DNA from: Acetivibrio cellulolyticus CD2
GTDB taxonomy: Bacteria; Bacillota; Clostridia; Acetivibrionales; Acetivibrionaceae
Assembly (NCBI RefSeq): GCF_000179595.2
Contig: NZ_JH556659.1
Location: forward strand, 857,905-921,904
Reading direction: 5' to 3'
DNA length: 64,000 nt
The notes beneath the pieces were generated by a model. That model was given only the letters and a program-made list of their open reading frames with translations, was not told the origin of the DNA and did not search any database. This document shows, in pieces, positions 1 through 64,000 of the stretch. Numbering within the stretch: the stretch's first letter is position 1; each line of letters opens with the position of its first letter. The position numbers and the translations under genes are program-made.

Positions 1-231
1 GAGCTTGGTCCTTCAAACATTAATGTAAATTGCATTGCTCCAGGAGTTATTGATACTGATATGTTATGCTCACTATATGAAGATGAAAAAGCTTATTTGA
101 AGGATATGACTCCGCTTTCAAGGCTTGGTAAAGCTATTGATGTTGCAAGTCTGTGTTTATTTCTAGCTTCAGAACAGGCTGATTTTATTACAGGTCAGGT
201 CATAAGCCCTAATGGAGGATTTGTTATATAA
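1..231 (+). CDS. SDR-family oxidoreductase, C-terminal fragment (FabG-like)
   Basis: Frame 1 is open from the window edge to a TAA, giving 76 residues of the C-terminal part of a short-chain dehydrogenase/reductase. The segment NVNCIAPGVIDTDM is the conserved stretch after the catalytic Tyr/Lys, and FITGQVISPNGG is the usual SDR C-terminal strand. The Rossmann GxxxGxG motif and catalytic residues lie before the window, so the substrate cannot be judged; 3-oxoacyl-ACP reductase (FabG) is the commonest match to this type of ending. A hairpin that could terminate transcription follows at 253-312. Confidence 0.85.
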   Translation, partial: ELGPSNINVNCIAPGVIDTDMLCSLYEDEKAYLKDMTPLSRLGKAIDVASLCLFLASEQADFITGQVISPNGGFVI

Positions 232-252
232 AAGTAGATATGTTAAATTTTT

Positions 253-312
253 AGCCACGAAGGTTAAGGTTAATCGTAGAAACGGTTAATTTTGAATTCG
301 TGGCTTTATTAT
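253..312 (+). terminator. Probable terminator after the SDR gene, long loop
   Basis: A perfect 9-bp inverted repeat (AGCCACGAA at 253-261, TTCGTGGCT at 297-305) is followed by TTATTATTTT. The 35-nt loop is long for an intrinsic terminator. The word AGCCACGAAGG recurs at 6854-6864 in the leader of the CbiM-type gene, so a regulatory role in RNA is possible. Confidence 0.5.
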
Positions 313-327
313 TTTCAAGCACCGATT

Positions 328-483
328 ACAAAAGTGAGTATAGCAAATGCAAAAAAAAATAAATCCAATTTCATAGAAGGAATGGATTGCAAAGGTGGAT
401 GTATTGGGGGAGCATTTTGTATAACTTCAGCAGACAGAGCAAAGAAGAACTTAAATATGAACGGAGAGATGAAAAATGTGTGA
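328..483 (+). pseudogene. Relic of an [FeFe]-hydrogenase C-terminus (L3 motif)
   Basis: The open frame through 292-483 reads FIEGMDCKGGCIGGAF followed by TSADRAKKNLN. This matches the L3 region of [FeFe]-hydrogenases, where two Cys in CxGGC bind the H-cluster; compare FIEALACQGGCLGG in the complete homologue at 23078-24418. Nothing resembling the rest of the enzyme (ferredoxin clusters, L1, L2) precedes it, and no good start or ribosome site is present. I read it as the tail of a deleted hydrogenase or hydrogenase-like gene. The spacing of the two Cys and the following Gly residues is intact. Confidence 0.6.
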
Positions 484-611
484 AGTAGATGTGTATCTTA
501 TTTCTTACCCATTTGAATTTATCTGAAAAAATTCTGTTAATTTTATAGAACAGCTGAAGTCTTAGCTGTCTAAATAAAAATATATTTAACTTATTAGGAG
601 GCTTTAAAAAA

Positions 612-2243
612 ATGTTAAAAAGATTTGTTACAATTGCAGTAATTTCTGCATTGACTCTCAGTACAATGATGTTTTCAGGGTGCTCTGACACTGCACCAAA
701 AACAACTGAAGTAAAAGATGAAGCACCAAATTCTGGAAACGCAAACAAAGAAGAACTGATAATGGCTGCAGGAAGCGAGCCTGATGGAGGGTTTGACCCC
801 ACAACAGGCTGGGGGAGGTATGGTTCACCCCTATTTCAAAGTACGCTTTTAAAACGCGACAGTGACATGAAAATAATTAATGACCTGGCTACTGAATATT
901 CTGTAAGCAGTGATGGTCTTGTCTGGACTGTAAAGCTTCGCAAGGATGTTAAATTTTCAGATGGGAAACCTCTTACAGCCGCTGATGTTGTATTTACATA
1001 TGAGACTACCGCAAAAAGCATTTCTGTTGTGGACCTTTCTATAATGAAAAGTGTTGAAGCTGTAGATGATTATACAGTAAAGTATACCTTAAAAAATAAA
1101 CAATCCACATTTATAAATATACTTACAAACACAGGTATAGTGCCAAAACATGCATACAGTCAGGATTATTCCCAAAAGCCTATAGGCTCGGGACCTTTCA
1201 AATTTATTCAATGGGACAAGGGTCAGCAGCTTATTGTTGAGGCCAATCCTGAATACTATGGTGAAAAACCTTACTTTAAAAAGATAACATTTCTCTATCT
1301 AAGTGAAGAAGCTGCCTTTGCAGCAGCACAAGCTGGTGAGGTGGATATAGCTGCTGTAGTTCCTGCCTATGCAAAGCAAAAGGTTAACGGCATGAGGCTT
1401 GAAGCTGTTCAAAGCGTAGATAATCGCGGAATTATGTTTCCGTATGTCAAATCTGGCAGTAAAACAAAGGATGGTTATCCAATTGGTAACGATGTAACGT
1501 CAGATATATCAATTCGTAAAGCTATAAATATTGCTGTTGACAGAAAAGCACTCCTGGATGGCATATTAAACGGTTATGGTTCACCGGCTTACACAATCTG
1601 TGATAAAATGCCATGGTGGAACCCTGATACAGTGATAAAAGATGCTGATGAAGAGGGTGCTAAAAAAATATTAGCAGAAGGCGGCTGGAAAGATACTAAT
1701 GGAGATGGTGTACTTGAAAAGGATAATTTGGCTGCTGAGTTTAAGCTTGTCTATCCTTCAGGTGATCAAACCCGTCAGTCTTTGGCAATAGCCGTTGCCG
1801 ATAAAGTAAAATCCATAGGAATTAAAATTAATGTTGACGGTAAGAGTTGGGATGAAATTAAAACATTGATGTATTCCAACGCCATTCTCTTCGGATGGGG
1901 AAGTCATGATCCGTTAGAAATGTACAACCTTTACAGCAGTAGGTTAAAGGGTCAGGATTATTACAATTCAGGCTATTATGAAAATCCAACTGTTGATGAA
2001 TACTTGAATAAAGCAATGGCAGCACAAAATGAAGCGGAAGCAAATGAGTACTGGAAAAAAGCTCAATGGGACGGCAAAACAGGCTTTTCTGCCAAAGGTG
2101 ATGCTCCATATGCCTGGCTTGTTAACCTGAACCATCTTTATCTTGTAAATGAAAAGCTGAACATCGGAAAACAGAAAATTCACCCACATGGACATGGATG
2201 GCCGCTTACAGACAATATTGAAGAATGGCACTGGGAAAATTAA
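612..2243 (+). CDS. ABC transporter solute-binding lipoprotein, family 5 (peptide/nickel type)
   Basis: 543 aa. The N-terminus is a lipoprotein signal (MLKRF, hydrophobic run, then FSGC lipobox with Cys near residue 24), so it is anchored outside the membrane. The body has the family-5 (Dpp/Opp/NikA) hallmarks: LRKDVKFSDGKPLTAADVVFT, GSGPFKF, and IRKAINIAVDRKALL. It heads an operon of two permeases and two ATPases and would deliver ligand to them. The extreme C-terminus is His-rich (H524, H526, H528 in IHPHGHGWP, and H540), which with the CbiM-type gene downstream hints at metal or metal-chelate uptake; this is inference, since peptides are the other common substrate. The AGGAGG at 596-601 supports the ATG at 612. 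Confidence 0.9.
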   Translation: MLKRFVTIAVISALTLSTMMFSGCSDTAPKTTEVKDEAPNSGNANKEELIMAAGSEPDGGFDPTTGWGRYGSPLFQSTLLKRDSDMKIINDLATEYSVSSDGLVWTVKLRKDVKFSDGKPLTAADVVFTYETTAKSISVVDLSIMKSVEAVDDYTVKYTLKNKQSTFINILTNTGIVPKHAYSQDYSQKPIGSGPFKFIQWDKGQQLIVEANPEYYGEKPYFKKITFLYLSEEAAFAAAQAGEVDIAAVVPAYAKQKVNGMRLEAVQSVDNRGIMFPYVKSGSKTKDGYPIGNDVTSDISIRKAINIAVDRKALLDGILNGYGSPAYTICDKMPWWNPDTVIKDADEEGAKKILAEGGWKDTNGDGVLEKDNLAAEFKLVYPSGDQTRQSLAIAVADKVKSIGIKINVDGKSWDEIKTLMYSNAILFGWGSHDPLEMYNLYSSRLKGQDYYNSGYYENPTVDEYLNKAMAAQNEAEANEYWKKAQWDGKTGFSAKGDAPYAWLVNLNHLYLVNEKLNIGKQKIHPHGHGWPLTDNIEEWHWEN

Positions 2244-2256
2244 AGGAGCATAATTT

Positions 2257-3246
2257 ATGGATAATGGTATATTAAAATTTATTGCCGGAAAGAGCATTAG
2301 GATTTTATCCTTGCTTGCTGCCTTGTGTGTCGTGTCTTTTGCATTGGTAAGCCATTCGCCGATTGATCCTGTACAGGCTTATATAGGTGCAGATATGATG
2401 AAGGTAAGTCCTGAACAGAGGGAAAAAATTGCAGAACATTGGGGGCTTAATAAGCCCCCTGTTGAAAGGTTTATGCAGTGGGGTAAATCTGTGATTCATG
2501 GTGATTTTGGAACTTCAATGATTTATAGGAGTCCTGTCTTAAAGGTTATAAAAGACAGGTTTATAGCATCCCTTGCCCTTATGGGAATTGCTTGGGTTTT
2601 ATCGGGAGTTCTTGGCTTTTTAATGGGAATTTTAGCTGCTATGAATAGGGGAAAACTCATAGATAGGTGCATTAAGTGGTACAGTCTGACCCTTGCCTCA
2701 ACACCGACTTTTTGGCTGGGACTTTTACTTTTAATAGTTTTTTCGGTATGGCTTGGATGGTTTCCTATTGGTATGGGTGTTCCGGCCGGGGTTTTGTCTA
2801 AGGATGTAACGTTGGCAAACCGTATCAGCCATATTATTCTTCCTGCATTGACCTTAAGCATCGTAGGAGTTGCAAATATAGCACTTCATACAAGACAAAA
2901 GCTTATGGATGTATTGGACAGCGATTATGTACTTTTTGCACGTGCAAAGGGAGAGCATGGTGTAAAGCTTCTTATGAGGCATGGACTTCGCAATATTGCA
3001 ATTCCTGCCATAACTCTTCAGTTCGCTTCCTTAAGCGAACTTTTTGGAGGTTCGGTTCTTGCAGAGCAGGTGTTTTCCTATCCGGGTCTTGGACAAGCTA
3101 CAGTGCAGGCTGGTCTTAGAGGAGATGTGCCCTTGCTTTTAGGAATTGTTCTTTTTAGTGCAGTATTTGTATTCACCGGTAATTTATTAGCAGATATTAT
3201 ATACAGGGTGGTAGACCCAAGAATAAAGGGGGTAAAAGCAGCATGA
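2257..3246 (+). CDS. ABC transporter permease, DppB/NikB type
   Basis: 329 aa inner-membrane permease with about six predicted helices. The first helix lies near residues 12-32 and is followed by the long extracytoplasmic segment typical of DppB/NikB (SPIDPVQAYIGADM). The EAA-like coupling loop is seen in ARAKGEHGVKLLMRHGLRN near residues 228-246, and the C-terminal block LAEQVFSYPGLGQATVQA is diagnostic of the family. It starts 13 bases after the binding-protein gene with AAAGGAG ahead of the ATG, and its end overlaps the next permease by 4 bases, so the two are translationally coupled. It forms the channel with the DppC-type partner. Confidence 0.93.
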   Translation: MDNGILKFIAGKSIRILSLLAALCVVSFALVSHSPIDPVQAYIGADMMKVSPEQREKIAEHWGLNKPPVERFMQWGKSVIHGDFGTSMIYRSPVLKVIKDRFIASLALMGIAWVLSGVLGFLMGILAAMNRGKLIDRCIKWYSLTLASTPTFWLGLLLLIVFSVWLGWFPIGMGVPAGVLSKDVTLANRISHIILPALTLSIVGVANIALHTRQKLMDVLDSDYVLFARAKGEHGVKLLMRHGLRNIAIPAITLQFASLSELFGGSVLAEQVFSYPGLGQATVQAGLRGDVPLLLGIVLFSAVFVFTGNLLADIIYRVVDPRIKGVKAA

Positions 3247-4115
3247 GCACTCTAGCTTCAGATATCGGGCTAAAAAAGCACATAGAGCTATTACCAAAGT
3301 TAAACAGAAGGCAAAAAACTTTTATGATGATAATTTTCTCATCTATGGTTTTAGTGCTGATAATGGCTTTAAGCTTAATTTTGGGGGATGAAAGAATTGC
3401 TACTCATTTAGATTCCAAAAATCTTGCTCCATCCCTGTCACATCCATTTGGAACAGATTGGCTTGGGCGGGATATGTTTACCCGAACAGTGAAAGGTTTA
3501 TCACTAAGCATCTATATAGGGATTATTGCATCTTTTATAAGTGTTGTAGTGGCCTTGGTACTTGGCCTTGCTTCTGCAACCATGGGTAAAGCAGTTGATG
3601 CAATAATAACCTGGTTTGTCGATTTGTTTATGGGAATGCCTCACCTTGTGGCAATTTTGCTCATTGCGTTTGCTTTGGGTGGAGGTGCTAAAGGAGTAAT
3701 AATAGGTGTAGCTTGTACCCATTGGACTAGCCTCACACGTGTAATACGTGCAGAGATATTGCAGCTAAAACAGGCAGAGTATATACAGGTTTCAAAGCAT
3801 ATGGGTAAAAGCCCTGTATGGACTGCAATACATCATATGCTTCCACACTTGATACCTCAGATTTTTGTGGGGTTTTTGTTGCTCTTTCCTCATGCAATAC
3901 TTCATGAAGCTTCAATAACTTTTTTGGGTTTCGGTTTATCTCCACACAAACCGGCAATTGGGGTAATCCTTTCAGAATCCATGAAGTATCTCTCAACCGG
4001 AATGTGGTGGTTGGCGTTTTTTCCCGGTCTTTCATTATTGATTATAGTAAGGGCCTTTGACATAATAGGTGAAAACCTGAGACTACTAATAGATCCTCAT
4101 AATGCACAAGAATAG
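3243..4115 (+). CDS. ABC transporter permease, DppC/NikC type
   Basis: 290 aa permease paired with the preceding DppB-type subunit; the ATG overlaps that stop (ATGA). The family markers GTDWLGRDMFTRTVKG, the EAA loop SKHMGKSPVWTAIHHMLPH and the block HEASITFLGFGLSP are all present in order. About six membrane helices are visible. Its cytoplasmic EAA loop should dock on the ATPases encoded immediately downstream. Nothing is truncated. Substrate specificity cannot be read from the permeases alone. Confidence 0.93.
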   Translation: MSTLASDIGLKKHIELLPKLNRRQKTFMMIIFSSMVLVLIMALSLILGDERIATHLDSKNLAPSLSHPFGTDWLGRDMFTRTVKGLSLSIYIGIIASFISVVVALVLGLASATMGKAVDAIITWFVDLFMGMPHLVAILLIAFALGGGAKGVIIGVACTHWTSLTRVIRAEILQLKQAEYIQVSKHMGKSPVWTAIHHMLPHLIPQIFVGFLLLFPHAILHEASITFLGFGLSPHKPAIGVILSESMKYLSTGMWWLAFFPGLSLLIIVRAFDIIGENLRLLIDPHNAQE

Positions 4116-4130
4116 AAGGGGGCGTTTACA

Positions 4131-5045
4131 TTGCTTACAGTTAAGGATCTTTCCATTTCCTTTACACAATATGAAAAAGGTATGAGACAAAAAAACATGA
4201 GGGTTATCTCAAATCTTAATATAACAATAAAACCTGGTAAAATACTTGCCATAGTTGGTTCAAGCGGTTCGGGAAAGAGCCTTCTTGCTCATGCCATACT
4301 TGGAATTTTACCTCAAAATGCAAAAGTTACAGGTTCAATAAAATATAAGGGTGAGGAACTTACACAAAAGCTGCAAAATAAGCTGAGGGGAAATGAAATC
4401 ACATTGATTCCTCAATCGGTAAATTATCTTGACCCACTTATGAAGGTTGGTGCTCAAGTTCGTAGTTCAAGGGATAAGGATGCTTTGGAAAAACAGAGCA
4501 GTGTCTTTAATAGGTACTCTCTTCACAGCAAAGTCGGAAGCCTTTTTCCGTTTCAGCTTTCAGGCGGTATGGCAAGACGTGTACTTGTAGCTTCAGCAGT
4601 AGTTGGCGGAGCAAAGCTCATTATTGCAGATGAACCTACACCAGGACTTCATCCCGATGTAGTAAAAGAGACACTTGGGCATCTACGTGAACTGGCTGAT
4701 GAAGGCTGCGGGGTTATGCTTATTACCCATGATATAGGCACTGCTGTTAATGTTGCCGATGATATTGCTGTTTTTTACGCAGGTACCACAATAGAGGTTG
4801 CTCCTGTAAGTAATTTTACTGAAAAAGGTGAACTATTGCGTCATCCATATACAAAGGCTCTCTGGAATGCTTTGCCTCAGAATGAATTTACAGCAATAAC
4901 AGGCTTCCAGCCATCTCATAGTAAAATCCATGGAGGATGCCTTTTCCATCCTAGGTGTACAACAAAAAGCCAGGAATGTATGGAAAAGCAGCCTGAAATG
5001 AGAGAACTGCGCAATGGAAGAGTGAGGTGTAATCATGCTACTTAA
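4131..5045 (+). CDS. ABC transporter ATPase, DppD/NikD type
   Basis: 304 aa. Walker A GSSGSGKS, Q-loop PQS, signature LSGGMARR, Walker B LIIADEP and the H-loop ITHD occur in order, so it should hydrolyse ATP. The Cys-containing C-terminal extension (GCLFHPRCTTKSQEC) is the oligopeptide/dipeptide-type C-terminal domain, which in related importers carries an iron-sulfur site. Translation starts at TTG 4131, which has GAAGGGGGCG just upstream. The end overlaps the next ATPase gene by 11 bases, so the two ATPases are likely made in step and form a heterodimer. Confidence 0.92.
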   Translation: MLTVKDLSISFTQYEKGMRQKNMRVISNLNITIKPGKILAIVGSSGSGKSLLAHAILGILPQNAKVTGSIKYKGEELTQKLQNKLRGNEITLIPQSVNYLDPLMKVGAQVRSSRDKDALEKQSSVFNRYSLHSKVGSLFPFQLSGGMARRVLVASAVVGGAKLIIADEPTPGLHPDVVKETLGHLRELADEGCGVMLITHDIGTAVNVADDIAVFYAGTTIEVAPVSNFTEKGELLRHPYTKALWNALPQNEFTAITGFQPSHSKIHGGCLFHPRCTTKSQECMEKQPEMRELRNGRVRCNHAT

Positions 5046-5640
5046 TGCAAAAAATATTTGCTTCAGATATGGAAAAGGTTTATGGATACTGAAGGGTTTT
5101 AACCTACAGCTAAAGTCTGGTGAGGTTGTTGGTTTATCAGGTCCTAGTGGCTGCGGCAAAACTTCTCTTTCAAGAATACTTTCGGGGTATATGTCTCCTG
5201 ATGAAGGCAGCGTGACCTTGGATGGAGAACCTTTACCAAGGAAAGGTTTTAGCCCTGTACAACTTGTTTTTCAGCATCCTGAAAAGGCAATCAACCCTAG
5301 ATGGCAGATGTATAAAACATTAAACGAAGGCTGGTCACCCGACGGAGAGCTTTTGGAATCCTTGGGGATAGAGGAGAACTGGTTTAAAAGATGGCCAAAC
5401 GAGCTTTCAGGTGGTGAACTGCAAAGGTTCTGTGTAGCTCGTGCCCTAAGCACTGATACAAGATTTCTGATTGCAGACGAAATGACCACGATGCTTGATG
5501 CCATTACCCAAGCACAAATATGGAAGGTGGTTTTGGATACAGCAAAAAGAAATAATATGGGAGTGCTTGTAGTAAGCCATGAAGAGCATTTGATTAATCG
5601 GTTGTGTGATAGAGTAGTTAAGATGGATACTTGTTTATAA
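5035..5640 (+). CDS. ABC transporter ATPase, DppF/NikE type, short form
   Basis: 201 aa. Walker A GPSGCGKTS, Q-loop FQHPEKAINPRW, signature LSGGELQRF, Walker B FLIADEMTTMLD and the H-loop VVSHEEH are all present. Unlike its partner it lacks the C-terminal peptide-transporter domain, and it is shorter than typical DppF (about 320 aa). The DEMTTMLDA wording, in place of DEPTSALD, recurs in short ATPases of nickel/metallophore-type importers as far as I recall. It is the last gene of the five-gene ABC operon. The start is inside the end of the preceding gene. Confidence 0.9.
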   Translation: MLLNAKNICFRYGKGLWILKGFNLQLKSGEVVGLSGPSGCGKTSLSRILSGYMSPDEGSVTLDGEPLPRKGFSPVQLVFQHPEKAINPRWQMYKTLNEGWSPDGELLESLGIEENWFKRWPNELSGGELQRFCVARALSTDTRFLIADEMTTMLDAITQAQIWKVVLDTAKRNNMGVLVVSHEEHLINRLCDRVVKMDTCL

Positions 5641-5699
5641 TATACTTTTTTAATACTGGTAAAGATTAGTGTGAATAAACCAATTAAAAGGAGCTTTGT

Positions 5700-6743
5700 A
5701 TGGGAAAAAGATATCTAATTACCGGAGGGGCAGGCTTTTTGGGGATCAATCTTATAAGATTTTTACTAAAAAAGGGTTGTTCAGTAATTTCTCTGGATAC
5801 GGCAGACTTTGAATATGATGATGTTAAAAACGATATCAGAATTATCAAGGGTGACATCAGGGATAGAAAAATTGTTGATAAGTCAATGGAACAGATAGAT
5901 ATTGTTGTTCATACTGCTGCCGCATTGCCATTATATAAAAAAGAAGATATTTTCTCCACGGATATCGATGGCACAAGAAATATAGTTGATTCAGCATTTA
6001 ATCATGGAGTGGAAAGGGTAATTCACATTTCTTCAACAGCTGTTTATGGGATTCCTGACCATCATCCGTTAATGGAAAACGATAGACTTGATGGGGTTGG
6101 GTATTATGGTGAAGCAAAGATAAAGGCGGAAGAAGTATGCCAGGAATATAGGAAAAAAGGGATGTGCATTCCGGTATTGCGCCCAAAATCTTTTATAGGG
6201 CCGGAAAGGCTTGGTGTTTTTGCTCTCTTCTATGATTGGGCAAAGGACGGAAAGGGTTTTCCAATGATAGGAAACGGAAGAAACCGCTATCAGTTTCTCG
6301 ATGTTGAGGATTTATGTGAAGCAATCTATCTTGCTGCTGAAGGAGATAAGGATAAGGTAAATGATACTTTTAATATTGGTGCTAAAGAATTTACTACCAT
6401 GAGAGAAGATTATCAAGCAGTACTTGACTATGCTGGCTTTGGTAAAAAAATTAAAGGCTTTCCAGCAAAACCAATGATACTTACACTAAGATTTCTGGAG
6501 TTTTTAAAGTTGTCTCCACTATATAAATGGGTATATGAGACAGCCTGCGAAGATTCATTCGTTTCTATAGAAAAAGCTGAAAAAATTCTTGGATACAAAC
6601 CGAAATATTCAAATAAGGATGCCTTGTTGCGAAACTATAAATGGTATTTGGAAAATCTCGCGGAATTCGAGAACAAAACTGGAATTTCCCATAGAGTACC
6701 ATGGAAGCAAGGTGTGCTTAAGCTGGTTAAGGTCTTCTTTTAA
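5700..6743 (+). CDS. NAD-dependent epimerase/dehydratase (extended SDR)
   Basis: 347 aa. The N-terminus has the nucleotide-binding motif GGAGFLG, an acidic residue follows the second strand (LDTADFEYDD), and the catalytic YxxxK appears as YYGEAKIKAEE near residue 139. A Ser/Thr (SSTAVYG) lies upstream, as expected for the triad. Such enzymes modify NDP-sugars or act on related polyols; the product here is not identifiable. AAAGGAG precedes the ATG. It is separated from the ABC operon by 59 bases and could be co-transcribed with it; no terminator is visible between them. Confidence 0.85.
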   Translation: MGKRYLITGGAGFLGINLIRFLLKKGCSVISLDTADFEYDDVKNDIRIIKGDIRDRKIVDKSMEQIDIVVHTAAALPLYKKEDIFSTDIDGTRNIVDSAFNHGVERVIHISSTAVYGIPDHHPLMENDRLDGVGYYGEAKIKAEEVCQEYRKKGMCIPVLRPKSFIGPERLGVFALFYDWAKDGKGFPMIGNGRNRYQFLDVEDLCEAIYLAAEGDKDKVNDTFNIGAKEFTTMREDYQAVLDYAGFGKKIKGFPAKPMILTLRFLEFLKLSPLYKWVYETACEDSFVSIEKAEKILGYKPKYSNKDALLRNYKWYLENLAEFENKTGISHRVPWKQGVLKLVKVFF

Positions 6744-6802
6744 GCAGAAAGTTGTATATGTTTATAACACAGGACACAGGACTATATTGTATTGGAAAAA
6801 CT

Positions 6803-6842
6803 CATTGACTAATAATTATGGTTTATGTTATATTAGTCAATG
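6803..6842 (+). promoter_or_regulatory. Palindromic operator with 16-nt spacer over a promoter (NikR-like layout)
   Basis: CATTGACTAATA (6803-6814) and TATTAGTCAATG (6831-6842) are perfect 12-nt inverted arms separated by 16 nt. The left arm holds a -35 (TTGACT, 6805-6810) and the right arm holds the -10 (TTATAT, 6828-6833) at 17-nt spacing, so a protein bound here would block RNA polymerase. Two half-sites separated by N16 is the geometry known for NikR in enterobacteria; the bases differ, so NikR is an inference from layout and from the metal permease downstream. Confidence 0.5.
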
Positions 6843-6852
6843 ATATGAAATG

Positions 6853-6951
6853 AAGCCACGAAGGCTTTTTAAACTAATTTTACTTTTTAACTTTGGGATG
6901 AACCCAAAAAAGTAGCTATGGGTAGTAGCTCTTTTTTGGGCTTTTATATTT
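6853..6951 (+). promoter_or_regulatory. Structured leader with mutually exclusive hairpins (attenuator candidate)
   Basis: After a small hairpin (AAGCC/GGCTT, 6853-6867), TTTGGG (6892-6897) can pair with CCCAAA (6903-6908). The same CCCAAA begins a longer hairpin: CCCAAAAAAG (6903-6912) pairs perfectly with CTTTTTTGGG (6931-6940), with AGCT/AGCT (6914-6917, 6927-6930) inside, followed by CTTTTATATTTTT. The long hairpin resembles an intrinsic terminator placed just before the ribosome site of the permease gene. I do not recognise a cobalamin or NiCo riboswitch core. Confidence 0.5.
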
Positions 6952-6967
6952 TTAAGGAGGGATTTAC

Positions 6968-8026
6968 ATGCATATGGCTGATGCCTTGATTTCACCTGCC
7001 GTAGGTGGAATTATGATGGCAGCAACTGTTGGTGTTGCTGCTTACTCAATAAAAAAAATAAAGAATGATCTGGATGAAAAGAAAATTCCATTAATGGGAG
7101 TAATGGGAGCATTTATATTTGCATCTCAGATGATAAACTTTTCTATACCTGGAACAGGTTCAAGCGGTCATCTTGGGGGAGGTATGCTTCTTGCAATATT
7201 GCTTGGCCCATATGAAGGGTTTCTTGCTATGGCATCAATATTATTAATTCAGGCATTGTTTTTTGGAGACGGAGGATTACTTGCTTATGGCTGTAATGTT
7301 TTTAATTTAGGCTTTTATACTTGCTTTATTGCGTATCCTTTTATTTATAAATTTTTTACAAGAAAAGGAGTTAATCCTAAGCGAATTTTTGGGGCATCAA
7401 TGATATCAGCAGTGATTGGACTTCAAATGGGTGCATTTAGTGTTGTAATGGAGACATTTTTGTCTGGAAAAACAGAATTACCTTTTGGAACTTTTGTTCT
7501 GCTTATGCAGCCTATTCACTTGGCAATTGGAGTGGTTGAGGGCTTAGTAACAGCAGCAGTTGTTACTTTTGTATGGAAGGCAAGACCTGAAATATTAGAA
7601 AGATCAGCTAGTGGAGAGGCACTTGGCAATATATCTATGAAGAAAGTTTTGACTGGGCTTTTAGTTGCTGTTATAGTAGTTGGTGGAGTTTTTTCGTGGT
7701 TTGCATCAGCAAATCCAGATGGTCTGGAATGGTCTATGTTTAGGACTGCTGGAAAAGAAGAACTTGAAGAGCCAAATGGAATCCATAAAACATTATCTGA
7801 AATACAGAGTAAGACAGCATTTTTACCGGATTACGGTTTTAAAGGAAATGAGAGCGAAAATGCAGAAGAACCTGCCAACAAAGAAACTGAAGAAGTTTGG
7901 CCTGCTGTTAGTGCCGGAACAAGTGTTTCAGGTGTTGTTGGAGGTGTATTGACACTTACATTGGCGACAATCACTGGGCTGATTATTGGTATGGTCAAAA
8001 AAATGAAAAGAAGAAAAATTGCTTAA
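6968..8026 (+). CDS. cbiM: CbiM/NikM-type metal permease with C-terminal NikN/CbiN-like segment
   Basis: 352 aa membrane protein of the energy-coupling-factor type cobalt/nickel importers. It begins MHMADALISPAVGG; the N-terminal Met-His of this family is part of the metal site. About seven helices follow, with the conserved GSSGHLGGGMLLAILLGP. The C-terminal third (ANPDGLEWSMFRTAG, then a final helix) resembles the small CbiN/NikN component, so this is a fused M-N form. No cbiQ (transmembrane) or cbiO (ATPase) gene follows; an integrase and mobile debris do. CbiMN without QO is known to retain some transport in related systems. AAGGAGG at 6954-6960 fixes the start. Confidence 0.85.
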   Translation: MHMADALISPAVGGIMMAATVGVAAYSIKKIKNDLDEKKIPLMGVMGAFIFASQMINFSIPGTGSSGHLGGGMLLAILLGPYEGFLAMASILLIQALFFGDGGLLAYGCNVFNLGFYTCFIAYPFIYKFFTRKGVNPKRIFGASMISAVIGLQMGAFSVVMETFLSGKTELPFGTFVLLMQPIHLAIGVVEGLVTAAVVTFVWKARPEILERSASGEALGNISMKKVLTGLLVAVIVVGGVFSWFASANPDGLEWSMFRTAGKEELEEPNGIHKTLSEIQSKTAFLPDYGFKGNESENAEEPANKETEEVWPAVSAGTSVSGVVGGVLTLTLATITGLIIGMVKKMKRRKIA

Positions 8027-8174
8027 TCAAAGCACTTGCTAATGATTATCAAGAGCAAATAATTTCTGAGGAATTATTTGGTCAACTCAGATGATTCTTA
8101 AAAGAGAAGCTCAAAGCATAATAATAAAGTAGTAAGACGTGCTCGAACATGTAAACTATATACACATAACTTTG

Positions 8175-8218
8175 AAGCCCCTATAATTAAAGTATAGTAA
8201 TTATGAAAGGGGCTTTTT
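8175..8218 (+). terminator. Terminator hairpin that also contains the integrase ribosome site
   Basis: AAGCCCCT (8175-8182) pairs with AGGGGCTT (8208-8215), followed by TTT. It can end the permease transcript. The right arm contains AAAGGGG, the only ribosome-binding sequence for the integrase that starts at TTG 8222, so folding would hide that site. Confidence 0.6.
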
Positions 8219-8221
8219 GCT

Positions 8222-9223
8222 TTGAAAAACACAAATGTTAAAATTAGTTTAAGGGATAGTTTCGAATTATTTCTGGATAGGTGCGAAAGAGAAAATTTGT
8301 CACCTTCAACTATTAAGTTCTACGAAGACAACATGAAACGCTTTATTAAGTATCTATCTATTGAGCATAATTTACAAAATCCTTTAATACCCGATTTTAA
8401 CTCTGTGCATATTAACAAATACCTTGCTAAAATTAAGAAGAGTAAAAAATGGAATGGACACACGCATATAAAAGCAAGAGAAGAAAAGGTGGGAAGCCAA
8501 TCGATAAAAACCTATGCAAGAGCACTAAGGGCTATTGGTAATTGGTTTTTCACAGAAGATTATATATCTGAAAATATAATTGAAACTGTAGATTTGCCAA
8601 AGGCAGCAAAATCTGACAAAGAAGTTCTTTGCGATGATGAGATTAAAGCTATTATCACTAAATTTGATACAAAAACAAAATTAGGACTTAGGAATTCTAT
8701 TATCTTTCTACTTGCGTTTGATGCAGGTATTAGGCAGGGAGGGATTGCAAACTTAAAAATTGGAGATGTGGACCTAAAAGCAAAAACTTTACGTGTACGA
8801 CTAAAAGGAGGCAACATTACTGTGCTGCCTTTGGGTAATACTGTTCTGTGGCAGATAAAAGAGTATATTGTAAAATACAGAGGAATAGATAATCTGAATG
8901 AGCCGCTTTTAACTAATATTAATGGCTCAAAACTTACCGAAAATGCAATAAAGAAAATGTTTTCAAAGTTAAAAAAGAAATCTGGTGTAATAAGGGTCAA
9001 CTGCCATCTTGGCAGACATACCTTTGCTACAAATTATATTAGCGAAGGTCATACTCAACAAGAATTACAGCTTGCACTAGCACATGAATCCGATACAATG
9101 TCAAAGGAATATGTTCACTTGGACGAAAAAATCAACTATGTTCGCAGGGGTGCAGATTCACATATGGATAAAATGCTTAATGATTCAAAAAGTACTAAAA
9201 GGACTGCTGCTAATTTCCGATAG
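8222..9223 (+). CDS. Tyrosine recombinase / phage-type integrase
   Basis: 333 aa. An N-terminal SAM-like core-binding domain (residues about 8-125) is followed by the catalytic domain. The catalytic residues can be followed: Arg in AGIRQGGIANL, Lys in RLKGGN, HxxR in HLGRHTFAT, the second His in LALAHES and the nucleophile Tyr in KEYVHLD. It should therefore be active. Translation starts at TTG 8222 with AAAGGGG upstream inside a hairpin. The tRNA-Lys 3'-half repeat lies 305 bases downstream, the usual arrangement of an integrase beside its attachment site. A broken, roughly 90 percent identical piece of a sister integrase lies at 14926-15060. Confidence 0.92.
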   Translation: MKNTNVKISLRDSFELFLDRCERENLSPSTIKFYEDNMKRFIKYLSIEHNLQNPLIPDFNSVHINKYLAKIKKSKKWNGHTHIKAREEKVGSQSIKTYARALRAIGNWFFTEDYISENIIETVDLPKAAKSDKEVLCDDEIKAIITKFDTKTKLGLRNSIIFLLAFDAGIRQGGIANLKIGDVDLKAKTLRVRLKGGNITVLPLGNTVLWQIKEYIVKYRGIDNLNEPLLTNINGSKLTENAIKKMFSKLKKKSGVIRVNCHLGRHTFATNYISEGHTQQELQLALAHESDTMSKEYVHLDEKINYVRRGADSHMDKMLNDSKSTKRTAANFR

Positions 9224-9527
9224 GAGTGCCTTTACTTGTTCAGTTTTTAATTTATGTATTTATGCATATGATATATTGTGGTTGATTAATGAACTATTCT
9301 ATTGGAGTTCTCCATAAGGAATAGTTTTTTTAGTAGATGGGGATGAAAGGTTTTATACAATATAGAAAAGAGATAAGAGTACTATTGCAATTATAGAAAA
9401 AAAGATGTTAAAATTAACATAACATGAGTAAGATATCAGACACCATGATTTTCAGGTAGGGTTCAAAAGACACCATGACTTCCAAGAAAATTCAAAAGCA
9501 GTCTCAAAGCCTTGCAGATCATGGCTG
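9224..9527. other. Non-coding stretch with a repeated 11-mer (insertion-sequence end?)
   Basis: No gene is seen. AGACACCATGA occurs at 9438-9448 and again at 9468-9478, and each is followed about 20 nt later by TTCAAAA. Short repeated motifs like this occur at the ends of some IS families, but no transposase is present here. Confidence 0.35.
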
Positions 9528-9622
9528 GGTTACGGGTTTTAATACGTCAAAAAAGTGCAAAAATAAGCACTATGACTTTTAATCAAGGTGTCCCGCGTTC
9601 GAGTCGCGGATGGCTCACCAAA
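9528..9622 (+). repeat. 95-bp direct repeat, left copy, containing the 3' half of tRNA-Lys(UUU)
   Basis: By my reading it is identical to 13624-13718. From 9566 to 9620 it reads as a tRNA-Lys from the end of the D-arm: the anticodon loop CTTTTAA (anticodon TTT), variable loop, T-arm CGCGTTCGAGTCGCG and GGCTCACCA. The 5' half of the tRNA (GAGCCAT acceptor strand, D-loop) is absent and the anticodon stem has a mismatch, so it is not a functional tRNA. A 3' tRNA fragment next to an integrase is the signature of an attachment site. Confidence 0.8.
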
Positions 9623-9623
9623 G

Positions 9624-9655
9624 TACCTGTAACCGTAAGGTTGCAGGTATTTTTA
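9624..9655 (+). terminator. Terminator after the left tRNA-Lys fragment
   Basis: TACCTG-T-AACC (9624-9634) pairs with GGTT-G-CAGGTA (9639-9649), followed by TTTTTAT. It probably descends from the terminator of the original tRNA gene. The equivalent hairpin is missing after the right copy, although the bases beyond it remain similar. Confidence 0.7.
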
Positions 9656-9758
9656 TGTGTGTAGAAGTAGATATTGTGATTTGAATTGAAATGCAATGCA
9701 AGTTAAATTATTAATATTAAATTAAAGTAAAGACATGTTAAAAATATGTAAATACACG

Positions 9759-9788
9759 TTGTGTACTTGTGGCTTTTTTTGATATGAT
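9759..9788 (+). promoter_or_regulatory. Possible promoter for the HTH/KilA-N pair
   Basis: TTGTGT (9759-9764), an 18-nt spacer and TATGAT (9783-9788) lie about 45 bases before the HTH start. The -35 overlaps ACACGTTGTGT, a near-palindrome that could be an operator for the small HTH protein itself. Weak evidence. Confidence 0.35.
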
Positions 9789-9832
9789 TTACACATAGTA
9801 TAATTGCCGACAGATTTGATGTGGGGATAAAT

Positions 9833-10054
9833 ATGGAAGCGACAGAATGTCAACAGAGAATAAAGGAACTTCGAGAGCAGACAGGTATGAATCGCAAGGA
9901 ATTTTGTGAAGCATTTGATATTCCTTATAGAACAGTGACAGAGTGGGAACGAGGTAATAGGAATGCTCCAAGATATGTTTTAAGATTTTTGGAATACTAT
10001 ATTCGCATGGAGAAGAAGATTGAGGAAAAGGTGAAGTCAGATGGCGAAAAATAG
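9833..10054 (+). CDS. Small XRE-type helix-turn-helix protein
   Basis: 73 aa beginning at ATG 9833, which has GTGGGGAT at a normal distance; an upstream in-frame GTG at 9821 overlaps that ribosome site and is less likely. The sequence RIKELREQTGMNRKEFCEAFDIPYRTVTEWERGNR is a compact helix-turn-helix, with recognition helix around YRTVTEWE. It overlaps the KilA-N gene by 14 bases, so the two are translated together. It probably represses its own promoter or acts with the KilA-N protein. DNA binding is inferred from the fold only. Confidence 0.8.
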   Translation: MEATECQQRIKELREQTGMNRKEFCEAFDIPYRTVTEWERGNRNAPRYVLRFLEYYIRMEKKIEEKVKSDGEK

Positions 10055-10886
10055 AATTATTACAGTCCAAGATATACCAATTACAATATCGCAGGCAGAT
10101 TTAGATGATTATATTTGTATTACAGATATGGCAGCAGCAAAGTTAGATAATTCCAGAGCGGCGGATGTCGTTAGAAACTGGCTCAGAAACAGGACAACAC
10201 TCGAATTTTTATCAACTTGGGAAGGAATTTATAATCCGAATTTTAAAGTGTTCGAATCTGAACACTTTAAAAAGCAAGCGGGACTTTTGACATTTACACC
10301 AAGTGTATCGGAGTGGGTTGAACAAACCAATGCAATAGGTTTGTTTGCGAAGAAAGGCCGATATGGAGGCACTTTTGCACATAAAGATATAGCATTTGAA
10401 TTTGCATCGGCGATTAGTCCTGTGTTCAAATTATACTTGATTAAAGAATTTCAGCGTTTAAAGGAAGAAGAAAATAACCTTCAAAAGATAGAATGGGATG
10501 CAAAGAGATTTTTATCAAAAAATAATTATATGATACAGACAGATGCTGTAAAGAATTATATATTACCAAATTGTAATTATCGTGAGGATCTTAAATGGCT
10601 TCCATATGTTGAGGAGGCAGATTTATTGAATGTAGCATTGTTTGGCTTTACCGCTAAGGCATGGAGAGAGGCCAACCCAGAACTTGCTAGGACAAGTAAT
10701 GTTAGGGATTATGCAACGATTAACGAGTTAACAGTATTATCCAACTTGGAAACACATAATGCACAGATGATTCGTGAGGGAAAGACAAAAGAAGAAAGAT
10801 TCGAGGTGCTTAAGGATATAGCAGAATATCAGATTGGTATACTAAATGCAGCTGAAAGCATTGGTGTTAATTTATTGGAAAAATAA
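10041..10886 (+). CDS. KilA-N domain protein, copy 1
   Basis: 281 aa. The N-terminal half has the KilA-N pattern: YICITDMAAAKLDNSRAADVVRNWLRN, then WVEQTNAIGLFAKKGRYGGTFAHKDIAFEFASAISPVFKLYLIKEF spread over residues about 92-137. KilA-N is a DNA-binding domain common in phages and mobile elements. The C-terminal half (YVEEADLLNVALFGFTAKAWREANP) recurs in the second copy at 14009-14854, which has exactly the same length. It is coupled to the HTH gene and sits directly after the left tRNA-Lys repeat. Its role (element maintenance, regulation or defence) is unknown. Confidence 0.85.
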   Translation: MAKNRIITVQDIPITISQADLDDYICITDMAAAKLDNSRAADVVRNWLRNRTTLEFLSTWEGIYNPNFKVFESEHFKKQAGLLTFTPSVSEWVEQTNAIGLFAKKGRYGGTFAHKDIAFEFASAISPVFKLYLIKEFQRLKEEENNLQKIEWDAKRFLSKNNYMIQTDAVKNYILPNCNYREDLKWLPYVEEADLLNVALFGFTAKAWREANPELARTSNVRDYATINELTVLSNLETHNAQMIREGKTKEERFEVLKDIAEYQIGILNAAESIGVNLLEK

Positions 10887-10904
10887 TAAAAACTGAAATA
10901 CTTC

Positions 10905-11085
10905 AAAATGGAAAAGTGGAGTACGGAACACAGACAGTTGAAAGGCTGAGGATATAGTGTAAGAAATTTGTTCAATATGATAAAGTTTTATGAAGATTTT
11001 AATAACACGTTAGTTTTGCACACAGTGTGTGCTTTAAGCCGGAACAACTTGTTAATAAATGAGATATTACTATTTACTTAAGAAT
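10905..11085 (+). pseudogene. Possible DUF1016/YhcG nuclease remnant
   Basis: Reading across two frames gives KVEYGTQTVERL, then SVRNLFNMIKFYEDF, reminiscent of the YhcG/DUF1016 stretch with EYG, ELS and an RNL..F.Y segment. Several stops interrupt it. The rest of the 10887-11355 gap shows no gene I can support. This assignment is tentative. Confidence 0.25.
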
Positions 11086-11355
11086 CAAAAATAAACCTAT
11101 AATAAAGCTATAGATTCTGCATACCCCAATAAATTTAAGTAATGGGAATTTAGATCTACACCGAATACCTATTGGAATGAAGATACTGCAATTCTAGCGA
11201 CAAAATGGCTGAAATGGAGTATAAAGAATTATATGGTTCTACATATAATATTGAAGAATCTCAATTCCTAATCATATCCACATATTCTTTAGATTCTGTT
11301 TCATCAGGACAACCTTCTTCAACCCAATTTTTCCTTTTTTTATGAAGATGAAAAT

Positions 11356-11634
11356 ATGGAAACAGGTATGAAACTTTTGGGAAGTGATAAAGGAGGCAAT
11401 CTATACTTTTGGATTATTGAGCCTAAAGGAACTGGTACTAAAGACTTTGTTGTTAAAGTGAATATTGAAGATAATACCATATCTATAATGAAGATTGATG
11501 ATATGAATTGGACAATGCAAAATTCGTCAGCAAATAGCAGCAATAGATTCTTAAGAATTGATAGACTTGGTAATGTAAATCAACTTGAAATGGATTATGA
11601 TGGATTCAGAATTAAAAAATATTCATTCGAATAA
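11356..11634 (+). CDS. Small protein of unknown function
   Basis: 92 aa (METGMKLLGSDKGGNLYFW at the start). I do not recognise it. It has no signal peptide or membrane segment, is rich in Asn, Asp and Lys, and alternates short hydrophobic strands as beta proteins do. No ribosome site precedes the ATG and the frame stays open for a few codons upstream (YEDEN), so it may be the C-terminal part of a broken gene. The RCC1-repeat lipoprotein starts 119 bases later, and the shared propeller-like wording could mean they were once functionally linked. Confidence 0.4.
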   Translation: METGMKLLGSDKGGNLYFWIIEPKGTGTKDFVVKVNIEDNTISIMKIDDMNWTMQNSSANSSNRFLRIDRLGNVNQLEMDYDGFRIKKYSFE

Positions 11635-11753
11635 TTAAATTAAATTTTAATAGAATAGTGGTAAAATAATACAAAGGAGTATAAGATTGTATTAATACAT
11701 TATTAATAATAGTAAGTTTTTGGTTGTTAAGATATTTAAGTGAGGAGTGGACT

Positions 11754-12857
11754 ATGAGAAAAGTACATGGATTTGTCATGTTTTTAGTTATATTTACTTT
11801 TTTGTGTTCTTCATGTTCAAGTAATAAACTTAATATAGTATCAGTTTTCTGTGCAGATCAATCAACTTATTTGATTGATAAAGGTGGCAAGGTAATAACT
11901 TTTGATCAAAGTTTGAATGGAAATGCAGGTGATATAAATAGACCCGGTTTTATTAATGATTTAAATGGGATTAAATCTATCGCAGCTTCAAAAACAAGCG
12001 TTCTTGCTTTAAAAGGAAATGGATCGGTATTTGTGTGGGGCAGTAACTATAATGGTATTTATGGCAGTTTAAGTATTAAAGAGTCACAAAAGCCTGTTAA
12101 GATTGAAAGTCTTAAAGATATAACCAATGTATCAATAAACGAAAGCCAAGCTCTAGCGGTTGATAAAGAAGGGAATTTATATAATTGGGGAGTTGGCATT
12201 GAAGAAATAACAAAAAGAACTGAGTTGAAAAATGTAAAAAAGGCTGTTTGTGGAGGATGGCATTATTTAGCATTACTTGATAATGGAGATGTTTATGTTT
12301 GGGGAACAAATCCAGCTGGGCAATTTGGTAATGGAAAATATTCGTCTGAAGAAACTTCTAAACCTCAAAAAATAGATTCGCTTAAAGATATTGTGGATAT
12401 AGATGCTTCAACTGAGCATAGTATAGCTTTAGATAAAAGTGGAAATGTGTATACTTGGGGTGGAAATTCTGAAGATCAGTTAGGATATGCAACCCAAATA
12501 GAGTATTCAAACGAAATAAAAAAGGTTTCTGGCTTGAGTTCAATAAAAAAGGTTTATGCTGGACCATCTAACTCTTATGCTTTAGATTCTGACGGTACAT
12601 TATGGGCTTGGGGAAATAATATAAGAGGGCAAATAGGTATAGGCAGTGAAAGTAGTGAAGTAAAATTACCAGTTAAAGTAGAAATTGAAGAAGTTAAGGA
12701 CTTTTCTTGTGGTTTTGAGCACTGTATAGCAGTAAAAAAAGATGGATCAGTTTGGGCATGGGGAGATATAAAATATTCAAAAATAAGTATCGATGCTAAA
12801 GGAAGAGAATTTATATCAAAACCAGAGAAAGTTGATCTGGATAATTTAATTAAATAG
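11754..12857 (+). CDS. RCC1-repeat (beta-propeller) exported protein, probable lipoprotein
   Basis: 367 aa from ATG 11754, which has GAGGAG 8 bases before it; an upstream in-frame start at 11724 lacks one. The N-terminus has a signal sequence (RKVHGFVMFLVIFTFLCSSC) with a Cys that could be lipidated, although the lipobox is not canonical. At least six RCC1-type repeats follow, each ending in a VWGSN/YTWGGN/AWGNN motif: VFVWGSNYNG, VYVWGTNPAGQFGNG, VYTWGGNSEDQLG, LWAWGNNIRGQIGIG. RCC1 repeats fold into a seven-bladed propeller and serve binding functions. The partner is unknown. It lies inside the tRNA-Lys repeat-bounded element. Confidence 0.8.
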   Translation: MRKVHGFVMFLVIFTFLCSSCSSNKLNIVSVFCADQSTYLIDKGGKVITFDQSLNGNAGDINRPGFINDLNGIKSIAASKTSVLALKGNGSVFVWGSNYNGIYGSLSIKESQKPVKIESLKDITNVSINESQALAVDKEGNLYNWGVGIEEITKRTELKNVKKAVCGGWHYLALLDNGDVYVWGTNPAGQFGNGKYSSEETSKPQKIDSLKDIVDIDASTEHSIALDKSGNVYTWGGNSEDQLGYATQIEYSNEIKKVSGLSSIKKVYAGPSNSYALDSDGTLWAWGNNIRGQIGIGSESSEVKLPVKVEIEEVKDFSCGFEHCIAVKKDGSVWAWGDIKYSKISIDAKGREFISKPEKVDLDNLIK

Positions 12858-13158
12858 ATGCTTCAGGAGAAAATATTAAAGTCACCAATAATAAGAAATT
12901 AACCATTGAAAAACTTATAGCGTATTATAGCAGAAACAACAGAACTCCCGCTTGTAATTATCCAAAAACTTGCAGAAGAACTTGAAAATTAGAATTTAAT
13001 AATGGATATTTTTTCATGATTACGCCTAATAAAACAGCTCTTTCTATGGTGGTAACACCCAATTGGGTTATTTTCTTTTACAGCAGCTGTATAAACTACC
13101 AGATCGCATTGTGAAATAATTATCTTAACTGTTTTGTTTCATTGATATATTTTTTTAG
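12858..13158. other. Gap with short coding scraps only
   Basis: Apart from a short open run ending LVIIQKLAEELEN (to about 12990) and a palindrome CCCAATTGGG near 13059-13068 followed by TTATTTTCTTTT, I see nothing I can name. The palindrome with its T-run might be a weak terminator. Confidence 0.3.
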
Positions 13159-13586
13159 AAACTGTCAGCATATTCAAGTCCGACATTTTTTAAAGTATAT
13201 CTGGCCGATGTTGGGCTTTTGAGAAGAATGTCGAAGCTTCCGGCTTCATCTATTTTTGAAGAAACTCATCTTTATACAGAATTCAAAGGGGCTATGACTG
13301 AGAACTATGTATTGAATGAACTTGTAAATTTGCATGGAGATATGCCGTATTATTGGAAATCAGGGAATACAGCAGAAGTTGATTTTATATTGCTCAATTT
13401 GAGGAAAAGATTGTGCCGATAGAGGTAAAAGCTTCTATCAATGTTAAATCCCGCAGTCTTGGAGTATATCGGGACAAATACAAGCCAAAGGTTTCGGTCA
13501 GGGCGTCCCTTCTTAATCTTAAAGTGGATGAAGAATTGTTGAATGTACCGTTGTACATGTTTTGGAATGTTGAAAAGCTAATTTGA
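13159..13586 (+). pseudogene. DUF4143/AAA ATPase C-terminal remnant with a frameshift
   Basis: The first frame reads SPTFFKVYLADVGLLRRM, then GAMTENYVLNELV and PYYWKSGNTAEVDFIL. After a one-base shift near 13395 the homology continues in another frame as FEEKIVPIEVKAS, ending VPLYMFWNVEKLI. These are the hallmarks of the C-terminal DUF4143 (nuclease-like) part of ATP-binding proteins common in anaerobes. The ATPase N-terminal half (Walker motifs) is absent, a TAG stands immediately upstream, and the shift breaks the frame, so it is a dead gene. It is the last item before the right tRNA-Lys repeat. Confidence 0.75.
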
Positions 13587-13623
13587 GTGATAGGAAAAAC
13601 TTTAGTGATTAATTATTGGGCGT

Positions 13624-13718
13624 GGTTACGGGTTTTAATACGTCAAAAAAGTGCAAAAATAAGCACTATGACTTTTAATCAAGGTGTCCCGCGTTCGAGT
13701 CGCGGATGGCTCACCAAA
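13624..13718 (+). repeat. 95-bp direct repeat, right copy, containing the 3' half of tRNA-Lys(UUU)
   Basis: Identical by eye to 9528-9622, including 39 bases of non-tRNA sequence before the tRNA part (13662-13716). The copies are 4,096 bases apart. The bases that follow (ATTTTTATATGTGCGTTGAAG) also resemble those after the left copy once its terminator hairpin is skipped, so the true repeat is longer than 95 bp and has a deletion. Confidence 0.8.
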
Positions 13719-14008
13719 TTTTTATATGTGCGTTGAAGTTGATACTATACTAGCCTAAATTCCCATTATATTAAATTTGAATACCTTTTGGCAGAATAAC
13801 TTTTTATAATATCAATATCAAGTAAAAAATATGGTATACTTTGAAATATGGATTGTTTACCAATGAAATGGAAATAAAACCTCAAAAGAACACTTGTTCT
13901 CATATCGAATGTTTGATATAATATTGGTATCGATTCGATTTGCAGATGTTAATATTATAATTACTCGCTGTAGTTATGAGGATTCGCAAGTATGGGAGGT
14001 TCTGTGAA
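13719..14008. other. Leader of the second KilA-N gene
   Basis: AT-rich DNA without a gene. ATATCGAATGTTTGATAT (13903-13920) is an imperfect palindrome, and ATCGATTCGAT (13931-13941) is another; either could be an operator. GGGAGG at 13993-13998 is the ribosome site for the gene at 14009. Confidence 0.3.
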
Positions 14009-14854
14009 ATGACAAAGAAACCTGTTAAAGAAACAATTCAGGCAAAAGGTATAGATATTACAATCTATACTGAAGACTTTCAAAATGAGTTTATTTCGCT
14101 TACTGATATTGCAAGATATAAGAGTGATGAACCTAAGGATGTAGTTAAGAACTGGATGAGAAGTAAAGATACTATTGAGTTTTTAGGTCTATGGGAGAAA
14201 CTACATAATGACAAATTTAAAGGGGTCGAATTCGACTCCTTTAGAAATCAAGCTGGATCAAATGCTTTTACACTATCACCACAAAAATGGATAGAAAAGA
14301 CGAATGCAATTGGTCTTGTTTCAAAATCGGGACGTTATGGCGGTACATTTGCTCACTCTGATATCGCTTTTGAATTTGCATCATGGATATCAGCTGAGTT
14401 TAAGCTCTATATTATTAAGGATTATAAAAGATTAAAGAGCGATGAAAGTAGCAGATTTTCTTTAGGTTGGAATTTGAATAGAGAAATTTCCAAATTGAAC
14501 TATAGAATTCATACTGATGCTATAAAGGAAAAATTACTACCACCGGAATTGATGCCATTTCAGATTTCTATGACATATGCCAGTGAAGCAGATGTGTTGA
14601 ATGTTGCTTTGTTCGGAATTACGGCTAAGCAGTGGAGAGAGAAGAATTCTGATAAAGGAGGAAATATTAGAGATTATTCTACGCTAAACCAATTGCTGGT
14701 TTTAGCCAACATGGAGAGTTATAATTCCATATTAATAGAACAAGGTAAACAACAATCAGAAAGGCTTAAATTGCTGAATCAATTAGCCATTCGTCAGTTG
14801 AAAGCAATTCAGGAGCTTGATACGGATACAATAAAAAAACTTGAAGGCAAATAG
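14009..14854 (+). CDS. KilA-N domain protein, copy 2
   Basis: 281 aa from ATG 14009, supported by GGGAGG 10 bases upstream; an earlier in-frame ATG at 13976 has no ribosome site. It parallels copy 1 along its whole length: FISLTDIARYKSDEPKDVVKNWMRS, WIEKTNAIGLVSKSGRYGGTFAH, FEFASWISAEFKLYIIKDYKRLK (spread over residues about 115-137) and SEADVLNVALFGITAKQWRE. Unlike copy 1 it has no HTH gene in front. Like copy 1 it follows a tRNA-Lys repeat. It is divergent enough from copy 1 to be a separate arrival rather than a recent duplicate. Confidence 0.85.
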   Translation: MTKKPVKETIQAKGIDITIYTEDFQNEFISLTDIARYKSDEPKDVVKNWMRSKDTIEFLGLWEKLHNDKFKGVEFDSFRNQAGSNAFTLSPQKWIEKTNAIGLVSKSGRYGGTFAHSDIAFEFASWISAEFKLYIIKDYKRLKSDESSRFSLGWNLNREISKLNYRIHTDAIKEKLLPPELMPFQISMTYASEADVLNVALFGITAKQWREKNSDKGGNIRDYSTLNQLLVLANMESYNSILIEQGKQQSERLKLLNQLAIRQLKAIQELDTDTIKKLEGK

Positions 14855-14925
14855 AAATTGCGTTTAAAAAAATACATAGACATGAATTTATTACTGTGGT
14901 AAATTTCACGAGGAATATAAAGTCA

Positions 14926-15060
14926 ATATGCAAGAGCAATAAGAGCTATTGGTAATTGGTTTTTCACAGAAGAGTATATATCTGAAAATATAATTGAAAC
15001 TGTTGTTTTGCCCAAGGCATCACAAGCAGACAAAGAAGTTCTTTGTGATGATGAGATTAC
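14926..15060 (+). pseudogene. Fragment of a second tyrosine integrase
   Basis: About 134 bases match 8513-8645 of the intact integrase at roughly nine bases in ten by eye, covering the segment RAIGNWFFTEDYISENIIETV to the end of the core-binding domain. No catalytic domain follows. It shows that a second, related element was once present beside the second KilA-N gene. The remaining sequence to 15191 holds nothing I recognise. Confidence 0.8.
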
Positions 15061-15191
15061 AACTTGTTTCAAAATAGTAACCTTCCTTAAAGAGTTATGA
15101 AAAATAATATATGTAAAATAAAATCAGTATGCTCCGAATATAATTAATATAGAGAATAGCTATTCCTTGGTTTTAAAAAGGTTGTGATTGA

Positions 15192-15662
15192 ATGGATGAA
15201 GTATCTAAATTTCATACTGTTCGCGGTTACCAGCTGCTTGAGCAAAACAAAAAGCTTTTAACCTCAGCAATGGAAGACTATCTGGAGATGATATACAGGA
15301 ACAGCCTTGTAGAAGGTTATATGCGCATAAATACACTTTCTGAGCTCTTAAATGTTGCAGCATCATCAGCCACAAAAATGGTTCAAAAGCTAAGTGCATT
15401 AGGACTGCTTAACTATAAAAAATATGGAATTATACTTTTAACCGAAGATGGTAAGGAAGTTGGGAAATTCCTTTTGCAACGGCATCATGTTATTGAGTCG
15501 TTCTTGAAAAGTTTGGGAGTCTGTGAAGATGTCTTAACAGAAACAGAGCTGATTGAACATACTGTATCAGCTTCAACACTACAAAAGATCAACACCTTTA
15601 ATAAGTTCCTTGAGCAAAATCCTGATATTTTCGAAAAATATGAGCAGTTTTCTAAAGAATAA
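15192..15662 (+). CDS. mntR: MntR/DtxR-family metal-dependent repressor
   Basis: 156 aa. The N-terminal winged helix contains RINTLSELLNVAASSATKMVQKLSALGLL (residues about 38-66). The residues that bind Mn2+ in Bacillus MntR can be matched: Asp and Glu in AMEDYLEMIY, His in QRHHVIESF, and Glu, Glu and His in ETELIEHT. All appear conserved, so metal binding is likely. It stands directly upstream of the NRAMP transporter gene and most likely controls it. A terminator at 15684 separates the two, so they are separate transcripts. An iron-responsive role cannot be excluded. Confidence 0.85.
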   Translation: MDEVSKFHTVRGYQLLEQNKKLLTSAMEDYLEMIYRNSLVEGYMRINTLSELLNVAASSATKMVQKLSALGLLNYKKYGIILLTEDGKEVGKFLLQRHHVIESFLKSLGVCEDVLTETELIEHTVSASTLQKINTFNKFLEQNPDIFEKYEQFSKE

Positions 15663-15683
15663 ATTTCATAAATTCTCACTTAT

Positions 15684-15706
15684 AGGAACTTGACGGGTTC
15701 CTTTTT
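15684..15706 (+). terminator. Terminator after the mntR-like gene
   Basis: AGGAAC (15684-15689) pairs with GTTCCT (15697-15702), followed by TTTTC. Confidence 0.7.
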
Positions 15707-15805
15707 CATTTCTGCAATTCCTGTCGTTATTTGATTTCAAAAATGCTGTTATGTAAATGTAACACATTCTATTTATTACTCATATTGTAGATTAAGTAAA
15801 CAAAA

Positions 15806-15848
15806 TTAGACTGGACTAAAGTAATTAGTCGCCCAAAATCTTTGGGGC
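15806..15848 (+). promoter_or_regulatory. Candidate operator and leader hairpin before mntH
   Basis: TTAGACTGGACTAA (15807-15820 region) overlaps a perfect inverted repeat GACTAA (15814-15819) / TTAGTC (15825-15830). Immediately after, GCCCAAA can pair with TTTGGGGC (to 15848). The TTAG...CTAA pattern is the style of DtxR-family sites, fitting control by the MntR-like product. The half-site GACTAA/TTAGTC also occurs in the palindrome at 6803-6842. Confidence 0.4.
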
Positions 15849-15885
15849 AATTAAAGTAAACAAGTGTGCAAGAGAGGTGCTTAAG

Positions 15886-17193
15886 GTGCTTGAAGAAAGC
15901 TATGCTCAAACAGTTGAATCCCAAGGGGAACAATTAATAGTGGGAAGGGTTGCAACTAGAAGCAGTGGAAAGTTTATAAGTAAAGTTAAAACATTACTTA
16001 AGTTTCTTGGCCCAGCTTTTATTGTTAGTGTTGCATATATTGATCCTGGAAATTTTGCAACAAACATTAGTGGGGGATCAAAATTTAATTATAATCTGAT
16101 CTGGGTTATACTTTGGAGTAATCTTATGGCTATTTTCCTGCAATCCATGTCAGCAAAACTTGGAATAGCAACTGGTCAAAACCTCCCTCAGATGTGCAGT
16201 AAGGTATTTTCAAAAAGAACCAACTGGTGCTTCTGGGTGGTTGCTGAGCTGGCAGCGATGGCAACTGATTTGGCAGAATTTCTTGGCGGCACTTTGGGAT
16301 TTTACTTATTGTTCCGCATTCCTATGGTATATGCTGCCTTGATAACTGCAATTCTAACCTTTTTTATTGTTTACATAGGCAAATATGGTCAACGTATTGT
16401 AGAGGTTATCATTTCAATTCTTGTAGCAGTTATTTGTATATCCTATACTATGGAGTTGTTTTTAGCCAAGCCCGATTTTACATTAGCAGGTCTTCATCTT
16501 TTAGTTCCATCGCTGCCAAATGGCAATGCAATACTAATTGCAGTTGGTATGCTTGGCGCAACAGTTATGCCGCATGTAATCTATTTACATTCTCAGCTTG
16601 TACAGCATAGAAACAAAGATTTAACAGAGCAAGATAAGATAAAGCATTTGAAAATGGAGAGGATAGATATAACAATTGCGATGAATATAGCATTTATTGT
16701 CAATGCAGCAATGGTTATTGTATCAGCAGCTGTTTTTTTTCGAAACGGAATAGCTGTAGACTCAATTGAGCAGGCACATCAGTCTTTGTCGCCTTTATTG
16801 GGTGCAGCATCAAGCGGTGCTTTCGGGTTGGCCCTCATCGCATCCGGCCTTTCTTCATCAGCAGTAGGAACTATGGCAGGACAGACTATAATGCAGGGTT
16901 TTGTCGGACTCAATATAAATGATAATGTAACCAGGCTCGTAACCATGTTTCCCGGGATGCTTATCATTGCACTAGGCATCAATCCAATGCAAGCACTTGT
17001 TTTAAGCCAGGTTACATTAAGCTTTGTTCTTCCTGTTGCCATCATTCCAATGTTGCTTATTACCAGACGTAAAGATCTTATGGGATCATTGGTAAATAAA
17101 CCTTTAACAAATATGATAGGGTGGCTGATAACAAGTATAATAATAGCTGCAAATGTGGTCTTACTGTTATTTACATTTACAGGGCAAGTATAG
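15886..17193 (+). CDS. mntH: NRAMP-family Mn2+/Fe2+ transporter MntH
   Basis: 435 aa, about eleven membrane helices. The metal-binding helix 1 motif DPGNFATN is present (VAYIDPGNFATNISGGS), and helix 6 carries the matching AT..PH motif (GATVMPHVIYLHS), so transport of Mn2+ or Fe2+ with protons is expected. GTG 15886 is the likelier start because GAGAGG (15872-15877) lies at the right distance; a GTG at 15877 overlaps it. It is regulated, by inference, by the MntR-like protein encoded just upstream. Confidence 0.93.
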   Translation: MLEESYAQTVESQGEQLIVGRVATRSSGKFISKVKTLLKFLGPAFIVSVAYIDPGNFATNISGGSKFNYNLIWVILWSNLMAIFLQSMSAKLGIATGQNLPQMCSKVFSKRTNWCFWVVAELAAMATDLAEFLGGTLGFYLLFRIPMVYAALITAILTFFIVYIGKYGQRIVEVIISILVAVICISYTMELFLAKPDFTLAGLHLLVPSLPNGNAILIAVGMLGATVMPHVIYLHSQLVQHRNKDLTEQDKIKHLKMERIDITIAMNIAFIVNAAMVIVSAAVFFRNGIAVDSIEQAHQSLSPLLGAASSGAFGLALIASGLSSSAVGTMAGQTIMQGFVGLNINDNVTRLVTMFPGMLIIALGINPMQALVLSQVTLSFVLPVAIIPMLLITRRKDLMGSLVNKPLTNMIGWLITSIIIAANVVLLLFTFTGQV

Positions 17194-17369
17194 CAGCATG
17201 ATTTGAAAATCGCTAATGAACTTCCTTTTGATAAGGACAACTTGGATTGCTATAGAATAAAAATAATAAGATATTTTTGGTAAAGTATTTTTAAACTACA
17301 AAGTATATGATATATTACAGGATGGGACAAAACTTTACTTTGTACTTAATTATAAAGGTGGTAAGAATT

Positions 17370-18383
17370 TTGAAAAGTGAAAAGATAGAACTGGATGAGT
17401 GGAAACGTTTATATGAGGCAGCTGTCAGGTTTAAAGAGACCGAATGCTGGAACTGGATAGCTGATATTGATATTTTTGGAGTAGAGAATATAGATACACA
17501 TGAGATAGGGTATTGCTGTGTTATGGGTAATGCTGGTCAGGTATTTGGAATAAGTATTTATGTTGGAGATGACGGATTAAAGTCTTATATGGACACTTTG
17601 TATCCTAATGTTCCTTTTGATGATTTGGGATATATACAAAATTGTATAACAATGTATTTTGAGGATAGAGAGAGTCTAAATAGAGAAGATTTAAATATAA
17701 TTAAGCAGTTAGGGCTGAAATTTAGGGGGAAGAAACAGTGGCCTCAATTTAGAAATTATAAGCCAAATTACTTTCCATCCCAGATTAGCAAAAGTGAAGT
17801 CAAATATATGGCTTATGCATTAGAACAGATTGTAAATGTCGCTTTAAGATGCAGGGAAGACGAAGAATTGCTAAAACCTGAAGACGAAAATAAAATTCTG
17901 GTAAGGGCCTCCAGGGTTGAAAATAAAAAAGTGTTATGGGAAGATAAGTATATAAACCTTGACCTGGAAGAAAACAATAATGAATATGAAAAAGTTAATG
18001 AAATTGCACTTAAAAGGATTAAAGATAATAGGCTTAGAAAAACCGGAGTATGGGAAGTTGACTTTTTTAATGCGCCTGCTATGGTTAAAGAAAGCGGGAG
18101 ACCTTTTTACCCGTTGATGTTCATGATTGCTGAAGCTGAAAGTGGAGTAATGCTGGATATGAAAATGACTTCTGATTTTGAGGGGTATATTGGAGAATTC
18201 CGTGATGAATTTATTGACCTGCTAGCAAGGAATAAGCAGATACCAGAGGTTATTGTTGTCCAGAGGAAAAAGGCATTTCAAATGCTTGAGCCTATATCGT
18301 TAAAACTTGGCATAGAATTGCAGACTGTTGAGGAATTGTATAGTATTCAGGAATTTAGAAAAGGATTGGAACAATTTCTCTAA
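17370..18383 (+). CDS. Conserved protein of unknown function (DUF7309/DUF6930-like)
   Basis: 337 aa from TTG 17370, which has AAGGTGG 8 bases before it; an upstream ATG at 17307 is in frame but lacks a ribosome site. No signal peptide or membrane segment is visible. The N-terminal half (residues about 10-150) contains CCVMGNAGQVFGISIYVGDDG; the C-terminal half has WEVDFFNAPAMVKESGRPFYPLM and a final block PEVIVVQRKKAFQMLEP. The two-part plan resembles DUF7309 plus DUF6930 proteins of Firmicutes as I recall them. No function is known to me, and neighbours give no clue. Confidence 0.75.
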   Translation: MKSEKIELDEWKRLYEAAVRFKETECWNWIADIDIFGVENIDTHEIGYCCVMGNAGQVFGISIYVGDDGLKSYMDTLYPNVPFDDLGYIQNCITMYFEDRESLNREDLNIIKQLGLKFRGKKQWPQFRNYKPNYFPSQISKSEVKYMAYALEQIVNVALRCREDEELLKPEDENKILVRASRVENKKVLWEDKYINLDLEENNNEYEKVNEIALKRIKDNRLRKTGVWEVDFFNAPAMVKESGRPFYPLMFMIAEAESGVMLDMKMTSDFEGYIGEFRDEFIDLLARNKQIPEVIVVQRKKAFQMLEPISLKLGIELQTVEELYSIQEFRKGLEQFL

Positions 18384-18473
18384 TATCATGGATAAATGTC
18401 GTTGAAAAAAAGAGATTTCCCGGGAAATATAGTCAGTTTTCTTGTCGAAAAAATAATAAATGCAATAAAATAG

Positions 18474-18520
18474 AAAACTCGGGGGCATTCACCTTTTAGC
18501 CACCGAGTTTTAATTATTTT
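18474..18520. terminator. Bidirectional terminator between convergent genes
   Basis: AAAACTCGG (18474-18482) pairs with CCGAGTTTT (18503-18511), with T-rich tails on both strands. It serves the gene ending at 18383 (+) and prfC ending at 18562 (-). Confidence 0.8.
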
Positions 18521-18561
18521 AATATGCTGATTTTTAATCAAAGAGAACTTTAATATTTGTT

Positions 18562-20166
18562 CTATCCATTTTTTGCGATATCGTAAAGCTTTAATGAACT
18601 ATTCTTTTCTTCAGCCCAACGTATTGACCACTCATTTTCAAAGAGAAGCACGTATCTTTCATTTTCATCCTCTGCTATCATTGTAGAACTGGTAAGTGTA
18701 AAGCTCCTTGGATCAATTCCCGAACCATCAATCCACCTGGCATGTTTAAATGGCAAGTGTTGAATTCTTAAATCGACACCATATTCATTTTTTAGTCTGT
18801 ATTCAAGAACTTCAAACTGGAGTGCTCCTACGGTACCGATAATTAATGCTTCAATACCTATATCTACTTGCTTGAATACCTGTATGGCGCCTTCTTCAGA
18901 CAGCTGGTTAATTCCTTTTATAAACTGCTTGCGCTTCATTGTATCTGTGGACATGACTCTTGCAAAATGTTCGGCTGGGAAGATAGGTATACCTTCAAAT
19001 TTTAGGTCACCATTTGCCTCGCAAAGGGTATCTCCAATGTTGAAAATACCAGGATCAAAAACGCCTATTATATCACCGGCATACGCCTCTTCAATAATTG
19101 TACGTTCCTGAGCCATAAATTGCTGAGGTTGTGAAAGCTTTATTTGCTTACCCTGTTGCACGTGGTTTACTTCCATTCCTCTTGAGAAACGTCCTGAACA
19201 TATTCTCATAAAGGCTATCCTGTCTCTGTGAGCAGGATTCATATTTGCCTGTATCTTGAAGACAAAAGCTGTGAATTTGTCCCAATCCGGATCAACTTCG
19301 CCAGCAGTTGAGTTTTTTATACCAGGCTTTGGTGCAAGAGCAAGAAACTCTTCAAGGAAAGGCTGAACACCAAAATTGGTCATGGCACTTCCAAAGAATA
19401 TAGGCGTTAATTCACCTTTAAGTAATTTTTTCTTGTCAAATTCGTCTCCTGCCATATCTAAAAGCTCTATATCTTCGCATAACTTATTATGATAATGATC
19501 ACCTAAAAGGTCGGCAAAAATTTTGTCGTCTACGTTTCCTTTACTTGATGAAACAGCAGTTTGCCCATGGTCTCCACCTTCGAATAATTCGATCTGACCA
19601 AGCTTCCTATTGTAGACGCCTTTAAAGTCACCATCTATACCAATTGGCCAGTTCATTGGATATGAATGAATCCCAAGCACATTTTCGATCTCTTCCATAA
19701 GCTCAAAAGGATCTTTAGCAGCTCTGTCCATCTTGTTGACAAAAGTGAATATTGGGATACCTCTCATCTTACAAACGTGGAATAGCTTTATGGTTTGTGC
19801 TTCGACACCTTTTGCGCCGTCAATTAGCATTACTGCACTATCGGCTGCCATAAGCGTCCTGTAAGTATCTTCACTAAAGTCCTGGTGACCAGGTGTATCG
19901 AGAATGTTTATACAAAAATTATTGTAATCAAACTGCATAACGCTTGATGTAACAGATATACCCCTCTGTTTTTCGATTTCCATCCAGTCGGAAACCGCAT
20001 GTTTATTGGCTTTTCTGGCCTTAACCGAACCCGCAAGCCTAATAGCACCACCATATAATAGAAGCTTTTCTGTTAAAGTGGTTTTTCCGGCATCAGGGTG
20101 TGATATGATAGCGAAGGTCCTTCTTCTATCTACTTCTTTAGAAATAATTTCCTTAATATTTGACAT
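18562..20166 (-). CDS. prfC: Peptide chain release factor 3
   Basis: 534 aa translational GTPase that recycles RF1/RF2 from the ribosome after termination. G-domain motifs are clear: SHPDAGKTTLTEK (G1), RGISVTSS (G2), DTPGHQDFSEDTYR (G3) and NKMDR (G4), followed by EF-Tu-like domain 2 and the RF3 C-terminal domain (FEVLEYRLKNEYGVD). The length is normal for RF3. AGAGGT precedes the ATG on the minus strand. It is convergent with the preceding gene and divergent from the uridine-kinase gene at 20407. TTGACA near 20237-20232 on the minus strand may belong to its promoter. Confidence 0.95.
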   Translation of the reverse strand: MSNIKEIISKEVDRRRTFAIISHPDAGKTTLTEKLLLYGGAIRLAGSVKARKANKHAVSDWMEIEKQRGISVTSSVMQFDYNNFCINILDTPGHQDFSEDTYRTLMAADSAVMLIDGAKGVEAQTIKLFHVCKMRGIPIFTFVNKMDRAAKDPFELMEEIENVLGIHSYPMNWPIGIDGDFKGVYNRKLGQIELFEGGDHGQTAVSSSKGNVDDKIFADLLGDHYHNKLCEDIELLDMAGDEFDKKKLLKGELTPIFFGSAMTNFGVQPFLEEFLALAPKPGIKNSTAGEVDPDWDKFTAFVFKIQANMNPAHRDRIAFMRICSGRFSRGMEVNHVQQGKQIKLSQPQQFMAQERTIIEEAYAGDIIGVFDPGIFNIGDTLCEANGDLKFEGIPIFPAEHFARVMSTDTMKRKQFIKGINQLSEEGAIQVFKQVDIGIEALIIGTVGALQFEVLEYRLKNEYGVDLRIQHLPFKHARWIDGSGIDPRSFTLTSSTMIAEDENERYVLLFENEWSIRWAEEKNSSLKLYDIAKNG

Positions 20167-20406
20167 TTATTAATACCTCTTATAACATCAGTTTTTTAGC
20201 AAGTTTTATTGTATATTATAGCAATACATGATGTCAATTCATAAAAAGTAATACCACATTGTATAATCGACACCTTTTATATTTTAAAATGCACATATAT
20301 TGGAATTTTATAAACGGAAAGAGGAATTTTTCTTAATTTATAGAATAATTGTAGTTATATAAACTAAATTAGGGATATTAAATATTAAATACGAGGGGTC
20401 TTTAAT

Positions 20407-22080
20407 ATGAGAGAAAGCAATTTAAATTTGATAAAAGTTACTTTACCGGATGGTAGTGAGAAAGAAGTAGTTGAAGGAATTTCATTGCTAGAACTAAGTA
20501 AAGACTGTAAAAATGATTATAAGTCTACAATTGTTGCAGCAAAAGTTGAAAATGATATTAAAGAATTAAGTTTTCATTTATATAATAGTGCTCATATAGA
20601 GTTTATTGACCTGACAAATGATGACGGTATGAGGATATACAGGAGAAGTCTCAGCTTTGTTTTAATAAAGGCGGTTCATGATCTTTTTCCTGACAGGAAA
20701 GTTACGATAAGCCACTCTATAAGTAAGGGGATATTTTGTGAAATAAATGGAGCTACGCAGCTTACAGCTGAGGAAGTATCCAAAATCGAAGAAAGAATGA
20801 AGGAACTGATAAATCAGAAGATACCTTTTATTAAAAGGATTATGTCTATAGACGAAGCAAAGGAGATATTCAGTAAAACAGGCAGGATTGATAGATTTCG
20901 TGCTATAGAGTATAGAAAGAAACCATATGTGACTATTTATAATTGTGACGGTTATGAAGATTATTTTTATGGATACATGACACCTGATACAGGATATTTG
21001 AATAAATTTGCACTGAAGTTTTATGCACCCGGTTTGATACTGATGTATCCCGAAAAGACAAACCCTGATGTTATTCCGAAGTTTAAGGAGCAAAAGAAGC
21101 TCTTTACTATCTTCAAGGAGTATAAGAACTGGGGGCGTATACTTGGGGTTGCAAATGCCGGACAACTTAACACCATTGTTAAGGAAGGCAATGTAAATGA
21201 ATTAATTAGAGTGGGAGAAGCGCTTCATGAGAAGAAAATTGCGCAAATAGCCGATATGATAGCGTTCAACAAGAACAAGAAGAGAGTGGTATTGATTGCA
21301 GGCCCTTCCTCTTCAGGTAAGACTACATTTGCGCATAGGCTGGCTATCCAATTGAAAGTTAATGGGTTAAGACCTGTTACGATTTCTCTTGATGATTATT
21401 TTGTGGATAGAGATCATACCCCAAAGGATGAAAATGGGGAATTTGATTTTGAAGCCTTGGAAGCAATAGACATTCTTCTGTTTAACCAGCATCTGGCTAG
21501 CTTGATAAAAGGTGAAGAAGTCGGAATACCTATTTTTAATTTTCCAAACGGTTGCCGGGAAAGCTATTGCAGGAAAATGAAAATTGATGATGATCAGCTG
21601 CTTATAATTGAAGGTATTCACGGATTGAATGAAAAACTTACTTCATCAATACCAAAGGAAAGCAAGTTTAAGATATATGTAAGTGCTATTACTTCAATGA
21701 GTATTGATGACCATAATAGAATACCAACAACCGATTCAAGGATGCTCAGAAGAATTGTTAGGGACTTTCAGTTCAGGGGTTGTAGCGCCGTTAATACAAT
21801 TAACAGGTGGCCATCTGTAAGACGCGGTGAAGAAAAGAATATATTTCCGTTTCAGGAAGAAGCGGATATTATGTTTAACTCCGCCCTTCCATTTGAATTG
21901 GGTGTTTTAAAAGTGCTAGCTGAGCCGCTTTTAAGAGACGTAAACAGCTCGCAGGTTGAATACTCTGAAGCAAGAAGATTAATTGAGTTTCTGACAAATT
22001 TTGTGTCGATAGAGTCAAAGGAGGTTCCAATGAATTCGATAATCAGAGAATTTATTGGGGGAAGCTGCTTTTACGGATAA
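20407..22080 (+). CDS. Uridine kinase-like protein with N-terminal TGS/ThrRS-like region
   Basis: 557 aa. The N-terminus (residues about 7-70) is a TGS domain (KVTLPDGSEKEVVEGISLLEL), followed by a segment resembling the second N-terminal domain of threonyl-tRNA synthetase (SISKGIFCEI). The kinase half starts at the P-loop IAGPSSSGKTTF near residue 299 and contains ISLDDYFVDRDHTP and LIIEGIHGLNEKL, the uridine kinase/phosphoribulokinase signature. This architecture is a recognised nucleoside-kinase subfamily of clostridia and thermotogales. GAGGGG precedes the ATG. It should phosphorylate uridine or a related nucleoside; the role of the TGS part is not known. Confidence 0.9.
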   Translation: MRESNLNLIKVTLPDGSEKEVVEGISLLELSKDCKNDYKSTIVAAKVENDIKELSFHLYNSAHIEFIDLTNDDGMRIYRRSLSFVLIKAVHDLFPDRKVTISHSISKGIFCEINGATQLTAEEVSKIEERMKELINQKIPFIKRIMSIDEAKEIFSKTGRIDRFRAIEYRKKPYVTIYNCDGYEDYFYGYMTPDTGYLNKFALKFYAPGLILMYPEKTNPDVIPKFKEQKKLFTIFKEYKNWGRILGVANAGQLNTIVKEGNVNELIRVGEALHEKKIAQIADMIAFNKNKKRVVLIAGPSSSGKTTFAHRLAIQLKVNGLRPVTISLDDYFVDRDHTPKDENGEFDFEALEAIDILLFNQHLASLIKGEEVGIPIFNFPNGCRESYCRKMKIDDDQLLIIEGIHGLNEKLTSSIPKESKFKIYVSAITSMSIDDHNRIPTTDSRMLRRIVRDFQFRGCSAVNTINRWPSVRRGEEKNIFPFQEEADIMFNSALPFELGVLKVLAEPLLRDVNSSQVEYSEARRLIEFLTNFVSIESKEVPMNSIIREFIGGSCFYG

Positions 22081-22117
22081 GTTTTGGTTGGAGTTATATT
22101 TTGGACGTTCCTAAGTG

Positions 22118-22149
22118 CTATTGTTACAGCACTAACAATAGGTTATAAT
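22118..22149 (+). promoter_or_regulatory. Promoter with overlapping Rex-type operator
   Basis: TTGTTACAGCACTAACAA (22121-22138) matches the Rex consensus TTGTTAANNNNTTAACAA at all but the two innermost arm positions, and the palindrome extends outward to CTATTGTTA/TAACAATAG. Its left arm doubles as a -35 (TTGTTA, 22121-22126), 17 nt before TATAAT (22144-22149). A bound NADH-sensing Rex would shut this promoter. It drives the DRTGG-GHKL-hydrogenase-like operon. Confidence 0.7.
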
Positions 22150-22195
22150 TAGAATAATAAAATACAAAAAATGAAAAGATAAAGGCAGGGATTAT

Positions 22196-22549
22196 ATGAA
22201 AGTTAGTGAAATTGCCGGTATTCTTGAAGCGGAACTTTTAACAGGCAGCGAAAACCTGGATATGGAGGTTTATTCTGCTTGTGGAGCTGACCTTATGAGT
22301 GATGTTATGGCATATGTTAAGGAGAATGTTGTTTTACTAACAGGACTCGTTAATCCTCAGGTTGTTAGAACTGCGGAAATGATGGATATAAAGGTTATTG
22401 TCTTTGTCAGAGGGAAGAAGCCTGATGAAAAGATAATTGAGTTTGCAAGGGAGAAAGGTATAACAGTCTTTATTACCAATCATCCAATGTTTATTGCTTG
22501 CGGCAAGCTTTATAGTTCCGGAATTACAGGAAGAGGTGTATGGGATTGA
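22196..22549 (+). CDS. DRTGG-domain protein, copy 1
   Basis: 117 aa, essentially a single DRTGG domain (MKVSEIAGILEAELLTGSENLDMEVYSACGADLMSDVMAYVKEN). The domain is found beside CBS domains and in phosphotransacetylase and is presumed to bind a small ligand. It is the first gene of the Rex-linked operon and overlaps the next gene by 10 bases. The ribosome site AGGCAGGG lies 6 bases before the ATG. A paralogue, with the companion wording DLLSWVMSHANKGDVWIT, is encoded at 24429-24770, on the other side of the hydrogenase-like gene. Confidence 0.85.
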   Translation: MKVSEIAGILEAELLTGSENLDMEVYSACGADLMSDVMAYVKENVVLLTGLVNPQVVRTAEMMDIKVIVFVRGKKPDEKIIEFAREKGITVFITNHPMFIACGKLYSSGITGRGVWD

Positions 22550-22974
22550 GCGACAACATAATAAGACAATATTATGTTATCCCTTCCGACGATTTCTCTT
22601 TAGCCGGAGAAGCATCCAGCAGTGTAAAAAAAATACTGAATCAATTGGGAGTTAACCCTCAGACCGTCAAAAAAGTTTCCATTGCCATGTATGAAGCTGA
22701 GATAAACGCAGTTATTCATGCCAGAGGCGGAACTGCAGATGTGGAAATAGGTAAGGGTAAGGTATTAGTCAGAATTAATGATGAGGGTCCGGGCATTCCT
22801 GATCTTGACTTGGCAATGCAGGAAGGTTATTCAACTGCTCCTGACAGTGTAAGGGAATTAGGATTCGGAGCTGGTATGGGTTTACCCAACATTAAAAGAT
22901 ATGCGGACAAACTTGACATAAAGACTGAGGTCGGTAAGGGAACCAGCGTTGAAATAACTGTGTTTTTACAGTAG
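22540..22974 (+). CDS. GHKL ATPase, anti-sigma factor (RsbW) type
   Basis: 144 aa single ATP-binding domain: N-box VSIAMYEAEINAVIHA, G1 INDEGPGIPDL and G2 GFGAGMGLPNIKRYAD. This is the form of RsbW/SpoIIAB-like serine kinases and anti-sigma regulators. It overlaps the DRTGG gene by 10 bases, so translation is coupled (AGGAAGAGG upstream). Its partner (an anti-sigma antagonist with STAS domain, or a sigma factor) is not encoded nearby. In the operon it probably transmits the redox or H2 signal sensed by the hydrogenase-like protein downstream; this is inference. Confidence 0.88.
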   Translation: MGLSDNIIRQYYVIPSDDFSLAGEASSSVKKILNQLGVNPQTVKKVSIAMYEAEINAVIHARGGTADVEIGKGKVLVRINDEGPGIPDLDLAMQEGYSTAPDSVRELGFGAGMGLPNIKRYADKLDIKTEVGKGTSVEITVFLQ

Positions 22975-23077
22975 TAACCTATAATATAATAGTAATAGTG
23001 TAATGGATTTGTCGAGACTCATATTTTTTGAAATATAAGTATGAGTTTCTCATAGGTCTATTTTAGGGGGGAGTAGA

Positions 23078-24418
23078 ATGAAGGAATACTTTCATTCGGT
23101 TACTTTAGATGAGGAAAAGTGCAAAGGATGTACGAACTGTATCAAAAGATGCCCTACAGAAGCTATTAGAGTAAGAAAAGGAAAGGCTAGAATTATAGCT
23201 GAAAGGTGTATTGACTGTGGAGAATGCATAAGGGTATGCCCTTATCATGCGAAAAAAGCTATTACGGATCAATTTGACATTATTAATAATTTCAAGTTTA
23301 AGGTTGCAATACCTGCACCTACAATATATGGCCAGTTTAAATCTGCCAGATCAACAAATCATTTGCTTACCGCGTTAAAATTAATAGGTTTTGATCATGT
23401 ATATGAGGTGGCAAAGGCTGCTGAAATTGTAAGCAGGGCTACAAGAGAAGTTATGAAAAAAAATAACTTGCCAAAACCTTTGATTTCTTCTGCTTGCCCT
23501 GCTGTTGTCAAATTAATTCAGGTTAGATTTCCAAGCCTTATAGATAATATATTAAAACTTGAGTCTCCAATGGAGCTTGCTGCAAAGATTGTAAAAGATG
23601 AGCTCGTAAAAAACAATAATATTCCTTTAGAGGATATTGGTGTGTTTTTTATTACACCATGTGCTGCTAAAGCTACAAGTATAAAAGCACCTTATGAAAG
23701 AGAAAAATCCTGCGTAGATGGGGCAATATCCATTAAAGATATATATTTAAAATTATTTACTGTACTTGGCGATGTAAAGAATGAAGAGGACCTTGGGAGA
23801 GCAGGATTTACAGGTATAAGGTGGGCGAATTCCGGTGGGGAAAGTCTGGCACTTGGAACGGATAAATTTCTTGCTGTTGACGGTATTCATAATGTAATTT
23901 CAATTCTCGAGGAGATAGAAAATGATAAGCTTGAGGACATAGAATTTATTGAGGCTCTTGCTTGTCAGGGAGGATGTCTTGGAGGTCCTTTGACTGTGGA
24001 GAATCTTTTCGTTGCTAAAACTAGAATCAAGAGATTTATTGATATGGCAAAGAAAAATAAAAATGATATAGATGAAAAGCCAGATGAAGCCTATGATTAT
24101 GATTTGCTATGGACGGGTAACGTTGAACATAAGCCGATCATGAAACTAGATGAAGACTTTGAAATTGCAATGAAAAAGCTTGAGACACTCCAAACAATCA
24201 GTGAGGAATTGCCAGGCTTGGACTGCGGGGCTTGCGGTGCTCCAAATTGCCGCGCTCTTGCAGAAGATATTGTCAGAGGCAATGCGAACGAAACGGATTG
24301 TGTATTCAAACTGAGAGAAAAGGTGAGAGACCTTGCTGTTCAAATGATGGAACTTGAGTCAAAGATGCCTCCGGTTTTGGATAATGGTAATTCTCATAAA
24401 GAAGGCAACAGAGATTAG
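23078..24418 (+). CDS. Sensory-type [FeFe]-hydrogenase homologue with C-terminal FeS domain
   Basis: 446 aa. Residues about 10-55 hold two [4Fe-4S] ferredoxin motifs (CKGCTNCIKRCP, CIDCGECIRVCP). The H-domain follows: L1 SSACP, L2 TPCAAK and L3 EALACQGGCLGG, so all four H-cluster Cys ligands can be placed, but the Cys that shuttles protons in catalytic enzymes (TSCCP) is Ala. That replacement is known from sensory HydS proteins. The C-terminus has a second FeS domain, GLDCGACGAPNCRALAEDI. No kinase or PAS output is attached. GGGGGGAG precedes the ATG. It probably senses H2 or redox state for the flanking GHKL/DRTGG proteins. Confidence 0.88.
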   Translation: MKEYFHSVTLDEEKCKGCTNCIKRCPTEAIRVRKGKARIIAERCIDCGECIRVCPYHAKKAITDQFDIINNFKFKVAIPAPTIYGQFKSARSTNHLLTALKLIGFDHVYEVAKAAEIVSRATREVMKKNNLPKPLISSACPAVVKLIQVRFPSLIDNILKLESPMELAAKIVKDELVKNNNIPLEDIGVFFITPCAAKATSIKAPYEREKSCVDGAISIKDIYLKLFTVLGDVKNEEDLGRAGFTGIRWANSGGESLALGTDKFLAVDGIHNVISILEEIENDKLEDIEFIEALACQGGCLGGPLTVENLFVAKTRIKRFIDMAKKNKNDIDEKPDEAYDYDLLWTGNVEHKPIMKLDEDFEIAMKKLETLQTISEELPGLDCGACGAPNCRALAEDIVRGNANETDCVFKLREKVRDLAVQMMELESKMPPVLDNGNSHKEGNRD

Positions 24419-24428
24419 GGGGATAAAA

Positions 24429-24770
24429 ATGAAGATTGGTGAGTTTTCGGATTTATTGCACATGAAAGTATTGACAGATGCGAAGGGTTTGGATAGAGAT
24501 ATAGCAGGGGTATACATTGGTGATTTGCTCAGCTGGGTTATGTCGCATGCCAACAAGGGTGATGTTTGGATTACAGTTCACACGCATTTGAACATTGTAG
24601 CTGTTGCACTATTAGTTGAACTGGCATGTATAGTGATACCGGAAGGTATACAGGTAGAAGAGGCTACAATAAAGAAGGCTAACGAAGAAGGAATTGTAAT
24701 TTTAAGCTCGGGAAAGACTGCCTATCAGTTAGCTGTAGAAGCCGGCCATCTTATTGGAGAGAGAACATGA
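24429..24770 (+). CDS. DRTGG-domain protein, copy 2
   Basis: 113 aa from ATG 24429 with TAGGGGGAT before it; the longer frame upstream overlaps the previous gene and is not needed. The protein is one DRTGG-type domain (IAGVYIGDLLSWVMSHANKGDVWITVHTHLN). It is similar in plan to copy 1 at 22196 but not a close duplicate. The ATGA at 24767 couples it to the PHP gene. Its placement right after the hydrogenase-like gene suggests a ligand-binding or scaffold role in the same signalling module. Confidence 0.85.
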   Translation: MKIGEFSDLLHMKVLTDAKGLDRDIAGVYIGDLLSWVMSHANKGDVWITVHTHLNIVAVALLVELACIVIPEGIQVEEATIKKANEEGIVILSSGKTAYQLAVEAGHLIGERT

Positions 24771-25477
24771 AAGCATTTTATGATCTTCACATACATTCAG
24801 CTCTTTCGCCTTGTGCAGAAAATGAAATGACGCCGAATAATATTGTGAATATGGCATACATTAAGGGACTTGATATTATTGCAGTTACCGACCACAATGT
24901 TGCCCTTAACTGTGAAGCAGTATTAAAATGTGCAAAGCACCGCGGGATCCTTGCAGTACCCGGCATGGAGCTTGAGACTAGGGAAGAGGTTCACTTGGTG
25001 TGCTTATTTCCCGGGCTCGAAGAAGTGCTGAAAATGCAGAATATAGTTAATAATGCACTTCCTGACCTTGAAAATAGAGAGGATATTTTCGGACAGCAAA
25101 TCATAATGGATGAAGATGACAATACTATAGGGAATTATAAGCAAATGCTTCTTACGGCCGTAGATTTAAGTATTGACGAAGTGTTTGAAAAGGTAGGTTC
25201 GCTTGGTGGTATTGTTGTTCCTGCTCACATCGACAGAGATTCTTATAGCATAATCTCAAACCTTGGGATTGTTCCGGACTATTTAGATATAAAGTACCTT
25301 GAATTTTCAAAAGACTGTGTAGCCAATGAGTTTATCAGTAGAAACTCATATCTTTCAGCATACAAGTTCTTAAAATCATCTGATGCTCATAACCTCGGGA
25401 ATTTGCTCGAAAAGGAAAGTAGTTTTGAAGTTGAAGAAATAAGTATAGAATGTCTTTTTGAATTTTTAAGGAAGTAG
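24767..25477 (+). CDS. PHP-domain phosphoesterase
   Basis: 236 aa. The PHP metal-binding motifs are visible: YDLHIHSALSPC (HxH), VTDHN, GMELETREEVHLV and GGIVVPAHIDR, and late LKSSDAHN. These His/Asp/Glu residues form the trinuclear metal site of the PHP family (histidinol-phosphatase, polymerase-associated and nucleotide phosphoesterases). It is last in the Rex-linked operon and overlaps the DRTGG gene by 4 bases. Substrate unknown; operon position suggests it degrades a small phosphorylated signal, but this is inference. A strong terminator follows at 25553. Confidence 0.88.
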   Translation: MKAFYDLHIHSALSPCAENEMTPNNIVNMAYIKGLDIIAVTDHNVALNCEAVLKCAKHRGILAVPGMELETREEVHLVCLFPGLEEVLKMQNIVNNALPDLENREDIFGQQIIMDEDDNTIGNYKQMLLTAVDLSIDEVFEKVGSLGGIVVPAHIDRDSYSIISNLGIVPDYLDIKYLEFSKDCVANEFISRNSYLSAYKFLKSSDAHNLGNLLEKESSFEVEEISIECLFEFLRK

Positions 25478-25552
25478 AATTGAACGATAGAACGAATAGC
25501 GTGCAATTATATTTGAATATAGATATTATTAAATAAGTTATAATTAAACGGT

Positions 25553-25592
25553 AAAACTCTCGGTGAACTTGAACTGAGAGTTTTATTTTTTT
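25553..25592 (+). terminator. Terminator of the sensory hydrogenase operon
   Basis: AAAACTCTC (25553-25561) pairs with GAGAGTTTT (25576-25584), followed by ATTTTTTT. Confidence 0.9.
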
Positions 25593-25610
25593 ATATAACC
25601 TTAAGAGGTG

Positions 25611-25639
25611 TTGACAGAAGTAAAATAAAGTTATAAAAT
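25611..25639 (+). promoter_or_regulatory. Promoter of the SPFH operon
   Basis: TTGACA (25611-25616), 17-nt spacer, TAAAAT (25634-25639); 74 bases before the SPFH start. Confidence 0.6.
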
Positions 25640-25713
25640 GATAATAACACATTGATAAGAACAAAAGGCAAATAACACACAAACTAATAATTTATTATAA
25701 GGAGGGTCATGAC

Positions 25714-26724
25714 ATGTTAGGATTCAGGTTTATAAAGTTTCAGCCAAGTGAATACGTACTTATGTATAGGAATGGCAGGGTAGTTAAAGAGGGTTCAGGG
25801 ATATCATTTTATTACTATGCTCCAACTACGTCTATTGTTGTCCTTCCAGTAGGGAGTATAGATGCACCTTTCATTTTTGAAGAGGTGACCTCAGACTTCC
25901 AAACGGTTACTGTCCAAGGTCAAATTACATTCAGAATAGTTGATCAAAAGAAAATAGCTGAACTTCTTAACTATACCCTTGATATGAAAGGCAAGAGCTA
26001 TGCATCAGATGATCCACAAAAGCTTCCGCAAAGGGTCATAAATATTGTCAGAGTTCTGACTAAGAAAACACTTGAGGGATTGCAGCTGAAGGATGCAATA
26101 AAATCCAGTGAGGCATTAGCTAAGGGAATATTGAATGAAATTAGACAAAATGGAGAGATAGAGCTTCTGGGGATTGAAATATTAGGTCTTTCAATACTTG
26201 CTATACTGCCCAATAAAGAAACTGCAAGAGCATTAGAAGCTGAAACCAGGGAGCAAATTCTAAGGAAAGCCGACGAAGCTGTTTATGAAAGGCGAAATTC
26301 ATCTATTGAGCAAGAGCGGCGTGTTAAAGAAAATGAATATAATACTGAGATTGCAGTAGAAAACAAGAAAAGGCAGGTTAAGGAAACTCAACTTGAGGCT
26401 GAAAGAGCTGTGCAGCAGAAAAAACACCAGCTTACAGAGGAACAGATAAACTTTGAAACCACGCTTGAGGAGAAAAAGAAGGGGCTTATTGAACTTGCTG
26501 TCGAGAATTCTAATGCACAAGCCGATGCAAAAGCATATGAATTATCAGCGGTAATGAAAGCTCTAGAAGGCATAGATCCTAACGTGATACAATCTCTTGC
26601 AAGCATTGGAATGCAGCCTAATAAGCTTATTGCAATGGCTTTCCAGGAACTGGCTGAAAAGGCAGGGCAGATAGGTCAGCTTAATATAACACCTGATTTA
26701 CTTCAGGAATTAATGAGGGAATGA
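25714..26724 (+). CDS. SPFH/band-7 family protein
   Basis: 336 aa. Residues about 8-180 form a band-7/SPFH domain (DFQTVTVQGQITFRIVDQKK, then LGIEILGLSILAILPNKETARALEAETREQ). A charged coiled coil follows (residues about 185-265, rich in Glu/Lys/Arg), and the C-terminus (IQSLASIGMQPNKLIAMAFQELAE) is globular. There is no N-terminal membrane anchor, unlike flotillins, so it may be cytosolic or peripheral. SPFH proteins oligomerise into rings or cages. AAGGAGG is 10 bases before the ATG. It is followed after 6 bases by an NAD-kinase-like gene, so the two form an operon. Confidence 0.9.
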   Translation: MLGFRFIKFQPSEYVLMYRNGRVVKEGSGISFYYYAPTTSIVVLPVGSIDAPFIFEEVTSDFQTVTVQGQITFRIVDQKKIAELLNYTLDMKGKSYASDDPQKLPQRVINIVRVLTKKTLEGLQLKDAIKSSEALAKGILNEIRQNGEIELLGIEILGLSILAILPNKETARALEAETREQILRKADEAVYERRNSSIEQERRVKENEYNTEIAVENKKRQVKETQLEAERAVQQKKHQLTEEQINFETTLEEKKKGLIELAVENSNAQADAKAYELSAVMKALEGIDPNVIQSLASIGMQPNKLIAMAFQELAEKAGQIGQLNITPDLLQELMRE

Positions 26725-26730
26725 TAATTT

Positions 26731-27669
26731 ATGAACAGACTGACTGAAAATAAGATAGTGCTTATTAAAAGAAGAACGCGACTTGAAGAATTGATTACAA
26801 GGTATAATACTATAGAGCAGGCAAAGTTTTATATTGAACATCTGGGCAGTGATTTTTCAGATTATATTGTTGAAGATGAGACTTATAGGAAGGCAATATC
26901 TGAGGCATATGCGCAACTAGAGCTGCTTGGAAGAGTTCAGATTGTTGACAGGGAATACGTGCCAAACTATATATTCGGTGATAATGATATCGTAGTGGTG
27001 GTAGGTCAGGATGGACTTGTAGCAAATATAATGAAATACCTTACAAACCAGGCTATAGTTGGTGTGAATCCCGATCCTGCCAGATGGGATGGCGTGCTGC
27101 TTCCATTTAAGGTTTGTGATCTTAAGTTGGTTGTTAATGATGTTTTCAATTCGAGAAGACAGGTAAAAGAGGTATCTATAGCAAAGGCAGCATTAAATGA
27201 TGGCCAGGTTATTTACGCAGTTAACGACTTATTTATTGGACAAAGGACGCATGTGTCATCTAAATATCAACTCCAATTTGGTGAACGGTGTGAACAGCAA
27301 TCATCAAGTGGAATTATAGTATCAACAGGGCTCGGTTCAACCGGTTGGCTTAAAAGTATATTAACGGGTGCTGCTAATATAGTAAATGGCATTTCAGATA
27401 AGAAGATCAATATCAAAAGAGAAAGTAGACTACAATGGGATATAGATTATTTGTATTTTTCTGTACGTGAACCCTTTCCAAGCCGGACTTCAAGTACAAA
27501 TATTGTATTTGGAAAGATAGACAAAAATTGTCCGTTGAAAATATTATCTAAAATGCCCGAAAATGGAGTGATATTTAGTGATGGCATTGAAAGTGATTAT
27601 ATTCAGTTTAATTCCGGTATAGAGGCAACGATTTCTGTTGCTGAAAAGAAAGGTCATTTAGTAGCATAA
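26731..27669 (+). CDS. NAD kinase-like protein
   Basis: 312 aa. The second half carries NAD-kinase-fold signatures: NDIVVVVGQDGLVANIMKYL (GGDG of true NAD kinases becomes GQDG) and SSGIIVSTGLGSTGWLKS, the conserved TGSTG loop. The N-terminal 75 residues are helical and specific to this subfamily. It is distinct from housekeeping NadK, being longer at the N-terminus. Whether it phosphorylates NAD or another substrate, or only binds it, is open. It is co-transcribed with the SPFH protein, and the pair recurring elsewhere would support a shared membrane/NAD-related role. Confidence 0.82.
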   Translation: MNRLTENKIVLIKRRTRLEELITRYNTIEQAKFYIEHLGSDFSDYIVEDETYRKAISEAYAQLELLGRVQIVDREYVPNYIFGDNDIVVVVGQDGLVANIMKYLTNQAIVGVNPDPARWDGVLLPFKVCDLKLVVNDVFNSRRQVKEVSIAKAALNDGQVIYAVNDLFIGQRTHVSSKYQLQFGERCEQQSSSGIIVSTGLGSTGWLKSILTGAANIVNGISDKKINIKRESRLQWDIDYLYFSVREPFPSRTSSTNIVFGKIDKNCPLKILSKMPENGVIFSDGIESDYIQFNSGIEATISVAEKKGHLVA

Positions 27670-27685
27670 TTATGTGGTTTGGTTA

Positions 27686-27742
27686 GTGCATTTTAATGTT
27701 TTGAGTTACCAAGTATTTCCTAAACACTAAAATGCACTTTTG
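27686..27742 (+). terminator. Terminator of the SPFH operon
   Basis: GTGCATTTTA (27686-27695) pairs with TAAAATGCAC (27728-27737), followed by TTTTG. Confidence 0.75.
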
Positions 27743-28055
27743 TTTTGCTTTATACAACTAGGAAAGTATTAACATTGCATTATATTAATGGTTGGTTTTA
27801 TAATACAGTTTGTTCTATAATTGCAAGTTGTATGGATATTACATTCACTGTACTAGATTTTTCGCCACAGGCTGGCTTATCTTTTCATTCTTATGTTTGA
27901 GAAATTTTAAAAATTGGCTGTATTTTATTTGCCAGGAATACTGTATACAATGTGAAGGTGCAATTTCCACAACAATAAGTTGCAAAAAACCTTGAAAAAG
28001 GCACTTTTCAAACTATTGAACTTTCAGCTTGGGAAATAATTATTTGTAAATTTTA
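27743..28055. other. Intergenic stretch without a recognisable gene
   Basis: An open frame at 27810-27995 has Cys/Phe-rich, low-quality sequence and no ribosome site, so I do not call it. CTTGAAAAAGGCACTTTTCAAA around 27991-28012 is an imperfect inverted repeat. Otherwise nothing is seen. Confidence 0.5.
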
Positions 28056-28084
28056 TTGAATCTTATAGTGAAATTTGCTATAAT
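28056..28084 (+). promoter_or_regulatory. Promoter of the hnd hydrogenase operon
   Basis: TTGAAT (28056-28061), exactly 17 nt, TATAAT (28079-28084). Transcription should begin near 28091, giving a leader of about 78 nt. Confidence 0.75.
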
Positions 28085-28095
28085 TATTGAGGATA

Positions 28096-28113
28096 TTGTT
28101 AATTTGTTAACAT
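28096..28113 (+). promoter_or_regulatory. Rex-type operator before the hnd operon
   Basis: TTGTTAATTTGTTAACAT matches the Rex consensus TTGTTAANNNNTTAACAA at every fixed position but the last. It lies just downstream of the -10, a place where a repressor blocks initiation. Rex releases DNA when NADH is high, so this would switch on the NAD(P)H-linked hydrogenase under reducing conditions. Confidence 0.8.
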
Positions 28114-28168
28114 ACGCTAGTTTAAAACGTAATACAAAAATGTATAGTGTTAGGGGGTTTTTAAACAA

Positions 28169-28663
28169 ATGAGCGCAAACAATTGTTGCTGCTGCGGTGG
28201 AGTTGATTCAAGAGATCAGAAACTGCAGGAAATCATTTCGAAGTACAAGGATACACGTGGAGCATTAATTCCTGTATTGCATGAGGCACAGGAAGTATAT
28301 GGGTATTTGCCTATTGAAGTTCAAAAGAAAATATCCGAAGGATTAAATGTTCCATTAGCTGAAGTTTATGGAGTTGTTACTTTTTACACACAATTTTCGT
28401 TAAATCCAAAGGGAAAGTACAAAATCTCAGTATGTATGGGTACTGCATGCTATGTTAAGGGATCAGGCCAAATATTGGACAAATTTAAAGAAAAACTTGG
28501 TCTCGAGGTTGGACAGTGTTCAGAAGATGGAATGTTTTCGCTGGACGCATGCAGATGTATTGGTGCATGTGGTTTGGCACCTGTAGTTATGATTAATGAC
28601 GATGTATATGGCAGACTTGTACCTGATGATATAGAAGGTATTATTAAAAAGTATAAAGAATAA
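28169..28663 (+). CDS. hndA: NuoE-like [2Fe-2S] subunit of NAD(P)-linked hydrogenase
   Basis: 164 aa. The thioredoxin-like [2Fe-2S] fold is marked by CMGTAC and CRCIGAC, supplying the four Cys ligands; the segment PIEVQKKISEGLNVPLAEVYGVVTFY is the helical N-terminal part common to NuoE/HndA/HydC. An additional CCCCGG motif at residues 6-11 is unusual. GGGGG lies 12 bases before the ATG. It is the first gene of the operon hndA-ATPase-hndB-hndC-hndD and passes electrons between the NuoF-like flavin subunit and its own cluster. Confidence 0.93.
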   Translation: MSANNCCCCGGVDSRDQKLQEIISKYKDTRGALIPVLHEAQEVYGYLPIEVQKKISEGLNVPLAEVYGVVTFYTQFSLNPKGKYKISVCMGTACYVKGSGQILDKFKEKLGLEVGQCSEDGMFSLDACRCIGACGLAPVVMINDDVYGRLVPDDIEGIIKKYKE

Positions 28664-29229
28664 TGAGAGATCTATCATTACATCTTATGGATATTGTGCA
28701 GAATTCTATTTCTGCGAAAGCAAGTAGGGTTTGCATTTCAATAACTGCAGACAGTGAAAAGGATCTCTTGGTTATGAAAATAGTCGACAATGGTGAAGGT
28801 ATTGAAGAGAGTTTGTTAAAAGATATAACCAGTCCGTTTACTACTACAAGAAAGACAAGGAAAGTCGGCATGGGAATATCTCTACTGAAGGCTTCTTCCA
28901 ATATGTCAGGCGGTGACCTTGCAATCTATTCAAAAAGATTCGAGGGTACTACATTGGAAGCAACTTTTAAGATATCTCACATTGATAGGCTGCCACTTGG
29001 CGATATAGCTGAGACAATAGTTACTTTAATAATTGCAAGCCCTCATATTGAATTTGGGCTGGATATTAGCAATAAAGCAGATTGTTTCGAGTTTGATACA
29101 GCCCAGGTAAAGGAGCAGCTTAAAGAAGTCCCGATTACGCAGTTTGAAGTATTAACTTGGATACGTGAATATATAAATGGTGGAATAAAGATTATTTTTG
29201 GAGGGGTGTTAAATGAAATCCTTAGCTGA
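28663..29229 (+). CDS. GHKL ATPase encoded within the hydrogenase operon
   Basis: 188 aa. Residues about 1-105 form a histidine-kinase-type ATP-binding domain: N-box MDIVQNSISA, G1 VDNGEGI and G2 KVGMGISLLKASS. No phospho-accepting His region or sensor is attached. The C-terminal 80 residues are unfamiliar. It overlaps hndA by one base and hndB by 17, so it is made with the structural subunits. It may be a kinase or anti-sigma-type regulator of hydrogenase output, or assist assembly; the sequence does not decide. A similar position is seen in C. thermocellum, as I recall. Confidence 0.85.
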   Translation: MRDLSLHLMDIVQNSISAKASRVCISITADSEKDLLVMKIVDNGEGIEESLLKDITSPFTTTRKTRKVGMGISLLKASSNMSGGDLAIYSKRFEGTTLEATFKISHIDRLPLGDIAETIVTLIIASPHIEFGLDISNKADCFEFDTAQVKEQLKEVPITQFEVLTWIREYINGGIKIIFGGVLNEILS

Positions 29230-29581
29230 ATTGGAAGAAATCAGAAAGAAAACCCTTGATCAAATGAGTCTTAGAAAAAGCAATGATGGTATGAGGGTAA
29301 TCGTTGGTATGGCAACTTGCGGTATAGCTGCTGGTGCCAGACCTGTAATGAGCGCATTCGTTGAAGAACTAAATAAAAGAAATATTACCGATGTAACTGT
29401 TACAATGACAGGTTGTATAGGTGTATGCAGACTTGAGCCTGTTGTCGAAATTATCGATAAAGATGGAAATAAAGTTACCTATGTGAAGATGACACCAGAA
29501 AAGGCAGCACGTATTGTTGCAGAACACATAGTTAACGGAAGAGTTTGTATGGATTATACAATTGGAGAGGTTGACAAATAG
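29213..29581 (+). CDS. hndB: HndB-like [2Fe-2S] ferredoxin-domain subunit
   Basis: 122 aa thioredoxin-like ferredoxin domain. IVGMATCGIAAGARPVMSAF and TMTGCIGVCRLEPVVEI give Cys positions of the first, third and fourth ligand; the second is Ala in CGIAAGA, so the cluster may be three-Cys coordinated or absent. This matches the small HndB-type subunit found between HndA and HndC in tetrameric NADP-reducing hydrogenases. GGAGGGG lies 8 bases before the ATG, and the gene starts inside the end of the ATPase gene. Confidence 0.87.
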   Translation: MKSLAELEEIRKKTLDQMSLRKSNDGMRVIVGMATCGIAAGARPVMSAFVEELNKRNITDVTVTMTGCIGVCRLEPVVEIIDKDGNKVTYVKMTPEKAARIVAEHIVNGRVCMDYTIGEVDK

Positions 29582-29627
29582 ATCAAAAGAGATGTTTATG
29601 GTTTATTATGTATAAGGAGGGTTATAA

Positions 29628-31424
29628 ATGCAATTATATAGATCGCATGTTCTGGTTTGCGGTGGTACGGGTTGTACCTCTTCAAATTCAGAGAAGATAA
29701 TAAGTGAGTTCAATGTACAGCTTGCAAATAACAATCTTCAAAATGAAGTAAAGATAGTAAAGACAGGATGTTTCGGTCTTTGTGCTCAGGGACCAATTGT
29801 TGTTGTATACCCTGAAGGTGCTATGTATACAATGGTGAAGGTTGAAGATATTAAGGAAATTACCGAAGAGCACCTCTTAAAAGGTAGAATAGTTAAGAGA
29901 TTGCTTCATAATGAAACACATGATGAGGGTGAAGCAAAATCCTTAGATGGCGTTGAGTTTTTCAAAAGGCAGATGAGAATTGCATTAAGAAACTGTGGTA
30001 TTATAAACCCTGAAAATATTGACGAGTATATAGCATATGACGGATATAAGGCTCTTGCTAAAGTGTTGACAGAGTTAAAACCTACAGATGTTGTTGATAC
30101 ACTTAAAAAATCAGGACTTCGTGGAAGAGGGGGCGGAGGATTCCCAACCGGACTTAAATGGGAATTTGCTGCAAAACAGCCTGAAGGACAGAAATATGTA
30201 TGCTGTAATGCTGACGAAGGAGATCCAGGTGCGTTCATGGACAGAAGTGTTCTTGAAGGGGACCCACACTCCGTTATTGAAGCAATGGCTATAGCAGGAT
30301 ATGCAATTGGATCAAACCAAGGTTATATATATGTAAGAGCTGAGTACCCTATAGCAGTAAAAAGACTTCAAATAGCTATAGAGCAAGCTAAAGAATATGG
30401 CCTTTTAGGAAAAAATATATTTGGAACAGATTTTAGCTTTGATCTTGAAATCAGACTTGGTGCAGGAGCTTTCGTTTGTGGTGAGGAAACAGCTCTTATG
30501 ACTTCTATTGAAGGTCATAGAGGTGAGCCAAGACCAAGGCCTCCATTCCCTGCTGTTAAGGGTTTGTGGGAAAAGCCTACTATACTCAATAATGTTGAAA
30601 CCTATGCAAATATACCAATGATTATATTAAAGGGTGCTGAATGGTTCTCTAGCATAGGAACTGAAAAGAGTAAGGGAACAAAAGTTTTTGCAGTAGGTGG
30701 AAAGATAAATAATACAGGACTTGTTGAAATTCCTATGGGTACTACCTTAAGGGAAGTATTATATGATATCGGCGGGGGAATACCTAATGGTAAGAAGTTT
30801 AAAGCTGCTCAGACAGGTGGACCTTCAGGCGGATGTATCCCTGCAAGCCATATAGATACACCTATTGATTACGATTCATTAATTCAGTTGGGATCTATGA
30901 TGGGTTCCGGTGGACTTATAGTTATGGATGAAGACAACTGTATGGTTGATATCGCTAAGTTCTTCCTTGAGTTTACTGTTGATGAATCCTGTGGTAAATG
31001 TCCTCCATGCCGTATCGGAACTAAGAGGATGTTGGAAATCCTTGAAAGAATAACTGAAGGAAAGGGAGAAATTGGAGATATTGAAAAGCTTGAAATTCTT
31101 GCAAAGAATATCAAGGCTTCAGCTCTCTGCGGACTTGGGCAGACTGCTCCAAACCCTGTTCTTAGCACATTGAAATACTTCAAGGATGAATATATGGCTC
31201 ATGTTATAGACAAGAAATGTCCTGCAGGAGTATGTAAGTCAATGATGAAGTATGTTATAAATGCTGAAACCTGTAAGAGCTGCGGTATCTGTGCAAAACA
31301 GTGTCCTGTTGGCGCTATCAGTGGAGAAAAGAAAGTACCTTATGTTATTGATCAAAACAAATGTGTTAAATGTGGAGTTTGTATGGAAAAATGTCCATTC
31401 AAAGCCATATCTAAAAACGTTTAA
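29628..31424 (+). CDS. hndC: NuoF-like flavin subunit of NAD(P)-linked hydrogenase
   Basis: 598 aa. Domain order: N-terminal [2Fe-2S] thioredoxin-like domain (CGGTGC, CFGLC; residues about 8-95), NuoF core with the NAD(H)/FMN loop GLRGRGGGGFPTGLKWEF and CGEETALMTSIEG, the [4Fe-4S] site ESCGKCPPCRIGTKR with LCGLGQTAPNP, and a C-terminal pair of [4Fe-4S] ferredoxin motifs (CKSCGICAKQCP, CVKCGVCMEKCP). It oxidises or reduces NAD(P)H at FMN and, in electron-bifurcating relatives, also connects to ferredoxin. AAGGAGGG precedes the ATG. Size and layout are complete. Confidence 0.95.
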   Translation: MQLYRSHVLVCGGTGCTSSNSEKIISEFNVQLANNNLQNEVKIVKTGCFGLCAQGPIVVVYPEGAMYTMVKVEDIKEITEEHLLKGRIVKRLLHNETHDEGEAKSLDGVEFFKRQMRIALRNCGIINPENIDEYIAYDGYKALAKVLTELKPTDVVDTLKKSGLRGRGGGGFPTGLKWEFAAKQPEGQKYVCCNADEGDPGAFMDRSVLEGDPHSVIEAMAIAGYAIGSNQGYIYVRAEYPIAVKRLQIAIEQAKEYGLLGKNIFGTDFSFDLEIRLGAGAFVCGEETALMTSIEGHRGEPRPRPPFPAVKGLWEKPTILNNVETYANIPMIILKGAEWFSSIGTEKSKGTKVFAVGGKINNTGLVEIPMGTTLREVLYDIGGGIPNGKKFKAAQTGGPSGGCIPASHIDTPIDYDSLIQLGSMMGSGGLIVMDEDNCMVDIAKFFLEFTVDESCGKCPPCRIGTKRMLEILERITEGKGEIGDIEKLEILAKNIKASALCGLGQTAPNPVLSTLKYFKDEYMAHVIDKKCPAGVCKSMMKYVINAETCKSCGICAKQCPVGAISGEKKVPYVIDQNKCVKCGVCMEKCPFKAISKNV

Positions 31425-31444
31425 AGAAAGGAGTGCATAAGATA

Positions 31445-33193
31445 ATGGAAATGGTTAATATTACTATAGATTCCCGTAAGCTTCAAGTTCCTAAAAACTA
31501 TACCGTGTTGGAAGCTGCTAGATCTGCCAACATTGAAATACCAACTCTTTGCTTCTTGAAGGATATAAATGAGATTGGTGCTTGTCGTATGTGTGTTGTT
31601 GAAATCAAGGGTGCAAGAAGTCTTCAGGCTGCTTGTGTTTATCCTGTTTCAGAAGGACTTGAAATATATACTCAATCTCCTGCAGTTAGGGAGGCAAGAA
31701 AAGTTACACTTGAACTTATATTGTCAAATCATGACAAGAAGTGTCTAACTTGTGTAAGAAGCAAAAACTGCGAACTTCAAACATTGGCTGAAGAACTTAA
31801 CATAAAGGACATCAGGTTCGAAGGTGAGTCATGTAATTTGCCACTGGACGATTTTTCTCCTTCAATAGTAAGAGATCCTAATAAATGCGTACTGTGTAGA
31901 AGATGCGTAAGCATGTGTAAAAATGTACAGCAGGTATCCGTAATTGATACAAATGAAAGAGGATTTAAGTCTATAGTGTCATCAGCATTTAACAAGTCAT
32001 TGAATGAAGTGCCTTGTACAATATGCGGACAGTGTATAAATGTTTGCCCTGTTGGCGCTTTAAAGGAAAAGGATGATACTGATAAAGTTTGGAGCGCATT
32101 GGCTAATCCTGACTTGCATGTTGTAGTTCAGACTGCACCAGCTGTAAGGGTAGCTTTGGGTGAAGAATTCGGTATGCCTATAGGCTCAAGGGTAACAAGC
32201 AATATGGTTGCTGCATTGAGACGTTTAGGTTTTAGTAAGGTATTTGACACTGATACAGCTGCAGACCTTACAATTATGGAAGAGGGAACAGAAGTAATTA
32301 ACAGGATAAAGAACGGTGGAAAGCTCCCTGTTATAACTTCATGCAGTCCGGGTTGGATTAAATTCTGCGAACACAATTATCCTGAGTTTTTGGAAAACTT
32401 GTCAACCTGTAAGTCACCGCATGAAATGTTTGGTGCAGTTCTGAAATCTTATTATGCACAAAAAGAAGGTATAGATCCTGCAAAGGTTTTTGTTGTATCC
32501 ATCATGCCATGTACAGCTAAGAAATTTGAGGCTGCTAGACCAGAGCTTGCTGCAACAGGTTATGCCGATGTTGATGTAGTTCTTACAACAAGAGAACTTG
32601 CTAGAATGATCAAAGAAGCAGGTATTGACTTTACAAACGTTTCTGAAGAACATTTTGATGATCCTATGGGAGATGCTTCCGGTGCAGGTGTTATTTTCGG
32701 TGCAACCGGTGGTGTTATGGAAGCAGCGCTCAGAACTGTTGCTGAGGTATTAAGCGGACAGTCTATTGAGAATGTTGAATACGAACAAGTTAGAGGCGTA
32801 GAGGGTATTAAGGAAGCTTCTGTAAAGGTTGGAGATTTGACACTTAAGGCTGCTGTTGCTCATGGGCTTGGTAATGCAAGGAAGCTTCTTGATAAAATAA
32901 AAGCTGGAGAAGCAGATTATCACTTTGTTGAAATAATGGCTTGTCCAGGCGGATGTGTTAACGGCGGAGGTCAGCCTATACAGCCTTCAAATGTTAGAAG
33001 CTGGACTGATTTAAGAACTGAAAGAGCAAAAGCAATTTATGAAGAAGATAGGGAACTTCCGATTAGAAAGTCCCATGAAAATCCAAAGGTTAAGGCTCTT
33101 TACGAGGAGTATCTTGGAGAACCAGGTGGACATAAGTCACATGAACTCCTGCATACTCACTATGCGAAGAGAGATAATTATCCTGTTGAATAG
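31445..33193 (+). CDS. hndD: [FeFe]-hydrogenase catalytic subunit
   Basis: 582 aa from ATG 31445 (AAAGGAG at 31427-31433; a GTG at 31433 overlaps it and is rejected). N-terminal [2Fe-2S] domain (CRMCVVE), His-Cys [4Fe-4S] site (HDKKCLTCVRSKNC), two [4Fe-4S] motifs (CVLCRRCVSMC, CTICGQCINVCP), then the H-domain: L1 TSCSPGW, L2 MPCTAKKFEA, L3 EIMACPGGCVNGG. L1 has Ser where TSCCPGW has the second Cys; I believe this variant recurs in multimeric NAD(P)-linked enzymes. The enzyme makes or consumes H2 in the cytoplasm with HndA-C. No C-terminal [2Fe-2S] extension is present. Confidence 0.95.
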   Translation: MEMVNITIDSRKLQVPKNYTVLEAARSANIEIPTLCFLKDINEIGACRMCVVEIKGARSLQAACVYPVSEGLEIYTQSPAVREARKVTLELILSNHDKKCLTCVRSKNCELQTLAEELNIKDIRFEGESCNLPLDDFSPSIVRDPNKCVLCRRCVSMCKNVQQVSVIDTNERGFKSIVSSAFNKSLNEVPCTICGQCINVCPVGALKEKDDTDKVWSALANPDLHVVVQTAPAVRVALGEEFGMPIGSRVTSNMVAALRRLGFSKVFDTDTAADLTIMEEGTEVINRIKNGGKLPVITSCSPGWIKFCEHNYPEFLENLSTCKSPHEMFGAVLKSYYAQKEGIDPAKVFVVSIMPCTAKKFEAARPELAATGYADVDVVLTTRELARMIKEAGIDFTNVSEEHFDDPMGDASGAGVIFGATGGVMEAALRTVAEVLSGQSIENVEYEQVRGVEGIKEASVKVGDLTLKAAVAHGLGNARKLLDKIKAGEADYHFVEIMACPGGCVNGGGQPIQPSNVRSWTDLRTERAKAIYEEDRELPIRKSHENPKVKALYEEYLGEPGGHKSHELLHTHYAKRDNYPVE

Positions 33194-33228
33194 GTCATAT
33201 TTTTAGCATTAATAAATATATAAAAATG

Positions 33229-33262
33229 AGGTCAGGTTTATAAATAACCTGACCTTATTTGA
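33229..33262 (+). terminator. Terminator of the hnd operon
   Basis: AGGTCAGGTT (33229-33238) pairs with AACCTGACCT (33246-33255), followed by TATTT. Confidence 0.85.
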
Positions 33263-33291
33263 TGCATAATGTAGTTAGAGGAGGCTTGACT

Positions 33292-33687
33292 ATGAAGGAA
33301 ATAGATGTGGTAGGGGCTGCAATTAAAAATGGCAGCAAAGTGCTTGCTGCTCAGCGGTCGGAAATAATGAAGTCGCCATTAAAATGGGAGTTTGTAGGTG
33401 GAAAAGTAGAAAAAGATGAAACTCACCAAGCAGCTCTAAAAAGGGAATTAAGGGAGGAACTGGGCATAGATATAAGTGTAGGGGATTTTATTGCAAAGGG
33501 CTCATCAATTGTAGAAGATAAGAAAATAAACCTATATGTTTATGATGCACAAATACTTGAAGGATTACCCCAGAAAAGAGAGCACGCCCAAATTATATGG
33601 GTTGATATAGAAAGAATAATGGATCTGGATTGGGCCGAGGCGGATATACCTGCATGTGAACAGCTGTTAAGACAGCTTGGGAACTAG
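33292..33687 (+). CDS. Nudix hydrolase, MutT-like
   Basis: 131 aa from ATG 33292, with GAGGAGG upstream; longer in-frame starts lack a ribosome site. The complete Nudix box reads G-G-K-V-E-K-D-E...REL-REEL-G-I at residues about 36-58, matching GX5EX7REUXEEXGU. The start VVGAAIKNGSKVLAAQRS and end typical of MutT suggest hydrolysis of 8-oxo-dGTP or another nucleoside triphosphate to clean the nucleotide pool; specificity within Nudix families is hard to read. It is monocistronic, set between the hnd terminator and the flavin protein gene. Confidence 0.9.
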   Translation: MKEIDVVGAAIKNGSKVLAAQRSEIMKSPLKWEFVGGKVEKDETHQAALKRELREELGIDISVGDFIAKGSSIVEDKKINLYVYDAQILEGLPQKREHAQIIWVDIERIMDLDWAEADIPACEQLLRQLGN

Positions 33688-33807
33688 TGCTCTTTATTTT
33701 ATATGAATATAATGCATGTTTTTCGTTAGTTTCAAATATGGTATCGGTTCTAATTTTTAGGTATTATAAATTAGTGGACAATAAAAATGAATAAAAGAGG
33801 TATGAAA

Positions 33808-34413
33808 ATGGCAAAACAACAGTGGAAGCCTACAACTATATTGAATCCTGTTCCAGCGGTTATGGTAACCTGTTCAGACAGGGAGGATAAGCCCAATATA
33901 ATTACTGTGGCGTGGGCGGGGACAATAAACTCAAAACCACCGATGGTTTCAATTTCAGTAAGAAAAGAACGTTATTCATATAACTTGATAAAAGAAAGAG
34001 GACAGTTTGCGATAAATCTTACAACAAGAAGACTTGCTTTTGCAGCTGATTTTTGCGGAGTTAAGTCAGGAAAGGATGTAGACAAGTTTGATGCCTTAAA
34101 GCTTACACCGGAAAAGGCATCAAAGATAGAAATTCCCTTAATTAAGGAGAGCCCTGTAAATATTGAATGTGTTGTGAAGGATATTATTGAGCTTGGATCC
34201 CATGATATGTTCATTGCTGAGATAGTTGCAGTAGATATTGATGAAAAGCTTTTGGATAAGGATGGTAAACTTTGTATGGAGAGAGCAGAGCTAATATGCT
34301 ATTCACATGGAGAATACTGGACTTTAGATAAGTCATTAGGCTATTTTGGCTATTCGGTTACAAAAAAAAGCAACTTAAAAAGAAATATAAAAGATAAGGC
34401 TTTTAAAAGATAA
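33808..34413 (+). CDS. Flavin reductase-like FMN-binding protein
   Basis: 201 aa from ATG 33808, which has AGAGG 7 bases upstream; two earlier in-frame ATGs (33787, 33802) sit on or before it. The split-barrel flavin-binding pattern is clear: NPVPAVMVTCSDREDKPNIITVAWAG and PPMVSISVRKERYSYNLIKE, then GQFAINL. Proteins of this family bind FMN and act as flavin reductases or flavoredoxins in anaerobes. No partner is encoded alongside. A terminator with a long stem follows. Confidence 0.9.
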   Translation: MAKQQWKPTTILNPVPAVMVTCSDREDKPNIITVAWAGTINSKPPMVSISVRKERYSYNLIKERGQFAINLTTRRLAFAADFCGVKSGKDVDKFDALKLTPEKASKIEIPLIKESPVNIECVVKDIIELGSHDMFIAEIVAVDIDEKLLDKDGKLCMERAELICYSHGEYWTLDKSLGYFGYSVTKKSNLKRNIKDKAFKR

Positions 34414-34424
34414 AATAAAACAGG

Positions 34425-34480
34425 ACACAAAGGCTAAGAATGTATTGTTTTTAATACATACTAGCCTTTGTGTGGGTTTT
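34425..34480. terminator. Long-stem terminator, compound hairpin
   Basis: ACACAAAGGCTA (34425-34436) pairs with TAGCCTTTGTGT (34462-34473), and ATGTATT/AATACAT forms an inner stem. GGGTTTT follows. It ends the flavin protein gene and lies 75 bases beyond the end of bglA on the other strand. Confidence 0.8.
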
Positions 34481-34554
34481 CTGCAAAGTCTATCGTAATC
34501 AATGTATACCCATATAAATACAAAAAGTAACAAAAATTAACTTAAAGAATATTA

Positions 34555-35895
34555 TTATATTCCGTTGTTTTCTATGACATTTTTATACCAGTAACCGCTT
34601 TGTTTAATAGTCCTTTTCAAAGTGTCAAAATCCACGTGGATTAATCCGAATCTTTTTGAGTAACCAAAGCCCCATTCAAAGTTGTCCATCAATGACCATA
34701 CATAATAGCCTTTTAAATTTACGCCTTCCTCAATTGCTCTATGGGATGATGCTAAATGCTCATAAATGTAATTGATTCTTCGGTCATCCCTGATGTTTCC
34801 ATCACCATCGATCACATCTTTGAAAGCAGCACCGTTTTCGCTTATAATAAGATTTGGTTTTCCATAGTCTTTGTCAAGACGTTTGAGTAAATCATATAAA
34901 CCTTGAGGATAAACTATCCAACCCATTTCCGTTTTTTCCAAATTATCAAGCTCACTATTTATTCCAACAAACTCAGTTTCTTCATTGTATTTAACAAATT
35001 CTGGCTCATAGGTGTTAAAAGCCAGGAAATCTATCGGCTGTTTAATTATTTTTAAATCTTCCTCTGAACATGTGAAATTGATATTTCTTCTGGAATAATG
35101 TTCTATGACATCCTTAGGGTAACTGCCCTTGAATAATGGATCAAGGTACCATCTATTCAGAATGCCGTCTGATAACCATGCAGCTTTTACGTCTTCTTCC
35201 TTTTGGGACGCTGGGTATTTATGAGATAAGTTAAGAGCAATGCCGATTTTGCCATTATAATTCATGTCTCTGTAAAGTGATATAACCTTACCATGTGATA
35301 CCAATATATTGTGCGCAACATCAAGTGACATTGCGGTGTCGGTTTCGCCAGGTGCATGAGAGCCAAGCGCATGCCCAAGGAATGCCACAACAAATGGTTC
35401 ATTATGAGTAAACCACATAGGAACAACATCTCCTAAATTTTTAAAAACAAAGGATGAATACTCCTGAAAATATTCTATAGTATCCCGGTTTGTCCATCCG
35501 CCTTTATCTTGAAGCTTTTGAGGCAGATCCCAATGATAAAGAGTTGCTGCAGGTGTTATTCCGTTTTCGAGAAGTAGATTGGTGAGTCTTTTGTAAAAAT
35601 CCATTCCTTTAGGGTTTGGTTTTCCATTTCCGTCAGGAAATATTCTTGGCCAAGCAATAGAGTATCTATATGACTTTAGTCCCAGTTCCTTTATTAACTT
35701 TATATCGTCTTCATACCGATGATAGTGGTCGCAGGCAACGTCTCCAGTATCATTGTTTTCGATTTTGCCAGGGGTGTGGCTGAAACGATCCCAAATTGAT
35801 TCTCCTTTACCATCTTTGTCATATGCGCCTTCAACTTGATAAGATGCTGTTGCAGATCCCCATATGAAATCTTTTGGAAATTCTATTTTCTTCAT
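34555..35895 (-). CDS. bglA: Beta-glucosidase, glycoside hydrolase family 1
   Basis: 446 aa from ATG 35895 (GGGTGG ahead on the minus strand; a start at 35931 is possible but unneeded). The GH1 acid/base Glu is in WFTHNEPF near residue 166 and the nucleophile in LIISENGAAF near residue 352. FPKDFIWGSATASYQVEGA at the start and WSLMDNFEWGFGYSKRFG near the end are GH1 signatures. No signal peptide, so it acts in the cytoplasm on imported cellobiose or cellodextrins. The wording closely follows C. thermocellum BglA. An AraC-type regulator is encoded divergently 243 bases away and probably controls it. Confidence 0.95.
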   Translation of the reverse strand: MKKIEFPKDFIWGSATASYQVEGAYDKDGKGESIWDRFSHTPGKIENNDTGDVACDHYHRYEDDIKLIKELGLKSYRYSIAWPRIFPDGNGKPNPKGMDFYKRLTNLLLENGITPAATLYHWDLPQKLQDKGGWTNRDTIEYFQEYSSFVFKNLGDVVPMWFTHNEPFVVAFLGHALGSHAPGETDTAMSLDVAHNILVSHGKVISLYRDMNYNGKIGIALNLSHKYPASQKEEDVKAAWLSDGILNRWYLDPLFKGSYPKDVIEHYSRRNINFTCSEEDLKIIKQPIDFLAFNTYEPEFVKYNEETEFVGINSELDNLEKTEMGWIVYPQGLYDLLKRLDKDYGKPNLIISENGAAFKDVIDGDGNIRDDRRINYIYEHLASSHRAIEEGVNLKGYYVWSLMDNFEWGFGYSKRFGLIHVDFDTLKRTIKQSGYWYKNVIENNGI

Positions 35896-36138
35896 AATTT
35901 TCCCACCCTTAGTAAAGTTATTTTTTATCATTATTTTATTTTATTATAGCTAAAAAACGTAACTAATTCCATTCAGAATATTATTTATTATTTCAAAATC
36001 TTATGATAATATTATTGTGTAATTTTTGACTAGGTGACGTAGTAGCAGAACGGATAAAACAGTACTTTTGACTGTATTTTTGGAAAGCAACAAGTAAGAA
36101 TTTGGTTATGTCAGAAAAGCATAATAGTGAGGTGAGAT

Positions 36139-37035
36139 TTGTTGAAATTTAATCAAACTAAAATAGATATATCCATTGACCAATTTTCCCCCAAAGTCCT
36201 AAAGAGTTTTCTTTTTACGCAAGGATTAAATTTTCAAGAAGGATTCAGGCTGAAGGAGCGATATGTGTACGATTATGAGCTTGAGTTTTTTGTCTATAGT
36301 AAAGGCAGTATGATTATCGAAGATAAAGAGTATAACATCAGTAAAGGTGATGTTGTTTTTAGGAAACCAGGTCAATTTACACAGGGGATTATGCCTTATT
36401 CATGTTATCTCATATGTTTCGATCTTCTGGACAATACAAAGAAAGAGCCGGAAACATATGACTTTACTAAAGAACAGGAATTTCAAAACAATTATTGTAA
36501 TCCCGTTCTTGATGGAATTCCTCCTGTATTTAAACCTTCAAATTTTCTTAAGTACCAAGAACTGTTTGATGGGGTTTTAAAAGAATTTATTAATCCGGGA
36601 GATTACTCAGGAATACTTCTAAAGTCTAGTGTGCTAAGGATTATATATGAGATATGTTCTGATATAAAAAATCCGTTTGTAAATACCGAAAACATTAATT
36701 CGGCACACTACATGGCTGTTAAAAGAGCTACGGAGTATATAGAAGTTAATTTTAAGCAAAAGATTACCCTTGAAAAGTTGGCTTTAATTGCAAATCTCAG
36801 TCCGACATATTTCCATAAAGTTTTTACTGATACCTTGGGTATAACCCCAACAGAATATGTAACAAAGGTAAGGATTGACAAGGCAAAGGAGCTACTGGTC
36901 AAGACAAACCTTCCGGTATATGAAATTGCATTTGAATGCGGATATGAAAATATTCCATACTTTAGCTATACATTTAAGAACAGGATTAATTTGGCACCTA
37001 GTGAATTTAGAAAGCGCTACAGTTATTTTATGTAG
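36139..37035 (+). CDS. AraC-family transcriptional regulator
   Basis: 298 aa. The N-terminal half (residues about 40-110) is a cupin-like sensing domain (GSMIIEDKEYNISKGDVVFRKPGQ). The C-terminal 100 residues contain two helix-turn-helix units: KITLEKLALIANLSPTYFHKVFTD and PVYEIAFECGYENIPYFSYTFK, ending LAPSEFRKRY. It starts at TTG (36139 or 36142; GAGGTGAG lies just upstream, favouring the second by spacing). It is divergent from bglA, so a role as sugar-responsive activator of bglA is the natural inference. Confidence 0.9.
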   Translation: MLKFNQTKIDISIDQFSPKVLKSFLFTQGLNFQEGFRLKERYVYDYELEFFVYSKGSMIIEDKEYNISKGDVVFRKPGQFTQGIMPYSCYLICFDLLDNTKKEPETYDFTKEQEFQNNYCNPVLDGIPPVFKPSNFLKYQELFDGVLKEFINPGDYSGILLKSSVLRIIYEICSDIKNPFVNTENINSAHYMAVKRATEYIEVNFKQKITLEKLALIANLSPTYFHKVFTDTLGITPTEYVTKVRIDKAKELLVKTNLPVYEIAFECGYENIPYFSYTFKNRINLAPSEFRKRYSYFM

Positions 37036-37129
37036 AATGAAGTATTGCTATAAAACAAAAAAGGTTGGCAAAAAGTACAAGATAGTTTCATATGCTAAAT
37101 AACAGGAAGTTTTTTATTATGGAGGCTAT

Positions 37130-38290
37130 ATGAAACAAGCTAGGCGACTTGATAATGCACCACCATACCTGTTTGTTGAAATTGAAGAGAATATAAAAAA
37201 GGCTTTGGCAAATGGAGTAGATGTAATAAACTTAGGTATCGGGGATCCGGATATGCCAACCCCTGATTTTGTTGTACAGAAAATGACAGAAGCCTTAAAG
37301 AATCCAGCCTATCATTCGTATCCGGAATATGACGGAGCATTGGAGTTTAGATGCGCAGTGGCTCGATTCTACAAAAAAAGATTTGGGGTAGATTTGGATT
37401 CTGAAACTGAGGTGGTTGCTCTATTAGGATCAAAGGAAGGAATAGCACATATTTTCTTTGCCCTGGTTAATGAAGGAGATTTTACCCTTGTTCCAGATCC
37501 GCAATATCCTGTTTATGAGCTCGCTACAGCACTTACCGGTGGAGTGGCCTACCCTATGCCGCTTCTAAAAGAGAATGGATTCTTTCCTGATCTTTCAATA
37601 ATCCCTAAAGAAGTTATAAAAAGGACCAAGATATTATTTGTTAATTATCCTAATAATCCGACAGGTGCAGTTGCAGATATGGAACAATTTCAAAGTATAG
37701 TTGATTTTGCTCTTAAACATGATATTGTAGTCTGCAACGACAATGCATATTCTGAATTTACATATGATGGAATAAAAGCTCCAAGCATTCTAATGGCTAA
37801 GAATGCAAAGAATATAGCTGTAGAATTTCATTCCTTTTCAAAGTCATATAATATGACAGGCTGGCGACTGGGATTTGCTGTTGGAAATAGGGATGCTATA
37901 TGCAAATTGAAAAAAATGAAGAACAATATAGACTCGGGAGTTTTTACAGCTATACAGATTGCTGGTGTAGAGGCGCTGGAAAGCGGTGATAAATCTGTTG
38001 AGAATATGCAAAAAATTTATGCAAGGAGAAGAAATATTGCTATTACAGAGCTTAAAAAGCTTGGTTTTGAATTTGTTGTTCCGAAAGGAGCATTCTATTT
38101 TTGGGTTAAAGTTCCTGATGGGTTTACTTCAAAGAGCTTTACAGCTATGCTATTGGATAAGACTGGAGTGGCAGTTGCACCTGGAAACGGGTATGGTCAA
38201 TATGGTGAGGGTTATATAAGAATATCGCTAACAATTAGTGATATCAGGCTAAAGGAAGCCTTTGAAAGAATTGAAAAACTTGGATTATAA
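37130..38290 (+). CDS. dapL: LL-diaminopimelate aminotransferase-like PLP enzyme
   Basis: 386 aa class I/II aminotransferase. VINLGIGDPDMPTPDFVVQKM at the start, NYPNNPTGA, and the PLP-binding Lys in HSFSKSYNMTGWRLGF (near residue 235) are all present. The overall wording follows the DapL type that makes LL-diaminopimelate from tetrahydrodipicolinate in one step, the lysine/peptidoglycan route of many clostridia. Related aminotransferases share these motifs, so DapL is probable, not certain. TATGGAGG precedes the ATG. It stands alone, ended by a terminator at 38332. Confidence 0.8.
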   Translation: MKQARRLDNAPPYLFVEIEENIKKALANGVDVINLGIGDPDMPTPDFVVQKMTEALKNPAYHSYPEYDGALEFRCAVARFYKKRFGVDLDSETEVVALLGSKEGIAHIFFALVNEGDFTLVPDPQYPVYELATALTGGVAYPMPLLKENGFFPDLSIIPKEVIKRTKILFVNYPNNPTGAVADMEQFQSIVDFALKHDIVVCNDNAYSEFTYDGIKAPSILMAKNAKNIAVEFHSFSKSYNMTGWRLGFAVGNRDAICKLKKMKNNIDSGVFTAIQIAGVEALESGDKSVENMQKIYARRRNIAITELKKLGFEFVVPKGAFYFWVKVPDGFTSKSFTAMLLDKTGVAVAPGNGYGQYGEGYIRISLTISDIRLKEAFERIEKLGL

Positions 38291-38331
38291 CATATAACAT
38301 ATTTTTGAAGCTGTTTACAATAATTGCAAAC

Positions 38332-38370
38332 AAAATCTCCGGGACATTTTGCCTCGGAGATTTTAGATAA
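38332..38370 (+). terminator. Terminator after the aminotransferase gene
   Basis: AAAATCTCCG (38332-38341) pairs with CGGAGATTTT (38355-38364). The next gene is on the opposite strand, and the symmetry allows use in both directions. Confidence 0.75.
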
Positions 38371-38423
38371 TTTTGATAAATTTTGCTTAGGAATGCTGAG
38401 AATATAACTTCTTTATTTCTATA

Positions 38424-38933
38424 TCAAACTTTTAAGTCAATTTCTTTTCCAAAGAAACCAGACATTTTCTTTTCATAGTTGTTTTTAAAGTAATCACTTT
38501 TATCGGAGGATGATTTTGAGACTGTGGTGGTAGTACCGCCTGATACATATGATCTTCCGCATTCAGGACAGATGCTGGTATCAAGTTTAACTGATTGAGA
38601 TATTATCTCACGGTTTTTACCGGTGGCGTCTGCAATCGCATTACTGACATGCTCCATTTCGTGTGACTTAACTTTTGCAGCAGAGTTTTGAGGGGCTATG
38701 TGGCCCGGAGTCTTGAAAGATACACCAGGGTCATTAGAACCATCAACATACTTGCGACTTTTGCATGTCTGGCATTCAACTTTTCCTGTAGTTGATTTTG
38801 CATCAACTTTTGAATTTTCACATTGAGGAGCATTTATTGAACTGTTTGCACGATTCATGGAACCATAAGCCGAGATGTTATTTGGTGCATTATTGTAATA
38901 ACCGTTATTTTGATAGTTTAGCGAGATGTTCAT
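38424..38933 (-). CDS. Zinc-ribbon metalloprotease-like protein (SprA-related)
   Basis: 169 aa from ATG 38933 (AGAGGTG before it on the minus strand; the GTG at 38942 overlaps that site). After an Asn/Tyr-rich start it has one Cys pair CQTC (with CSK/R nearby), then SHEMEHVSNAIADA, an HExxH zinc-protease motif, and a second Cys pair CPECGRSY. The sequence VSFKTPGHIAPQNSAAKVKSHE matches SprA-related putative metalloproteases as I recall. No signal peptide is present. Function unknown; possibly an intracellular zinc peptidase. It is divergent from the DUF975 gene. Confidence 0.8.
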   Translation of the reverse strand: MNISLNYQNNGYYNNAPNNISAYGSMNRANSSINAPQCENSKVDAKSTTGKVECQTCKSRKYVDGSNDPGVSFKTPGHIAPQNSAAKVKSHEMEHVSNAIADATGKNREIISQSVKLDTSICPECGRSYVSGGTTTTVSKSSSDKSDYFKNNYEKKMSGFFGKEIDLKV

Positions 38934-39062
38934 AGTTATCACCTCTACATTACAATTATATCACAGCTGCCAATTTTTTAAAAGGTATAAAAGTACTGTT
39001 CCAAAAGTGCTTTTTTATGATAAAATAAGATTTATTACTTTATTATTATATGGGAGGTTAAC

Positions 39063-39803
39063 ATGGAATTTTCGATAACTGGTATAAAAAGAAAAGCCAA
39101 AGCACAAATTGGGGGTAATGCCTTTAATGCTTTGTTTTTAGCGATGATATTTATCTTTGCATTTGTACTCATTCCTTTTGTTTTTAAAGGTATTGGTTGT
39201 GCTATTGCATTTTTACTTATGGGACCTATATTTCTTGGCTTTTGTATAATATTTCTTTGTATTTCCAGAGTTGATAAAACTCCAACTGAGGAGATGAAGA
39301 AAGGGAAAGTATTCGCACCACTCGGTTTGGATTTTATTCATGCATTAAAGTCTATTGAGAATGGGAATCCGTACCAGGCTAGCTTGTCGTTGGCATTTTG
39401 CGGGTTTAAACACTTCTTTAAGGCTCTTGGACTACTATTATGGAACACGTTGTTAGTTTTTCTATGGTCTTTTATCCTTGTTGTACCTGGTGTAATCAAG
39501 GCAATTAGCTTGAGTATGAGCTTCTTTATTTTAGCAGATGATCCTTCAGTTAGTTTGTCAAAAGCCATGGTGCTTAGTGAAAAAATGACACAAGGGCACA
39601 AAAAGGAGTTATTTTTATTTGGATTAAGCTTCATACTATGGATACTGTTTACAATAGTTTCTTTAGGGCTGGCTAGCTTTGTTACATTGCCTTATATTAT
39701 GACTTCATATGCCATAGTTTATGATAACTTAAAAAAAGAAAGTATAAGTAAGGGAATTATAGCAGAAGATGATATTGTATCTCTAAAGGCTTGGGAATAT
39801 TAA
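39063..39803 (+). CDS. DUF975-family membrane protein
   Basis: 246 aa with about five membrane segments (residues about 20-42, 45-68, 117-140, 178-200, 205-225). The block AFCGFKHFFKALGLLLWNTLLVFLW followed by VVPGVIKAISLSMSFFILADDP and a helix LSKAMVLSEKMTQGHKKELF is the DUF975 pattern. Function unknown. TGGGAGG lies 6 bases before the ATG. The gene ends 7 bases before the first T-box-like sequence, whose intact hairpin probably acts as its terminator. Confidence 0.87.
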   Translation: MEFSITGIKRKAKAQIGGNAFNALFLAMIFIFAFVLIPFVFKGIGCAIAFLLMGPIFLGFCIIFLCISRVDKTPTEEMKKGKVFAPLGLDFIHALKSIENGNPYQASLSLAFCGFKHFFKALGLLLWNTLLVFLWSFILVVPGVIKAISLSMSFFILADDPSVSLSKAMVLSEKMTQGHKKELFLFGLSFILWILFTIVSLGLASFVTLPYIMTSYAIVYDNLKKESISKGIIAEDDIVSLKAWEY

Positions 39804-39810
39804 TTTTTAT

Positions 39811-39986
39811 GAAGCAAACTGATGTTGCCTCTTAAGCAGCATCCTGAACGTATTACACCTGTTGGTGTCATATAACAAGTAGGATATGCCGGTTTATAGC
39901 CGTTATATGCGGATATAGGTGGTACCGCAGAGAATGCTTTCGTTCCTTTTTGGGAACGAAGGCTTTTATTTTGACTCTTTTGGGCG
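39811..39986 (+). promoter_or_regulatory. Truncated T-box leader, left copy
   Basis: The segment aligns with the 3' part of the pheST T-box (43911-44117): the shared run CTCTTAAGCAGCATCCTGAACG, a GTTGGTGT hairpin, then the T-box core AGGTGGTACCGCAG (39917-39930) and a terminator GCTTTCGTTCC/GGGAACGAAGGC with T-run. Stem I's 5' half is missing, because the DUF975 gene ends at 39803, and about 35 nt before the core are deleted. It cannot read tRNA as it stands, but its terminator is intact. Confidence 0.8.
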
Positions 39987-40137
39987 TTGCATTTCATCCC
40001 ATCAAACGAGCATTTCGTCAGAAAGTGTTGTGTTTTATCCCAGTATTAGGTAAAATAATTAAAACAATTAAAACAATATGAAAAATTTAAGAGACACATT
40101 TTAGATGACTTATTATTAAAGAACGTGGGGTAATTGA
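39987..40137. other. Short leader of the toxin-like gene
   Basis: No gene. AAAACAATTAAAACAATATG (about 40061-40080) is a tandem A-rich repeat. The ribosome site before ATG 40138 is weak (GTGGGGTAATTGA), as is often so for toxin genes. Confidence 0.4.
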
Positions 40138-42093
40138 ATGGGAAATACATCAGTTGAAATCAGGGTGTTGAACGAAAGTGAGAAAAGAGTTAGAGACCTT
40201 GTAAGGAAATTGGATAACGTGCATGCACAACTACAAAATATAAGAAATGTTTTAGATTTGGATATAAGAAATACTCAAAGAATAGACAATTGTATGTGTA
40301 GTCTCATAAAAGAACTGGAAAACAACTGCAATAACCTTAACAAATTTGCATCTTTTATTAAAGGTGCGTCAAAAGATTATGAGGATTCAGAAAAAAGCGT
40401 TAAGGGTCTTCTAAATAATATTGAGAATAAGACTAAAACTATACGCAGGGAAATATCAGATTTTTGGGATGCAGGCAAATCTAAATTAGATGAGCAAACA
40501 GTTAAAATGGATGGGGTAAAAGAGTTTGCCCAGAAAGTGATTGACTGGGGAGGAAATTTTGACATTCTGAATAAAGTTGATGAGACAGTCGACTATCTTA
40601 CAAATTTGGTAGACACGAATATGGAGGATATGTTCGAATATTTAAATAAAAAAGCAGATGAATGCTTTAATGAGTTTGAAGATTTCACAGGGATTAGCGA
40701 GAAAAATATGGTCTACAACTTTATAAAGGACAAGATGAAGGAGAATATAGGTATCCTTGAAGGAGGAGTTGACGAGGTAGTTGACATGGTTGTAGGAATA
40801 GTAGCATTAGCAGTGAAATTCGATCCAAAGTTTTTAAGCTTAAGAATAAGTAACGGAATTCAAGATATAATTATTAATCCTGACAAATATATTAATAAGG
40901 CTAAGGAACTAAAAAATACAATAGAATATTTGGTGAAACACAGGGGTGAAGTTGTTCAATTGATTCTTGAAGAGGCAGAGAATTATGGTAAGGAGTTAGG
41001 AGATGATCCTTATAAGAGGGGACAAGTAATTGGACATATTGCTGTTTTTATAGCGTCACTATTTATTGGTGGAGGAGAAGCAAAAGTAGCATCTAAAGCA
41101 GAGGATACAATAACTGTGGGTAGTAAAATCGAAAGACTTTTATCTAAGGCAGAACTGAAAAGGCTTACAGTTGGCAAGTCACCGGAGGAAATTGCCGAGA
41201 TTATGGAATGTATCGGTAAATATGGTGATGATGTTTTGAAAGTGATTAAAAAGGGAATTGATCCTGAACTTATAAAAAAACTTGATGATATCGGTATAAA
41301 GCCAGGAGACTATGAAAAGTTAGGCATTATAAGCAGAGAAAGTGCAGAGGCTTTATTAAAAAAAGAGAAAGAAATTCTAGAGTCTTTAAATAGTATTTCA
41401 AAAAACTTGAAAAGACGAATTGAAGCTGAGGCCGATTTTGTGCTAAGATATTCAGATAGTGAATTAGAAGATATAGTTAGGAAGGGTAAGAATTTAGGAC
41501 TTGACGATAAAACAATAGAAGATTTTTTGTTTACAGGATCAAGACAGAAAAAAAGTATTGATTCAGTTGAATTAATGACACAGATGGAAAACTATGTTAC
41601 TCTTATTTCTAAAAGAGGCTTCCCTTATAAGTTTGGATCACATGAGGAGTTTGTAGAGTTTAGTAAAAGTTTAAAAAAATTACTTGAAAAATATAATATA
41701 CCTGGAGATGACATATATATCCAAGGTTCAAGTTTGAGAACTGCAGCTTCAAAAGATGTTGATTTGGCAATATTTGTGGATGAGAAGAAATTTAATCAAT
41801 TATATGATGAGATGGTAGAGGGTATAAAATTAAGGACTAAACCGGGTTCAAAAGTTCGAGCTAATCTTTTGAAAAGTCTTGAGAAAGGAAAGGCAGATGG
41901 TAGGATAAACTCGTATTATTTTAATAAGGTAAATGGGAAAAACGGGCCTTCTTTTGGACAGGAATTATTTGAACTTGTCGACTTTACAGATATGGGGCGG
42001 AATTGGGAAAAGGGTACAGGACCCTTTGATATTTCGTTAATAGTTAAGGGAAAAGGGTTTGATGTTGGGCCGTTTATGAAATGTCCCGATTAA
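40138..42093 (+). CDS. Polymorphic toxin-like protein with C-terminal nucleotidyltransferase domain
   Basis: 651 aa. Residues about 1-115 are a helical hairpin (LVRKLDNVHAQLQNIRNV; FIKGASKDYEDSEKSVKGLL) resembling WXG/LXG N-termini of type VII-exported toxins, and no Sec signal is seen. A helical middle (KRGQVIGHIAVFIASLFIGG, residues about 295-320) resembles the hydrophobic pre-toxin region of such proteins. At the C-terminus GSSLRTAASKDVDLAIF (G530, S531; D540, D542) is the hGS...DxD metal-binding motif of DNA-polymerase-beta-like nucleotidyltransferases; a later Asp in FELVDFTD could be the third carboxylate. I infer a contact-dependent toxin that transfers nucleotides to a target. A probable immunity gene and a phosphatase follow. 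Confidence 0.65.
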   Translation: MGNTSVEIRVLNESEKRVRDLVRKLDNVHAQLQNIRNVLDLDIRNTQRIDNCMCSLIKELENNCNNLNKFASFIKGASKDYEDSEKSVKGLLNNIENKTKTIRREISDFWDAGKSKLDEQTVKMDGVKEFAQKVIDWGGNFDILNKVDETVDYLTNLVDTNMEDMFEYLNKKADECFNEFEDFTGISEKNMVYNFIKDKMKENIGILEGGVDEVVDMVVGIVALAVKFDPKFLSLRISNGIQDIIINPDKYINKAKELKNTIEYLVKHRGEVVQLILEEAENYGKELGDDPYKRGQVIGHIAVFIASLFIGGGEAKVASKAEDTITVGSKIERLLSKAELKRLTVGKSPEEIAEIMECIGKYGDDVLKVIKKGIDPELIKKLDDIGIKPGDYEKLGIISRESAEALLKKEKEILESLNSISKNLKRRIEAEADFVLRYSDSELEDIVRKGKNLGLDDKTIEDFLFTGSRQKKSIDSVELMTQMENYVTLISKRGFPYKFGSHEEFVEFSKSLKKLLEKYNIPGDDIYIQGSSLRTAASKDVDLAIFVDEKKFNQLYDEMVEGIKLRTKPGSKVRANLLKSLEKGKADGRINSYYFNKVNGKNGPSFGQELFELVDFTDMGRNWEKGTGPFDISLIVKGKGFDVGPFMKCPD

Positions 42094-42188
42094 AAACTTA
42101 CCTCAATAAAGGATGCAAATGGTTGGTCGAAAATGCGCCTAGGGTTTTAATTTAGTTCAAGAAACCCTTTGTGGAAGGAGAATACAAA

Positions 42189-42695
42189 ATGGGGAATTAT
42201 TCTAAAATACAATATGAACTTTTTGGAGAGAAAATCAGCAAAGAGGAGGCTGATAATAACGAGTACTACGAAATAGCATATTATAATGAAGCCGAGAAAA
42301 GAGTAAAAGTAGAATTGTTTGAAAATAAACAGCTTAGTCAACTTGTTTATCCGGACAAAGAACCTCCTTTTGAAGAAATAATCAGGGAGCATTTAGAATG
42401 CTACCCGAATATGAAAATGGAAATAGAGACACCAAAGGTATTTTTAGATGATGGAGGATATAAGTATACTTCATATATATACCTGCTACACAAAAATTTT
42501 GAGTTAGTAAAGGAGTGTTATTTCGATAAGGATGATAATTTGCTAAGAGAAGTCGAGCTGGATGAAAATAATAAACCTATTGTGATAAGTACTTATGTAT
42601 ATGATGAAAGTGGTGAACTTATAGAGGTAATAGAAGAAAGTCCTCAAGGAAATACAGTTGGGGGCTTGGATTTTGGAAATCCTCAGAAATTTTAA
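42189..42695 (+). CDS. Probable immunity protein for the upstream toxin
   Basis: 168 aa from ATG 42189, preceded by GAAGGAG; an upstream ATG at 42171 lies on that site. It is acidic, cytosolic (no signal or membrane segment), rich in Tyr/Glu, and predicted to be mostly beta strand; YFDKDDNLLREVELDENNKPIVISTYVYDESGELIEV reads like strand-turn-strand repeats. I recognise no family. The position 95 bases after a toxin-like gene, its size and its acidity fit immunity proteins of polymorphic toxins. The function is inferred from context only. Confidence 0.55.
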   Translation: MGNYSKIQYELFGEKISKEEADNNEYYEIAYYNEAEKRVKVELFENKQLSQLVYPDKEPPFEEIIREHLECYPNMKMEIETPKVFLDDGGYKYTSYIYLLHKNFELVKECYFDKDDNLLREVELDENNKPIVISTYVYDESGELIEVIEESPQGNTVGGLDFGNPQKF

Positions 42696-42712
42696 ATTGG
42701 GGGCTTGAGACA

Positions 42713-43747
42713 ATGCGAAGACAGGTCATTATTGGAGATATACATGGCTGTTATGATGAAGTGCAGTCTTTACTCGATAAAGTCGGATTGAATAAGGATG
42801 ATGAAATAATTACAGTTGGAGATTTCTTGGACAGAGGGCCTAAATCTCTAGAAGTTGTAGAATTTTTAAGGAACAATGCAAATTTTTATTCAATTGTAGG
42901 AAATCATGAGAGAAAACATTTAAACAAAATTTATAATTACGCTCAGGAAATTACTAAACTAAAGCTTGGTCAGTATTATGAGGGAACAATTAATTGGATT
43001 AAAAACTTACCATACTACTATGAAAATAATGACGTGATAGTAGTTCATGCAGCATTAATTCCAGGTGTAAAGATGGAAAAGCAGCCACAAGAAGTATTAT
43101 GTGGCTCTACTTCCGGCGAAAGGTATTTAGAACAAATACTGAAGGGGAAATACTGGTATGAAGTATATGAGGGAGATAAACCTGTAGTGTTTGGGCATCA
43201 TTGTGTTGATAACCCGCTAATTTATAATGATCTTGTTTACGGCATTGATACTGGCGCATGTCATGGAGGATTTTTAACTGCAATTACTGTACCTGATTTT
43301 AAAGTATATTCGGTAAAGGCAAAAGAGGATTATTGGGAAGCTGAGAAGAAGAAATGGCAGAAATCGGTTGTGGTTAATCGACCTTGGAAAAGTATGAAAT
43401 GGGAGCAGATTGAAAATGAGATTGAGCGATTTAAGAAATGTGAGGAAGAAGATATAAAAAAATATGCCAATGTATTGGAATTGTGGGTGAAGGAGCTAAA
43501 AAATTCTATTCCTAAAATAGTTAAAGCTATAGAGCAAATTACTAAACAAATATTAATGGATTATGGAGAAACTGGTTTTGGCGAGGTTTCCAAAAAGCAT
43601 ATTCTATCCTCATTTCTTTTTACATGTTATCATGGAAGACTAAATCTTGATGTTGTATCAAAGAAGTGTATATCACCTGAAAAGACACTGGAAATGGCTA
43701 AAATCCTAGATATACTGGTAGCAGAAAATCCCGAAGATTTGTCTTAA
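42713..43747 (+). CDS. PPP-type metallophosphatase with extra C-terminal domain (PrpE/ApaH-like)
   Basis: 344 aa. The calcineurin-like motifs are complete: GDIHG (residues 8-12), GDFLDRG (36-42), GNHE (63-66), a VVHA His near residue 113 and FGHH near 160, so it should be a two-metal phosphoesterase. PrpE/ApaH-like enzymes act on phosphoproteins or dinucleoside polyphosphates. About 130 extra residues at the C-terminus (SMKWEQIENEIERFKKC, helical, ending in AENPEDLS) are not part of the PPP fold and are unfamiliar. It follows the immunity gene by 17 bases, with GGGGGC before the ATG. It may reverse or moderate the nucleotidyltransferase toxin; that is speculation. Confidence 0.8.
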   Translation: MRRQVIIGDIHGCYDEVQSLLDKVGLNKDDEIITVGDFLDRGPKSLEVVEFLRNNANFYSIVGNHERKHLNKIYNYAQEITKLKLGQYYEGTINWIKNLPYYYENNDVIVVHAALIPGVKMEKQPQEVLCGSTSGERYLEQILKGKYWYEVYEGDKPVVFGHHCVDNPLIYNDLVYGIDTGACHGGFLTAITVPDFKVYSVKAKEDYWEAEKKKWQKSVVVNRPWKSMKWEQIENEIERFKKCEEEDIKKYANVLELWVKELKNSIPKIVKAIEQITKQILMDYGETGFGEVSKKHILSSFLFTCYHGRLNLDVVSKKCISPEKTLEMAKILDILVAENPEDLS

Positions 43748-43781
43748 ATTCTTCCACTATAAAAATATAAAAAAACACTTA

Positions 43782-43810
43782 TTGCAGTTGAAGGGAATTT
43801 GTGTTACAAT
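43782..43810 (+). promoter_or_regulatory. Promoter of the pheST T-box operon
   Basis: TTGCAG (43782-43787), 17 nt, TACAAT (43805-43810). Transcription should start near 43817, at the base of the T-box. Confidence 0.65.
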
Positions 43811-43816
43811 ATTCCG

Positions 43817-44117
43817 TAATATTCATTAATTGAATGCGATGATAGAGATGAGTAAACGGTTGAAGCTGATATAAGAGAGAAGATATCATCGGCTGAGAGT
43901 ATCTTTATAAAGCAAACTGTTGAAGTTCCCTCTTAAGCAGCATCCTGAACGTATTGTACCTGTTGGTGTTATATAACAAGTAGGAGATGCCGGTTTGCAG
44001 CCGTTATATGCAATGAGAGCTTATATGCTATTGGCGTATAAGAACATGGGTGGTACCGCGGAGAATGCTTTCGTCCCTTTTTGGGAATGAAGGCTTTTTA
44101 TTTTGCCTCTTTTGGGC
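43817..44117 (+). promoter_or_regulatory. T-box riboswitch controlling pheST
   Basis: A full tRNA-sensing leader: stem I elements (GATGAGTAAACGG, AGAGAG, GGCTGAGAG), a probable specifier TTC for Phe in GTTGAAGTTCCC (near 43920-43931), the shared CTCTTAAGC block, the conserved T-box GGGTGGTACCGCGG (44048-44061) and the terminator GCTTTCGTCCC/GGGAATGAAGGC with a T-run ending near 44105. Uncharged tRNA-Phe would pair with specifier and T-box, preventing termination and raising pheST expression. Confidence 0.9.
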
Positions 44118-44206
44118 GAGACTAAATAGGCAAAATACTAAAAAGCAAAAGAGCCTTGATTGGATTGATAAAATTATAAATACGGATTAAAGGAGGAGTC
44201 TAAAGC

Positions 44207-45226
44207 ATGAAAGAGCAGTTGAATAATATTAGAGTTCAGGCTGAAAATGAACTGGCTGCTGCCGAAACAATACAGGATATGGAGAATATCAGAGTAAAGT
44301 TCTTAGGAAAGAAGGGTGAACTCACTTCTGTGTTAAGAGGTATGGGAGCACTTTCAGCAGAAGAAAGACCTGTAATTGGGCAGATTGCCAACGAAGTAAG
44401 GGAAGCTCTCGAAAGCAAAATAGAGGACATTAAGAAGAAGCTTTTAGCAAATGAAAGAAATGCAAAGCTTGCACAGGAAGTTATTGATGTAACTATTCCT
44501 GGAAAAAGGAAAGTTTTAGGAAAGAAGCATCCGCTTACAATGGTAATGGATGAAATTAAAGATGTTTTTATTGGTATGGGCTATGAGATAGCGGAGGGTC
44601 CTGAAGTTGAAAAGGATTACTACAACTTTGAGGCTTTAAATTTGCCAAAGAATCACCCTGCAAGAGATACGCAGGACACATTCTATATTAATGAAAATAT
44701 ACTTTTAAGGACGCAGACTTCACCTGTACAGATAAGGGTTATGGAGAGCAAAAAGCCACCTATAAAGATTATCTGTCCTGGACGTGTTTACCGTTCTGAT
44801 GCTGTTGACGCAACGCATTCACCGATATTCCATCAGGTAGAAGGTCTTGTTGTTGATAAGGGCGTGACAATGGGAGACCTTATCGGGACTTTAAAGATTT
44901 TCGCAAAGAGTCTGTTTGGTGAGAAGACTGATATTAGGCTTAGACCACATCACTTCCCATTTACCGAACCAAGTGCCGAGGTTGATGTTTCCTGCTGGAC
45001 TTGTGGAGGAAAAGGCTGCAGAGTTTGTAAGAATGAGGGTTGGATTGAGATCCTCGGAGCGGGAATGGTTCATCCAAAAGTACTTGAAATATGTGGTATA
45101 GACCCTGAAATATACAGTGGATTTGCTTTTGGACTTGGAGCTGAGAGAACTGCAATGGGAAGATTTAATATTGACGATATGAGATTATTGTATGAAAACG
45201 ATATAAGGTTTTTGAAACAGTTCTAA
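44207..45226 (+). CDS. pheS: Phenylalanyl-tRNA synthetase alpha subunit
   Basis: 339 aa, normal length. The N-terminal coiled coil (residues about 1-90) that grips tRNA precedes the class II catalytic core: motif 2 region [21 protein letters not shown] and motif 3 [14 protein letters not shown]. Phe-binding [14 protein letters not shown] is also present. AAAGGAGG precedes the ATG. It forms the alpha2-beta2 enzyme with PheT, encoded 37 bases downstream, under one T-box. Confidence 0.97.
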
Positions 45227-45263
45227 GCTTGATAATTAAAATTGCGAAAGGAGTAAAAAGGTT

Positions 45264-47651
45264 ATGAAGGCACCGCTTAAATGGTTAAAAGACTACGTTG
45301 ACATAAATGTGACCCCTAAGGAATTTGCTGATGCAATGACTCTGTCGGGATCAAAGGTTGAAGGAATAGAGGTACAGGGAGAAGAAATCAGTAAGATAGT
45401 TGTAGGAAAAATTATAGAAATTGAAAAGCACCCCGATGCAGATAAACTACAAGTTACAAAGGTTGATATAGGAAGTGAAGTAATTCAGGTTGTTACAGGG
45501 GCCCAGAATATAAAGCTCAATGACTATATTCCGGTAGCGCTCGTTGGGGCAACTCTTCCGGGTGACAAGAAAATATCAAAGGGGAAGCTTAGAGGAATTG
45601 AGTCAAACGGTATGATGTGCTCAATTGAAGAACTGAACCTCTCGAGAGAAGACTATCCTGATGCACCTGAGCATGGTATCTATATACTTGAGCCTGGACT
45701 TGAGCTTGGCAGTGATGTAAAAGAGGTAATGGGAATTAATGAAACTACCATAGATTTCGAAATTACTTCAAACAGACCGGATTGTCTAAGTATAATAGGC
45801 CTTGCAAGAGAAGCAGCTGTTACTTTAAAGAAGGAATTTAAAAAGCCTCAGGTTAAAGTGTTGGAAAAGGGCGACGAAGCGAAAAATTATGTTTCCGTTG
45901 AAATTAAAGACCCTGATTTGTGTCCAAGATATGCAGCTAGAGTTGTTAAGGATGTTAAGATAGGACCTTCACCTAAGTGGATGAAGGAAAGACTTAGAGC
46001 TGCAGGAGTAAGACCTATTAACAATATTGTTGATATAACCAACTATGTAATGTTAGAGTATGGACAGCCAATGCATGCTTTTGACTTAAAGGATGTTCAG
46101 GGAAACAAGATAATTGTAAGAAGAGCATTTGATGGAGAAACTCTTAAGACTCTTGATGATCAGGACAGAAATTTAGATTCATCCATGCTTGTTATTGCCG
46201 ATGAAAGCAGAGCTATAGCTGTAGCAGGAGTTATGGGTGGAGCGAATTCCGAAATTTCAGATAATGCAAAGGCTATCCTGTTTGAATCTGCAAACTTCGA
46301 AGGAACCGCTGTAAGACTTGCTGCAAAGAAACTAGGACTGAGAACAGAAGCTTCAGGCCGTTTTGAAAAAGGTCTCGATGTGGAAAATGTTATACCGGCT
46401 GTTGACAGAGCAGTACAGTTAGTTGAAGAGCTAGGAGCAGGTACTGTTTGCAAGGGTATTGTAGACTGCTATGTGAAAAAGACTGAGCAGGTGACAATAA
46501 CATTAAGACCTGACAAGATCAACGCTTTCCTTGGTACAAACATTTCAAAAGAAGAAATGGTAAGTATTTTGAAAGCTTTAGAATTTGAAGTAGATGGAAG
46601 CGGCATAGTAAAAGTACCAAGCTTCAGACCGGATGTTGAGAGAGAAGCGGATATAGCTGAAGAGATTGCAAGATTTTATGGATACAACAATATAGAGGCA
46701 ACATTGCTATCGGGCAAGGCTGCAACTCTTGGTAAAAAGACATATAAGCAGAGTATAGAGGATTTGATTAAGGATACAATGATTTCTTGTGGTTTATATG
46801 AAGCCTTCACCTATTCATTCACCAGCCCTAAGGACTTCGATATGATAAATCTGCCTGAGGATAGTGCTCTTAGAAATGCTGTAGTAATATCAAATCCTTT
46901 AGGTGAGGACTTCAGCATTATGAGGACAACAACTATTCCTGATATGCTGACAGTAATTAGTACAAATTATAACAGAAGAATAGAAGAAGCAAGACTCTTT
47001 GAAATGTCATTCGTCTATTTGCCTGAAAGCTTACCAATAAAAGAACTTCCAAAGGAGAAACCTATACTTACTCTTGGAATGTATGGAGAAACCGATTTTT
47101 ATGATTTAAAGGGAACTGTGGAAGAACTCCTTTCAAGGCTTGGAATAAAGGAATACGAATTTGCACCGGTTAAGGATAATTCTTCCTTCCACCCGGGAAG
47201 AACTGCAAGTTTAATGATTAAAGGCGAATATGCTGGAATAATTGGTGAGGTTCACCCTCAGGTATCAGAAAAGTTCGAGTGTCCTGAAAGGACGTATCTA
47301 GGAGTAATTGAGGTGGAGAGCCTTGTTAAAAATTCTGCATTGGAATCTCAATATAAGCCGCTCCCAAAATTCCCGGCGGTTTCAAGAGATATTGCAATGC
47401 TTGTTAAAGACGAGATAATGGTAAAACAGATAGAAGATATTATAAAACAAAGGTCAGGCAAGATACTTGAAGATATCAAATTATTTGATGTATACAAGGG
47501 TAAACAGGTGCCGGAAGGTATGAAGAGTGTAGCCTATTCCATAACCTTCAGAGCCTCAGATAGGACGCTTACGGACGAAGAAGTGGGTAAGACTATGACA
47601 AAGATCCTTGAGGGATTAAGAACTAACCTTGAGGCACAGCTTAGAGAGTAA
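45264..47651 (+). CDS. pheT: Phenylalanyl-tRNA synthetase beta subunit
   Basis: 795 aa, full length. Domains in order: B1/EMAP-like tRNA-binding fold (VVGKIIEIEKHPDADKLQVTKVD), the B3/B4 editing region (TSNRPDCLSIIGLAREAA), B5 domain (GIVKVPSFRPDVEREADIAEEIARFYGYNN), core domains B6/B7 and the C-terminal anticodon-binding FDX domain (PLPKFPAVSRDIAMLV). Coupled to pheS in one operon; GAAAGGAG precedes the ATG. A strong terminator follows at 47680. Confidence 0.97.
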   Translation: MKAPLKWLKDYVDINVTPKEFADAMTLSGSKVEGIEVQGEEISKIVVGKIIEIEKHPDADKLQVTKVDIGSEVIQVVTGAQNIKLNDYIPVALVGATLPGDKKISKGKLRGIESNGMMCSIEELNLSREDYPDAPEHGIYILEPGLELGSDVKEVMGINETTIDFEITSNRPDCLSIIGLAREAAVTLKKEFKKPQVKVLEKGDEAKNYVSVEIKDPDLCPRYAARVVKDVKIGPSPKWMKERLRAAGVRPINNIVDITNYVMLEYGQPMHAFDLKDVQGNKIIVRRAFDGETLKTLDDQDRNLDSSMLVIADESRAIAVAGVMGGANSEISDNAKAILFESANFEGTAVRLAAKKLGLRTEASGRFEKGLDVENVIPAVDRAVQLVEELGAGTVCKGIVDCYVKKTEQVTITLRPDKINAFLGTNISKEEMVSILKALEFEVDGSGIVKVPSFRPDVEREADIAEEIARFYGYNNIEATLLSGKAATLGKKTYKQSIEDLIKDTMISCGLYEAFTYSFTSPKDFDMINLPEDSALRNAVVISNPLGEDFSIMRTTTIPDMLTVISTNYNRRIEEARLFEMSFVYLPESLPIKELPKEKPILTLGMYGETDFYDLKGTVEELLSRLGIKEYEFAPVKDNSSFHPGRTASLMIKGEYAGIIGEVHPQVSEKFECPERTYLGVIEVESLVKNSALESQYKPLPKFPAVSRDIAMLVKDEIMVKQIEDIIKQRSGKILEDIKLFDVYKGKQVPEGMKSVAYSITFRASDRTLTDEEVGKTMTKILEGLRTNLEAQLRE

Positions 47652-47679
47652 TTAAGGTGGCGAGTGGAAATAAAAAATG

Positions 47680-47712
47680 CCGGTATCTATGATCAGATAC
47701 CGGTATTTTTTT
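47680..47712 (+). terminator. Terminator of pheST
   Basis: CCGGTATCT (47680-47688) pairs with AGATACCGG (47695-47703), then TATTTTTTT. Confidence 0.92.
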
Positions 47713-47718
47713 ATTCTA

Positions 47719-47778
47719 CCTCTTTCGAACGAAGTGAAAGAGGCAAAATCGACGGGGCTAAATGCCCCCGAGATTTTG
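47719..47778. other. Two adjacent GC-richer hairpins after pheT
   Basis: CCTCTTTC (47719-47726) pairs with GAAAGAGG (47736-47743); directly after, CAAAATC (47744-47750) pairs with GATTTTG (47772-47778), with GGGG/CCCC inside. They abut without a gap and are not needed for termination. Role unknown. Confidence 0.4.
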
Positions 47779-47820
47779 TTAGAAGGGGCTCTGTGTTGAA
47801 GTGTATTAGCTTTTTTCTTA

Positions 47821-48042
47821 CTAAACCATTTGGTTTTCTGCCATCTGTATCATTTTTTTTACCATCTGTCCACCTATTGGTCCACCTTCTGAACCGTTGA
47901 CTTTTGCGGAAACATCACCCTTGTAGTGATCATTGTTTTCCTTTACAAACTGTAGATGCCCTATTTCCTGTGCGCATTCCATCTTAAATTTTGTCAAAGC
48001 GTCCCTGCTTTCAGGAACTAAAGGAGTCTTTGGTCTAGACAT
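47821..48042 (-). CDS. Alpha/beta-type small acid-soluble spore protein
   Basis: 73 aa from ATG 48042 on the minus strand. The two SASP signatures are present: KFKMECAQEIG near the start and GSEGGPIGGQMVKKMIQMAE at the end. These proteins coat DNA in the spore core, protecting it from UV and heat, and are degraded on germination at the GPR protease site. The gene shows the organism is a spore former. It is monocistronic, presumably read by the forespore sigma-G; I cannot assign the promoter with confidence. Confidence 0.95.
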   Translation of the reverse strand: MSRPKTPLVPESRDALTKFKMECAQEIGHLQFVKENNDHYKGDVSAKVNGSEGGPIGGQMVKKMIQMAENQMV

Positions 48043-48292
48043 ATTATTCACCAACCTTAATTTTAATTTGGTTTACAATAATATTTTTTACGTATATTTA
48101 AAAATCTTGCATAGTAATTTTAGGATTTGTTATTAAATCTTTATGTTTTTCTCTGAAATTCGAATAATTGTAAGAGGTGTTATGTTATGAAACAAATTTA
48201 CAATTAGTACTCCTGAGAAGGTACTACATAACACAGATATATTTACACATAATAAGGATAGTTGAAAGGATTTCAAGATATGGAGGCGGAAA

Positions 48293-48883
48293 ATGCAAAA
48301 AGAAAATGAAGTATATAAATTTTATGAAAATTTAGATCGTTCAATATTTTTAGACAATGAATATAAAGAATATGCCGATTATGACAGTCCACTTCCAATT
48401 GGCTATGAGCAGACGATTTCTCAGCCGAGTCTTGTTTGTGAAATGACTTTAATATTAGGAATTGATAATAATAAAAAAGTTTTAGAAATAGGTACCGGTT
48501 CGGGATATCAAACAGCTTTTTTAGCCAATTTTGCAAAGGAAGTATATACAGTAGAAAAAATTGGGGAGTTATCTGAAAAAGCCCAAAAAAGGCTTAAGAA
48601 TTTAGGCTACAATAACGTCAAATTCAATATAGGTGATGGAAGTAAAGGCTGGAATGAATATGCGCCATTTGATCGGATAATTGTTACTGCAGGTGCCGGA
48701 GCAATGCCACAGGAGTTGATCATGCAGCTTGACTCAAATGGAAGACTGTTGGTGCCTGTGGGGAAAAGAGGGTCGCAAAAGTTAATGCTTGTTGAAAAAG
48801 ACATGCACGGAAACATTAAGGAGACTTCTCTTGGAAAAGTGACCTTTGTAGAACTTAAAGGGGATTATGGATGGAAAAATTAG
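48293..48883 (+). CDS. pcm: Protein-L-isoaspartate O-methyltransferase
   Basis: 196 aa. QTISQPSLVCEMTLIL is the PCMT substrate-side motif, VLEIGTGSGYQTAFLA is the SAM-binding motif I, and FDRIIVTAGAGAMPQELIMQL is motif II. The enzyme methylates isoaspartyl residues in aged proteins with SAM, starting repair. GGAGGCGG precedes the ATG. It is 111 bases upstream of pgi and may be read with it. Length is slightly below the usual 205-215 aa because the N-terminus is short. Confidence 0.9.
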   Translation: MQKENEVYKFYENLDRSIFLDNEYKEYADYDSPLPIGYEQTISQPSLVCEMTLILGIDNNKKVLEIGTGSGYQTAFLANFAKEVYTVEKIGELSEKAQKRLKNLGYNNVKFNIGDGSKGWNEYAPFDRIIVTAGAGAMPQELIMQLDSNGRLLVPVGKRGSQKLMLVEKDMHGNIKETSLGKVTFVELKGDYGWKN

Positions 48884-48994
48884 AATACTCTATTGCTTTG
48901 AAACAAATCATTTGTTAATATATAGTCAATGTGTGACAAGTATTCATGGACATAGAAATGTCTCAAAATCAATTATATATTGGAGGTTTTATAA

Positions 48995-50347
48995 ATGGAA
49001 AGAATTAAGTTTGACTATTCAAAAGCCAGTGAGTTTGTACAGGAAAGTGAAGTATGCTGTCTTGACAGCTTTATAAAATCAGCTCACGATATGCTCCACA
49101 ATAAGACTGGAGCAGGTAATGATTTTGTAGGTTGGGTTGACCATCCACTAAATTATGACAAGGAAGAGTTTGCTAGAATAAAAAAAGCTGCAGAAAAAAT
49201 AAAATCAGACTCTGACGCTTTGATCGTAATAGGTATTGGCGGATCATATCTTGGAGCTAAAGCTGCAATCGATATGCTTTCACATTCATTCCACAACGTA
49301 ATGCCAAAATCAAAAAGAAAAACTCCAGAAATCTATTTTGTAGGAAATAATATTAGCTCTACATATATTGCTGATCTATTGGAAGTAATAGAAGGCAAAG
49401 AGATATCAGTAAATATTATTTCAAAATCCGGTACTACTACAGAGCCAGCCATTGGATTCAGGATTTTTAAGGAGTACATGGAGAACAAGTACGGAAAAGA
49501 AGGAGCAACAAAGAGAATTTATGCAACAACGGATAAAGCTAAGGGAGCATTGAAAAAGCTCGCAACAGAAGAAGGCTATGAGACTTTTGTTGTACCGGAT
49601 GATATCGGAGGAAGATTCTCAGTATTGACAGCTGTTGGATTACTTCCAATAGCAGTATCAGGTGCAGATATTGACAGCATGATGAAAGGTGCATATGATG
49701 CTTATCAGCTTTATAACAACACAAACCTTGCTGAAAATGATTGCTACAAATATGCAGCAGTAAGAAATGCTTTATATAGAAAAGGTAAGTCAATTGAAAT
49801 TATGGTAAACTACGAACCATCACTTCATTTCTTTACAGAATGGTGGAAGCAGCTGTATGGTGAAAGTGAAGGAAAAGACCAAAAAGGTATATTCCCTGCA
49901 GGTGTAGATTTCACAACTGATTTACATTCCATGGGCCAATATATTCAGGACGGACTCAGAAACCTTTTCGAGACTGTAGTTAAGGTTGAGAAACCAAGAA
50001 AGAATATTACAATCAAACAGGATAAGGATAATCTCGATGGTTTGAACTTCATTGCAGGAAAGGATATTGATTTTGTTAATAAGAAGGCTATGGAAGGAAC
50101 TTTACTTGCTCACAATGATGGAGGAGTTCCAAACCTTATGATTACTATACCAGAGCTCAATGAATATTACTTTGGAAACATGGTATATTTCTTCGAGAAG
50201 GCATGTGGAATAAGCGGATACTTGCTAGGCGTAAATCCATTTGATCAACCTGGAGTTGAGGCATATAAGAAAAATATGTTTGCACTGTTAGGTAAGCCTG
50301 GATTTGAAGATGCTAAGAAGAAACTCGAAGAACGTCTTTCGAAGTAA
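48995..50347 (+). CDS. pgi: Glucose-6-phosphate isomerase
   Basis: 450 aa, the length typical of Firmicute [21 protein letters not shown] and [14 protein letters not shown] form the sugar-phosphate-binding SIS folds; the catalytic Glu region is in [14 protein letters not shown] and the late Lys/His region in [18 protein letters not shown]. It interconverts glucose-6-phosphate and fructose-6-phosphate in glycolysis. TGGAGG precedes the ATG. Ended by a terminator at 50379. Confidence 0.96.
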
Positions 50348-50378
50348 AAATAGAACTTAGGCTATTCCTTAATAAAAT

Positions 50379-50409
50379 GGGGCATACTTTTGAGGTTTGC
50401 CCCGTTTTT
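50379..50409 (+). terminator. Terminator of pgi
   Basis: GGGGCA (50379-50384) pairs with TGCCCC (50398-50403), followed by GTTTTTG. Confidence 0.8.
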
Positions 50410-50415
50410 GTTGCC

Positions 50416-51225
50416 TTATGGAAAGTACAAGACTGTAATTTCGGGCCGTGATAAAAATCGTAGAGGAAATAAAACATTTCCAAGACCGCTGTTTATATAT
50501 ATGATCATATTGTTTAGCTTGTTAAGGCCCTTTTTTATACCCATTTTGCATATTTTCTCGCCCCTTAACAACTTGAACTCAAGGTCAAATGGCATCCAGA
50601 TCTGCCCGCCATGAAAATGGCCGCATAATAGAAAGTCAACTCTACCAACAGGAAGTTGTAGAGCTATGTCAGGATTATGAGAAAAGGCTATATTTGCTGT
50701 TACATTGCTCTTACAATGCTCAAGGGCTCTTTTTATGTCATGGCGTTTAGATCGTAAGTCTTCTATACCAATTATATTATAAGCGCTTGATCCTTTCTCG
50801 AAATACAAAGAATCATTAAGAAGTACATTAATACCTCTTTTCTCTATTTCAGATATAAACATCAAAAGCCCGGCTTCATTTTTATAGAAAGCTTTATAAT
50901 CATGATTTCCAAAGCATAGAAACACTTTATGATTACCTTTTATCTTTTCGAGAAAACTAAGAAAAGTAGGTATTTGTTTGACGTTGTCGATATAATCTCC
51001 TGTTAAAATAATAAAATCAGGCTTTTCTTCATCTACGGCATTAAGGATTTTTTCTATGCTAACTTTCAGAAATTTTATATGAATATCGGAAAGCTGAATG
51101 ACCTTAAGATGTTTGGCACTTTTGGTTAAATATACTTTTTTAACTTTTAACATGGTTGTTTCAATACGCATATATATAAGAACAATAAAAATAATTGCTA
51201 AAATTATATACAAAAAACTCATCAT
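50416..51225 (-). CDS. Membrane-anchored metallophosphoesterase (YkuE/YaeI-like)
   Basis: 269 aa. One N-terminal membrane helix (residues 3-20), then the calcineurin-type motifs KVIQLSDIHIK, ILTGDYIDN, FGNHDYKAF, and FSHNPDIALQLP with GHFHGGQIWMP. This is the YkuE/YaeI branch, linked to hydrolysis of lipid-linked phosphoesters such as UDP-diacylglucosamine in relatives. Active-site residues all appear present. It ends 7 bases from the pgi terminator on the opposite strand. Confidence 0.88.
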   Translation of the reverse strand: MMSFLYIILAIIFIVLIYMRIETTMLKVKKVYLTKSAKHLKVIQLSDIHIKFLKVSIEKILNAVDEEKPDFIILTGDYIDNVKQIPTFLSFLEKIKGNHKVFLCFGNHDYKAFYKNEAGLLMFISEIEKRGINVLLNDSLYFEKGSSAYNIIGIEDLRSKRHDIKRALEHCKSNVTANIAFSHNPDIALQLPVGRVDFLLCGHFHGGQIWMPFDLEFKLLRGEKICKMGIKKGLNKLNNMIIYINSGLGNVLFPLRFLSRPEITVLYFP

Positions 51226-51368
51226 ATTTCTCCAGACATTATTTATAGATTCTACTATACATACTAATATACCAGCTAGTGCTTTTTAAAACAACAGATT
51301 TCTGGTTTTAATATCCTGTAGATTTGCCTGTGGTCAGAGTTATATAATTTTATTTGGGGGTGTGTATT

Positions 51369-51530
51369 ATGTTTTTTGAAAAAGATTATGATTTGCTTCC
51401 TAGAACTTATTCTGTTAAAAGCTACAGGAGAAAAGAGTCAAAACTACTCAAAAGGTTGGCAAGTTTGAGTATGTTTCTATTGATTTTGTCCATAGCTGTT
51501 TTTGTGTTTATTCTATTTGTAGTAAAGTAA
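51369..51530 (+). CDS. Small single-pass membrane peptide
   Basis: 53 aa: MFFEKDYDLLPRTYSVKSYR, a Lys/Arg-rich stretch (RRKESKLLKRL), then a hydrophobic helix of about 22 residues (SMFLLILSIAVFVFILFVV) and a terminal Lys. GGGGGTGTG lies 5-10 bases before the ATG. It resembles no family I know. The positive-inside stretch predicts an inner-membrane peptide with a cytoplasmic N-terminus. It was too short to be an obvious gene, but the ribosome site and membrane pattern support it. Confidence 0.6.
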   Translation: MFFEKDYDLLPRTYSVKSYRRKESKLLKRLASLSMFLLILSIAVFVFILFVVK

Positions 51531-51578
51531 TTAAATCGAAATATATTCATATCTCTATTCAGACTGTCTCTAAATTTG

Positions 51579-51635
51579 TATCGCAGCGGTAAGTGAAAGC
51601 AAAGTAATAATAGCATAATAATAGCCGCTGCGATA
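51579..51635. repeat. 11-bp inverted repeat with a long AT-rich loop
   Basis: TATCGCAGCGG (51579-51589) and CCGCTGCGATA (51625-51635) are perfect inverted arms around a 35-nt loop. There is no T-run on either strand directly after the stem. The rest of 51636-51854 is AT-rich DNA without a recognised feature apart from the CAGGAGG before the MCP start. Confidence 0.6.
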
Positions 51636-51854
51636 ACTACAAATCATATACTTTTCTATAAATCTTTTAATATTGGATTTAAAATTTTTAATAATATACT
51701 AAAGTTAAGAAGGATTTTTGGAATAAATATAGAAATAATAATATGTAGTTTCTTTGATTTTTTATATCTCAGTTCAGGTAATATATTTATTCAAATAATT
51801 GTTTCCAATTTAGACTCAAATTAAAAGAAACCTAAATGTACCAGGAGGTGCTGT

Positions 51855-53114
51855 ATGAAAAGTCGGTTAAAAAGATTTTTAAGTCCTTTGGGTATTGCTT
51901 ACATCATTGTTGTTTGTATAACATTATTTGCTGCAATATTTATCTATGTAATGTCGGGTGGAAATATTAAATCGAGTATTTCTATGACAATCATTTGCTG
52001 TACAATTGCGGTTGTAATAAATGTAGCAACAAATATGACTTTTAAAAGAGTAATTAAAAATGTGAATACAGATATTGAAAAGGCAAGTCAGGGTGATTTT
52101 GTACATATGATTGCTACAGAAAATACAGGTATTATTAAGACGATATCTGTTGCTGTTAATTCTATAATAACTGAAATGCGTGCACTTGTTGAAAAGTTTT
52201 TTTCTATGTCCTCGCTTATTATGGAATCTACAGGTAAAGTGAGTACAGCTTCAGAAATGGCATCAAAGGCCATGAGCGAAATAGCTGTAACGGTGGACGA
52301 AATAGCTAAAGGAGCATCTTCGCAAGCGAGCGAAGCTCAGCAGGGTGTTTTTTTAGTGGATAAATTATCAGAGCAGATTAGTTTAGTATATCAAAGCTAC
52401 AGCAGTGTTACTGAAGATACGAGGAAGATAAATGAGTTAAATAGCATTGGCCTTCAATCGGTTAAAGTGTTAAGGGATAAATCGAAAGAAAACTATGATA
52501 CTACTGAAAAGATATTTTCAGTAGTCGAAAAGTTGACAAATAGTGCAAAAGATATTGGAAGCTTTGTTGAATCTATTGAGAATATAGCCGAGCAGACAAA
52601 TCTCCTTGCTTTGAACGCGGCAATAGAAGCAGCTAGAGCTGGTGAGGCTGGAAGAGGATTTGCTGTTGTTGCTGATGAAGTCAGAAAACTTGCAGACCAA
52701 AGCAGACAATCAACCGAAGAGATTAATACATTAATGAATAGTATACAGGAAGAGTCTATGTTGGCAATTGAATCTATGGGAATTATGAAGAAAGTATCAG
52801 CTGATCAGAATACAGCTGTAAATAAAACAGACAGCGCATTTAGCGACATTGCTAATGCAATAGATTCAATAGTTCTTAAAATCAACGATGTTAATCAGGC
52901 AGTTGCAAAAATGCAAAATGATAAAACTGAGGTAATATCAGCGATTGAAAACATCTCTGCCGTATCTGAACAAACAGCAGCATTTAGTGAAGAGGTGGCA
53001 GCTACTTCAGAGCAGCAATTAAAATATATAGAAGATATGAGGGATGCTTCCGGAAGACTTGATAATTTGGTTAATGAACTTGCTGATAAATTAAGTAAGT
53101 ATAAGATAGGTTAG
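51855..53114 (+). CDS. Methyl-accepting chemotaxis protein without a sensor domain
   Basis: 419 aa. Two membrane helices (residues about 13-35 and 42-62) are separated by only a few residues (SGGNIKS), so there is no extracellular ligand-binding domain. A HAMP-like linker follows, then the MCP signalling hairpin whose tip reads [35 protein letters not shown]. It should couple to CheW/CheA; the stimulus must be membrane, cytoplasmic or supplied by another protein. CAGGAGG precedes the ATG. tRNA-Leu follows 90 bases downstream. A sensor-only membrane protein lies beyond the island at 58968. Confidence 0.93.
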
Positions 53115-53203
53115 ATAAATTACTGATAAAAATACTAAATTTGACTGTTGACAAAAGGACTTTTCACAAGTATAATAGGTTTTGTCGTCAAATTGATATG
53201 CTT

Positions 53204-53287
53204 GCGGATGTGGCGGAATTGGCAGACGCGCTAGACTTAGGATCTAGTGTCGACGACGTGGGGGTTCAAGTCCCTTCATCCGCACCA
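53204..53287 (+). tRNA. tRNA-Leu (anticodon TAG)
   Basis: 84 nt including encoded CCA. Acceptor GCGGATG pairs with CATCCGC; D-arm, anticodon loop CTTAGGA with stem CTAGA/TCTAG, a long variable arm (GTGTCGACGACGT) typical of class II tRNA, and T-arm GGGGGTTCAAGTCCC are all seen. The UAG anticodon reads CUN leucine codons. Its 3' end is repeated at 58727-58742. Confidence 0.97.
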
Positions 53288-53288
53288 A
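53273..53288 (+). repeat. tRNA-Leu 3' end, left copy of island direct repeat
   Basis: CCTTCATCCGCACCAA, the 3' end of tRNA-Leu plus one base, recurs at 58727-58742. This is the expected attL of an element integrated at the tRNA. Confidence 0.7.
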
Positions 53289-53290
53289 AG

Positions 53291-53330
53291 GGTTTGAGGG
53301 ATTTTTAAATCTTTCAAACCTTTTAATTTT
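53291..53330 (+). terminator. Terminator after tRNA-Leu
   Basis: GGTTTGA (53291-53297) pairs with TCAAACC (about 53314-53320), followed by TTTTAATTTT. Confidence 0.7.
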
Positions 53331-53875
53331 CCTCATTTTCTAACGTCTAAAAAATCTTCTGGCGGATTCATTCCATTAAGCGTTTTAGCCATGTTTACTT
53401 TTGTTCTTTATTGATATGGGATGATTAAGAATAGAAAAAGCGATCATTTCATTGCATTGTGGTCGCTTTTTGTGTCTCTTAAGGTTTATACAAGGTATGG
53501 TTGCAACTCTTGCTCTGCAAATGAATCTAACTGGTGATCCACGTTCGTACGGTGATACGGGCTTTAAAGCCCAACCAACTCAATCGAGGTATATATGAAA
53601 GCTTGAAGACGGGACACTTTATGCGACGGGATCATAAGTCCCAACAATCCATACGTCCTTTACCTCAGGTCTTTAATAACAATAGTATATAACATATAAA
53701 ATTACATACCCAGATTGAACTGGTTATATTACGAGTATACGAACAACAGATTGACACAAGGGCTCATAGACATAATGTATAATAAGAATTAAAAACCGAT
53801 TTGAGCTTATAGTATATTATCACAGATAAAAAAGCATGAATGAAAATAGTGGTATTTTAATAAACGATTTTTACC
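53331..53875. other. Gene-poor island DNA with one terminator and coding scraps
   Basis: AAAAAGCGA (53435-53443) pairs with TCGCTTTTT (53463-53471), a likely terminator of a lost gene. Around 53494-53590 a short frame reads MVATLALQMNLTGDPRSYGD, then stops; I do not recognise it. Base composition here is less AT-rich than in the flanks by eye. Nothing else is seen. Confidence 0.4.
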
Positions 53876-53922
53876 AAAACAAAAAAGCTATAGAATCACA
53901 CCTTCCTTTGACTCTATAGCTT
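53876..53922 (-). terminator. Terminator of the LamG/CuAO-like gene
   Basis: On the minus strand AAGCTATAGA pairs with TCTATAGCTT (53885-53894 and 53913-53922), followed by TTTTGTTTTGG. Confidence 0.8.
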
Positions 53923-53954
53923 CATCTAAATTTATTTGACAAATGGATGATTTT

Positions 53955-55076
53955 TTACGGAGTATAACGAATAGTTATCTTCTTTTCGGTATCATTCCAC
54001 TCAATAGTTGCTCCAAGATTTTCGGTAACAAATCTTAGAGGCAGCATAGTTCTTTCTTTTATAATCGCAGGAGCAACGTCAAGGGCTTTTTTCTCAGTCC
54101 CAACAATGCTTTCCGTTTTATCAATCCATAATTTTATTGTTTTACCCTTTAAAATAATGTCAACTCTTCTTTCATTTCCATCCCATGCAATATTTCCGCC
54201 CATCGCTTCGATAATTGACCTGATAGGAACCAACGTTCTGTTATTTACGATTACAGGTGACGTATTTCTTCCAGGGTCAACTTCTTTTTCTACATTATTT
54301 ACAGTCATTTTGGATTTGTTGATTTGAAGCTCAATTACGCCTGATGCACTTTTCATAACATCTTCGTACATTGTTTTAACATCAGTGGCATTAAGTGCAT
54401 AGTTGTACAATTTGAGATCATCTATCATACCGTAAAATTCTCTATTTGTAGAACCATCATAATTTCCAATAAATAATGAACCCTCAGTTTTTTTCAATAT
54501 TTTATCTTCATCACTTACAGCTTTTGATTTTATAAATTTATCATCCTGATAAATTGAAACATTGCCATTATCAAAAGTTAATGTAAGCATACACCACTTT
54601 TCTCCTATAAGCGGCATTTCTTTTCCGGAAGAAACACGGGTAGTATTATAATCGTTACCATCAAACTCTCCCATTCCCTGTTTACTATGATAAAGGGCAA
54701 CATAATATGGGGAATATTTATTTCCCTTTTTTAAAATAAGAGTTCTTATTCCGCTCCAATTGTCTTTATCTACATTCGGACTCATTTTTACCCACATTGA
54801 AGCTGTAAAAGATGAGCTGAAATCAAGCAAATCATTATCCTTAACTTCTATGTATCCATTTCCGAATTGTGCACTTTTTCCTAAAATACCTTCTGAAAAA
54901 GGAACATCACCTTTAATTTCTCCATCAAGAGAATTGCCGGAAGAATCCTTAAAATCGTCATCAAATTTGTAATGTGCGATTAACTTGTTACTGTCTGCTG
55001 AAAAACATTGAAAACTAAATGCAGAAATTGTGATTAAAAAAACAAGTACAAAACTAAGTACATTTCTTGATTTCAT
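53955..55076 (-). CDS. Exported LamG-like plus copper-amine-oxidase-N domain protein
   Basis: 373 aa. A Sec signal peptide (MKSRNVLSFVLVFLITISAF, cleavage after CFSA) leads to a LamG/concanavalin-like domain (LIAHYKFDDDFKDSSGNSLDG to FYGMIDDLKLYNYAL, residues about 30-235). The C-terminus is a copper-amine-oxidase N-terminal-like domain (PVIVNNRTLVPIRSIIEAMGG, then AIIKERTMLPLRFVTENLG), common at the surface of clostridia. It probably binds carbohydrate or cell wall outside the cell; no catalytic site is visible. AGGAGG precedes the ATG. It is downstream of an AraC-type gene on the same strand. Confidence 0.87.
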   Translation of the reverse strand: MKSRNVLSFVLVFLITISAFSFQCFSADSNKLIAHYKFDDDFKDSSGNSLDGEIKGDVPFSEGILGKSAQFGNGYIEVKDNDLLDFSSSFTASMWVKMSPNVDKDNWSGIRTLILKKGNKYSPYYVALYHSKQGMGEFDGNDYNTTRVSSGKEMPLIGEKWCMLTLTFDNGNVSIYQDDKFIKSKAVSDEDKILKKTEGSLFIGNYDGSTNREFYGMIDDLKLYNYALNATDVKTMYEDVMKSASGVIELQINKSKMTVNNVEKEVDPGRNTSPVIVNNRTLVPIRSIIEAMGGNIAWDGNERRVDIILKGKTIKLWIDKTESIVGTEKKALDVAPAIIKERTMLPLRFVTENLGATIEWNDTEKKITIRYTP

Positions 55077-55223
55077 ACTTATACCTCCTAAGAAAAAATA
55101 TATTATTTTAAAATTTATTATACATATTAAAATAATATTATAATATCAAATATTTGCTCTACTTTAATAAATTATTGCCTTGAATTATAAAATACTCCCT
55201 AGATATTGGGATAGCTTTAGCTG

Positions 55224-56084
55224 CTAGAGTGATATGGATTTAATAAATGCTGATGGGGTAATACCTGTCTTTCTTTTAAAAACTGAAGTAAAGTGACTAT
55301 GATTTGAAAAACCCAGCATATAGCTAACTTCAGTAATGGAATATTTCTTTGATTTGAAAAGATCAACAGCCTTATTGATTTTTAGATCCATATAGTATTC
55401 ATAAGGGGTTTTGCCGGTAGAATCTTTAAATAAGCGTGAAAAGTAATAAGGACTTAAGTTTGAAACTTTGCACAAAGTTTCAAGAGAAAAATCTGTAGCA
55501 GTATTTTCCCACAAAAAATCTATAGCCCTATTAATATCAATTCTTGATGAATAATGCCTTTTTTGATTCTGATTGGGTAAATTGTTTTTTAATTCCCTTA
55601 AAACATTAATTGATATCTGAATTGCAATGCTATCAAGCACAAACTGATAGCCAGACTGTCTGGTTTTGCATTCATCTATAAAAAGATTGATATAGTGTAT
55701 CAGAATACTACTGAGGTAATTATTCACGTTATCAAAGGATACCTTGCTTCTGTTAAAGGCATCTTTTGATAATTCCTGGAGTTTTTTCTTTTCTATAAAC
55801 ATCGCCAAGTAATCAATTTCTTCTAGATTGTGTTGTTGGGATACCTCTAACACTTGATCGGGGTTTGTAGAAAAGATATGAGCTTTATATAAAATTTTTT
55901 CTTTTTGATCAACAGATATAGGTGGAACATCTTTTTTGGGCAAAACAAAATGAAAACAATCAAATGAAGTTTCTCCGTAAGCAAAGCATTCGGGCTTAAA
56001 TAACGCTAAGTCTGCAGAACAATACGAGTCGTGTTTAATATGGGAGTCATCTTTTATTTTGTTAACAACTCTATTCTCAAACAT
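55224..56084 (-). CDS. AraC-family transcriptional regulator
   Basis: 286 aa from ATG 56084, with GAGGTG before it on the minus strand; a longer frame reaching 56309 has no ribosome site and overlaps transposase debris. The first 180 residues are an unfamiliar sensing region (SADLALFKPECFAYGETSFDCFHF). The C-terminal AraC double helix-turn-helix is clear: DFSLETLCKVSNLSPYYFSRLFKD and SITEVSYMLGFSNHSHFTSVFKR, ending GITPSAF. It stands before the LamG-type gene and probably regulates it or itself. It lies in the tRNA-Leu island. Confidence 0.88.
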   Translation of the reverse strand: MFENRVVNKIKDDSHIKHDSYCSADLALFKPECFAYGETSFDCFHFVLPKKDVPPISVDQKEKILYKAHIFSTNPDQVLEVSQQHNLEEIDYLAMFIEKKKLQELSKDAFNRSKVSFDNVNNYLSSILIHYINLFIDECKTRQSGYQFVLDSIAIQISINVLRELKNNLPNQNQKRHYSSRIDINRAIDFLWENTATDFSLETLCKVSNLSPYYFSRLFKDSTGKTPYEYYMDLKINKAVDLFKSKKYSITEVSYMLGFSNHSHFTSVFKRKTGITPSAFIKSISL

Positions 56085-56193
56085 ATATTTACACCTCAAT
56101 AAGTAAATGTTTACATTTTGATATGTATATATTATAGCATATAAAATAACAAGTGCTTTATATAATATATATTGGGATACTATCTCCACTACT

Positions 56194-56723
56194 TGCAAAT
56201 ATGTGACAAAGGCAACGGGACATATGAAGGAATATGCAATCAGGATATGGGACTGCCTAAAAGAAGCAGATTTAGAAGAAATGGGGCTTGTTTTCAACGA
56301 ACTGCACATGTCAACAGAAAGTGAATCAAAGAGAATTGAAATAAAAGAAAGCTGGGATTATTTCAAAAATAATTGGGATGGTATCAGGGTACAGGAAGAA
56401 GAATATGACGCATCGTTGGATGCAGTGCAGAAGGACATAACAGTCATATACTTACAGCTAGAATGAGTAGCCGACCGATGGGATGGAGTAAGGATGGGGC
56501 CGACAAAATGGCCAGGTTAAGAGCAGTTAAGGCAAACAATGGCAAAGTAATTGATTTTGTTAGAGCACAGAAAAAAGAGGAAAAGCTCTATTTAGTAACG
56601 AAAAAGATTATGAAGGAAACATCACAGGGCTTAAAATCAAGGATTAATGAAAAAGTTTGTAATCTTGAGGTCTTTAAAATAGGAAAATTAACAGGGCTTT
56701 ATAAGGCTCTAAAGGCCATTTAG
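56194..56723 (+). pseudogene. ISLre2-family (UPF0236) transposase C-terminal remnant, frameshifted
   Basis: The first frame reads KYVTKATGHMKEYAIRIWDC and RIEIKESWDYFKNNWDGI, ending near 56466. The second frame, from 56463, continues MSSRPMGWSKDGADKMARLRAVKANNGKV and AQKKEEK. Together they follow the C-terminal part of UPF0236/ISLre2 transposases. The N-terminal and catalytic regions are missing and the frame is broken near 56460, so the element is dead. No terminal repeats were identified. Confidence 0.8.
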
Positions 56724-56861
56724 AAGAAAGACAGCTAAGGTGTGGTCTCTGAACAATTTTCCTACAGTAAATTGACACGATCCTTAGATATGAGCGGGGC
56801 TATCGAGAGTATGTTTTTGTGGTATAATATTAGTAGATCTATTTTAGAGAAGGTGATTTAT

Positions 56862-57110
56862 ATGAAGTGGAGTGAAGTAAGAAGTATATATCCCAATCAA
56901 TTTGTAAAGTTTGAAGTGTTGGAATCTCATATAAAAGAGAATAAAGAATTTGTTGATGAGATGGCTGTTATAGGTCCTGTTGCAGATGATGAAGCAACAA
57001 AGGAACTTTTGCATGCAAAAGACAAGATATTAGTTTATCACACATCTAGAGATAATGTTGTTCTAAAGATCAGGTCAAGAATTGGGTTGAGGAGAGTATA
57101 CAAAGAATGA
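56862..57110 (+). CDS. Small conserved cytosolic protein (MKWSEVR family)
   Basis: 82 aa from ATG 56862, with GAAGGTGAT before it; the longer frame to 56742 is not supported. MKWSEVRSIYPNQFVKFEVLESH and YIDEM-like FVDEMAVIGPV are the wording of a small protein I recall from many clostridia, often in two-gene cassettes with a second small protein. The partner is missing here: the sequence after 57110 has no matching gene. The function is unknown. It lies in the decayed tRNA-Leu island. Confidence 0.7.
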   Translation: MKWSEVRSIYPNQFVKFEVLESHIKENKEFVDEMAVIGPVADDEATKELLHAKDKILVYHTSRDNVVLKIRSRIGLRRVYKE

Positions 57111-57334
57111 ATTCAATGCATACAAAGGTAGTAATGAATAACGGGTCGCTCACCAAACCTTTTCTGGTTTCAGAATAGGTAATTACATATACCAAAGAAT
57201 TCCGAGAAAAATTTGCAATAGTTAAATTCATGTTACTTTCAACAACTTCCATATATTCGTTTATTACTTGCTATTTATCTTATAGGAACTTTTTTAACAA
57301 TAGAAAGCAGCTTGTACATATTAAAAATTAGCTC

Positions 57335-57385
57335 AAAGTCCATGTGCTTGAGTCCGAATTTTGTTACATGGACTTTATTTTTTCT
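57335..57385. terminator. Strong bidirectional hairpin terminator
   Basis: AAAGTCCATGT (57335-57345) pairs with ACATGGACTTT (57366-57376), followed by ATTTTTTCTT. It ends 4 bases from the end of the phosphatase remnant on the minus strand and serves either side. Confidence 0.8.
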
Positions 57386-57388
57386 TCA

Positions 57389-57820
57389 TCAATATCTTGG
57401 CAAACCCGCTAAATCCGCCAAGGACAATTTACTAACGATTTCATACCCGTTTCCCTGTCCCAATGGCCTAATAATGACTGTCCCCATGTCTGGAACTTGG
57501 CCCAAGCCAACCCTTTCTGGAAAACTATGAGCAATGATAACCCTGTTACTGCTTAATGGCGGTTTAACTTCTAGCTTTAATTTAAGATGGTCTAATACTC
57601 TACTTTGTTCAGCACTAGAGAGATTTCTGCTTAACCTATAAACCTCAAACCAGAATGGGTCTATTTGGATACCCATACTTCCGAAAGCTAATTGTGCTGT
57701 TTGAATAGCTCTACAAAAAGGGCTAGTTTGGATGGGATAACTAATAGGAATTTGCAGATTACGGAGTGTTTGCCCGTAATAAACTGCTTGCATTCTTCCC
57801 ATTTCAGAAAGATTTCTACC
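57389..57820 (-). pseudogene. Histidine phosphatase C-terminal remnant
   Basis: On the minus strand the frame reads RNLSEMGRMQAVYYGQTLRN, then SPFCRAIQTAQLAFG and VIIAHSFPERVG. These are the middle and C-terminal motifs of the histidine phosphatase (phosphoglycerate-mutase-like) superfamily. The N-terminal RHG catalytic motif is missing, and an in-frame stop lies just before GRNLSE, so it is truncated. A GTTGAA-rich AT stretch follows upstream. It is debris in the tRNA-Leu island. Confidence 0.75.
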
Positions 57821-57960
57821 CTAAAAGATTAAAATATGATACAATTGTTGTTAAGTAAGAGGATTCTATTTTAATTTAGCATGCAAGGTTGAAAATAAGA
57901 AAAGTTAAACTATAGTTACATATACGAAAATTTTATTGTAATTGTAAGTTGTATAAAATC

Positions 57961-57995
57961 GGGCGCAGACCGACGCGCCCTGCGTCGTGTTTTTA
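57961..57995 (+). terminator. GC-rich alternative hairpin with T-run
   Basis: GGGCGC (57961-57966) can pair with GCGCCC (57975-57980); alternatively GACGC (57972-57976) pairs with GCGTC (57982-57986) followed by GTGTTTTT. Only the second form looks like a terminator. It is markedly GC-rich compared with its surroundings. Confidence 0.5.
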
Positions 57996-58065
57996 GGGAT
58001 GGCTTTGAGGATATTATAAAAATCTAAAGGGACAATAATAAGCAATAAACTGATAATGAGAGAAT

Positions 58066-58530
58066 ATGGGTGAAAGCATGGAATTAAATTATATTGATAT
58101 AAAAAAGGAATTTGTTAATTGCTTAGAAAAACACGAACTTATAGTATTATCGACTTGTTTAAAAGACAAGGTAAAATCACGTATGATGTGTTTTGTTAAT
58201 GATGAGCTTGTAATATATTTATTAACAGGTAAACGCTCAAATAAATGCAAACAAATTGAAGGAAATGATAATGTATCTTTATGTATTGATAATATTCAGA
58301 TAGAGGGTAAAGCAAAGATAATTGGAAGTCCTATGGATGAAAATAATACAGAAATAAGTAAAATCTTTAAAAGTAGACATTCAGCGTATTACAAACGTTT
58401 TGCACATTTTAAAGTGGCAACTTTTATTGAAATAAGGTGTGAGTATTTAAAACAATGGAAATTCGAAAATGGCAGAGATTATTATTACTGTCTTAATGTT
58501 GTTAAAGAAAAAGCGGAAAAGCATACTTGA
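58066..58530 (+). CDS. Pyridoxamine 5'-phosphate oxidase-family protein
   Basis: 154 aa split-barrel flavin-binding fold: ELIVLSTCLKDKVKSRMMCFVNDELVIYLLTG near residues 24-55 and CKQIEGNDNVSLCIDNIQIEGKAKI next. The start is ATG 58066 (GAGAG upstream); ATG 58078 is an alternative. Such small proteins bind FMN or F420 and may be oxidoreductases or heme-related. No partner is visible. It is the last complete gene of the tRNA-Leu island. Confidence 0.8.
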   Translation: MGESMELNYIDIKKEFVNCLEKHELIVLSTCLKDKVKSRMMCFVNDELVIYLLTGKRSNKCKQIEGNDNVSLCIDNIQIEGKAKIIGSPMDENNTEISKIFKSRHSAYYKRFAHFKVATFIEIRCEYLKQWKFENGRDYYYCLNVVKEKAEKHT

Positions 58531-58726
58531 GGGCTGCAAATGGATCAAACAGATTGCTATTTTGGAATTAAAATTAACAATAGTGGTACAGTGTGACAAA
58601 GTATAGTTTTGTCTCCGGTCATCCATGGCCTGGGTAGGGCAGAGAAGTTTTAACCGAGGAAGAATCGAGAAAAAATATACTTCCGTACCCGAGCATAAAG
58701 AAAGTATTTACAAGGCGGGTCAAGTT
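58531..58726. other. Island end, no recognisable gene
   Basis: Less AT-rich scraps (for example CCATGGCCTGGGTAGGGC near 58633-58650) without a frame I can name lead up to the repeated tRNA-Leu end. Confidence 0.4.
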
Positions 58727-58742
58727 CCTTCATCCGCACCAA
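58727..58742 (+). repeat. tRNA-Leu 3' end, right copy (attR-like)
   Basis: CCTTCATCCGCACCAA repeats the 3' end of tRNA-Leu exactly, preceded by GGGTCAAGTT, a degraded version of the T-loop. No 5' tRNA part exists here. It marks the far boundary of a 5.4-kb insertion in tRNA-Leu. Confidence 0.7.
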
Positions 58743-58750
58743 GTTGAAGA

Positions 58751-58794
58751 GAAAGATTACAAGATTTTATGATTTTGTAATCTTTCTTTTTTTA
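58751..58794 (+). terminator. Terminator beyond the island (probably the original tRNA-Leu terminator)
   Basis: GAAAGATTACAA (58751-58762) pairs with TTGTAATCTTTC (58775-58786), followed by TTTTTTTATT. Confidence 0.8.
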
Positions 58795-58967
58795 TTCACT
58801 TGATTGAAATAAAATAACAAAAAGTACACAAAATTGGAAAAAAGCATTGCGAATTTTTGTTGCATAGTGTAGTATTATGTAGTATTTGTGCAATAATGTT
58901 AGTTTTTCCATGTTATAGGGTTAAATTTATTTTTACATATAAAAACAACGTTAAGGGAGATGTAGAC

Positions 58968-60335
58968 ATGAAAAAAAAAGTTATGTTAAAGGAGAAACTG
59001 CTGAGGGTATCTATTGTTCTTATCGCACTTTTTACAGCCACAATCTTTTTTGTTACGGACAACAAGGTTAATAATTTAGTGGAAAAGACCATATCAGCAA
59101 AAGTGGAAAGCATTTCAAACCTAGGGTTGAATATCATTAAAAGTAGATATGATGGTGATTGGAATGTGAAGGATGGCAAGCTTTTTATAGGAGAAAACCT
59201 GGTAAACAATAATTTTGAAGTTGTAGATGAAATTAAAGAAAAAACTGGTTCACTAGCAACAATATATCTTGGTAATGAAAGAGTGGCGACAAATGAACTG
59301 GATAAGGATGGGGAAAGAACAGTCGGAACAATGGTATCAAATGAGGTAGCTGAAATCGTTTTAAAAAAAGGTGTTCCCTATGAAAGGGCTGAAACTGTTC
59401 TTGGTGAAAAATATTCCGTTAAATATGTACCTATAAAAGACAATGCGGGTAAAGTGATTGGAATGTGGAGTGTGGGTATACCAAAAAGCTCTATTAGCAT
59501 TCAGGGCAGCAATATATTAGCAATGAGAGCTTCAATTGTTGTTATTTCTGTAATATCTGGTATACTGGGCTGTGGAATATTGATACTCTATTCAAAAAGA
59601 TTTCTCAAGGGTGTAGACACACATAAGGTTGCATTCCTTGGAGCTGAGTCAAAAAGCAATAAAACACGGCGCAAGGTTTTATCGCTGTCATTATTCCTTA
59701 TAGGTACATTTCTTGTGATTTGGGTGACTATACAGGGTTTCACAATTGGCAATGTTGTTAATAATCTTGAATATAATAATATAAAAGACAGGTTGAATAC
59801 CAGTTTGGAATTGGGATATACGCTGATTAATGAGCAATATAAGGGCGATTGGTCAATTAAATATAATAAGCTATATAAAGGCACAAATTCTTTTAATGAT
59901 AACTACATAGTAGTAGATAGAATCGGTTCAAATACAGAATATCTTTCAACTATTTTTATGGGAGATACAGTGATTTCTACAAATATTCTAAAGTCTGATG
60001 GAACGAGACCTATAGGAACAAAAGCATCTAATAAAGTTATAGAGACTGTTTTAAAACAGGGTAAGGAATATACAGGAGAAACTACTGTTGCAGGCAAAAG
60101 ATGCATTGCAAGATATATACCGCTCAAGGATAGAAGCGGTAAAACAATTGGTATGTGGGTTTTGGGCGTTGAGAAAAAATTGGCCATTAATCGTATAGCA
60201 GGTTTGAGAAAAGCCATAACGCAAATTAGTTTATTAGCCATTATTATAGCATTTGCAACGTTTTTATTCTTGTCTATAAAGATGGTATCAGATATTAAGA
60301 ACTTTAATGTCAGCCTGCATACAAGTATAAATTAA
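58968..60335 (+). CDS. Membrane protein with two tandem cache-type domains and no output domain
   Basis: 455 aa from ATG 58968 (GGGAGATG upstream). The unit [membrane helix - single cache domain - membrane helix] occurs twice: DGDWNVKDGKLFIGENLV...ATIYLGNERVATN (residues about 62-155) and KGDWSIKYNKLYKGTNSF...STIFMGDTVISTN (about 285-380), each ending GKxIGMWxxG before a helix. These are the sensor halves of chemoreceptors. No HAMP, MCP, kinase or GGDEF domain follows; the protein stops 20-odd residues after the last helix. Internal duplication is evident. It could be a partner for the sensor-less MCP at 51855; speculative. Confidence 0.87.
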   Translation: MKKKVMLKEKLLRVSIVLIALFTATIFFVTDNKVNNLVEKTISAKVESISNLGLNIIKSRYDGDWNVKDGKLFIGENLVNNNFEVVDEIKEKTGSLATIYLGNERVATNELDKDGERTVGTMVSNEVAEIVLKKGVPYERAETVLGEKYSVKYVPIKDNAGKVIGMWSVGIPKSSISIQGSNILAMRASIVVISVISGILGCGILILYSKRFLKGVDTHKVAFLGAESKSNKTRRKVLSLSLFLIGTFLVIWVTIQGFTIGNVVNNLEYNNIKDRLNTSLELGYTLINEQYKGDWSIKYNKLYKGTNSFNDNYIVVDRIGSNTEYLSTIFMGDTVISTNILKSDGTRPIGTKASNKVIETVLKQGKEYTGETTVAGKRCIARYIPLKDRSGKTIGMWVLGVEKKLAINRIAGLRKAITQISLLAIIIAFATFLFLSIKMVSDIKNFNVSLHTSIN

Positions 60336-60349
60336 AATTTATTACAACT

Positions 60350-60392
60350 AATACAGCAGGGGAAGGCATTTCTATCTCTGCTGTATTTTTTT
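60350..60392. terminator. Bidirectional terminator between the cache protein and cca
   Basis: AATACAGCAG (60350-60359) pairs with CTGCTGTATT (60378-60387), followed by TTTTTTAC. It also lies just past the end of the CCA-enzyme gene on the minus strand. Confidence 0.85.
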
Positions 60393-60412
60393 ACATTACA
60401 CTTATTCAATTT

Positions 60413-61729
60413 TCACTTATTTCTATAGGACTTTGCAATTTTTATTAGATCACTATATGTATTTAGCTCAGGTTTGTCTATTATGGCATATAAAAGTTTG
60501 TTCAATACATACCCAATTTCTTTACCTTGGATAAATCCCATATTTACCAGATCGTCTCCGCTAATCTGCAGATCTTTGATGCTTAAGCAATGTGTTTTTT
60601 TAATTATGTCAGCGTAAATCTCTGTTATTTTATACAGATCTTGAAGTCTTGAGTTTAGAAATTCAGGATTTTGACTTTTTTTATCCGCTTCCTGCACTTT
60701 TAAAAGATCTGTAAAGGATTCTACTCCTATTACACTTGCTGCCATTCTTACAGACTTGTAATCGGGTTCTATGCGTCTATCATGGTTTTTAACAAGGTGA
60801 CAAACCTTGGCTATAGTTTTATTATCAAATTTGAGTCTTTCTAATACATCTTTTGCAATTTTAGTGCTTTTGTCAGGGTGGCCGTAAAAATGATCAATTC
60901 CTTCTCTATCGGTTGATTTAGTCAATGCTTTTCCTGTGTCATGAAGAAGCATGGTCCACCTTAAGACAACTTCATTTTCTATTTCACATACTGCCCGCAA
61001 AGAGTGCATTGCCACATTGAAAATGTGATAAGGGTGGTTTTGGGTGATATCAAAGCATAGGTTGAATTCCGGAAGAATGTATTCTAAAAGGTTTGTTTCT
61101 CTTAAAAGTGTTAACTTAAGTGGTCGAGAAGATATTAATATTTTAGTTAGTTCGTCTCTTATACGCTCCTGACTGGTATTTTTAATAAGTGCACTATTTC
61201 TCTTAATTGCATCTAAAGTAGATTCTTCAATATCAAATCCAAGTGTAGCGCAGAAACGTACAGCACGCAGCATTCTCAATGGGTCTTCTTTAAATCTTTC
61301 GCATGGATTTCCTACAGCACGTATTACTGCATTTTTTATATCTTCCACTCCTGAATAAGGATCAAATAATCCTTCGGACGGGTGAAATGCTATTGTATTC
61401 ATTGTTAAGTCCCTATAAGAAAGGTCTGTAGTTAAACAATTATTATTTTGGGTTGAGCCTGTTCTGAATGTAGTAACTTCTATAGCTATATTGTTTACAA
61501 CTACTGAAACAGTACCATGTTTGATTCCCGTGTCAATTGTTTTATCGAAAAGGGCCTTTACTTCATCAGGTGTTGCAGATGTTGAGATGTCCCAGTCTTT
61601 TGGCTGCTTATTAAGTATGCTGTCTCTTACGCAACCTCCTACAACATAAGCCTTAAAGCTGAAGTCATTCAATTTTTTTATTATATAGGTAACTTCCTCG
61701 GGTAACTTTAAAATTAAGTTAGTGCTCAT
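60413..61729 (-). CDS. cca: CCA-adding tRNA nucleotidyltransferase
   Basis: 438 aa. The class II nucleotidyltransferase head reads AYVVGGCVRDSILNKQPKDWDIST (GG..R and DxD-type DWD), followed by the RNA-binding neck EERIRDELTKIL and an HD domain (LHDTGKALTKSTDREG; HLVKNHDRRI). It builds or repairs the 3' CCA of tRNAs; the HD domain adds phosphohydrolase ability in some relatives. The N-terminal ATG is preceded by GGTAGG on the minus strand. An intrinsic-terminator-like hairpin sits only about 60 bases upstream of its start on that strand. Confidence 0.93.
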   Translation of the reverse strand: MSTNLILKLPEEVTYIIKKLNDFSFKAYVVGGCVRDSILNKQPKDWDISTSATPDEVKALFDKTIDTGIKHGTVSVVVNNIAIEVTTFRTGSTQNNNCLTTDLSYRDLTMNTIAFHPSEGLFDPYSGVEDIKNAVIRAVGNPCERFKEDPLRMLRAVRFCATLGFDIEESTLDAIKRNSALIKNTSQERIRDELTKILISSRPLKLTLLRETNLLEYILPEFNLCFDITQNHPYHIFNVAMHSLRAVCEIENEVVLRWTMLLHDTGKALTKSTDREGIDHFYGHPDKSTKIAKDVLERLKFDNKTIAKVCHLVKNHDRRIEPDYKSVRMAASVIGVESFTDLLKVQEADKKSQNPEFLNSRLQDLYKITEIYADIIKKTHCLSIKDLQISGDDLVNMGFIQGKEIGYVLNKLLYAIIDKPELNTYSDLIKIAKSYRNK

Positions 61730-61782
61730 TATGTTTCCTACCTTTATTGGATTTTTGAATAAAGTATACCTTAAAAATGGTA

Positions 61783-61830
61783 AAAAAATACCCCGTGCAT
61801 TCCAAAGAAGAGAAGGGAGAATGCAGCGGG
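61783..61830 (-). terminator. Minus-strand terminator-like hairpin upstream of cca
   Basis: On the minus strand CCCG-C-TGCATTC pairs with GAATGCA-CGGG (61819-61830 and 61792-61802), followed by GTATTTTTTT. It ends whatever is transcribed leftwards from the 61830-62300 region or attenuates cca. Confidence 0.65.
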
Positions 61831-62102
61831 ATTTAGGGGAGTAACTTTTATAAAATTACTTGACATTAATATATACTAATTTGTAGAATAATGTAACAAT
61901 TCGATCTAAAGTCACAAAATTCGACAAAATATTTCAAAAAAGCAACGTTTTGACCTACTTGTTTTTTTAGATGTCACACTTGGTTTATTTATAGGCTAGA
62001 ACTATAACTTTAGCAGAAAGTAATGTTTTGAAGAAAACGAATTGATAAAGAAATTTTATAAAAAAGATATATTGAATGGCTTTGGAATTAAGGGTAACTT
62101 CC
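61831..62102 (-). ncRNA. Possible small RNA region between two minus-strand terminators
   Basis: No credible protein gene is present, yet two minus-strand terminators (62103-62147 and 61783-61830) bracket the stretch, so at least one short transcript ends here. The open frame at 62117-62302 (minus) has no ribosome site. The evidence is indirect. Confidence 0.25.
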
Positions 62103-62147
62103 AAAAAAAATCCTCATTAATGCATTTTTTTAATACTATGAGGATTT
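62103..62147 (-). terminator. Second minus-strand terminator
   Basis: On the minus strand AAATCCTCAT pairs with ATGAGGATTT (62138-62147 and 62108-62117), followed by a run of eight T. Confidence 0.75.
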
Positions 62148-62418
62148 AAAAGTATTTCGAATCTCAATAATATTATAACATAAATGGTGTATAGAATACC
62201 ACTAGTTTTTCTACATTTTTCAAAATAAATTTGTTTTATCAGTCGGGAGATACCGGGGGGTTTGGAAATGTGCGTTGCACAGAATTCTTGACTCTTTAGC
62301 AAAAAGCTGATATTGTAATCACTAAGGGTGTAGAATAAAATTATACCTATTTTCCTTAAAGACTATTTCAAAGAAATAAAATCTTTAAAAGGAAATGTTG
62401 GAGGCGGTTATTATTTTA
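62148..62418. other. Intergenic stretch
   Basis: It includes GGGAGATACCGGGGGG (62245-62260), an unusual G-rich run for this genome, which on the minus strand reads CCCCCC and lies upstream of the terminator at 62103. A leftward transcript starting near 62300 and ending at 62103 would be about 200 nt. Confidence 0.35.
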
Positions 62419-62751
62419 ATGACTGCATTTAGTGAACAGGAGTTGGAATTTATGAATTCTAAACTAAAGGATGAGATGACTGATAAGCTTTTTGAAGCTA
62501 TTTTACTCCTTAATAATGTTGAAGAGTGTTATAATTTTTTTGAGGATATTTGTACTGTTGCTGAAATTAAGGCTCTTGCGCAACGTCTTGAAGTTGCAAT
62601 GATGTTAAGAGATGGTAAGACTTATACAGATATAAGCGAAGTGACTGGTGCCAGCACCGCAACAATAAGCAGAATTAACCGCGCTTTAAATTATGGTGCT
62701 GATGGATACAAGACAATACTCGATAGGTTGGCGGATAAAAAAGACTCGTAA
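62419..62751 (+). CDS. YerC/TrpR-like transcriptional regulator
   Basis: 110 aa from ATG 62419; an earlier ATG at 62395 would add a poor N-terminus, and the ribosome site GGAGG at 62400-62404 favours the later one despite a 14-nt gap. The TrpR-like helix-turn-helix is clear: IKALAQRLEVAMMLRDGKTYTDISEVTGASTATISRINRAL. YerC/YecD-family proteins are small DNA-binding proteins; in Bacillus YerC has been linked to histidine and purine regulation. Target unknown here. Confidence 0.88.
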   Translation: MTAFSEQELEFMNSKLKDEMTDKLFEAILLLNNVEECYNFFEDICTVAEIKALAQRLEVAMMLRDGKTYTDISEVTGASTATISRINRALNYGADGYKTILDRLADKKDS

Positions 62752-62826
62752 TAATTTAACTGTTGATTATATTTAAGAAATTAGTTAAAATTGCTATAGG
62801 AAGAAATAATATAAGGGAAGGTACAA

Positions 62827-63240
62827 ATGTTAAGAAAACTATTTATCAGTTTGCTGATTTTGTCAGCGCTGACTTCAGATGGTATTATAAATTTTACAGA
62901 AATTTTATGTGACCCTTCCATTTTAACTAAAGAAATTATTGATGTAGTTTTAGGTTATGAAGGAGAACTGACTGCTGCTCAACTCGGATGCTTAATTGAA
63001 AATCATGAGTTGAAGGTAAGTTCTACTCTTTTTTCAAGTATAAAATTTAGCAACTGTTCTTTTGATGTGTTTTCTGCTAGAACAAATATCAAGTCATGGA
63101 TATTGTCTAATAAAAAAATGATAGAAATGGTAATATTCTTACCGTTTTTGTTTCTTATTCTGTTTGCTGATTTGAAAATATTGGCAAAAGATATCCTGTT
63201 GTATCGTTCAGATATATCTCCACCGGTTTGTATCAATTAA
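62827..63240 (+). CDS. Small membrane protein of unknown function
   Basis: 137 aa. An N-terminal hydrophobic helix (LFISLLILSALTS) and a second near residues 98-117 (MIEMVIFLPFLFLILFADL) flank a central soluble region with three Cys. No family is recognised. GGGAAGG precedes the ATG at 62827. It stands between the YerC-like gene and the DUF5317 gene, 76 bases from each, and could be in the same transcript. Confidence 0.65.
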   Translation: MLRKLFISLLILSALTSDGIINFTEILCDPSILTKEIIDVVLGYEGELTAAQLGCLIENHELKVSSTLFSSIKFSNCSFDVFSARTNIKSWILSNKKMIEMVIFLPFLFLILFADLKILAKDILLYRSDISPPVCIN

Positions 63241-63315
63241 ATAGTTCATTTTTTATTATATCAGAATTTGCTATTGTAATATGTATTTCACTCTATTTGA
63301 GTTAGAGGTGATATA

Positions 63316-63912
63316 TTGCTTTACATTATTGTAATATTTTTTGCTTTATTGATTGGAGTCGCTATAAGCAGTTTTGCAGGAAGGCGACCAAGTATTTATA
63401 ATATAAAGTTCAAGCATTCATGGCTATTATTACCGGGTGTGGCCTTACAAATTCTATCTAATATTGCTGAAGCAAAAGGGATAAAATTTGGTACCACTAT
63501 TACTATTATGGTTAATGGATTGGTATTTGGTTTTGTATTTTTGGTAATTTGGATCAATAGAAGATATGTAGGACTTTGGTTTATAGGCTTAGGAGCTTTG
63601 TTAAATGCATTGGTAATGATGTTTAATGGTGGAAGAATGCCGGTAGATATAAGTCTTTTAAAGGATGAGCCATATCTGGCAAAGTCTGCTGACTTAGTAC
63701 TAAGAGGTGCAGATAACAAACATGTAGTTATTAGTTCAATTACAAAGATCCCAATTTTTGCTGATATAATCCAGGTTCCTGGATTTTTGGGTTTGGGAAT
63801 GCCATTAATAAGTATTGGAGATATTATTGTAGCAGTAGGGTTATTTGTATTATGTCTGCAGTTTTGTTTGTATTGTGAAAATATTCCGAAGAAGAATGAT
63901 ATAGCTTGTTAA
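63316..63912 (+). CDS. DUF5317-family membrane protein
   Basis: 198 aa, about five membrane helices. The pattern LGALLNALVMMFNGGRMPVDISLLK followed later by a helix and a GDIIVAVGLFVL segment is that of DUF5317. Translation starts at TTG 63316, with GAGGTG at 63305-63310. Function unknown. It ends 23 bases before secA, so it may be read into the secA transcript. Confidence 0.85.
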   Translation: MLYIIVIFFALLIGVAISSFAGRRPSIYNIKFKHSWLLLPGVALQILSNIAEAKGIKFGTTITIMVNGLVFGFVFLVIWINRRYVGLWFIGLGALLNALVMMFNGGRMPVDISLLKDEPYLAKSADLVLRGADNKHVVISSITKIPIFADIIQVPGFLGLGMPLISIGDIIVAVGLFVLCLQFCLYCENIPKKNDIAC

Positions 63913-63935
63913 AAAAATTTTTGGAGGTTTTATTT

Positions 63936-64000
63936 ATGAGTGTTAAAAAAGTGATTGAAAAGATTATTGGAAGTTATAGTGACAGAGAACTTAAAAGAAT
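63936..64000 (+). CDS. secA: Preprotein translocase SecA, N-terminal fragment
   Basis: Only 21 residues are in the window: MSVKKVIEKIIGSYSDRELK. The GSYSDRELKR wording is the start of SecA, the ATPase motor of the Sec export system. TGGAGG precedes the ATG at 63936. The gene runs off the end of the window. Confidence 0.75.
   Translation, partial: MSVKKVIEKIIGSYSDRELKR

Follow-up and report, generated by a model that had tools for sequence, protein, structure and literature searches.

Why two identical half-copies of a tRNA-Lys gene should flank a 4-kb segment is the question raised by a 64,000-nt stretch of the Acetivibrio cellulolyticus CD2 genome (6.16 Mb), referred to here as the window (contig NZ_JH556659.1, forward strand, 857,905-921,904). 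The initial annotation described identical 95-bp repeats, and the sequences at 9528-9622 and 13624-13718 do agree over 95 nt, with the identity between these two ending exactly at both limits. As it recognized, each repeat ends in tRNA sequence: 56 nt that run from the anticodon stem of tRNA-Lys(UUU) through to CCA and make up its 3' part. The preceding 39 nt were taken to be identical, which they are, and to be wholly non-tRNA, which they are not, because their 3' bases (AGCACT-A) resemble the tRNA apart from a single inserted base. A functional RNA made from the 95-mer was considered and rejected (fold z-score -1.25, with 25/200 shuffles equally good), and ARAGORN called no tRNA at the 95-mers. 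The repeats and their surroundings, named as explained below, are as follows.

9528..9622 (+): att2, the 39-nt element right end plus the 56-nt tRNA-Lys 3' half
9576..9582 (+): probable 7-bp crossover region of att2, CTTTTAA, in the anticodon loop
9623..9654 (+): terminator-like hairpin and T run, read from the sequence; the same follows the intact tRNA-Lys and att1
13624..13718 (+): att3, with its probable crossover region at 13672-13678 and without a terminator behind it

A whole-genome search, proposed at the outset for the intact tRNA-Lys and further copies of the prefix, found three full 95-mers at positions 856982 (att1), 867432 (att2, window 9528) and 871528 (att3, window 13624) of contig C9, all on one strand and within 15 kb; att1 stops 828 bp left of the window. 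It also found two intact tRNA-Lys genes. One, for tRNA-Lys(UUU), closes a His-Gln-Lys tRNA cluster at C9:846212-846287, in the same orientation as the 95-mers and 10.7 kb upstream of att1. The other, on contig C5, lacks the 39-nt prefix and is the sole additional genome match at E <= 0.001. The initial annotation had reasoned that the full tRNA-Lys must lie elsewhere or that the fragments travel with the element, and both fit. Its observation is correct but was limited by the window edge, beyond which lay the third copy; the 4-kb segment is one unit of a tandem array that extends past that edge.

Numerous unrelated copies across the genome had been named as the result that would point to an ordinary dispersed repeat or a chance duplication unconnected with integration. 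Instead, the copies number exactly three, none of them outside the array that follows tRNA-Lys, and a length of 95 nt excludes a chance origin. Moreover, the prefix has no match at E <= 0.001 in 57 other genomes of the order (58 sampled, CD2 included), and a like layout is present beside a related integrase (L063, below). No point in favor of such a repeat was found, copy number and position refute it, and we give it almost no credence. The viral contigs searched contained no exact match to a 36-nt part of the prefix.

The repeats appear to be the attachment sites of at least three adjacent islands, apparently inserted successively into the tRNA-Lys gene. The observed order is tRNA-Lys / E1 / att1 / E2 / att2 / E3 / att3 / a decayed older unit, E4. 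E1 (10.8 kb) carries arsenite efflux cargo, and E2 (10.5 kb) carries nickel/peptide-type and cobalt-type uptake genes together with a tyrosine integrase. The interval thus delimited has the intact tRNA at one border and a displaced tRNA 3' fragment in the same orientation at the other, with an integrase gene inside it, and several units are each bounded by an att copy. The array fills most of the 30.2 kb that separate tRNA-Lys from prfC in CD2, a gap that is shorter at 1.25 kb in G047, 4.5 kb in G002 and 10.4 kb in G005. In G045, no prfC occurs within the 9.8 kb examined, which was counted against the expectation of a shorter locus in relatives. Also counted against the integrative-element explanation was the G+C content of E1 (0.351) and E2 (0.374), which is near that of the flanks (0.354 and 0.370); E3 is at 0.325. 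Rfam at gathering scores identified three tRNAs only, and no riboswitch, in C9:840001-874000. When the tRNA 3' half and the prefix were aligned locally to the bodies of E1, E2 and E3 and to the att3-prfC interval, on both strands, the score never passed the maximum of 100 shuffles, and no further att site came to light. The right boundary of the array is unmarked, as the stretch from att3 to prfC yielded no decayed tRNA 3' half.

13720..15059 (+): E4, an older decayed unit with a left-end block
13976-14854: KilA-N gene of E4 (PDC-S22)
14861-15059: scar in E4, an E2-like upstream region joined to an integrase fragment, both E2-like at about 91-92% identity
15192..18383 (+): MntR-like regulator, MntH and a DUF7309/DUF6930 protein, absent from the same gap in three relatives
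18562..20166 (-): prfC (release factor RF3), the right-hand chromosomal marker

The segment between att2 and att3 is E3. It was described as an HTH/KilA-N/RCC1/DUF4143 segment bounded by the repeats, and so it is, except that the DUF4143 stretch is a frame-shifted copy of the 3' end of a gene that is intact in E1.

9576..13671 (+): all of E3, measured from core to core (4096 bp), in which no integrase was found
9655..9682 (+): left-end block of E3, common to E1 and more weakly to E4
9833..10054 (+): HTH_3 regulator, 73 aa
10041..10886 (+): KilA-N protein, a PADLOC candidate PDC-S22 match
11757..12857 (+): RCC1-repeat protein with a lipoprotein-like start, the start judged by eye
13163..13623 (+): copy of the E1 DUF4143 gene 3' end plus flank, 99% identical and frame-shifted

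As a candidate marker of the element family, the KilA-N protein was not retained; its relatives occur in 6/59 other genomes. The left ends of E1, E3 and E4 are related, as each pair (E1-E3, E1-E4 and E3-E4) beat 500/500 shuffles. For the left end of E2, the match to E1 and E3 past the terminator is confined to 10 nt and does not outscore shuffled sequences.

An intact integrase had been noted just outside the left repeat. It is there, but it belongs to the neighboring unit, E2.

1..9575 (+): right part of E2, whose left border (the att1 core) precedes the window by 875 bp
Largely outside the window, on its left: short-chain dehydrogenase gene
612-5640: peptide/nickel-type ABC transporter genes
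5700-6743: epimerase
6968-8026: CbiM-PDGLE
8222..9223 (+): tyrosine recombinase, 333 aa, with core-binding and catalytic domains and without an arm-binding domain; the sole intact one found in the array
9439..9450 (+): arm-like repeat GACACCATGATT, which nearly copies the core half-site in inverted orientation
9469..9480 (+): another arm-like repeat, GACACCATGACT, at a distance of 30 bp from the preceding one

Pfam named no integrase or transfer family among the proteins taken from ORF lists for E1 (11) and E3 (4), a choice made up mainly of non-overlapping ORFs of at least 80 aa. Both units retain attL and attR without an integrase or transfer gene, as CIMEs do. E2 does not qualify as an ICE or IME, with no relaxase or transfer family in the 9 proteins scanned, and no conjugative helper is evident among the scanned proteins of E1-E3. 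Phage structural families were likewise not named by Pfam for the E1 and E2 proteins scanned. PHROGs, applied to 7 proteins with a view to the structural, packaging or replication genes of a prophage or satellite, returned integrase, regulator and RCC1-type families and some of unknown function, with one weak tail-family match within the RCC1 repeats. Neither E1 nor E2 was found as a whole unit in 14 relatives (up to 20 candidates scored per genome), where only single genes or part clusters were seen. A foreign origin of the E2 cargo need not be assumed, as relatives of its transporter, epimerase and CbiM genes occur at other sites in related genomes; in G017, the transporter, CbiM pieces and the first 120 nt of E2 lie together within 5.7 kb.

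Taken together, these observations make it very probable that the repeats are attR-type sites belonging to integrative elements of one family, that a tyrosine recombinase inserts these into the anticodon loop of tRNA-Lys(UUU), and that accretion built the array. The basis is what was observed directly: the sequence and its copy number, the order of the array, the synteny gap, the integrase-adjacent right end found again in a relative, and the left ends common to E1, E3 and E4. Each element would supply its own tRNA 3' half, along with a terminator in 3/4 cases, so that the tRNA stays intact. The displaced 3' half would remain at the distal end, behind the right-end sequence of the element itself (the 39-nt prefix), and the fragments do resemble such displaced ends, in keeping with the attachment-site pattern proposed initially. 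Repeated insertion at one tRNA would then yield the order seen. As the one intact integrase is in E2, it is probable that E1 and E3 are cis-mobilizable and could be excised by the E2 enzyme, either singly or together with E2. No arm-like repeat lies alongside att1 or att3, however, so E1 and E3 may be poor substrates.

The array may be mobile and active at present. Alternatively, it could be a fossil of ancient site-specific integration, now immobile, whose att identity has been kept by homologous recombination among the copies. In its favor, an integrase is missing from two of the three units, E4 has decayed and arm repeats are absent at att1 and att3; the 99% likeness of the E3 right end to that of E1 is also what homologous exchange could produce. 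On the other hand, the E2 integrase is full length and retains R171, K195, H262, R265, H288 and Y297, positions (nearly) invariant in 16 aligned sequences, and the prefix is identical in all three copies although free of tRNA selection. We therefore regard immobility as possible but doubtful. A related issue is whether E1-E3 arrived by three integrations or as one or two assembled blocks. The match between att1 and att3 extends to 556 nt at 99%, since both follow the same gene end; this indicates that the end of E3 came from that of E1 or that the two had a common donor. Block arrival is also in keeping with the three identical prefixes. However, the contents of the units differ, as does the left end of E2, and every internal border is a complete att. 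Arrival as blocks is thus unlikely. The 134 identical nt common to att1 and att2 reflect the same terminator coming after both.

Returning to site-specific integration at tRNA-Lys, further evidence comes from relatives of the integrase. The closest found (L063, 60% identity, in another clostridium) has the order of E2: integrase, two GACACCATGAYT 30 bp apart, a GGCTGGTTAC-like block and a tRNA-Lys 3' half. This like layout marks the prefix as the right end of the element. Less similar relatives (about 25-39% across the aligned portions) lie just downstream of tRNA-Lys in G045 (two), G001 and G263, behind two or three copies of GACACCWTGAYT. A motif-pair pattern gave 5 matches at 4 places in 4/391 genomes of the class, and none with a reversed control. 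Each of the four adjoins this integrase type and lies at either tRNA-Lys or a 3' half of it; three were known before the pattern was drawn up, and only G263 is independent. Among the 20 matches listed each for phages (67 records) and plasmids (586 records), all were below 60% identity (best 28%), and peptide patterns, which reach close relatives only, confirmed no such integrase in viral contigs.

The integrase is of the simple, Xer-related type. Its core-binding match begins at residue 11, and the model places its first helix at residue 10; the nearest solved sequences are XerC-like and XerA, and the top fold match is XerA. The unusual detail, judging from sequence, is that an integrase without an arm-binding domain lies beside arm-like repeats that copy its own core half-site. 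The arm-like repeats are presumably bound by the integrase. The core half-sites themselves are only partly symmetric in CD2 (4/10 positions differ), a point against the integrative-element explanation. One could imagine that a Xer-like integrase gained directional control by multiplying its core half-site (GACACCWTGAYT) as arm sites beside attP, and that it acts as the common engine of a series of cargo cassettes at tRNA-Lys that have no integrase of their own. This would be a natural halfway stage from Xer-type to arm-binding phage integrases, somewhat like an integron platform, but we consider the scenario speculative and improbable. In any case, the E2 integrase offers a test case for how recombinases without an arm-binding domain control insertion. 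Such recombinases are a minority (27 simple vs 410 arm-binding in phages, 12 vs 211 in ICEs; PMC8138268). Like the simple Xer-related enzymes described there, that of E2 has core-binding and catalytic domains only; unlike them, its gene adjoins arm-like repeats (PMC8138268).

The variable region beside tRNA-Lys is hereby explained, and borders are set for units with arsenite efflux, metal uptake and candidate phage-defence genes. Arrays of this type, formed by tandem accretion at a tRNA, are already well known; here the array combines a simple integrase with metal-handling cargo. Tycheposons are tRNA-associated elements with a tyrosine recombinase and nutrient cargo, and in these respects resemble the CD2 array. 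Site-specific accretion of ICEs and CIMEs was reportedly described for ICESt1-related elements by Pavlovic in 2004. A narrow search of the literature on tRNA-Lys islands or integrases returned no account of this array. In ICE/CIME accretion, integrase-less attL/attR units adjoin an integrase-bearing unit (PMC5704250), as in CD2, whereas the scanned E1-E3 proteins include no relaxase or transfer family. Islands of the Islander type share the tyrosine integrase, the anticodon-centred site and the displaced tRNA 3' fragment (PMC4383910). Islander resolves tandem arrays only if each member has its own integrase, and 4 tandems of three or more are listed (PMC4383910); under this rule, the CD2 array would be counted as one island. 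The nearest case found is the ssrA islands of Dehalococcoides (vcr-GI and relatives), which lie in tandem downstream of one RNA gene and are bounded by repeats of its 3' end, as the CD2 units are (PMC3146451). Each repeat there is also directly preceded by a conserved motif unmatched in the RNA gene, and an integration module is present in some islands and not others (PMC3146451). The two systems differ in enzyme, site and cargo: the Dehalococcoides islands use a CcrB-like serine recombinase at the ssrA T-loop and carry reductive dehalogenase genes (PMC3146451), whereas those of CD2 have a tyrosine recombinase, are placed at the anticodon loop of tRNA-Lys and carry metal-handling genes.

Two identical 95-nt repeats had been described in the initial annotation as carrying half of a tRNA-Lys gene, and the analysis bore this out. 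The copies at window 9528-9622 and 13624-13718 are the same, with identity ending exactly at both borders, and their final 56 nt correspond to the 3' part of tRNA-Lys(UUU), beginning within the anticodon stem. Both are 5'-truncated, as noted at the time, with no tRNA called at either, and the full gene expected elsewhere was located on the same contig (C9:846212-846287) in the orientation of the repeats, as the final gene of a His-Gln-Lys cluster. The proposed check for copies dispersed around the genome (6.16 Mb, 10 contigs) returned just three exact 95-mers, at C9:856982, 867432 and 871528 (att1, att2 and att3 from left to right), together with the 3' halves of two intact tRNA-Lys genes, and no further match at E <= 0.001. 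The second intact gene, on contig C5, lacks the 39-nt prefix that precedes the tRNA part in each 95-mer. The window spans C9:857905-921904, which puts the end of att1 outside it, 828 bp to the left of its start. A separate repeat of 91 nt at 91% identity was seen at window 39820-39910 and 43921-44011. The second copy is within a T-box leader upstream of a gene that we take to be pheS-like; the first is partial and 4.1 kb upstream, with ORFs of 651 and 174 aa and a phosphatase-like ORF in between.

The three copies delimit the following units downstream of the tRNA gene.

Units of the array, in order from the tRNA cluster towards the chromosomal marker prfC
E1, tRNA-Lys to att1: 10,787 bp core to core
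E2, att1 to att2: 10,450 bp core to core
E3, att2 to att3: 4,096 bp core to core

E1 encodes regulators of the MarR and ArsR families, a pair of ArsP_1-type permeases, the arsenite efflux protein ACR3, ferredoxin-like, thioredoxin-like and DsbD_TM proteins, and a pyridine nucleotide-disulphide oxidoreductase bearing a rhodanese domain. It also carries an intact AAA_14-DUF4143 gene. E2 contains a short-chain dehydrogenase, a five-gene peptide/nickel-type ABC transporter, an epimerase and CbiM-PDGLE, as well as the integrase. E3 encodes HTH, KilA-N and RCC1-repeat proteins, along with a 92-aa ORF that matches no family, and closes with a frame-shifted copy of the end of the DUF4143 gene. The regions of att1 and att3 have 556 bp in common at 99%, this gene end included, and those of att1 and att2 are identical over 134 nt, a stretch that takes in the terminator. 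The DNA 3' of att3 carries a KilA-N gene and then a scar that fuses the sequence preceding E2's first gene to an integrase piece of ~49 codons, both parts at ~91-92% nucleotide identity to E2. Judging by sequence likeness, this gene and scar are evidently what is left of a fourth unit (E4) that resembled E2. The KilA-N proteins of E3 (window 10041-10886) and E4 (13976-14854) match the PADLOC candidate PDC-S22 (4.5e-115 and 3.7e-132), and the DUF4143 protein of E1 (gene at 15625-16944 of L006, a stretch of this locus) matches PDC-S01 (4.8e-179); by these matches all three are candidate defence genes, PDC standing for phage defence candidate (PMC11514479).

The distance from the tRNA cluster to prfC is 30.2 kb here versus 1.25 kb in the relative G047, where a single GNAT acetyltransferase gene intervenes, 4.5 kb in G002 and 10.4 kb in G005. 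The genes for MntR, MntH and a DUF7309 protein (window 15192-18383) are absent from these three gaps, and no att was found on their right side. In G045, prfC was not found in the 9.8 kb read downstream, and an E2-type integrase is at the tRNA; the G001 contig ends 1 kb past tRNA-Lys, within integrase remnants. Extra tRNA-Gln-Lys pairs, apart from the His-Gln-Lys locus, were observed in G002 (L048) and G001 (L053), with a similar 455-aa ORF after each.

E1, E3 and E4 have a common left-end block, located behind the terminator or, at att3, which has none, behind CCAAA. For each of the three pairs, the score was reached by 0/500 shuffles. The left end of E2 has ten bases in common with E1 and E3, which is no better than chance (123/500 and 207/500 shuffles), and nothing above chance in common with E4 (108/500). 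From these results, E1, E3 and E4 appear to form a single family, and the left end of E2 would therefore have been replaced or cut. The E1 left end also resembles the first repeat of G001 (0/500 shuffles as good), with no clear likeness for E3 and E4 (47/500 and 499/500). The E2 sequence diverges from the other left ends where a palindrome begins, GTGTGCCC-GGT-GGGCACAC, directly after the terminator (L007:1111-1129, C9:857111-857129), as if there were a junction or insertion at this point.

Among named relatives, the one nearest to the integrase (60% identity over the best segment) is on L063, a Clostridiaceae MAG contig (JAAYTR010000316.1, genome G348), where the gene is interrupted by an insertion, presumably IS21-like. 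Since L063 ends in the order seen in E2, with the integrase followed by a pair of GACACCATGAYT repeats spaced 30 bp apart, a GGCTGGTTAC-like block and the tRNA-Lys 3' half, the prefix is read as the right end of the element. With its own sequence excluded, the integrase search gave four places better than 1e-33, whose context was checked along with that of G001 among the weaker ones; three of the four (two of them in G045, the other in G047) map to tRNA-Lys or a 3' half of it, and the fourth is on a 3-kb contig without a tRNA. In G045, G001 and G263 the integrase is on the opposite side, shortly downstream of tRNA-Lys and following two or three GACACCWTGAYT-like copies.

Reverse-complemented, the repeat GACACCWTGATT matches the core half-site derived from the tRNA, AATCAAGGTGTC, with one base variable. 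Based on the half-site layout and the point where identity between tRNA and att starts, we infer that crossover occurs in CTTTTAA, in the anticodon loop. The half-sites flanking this heptamer differ at 1/10 positions in G047 attR, 3/10 in our intact tRNA and that of G047, 4/10 in att1-3 and L063, and 7 and 3 of 10 in two G029 fragments, making the symmetry argument good for G047 and weak for the site studied here. A two-repeat pattern with 4-34 nt spacing had five matches at four places in 4/391 genomes of the class, versus none for a reversed-pattern control. All four places adjoin an E2-type integrase at tRNA-Lys or a 3' half of it; three (our own, G001 and G348) were known before the pattern was written, so that G263 alone is independent.

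The integrase has core-binding and catalytic domains, and R171, K195, H262, R265, H288 and Y297, which we take to be the catalytic set, are invariant or nearly so in a 16-sequence alignment. In NCBIfam the protein matches the archaeal XerA model best, under the cut-off; among solved sequences it is nearest to XerC-like, XerA and XerH ones, and XerA ranked top in Foldseek. In the AlphaFold model (mean pLDDT 78, pTM 0.56, domain placement uncertain) the first helices begin at about residue 10, which would leave no room for an arm-binding domain. Such simple recombinases are described as a minority on phages and ICEs (PMC8138268). The combination of a recombinase of this kind with core-like arm repeats is what deserves experimental attention.

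The tRNA-Lys part was matched in 58/60 genomes in the search of relatives (our own included). Six 5'-truncated 3' halves, starting at tRNA nucleotide 26-30 and none called as a tRNA, were found in five other genomes (two in G029; one each in G024, G050, G023 and G047). This is a lower bound from chosen places, with one more, beginning at a contig end, left uncounted, and it shows that insertion at this site is not rare in the order. The G029 pair (L088, G029:C3, 7418-7464 and 10826-10876), 3.4 kb apart with similar terminators and different prefixes, is a candidate for another array in a different genus.

The best reading of the array is that units would have inserted serially by site-specific recombination at tRNA-Lys and that some then lost their integrases, resulting in an accretion of one integrase-bearing unit with putatively cis-mobilizable ones, a course of events already described (PMC5704250). 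The target is ordinary, since 2083/3919 Islander islands are anticodon-centred (PMC4383910). In the closest array found (PMC3146451), some islands likewise lack an integration module, and each repeat has a conserved motif upstream. The array type is already known, and the present one is a further example.
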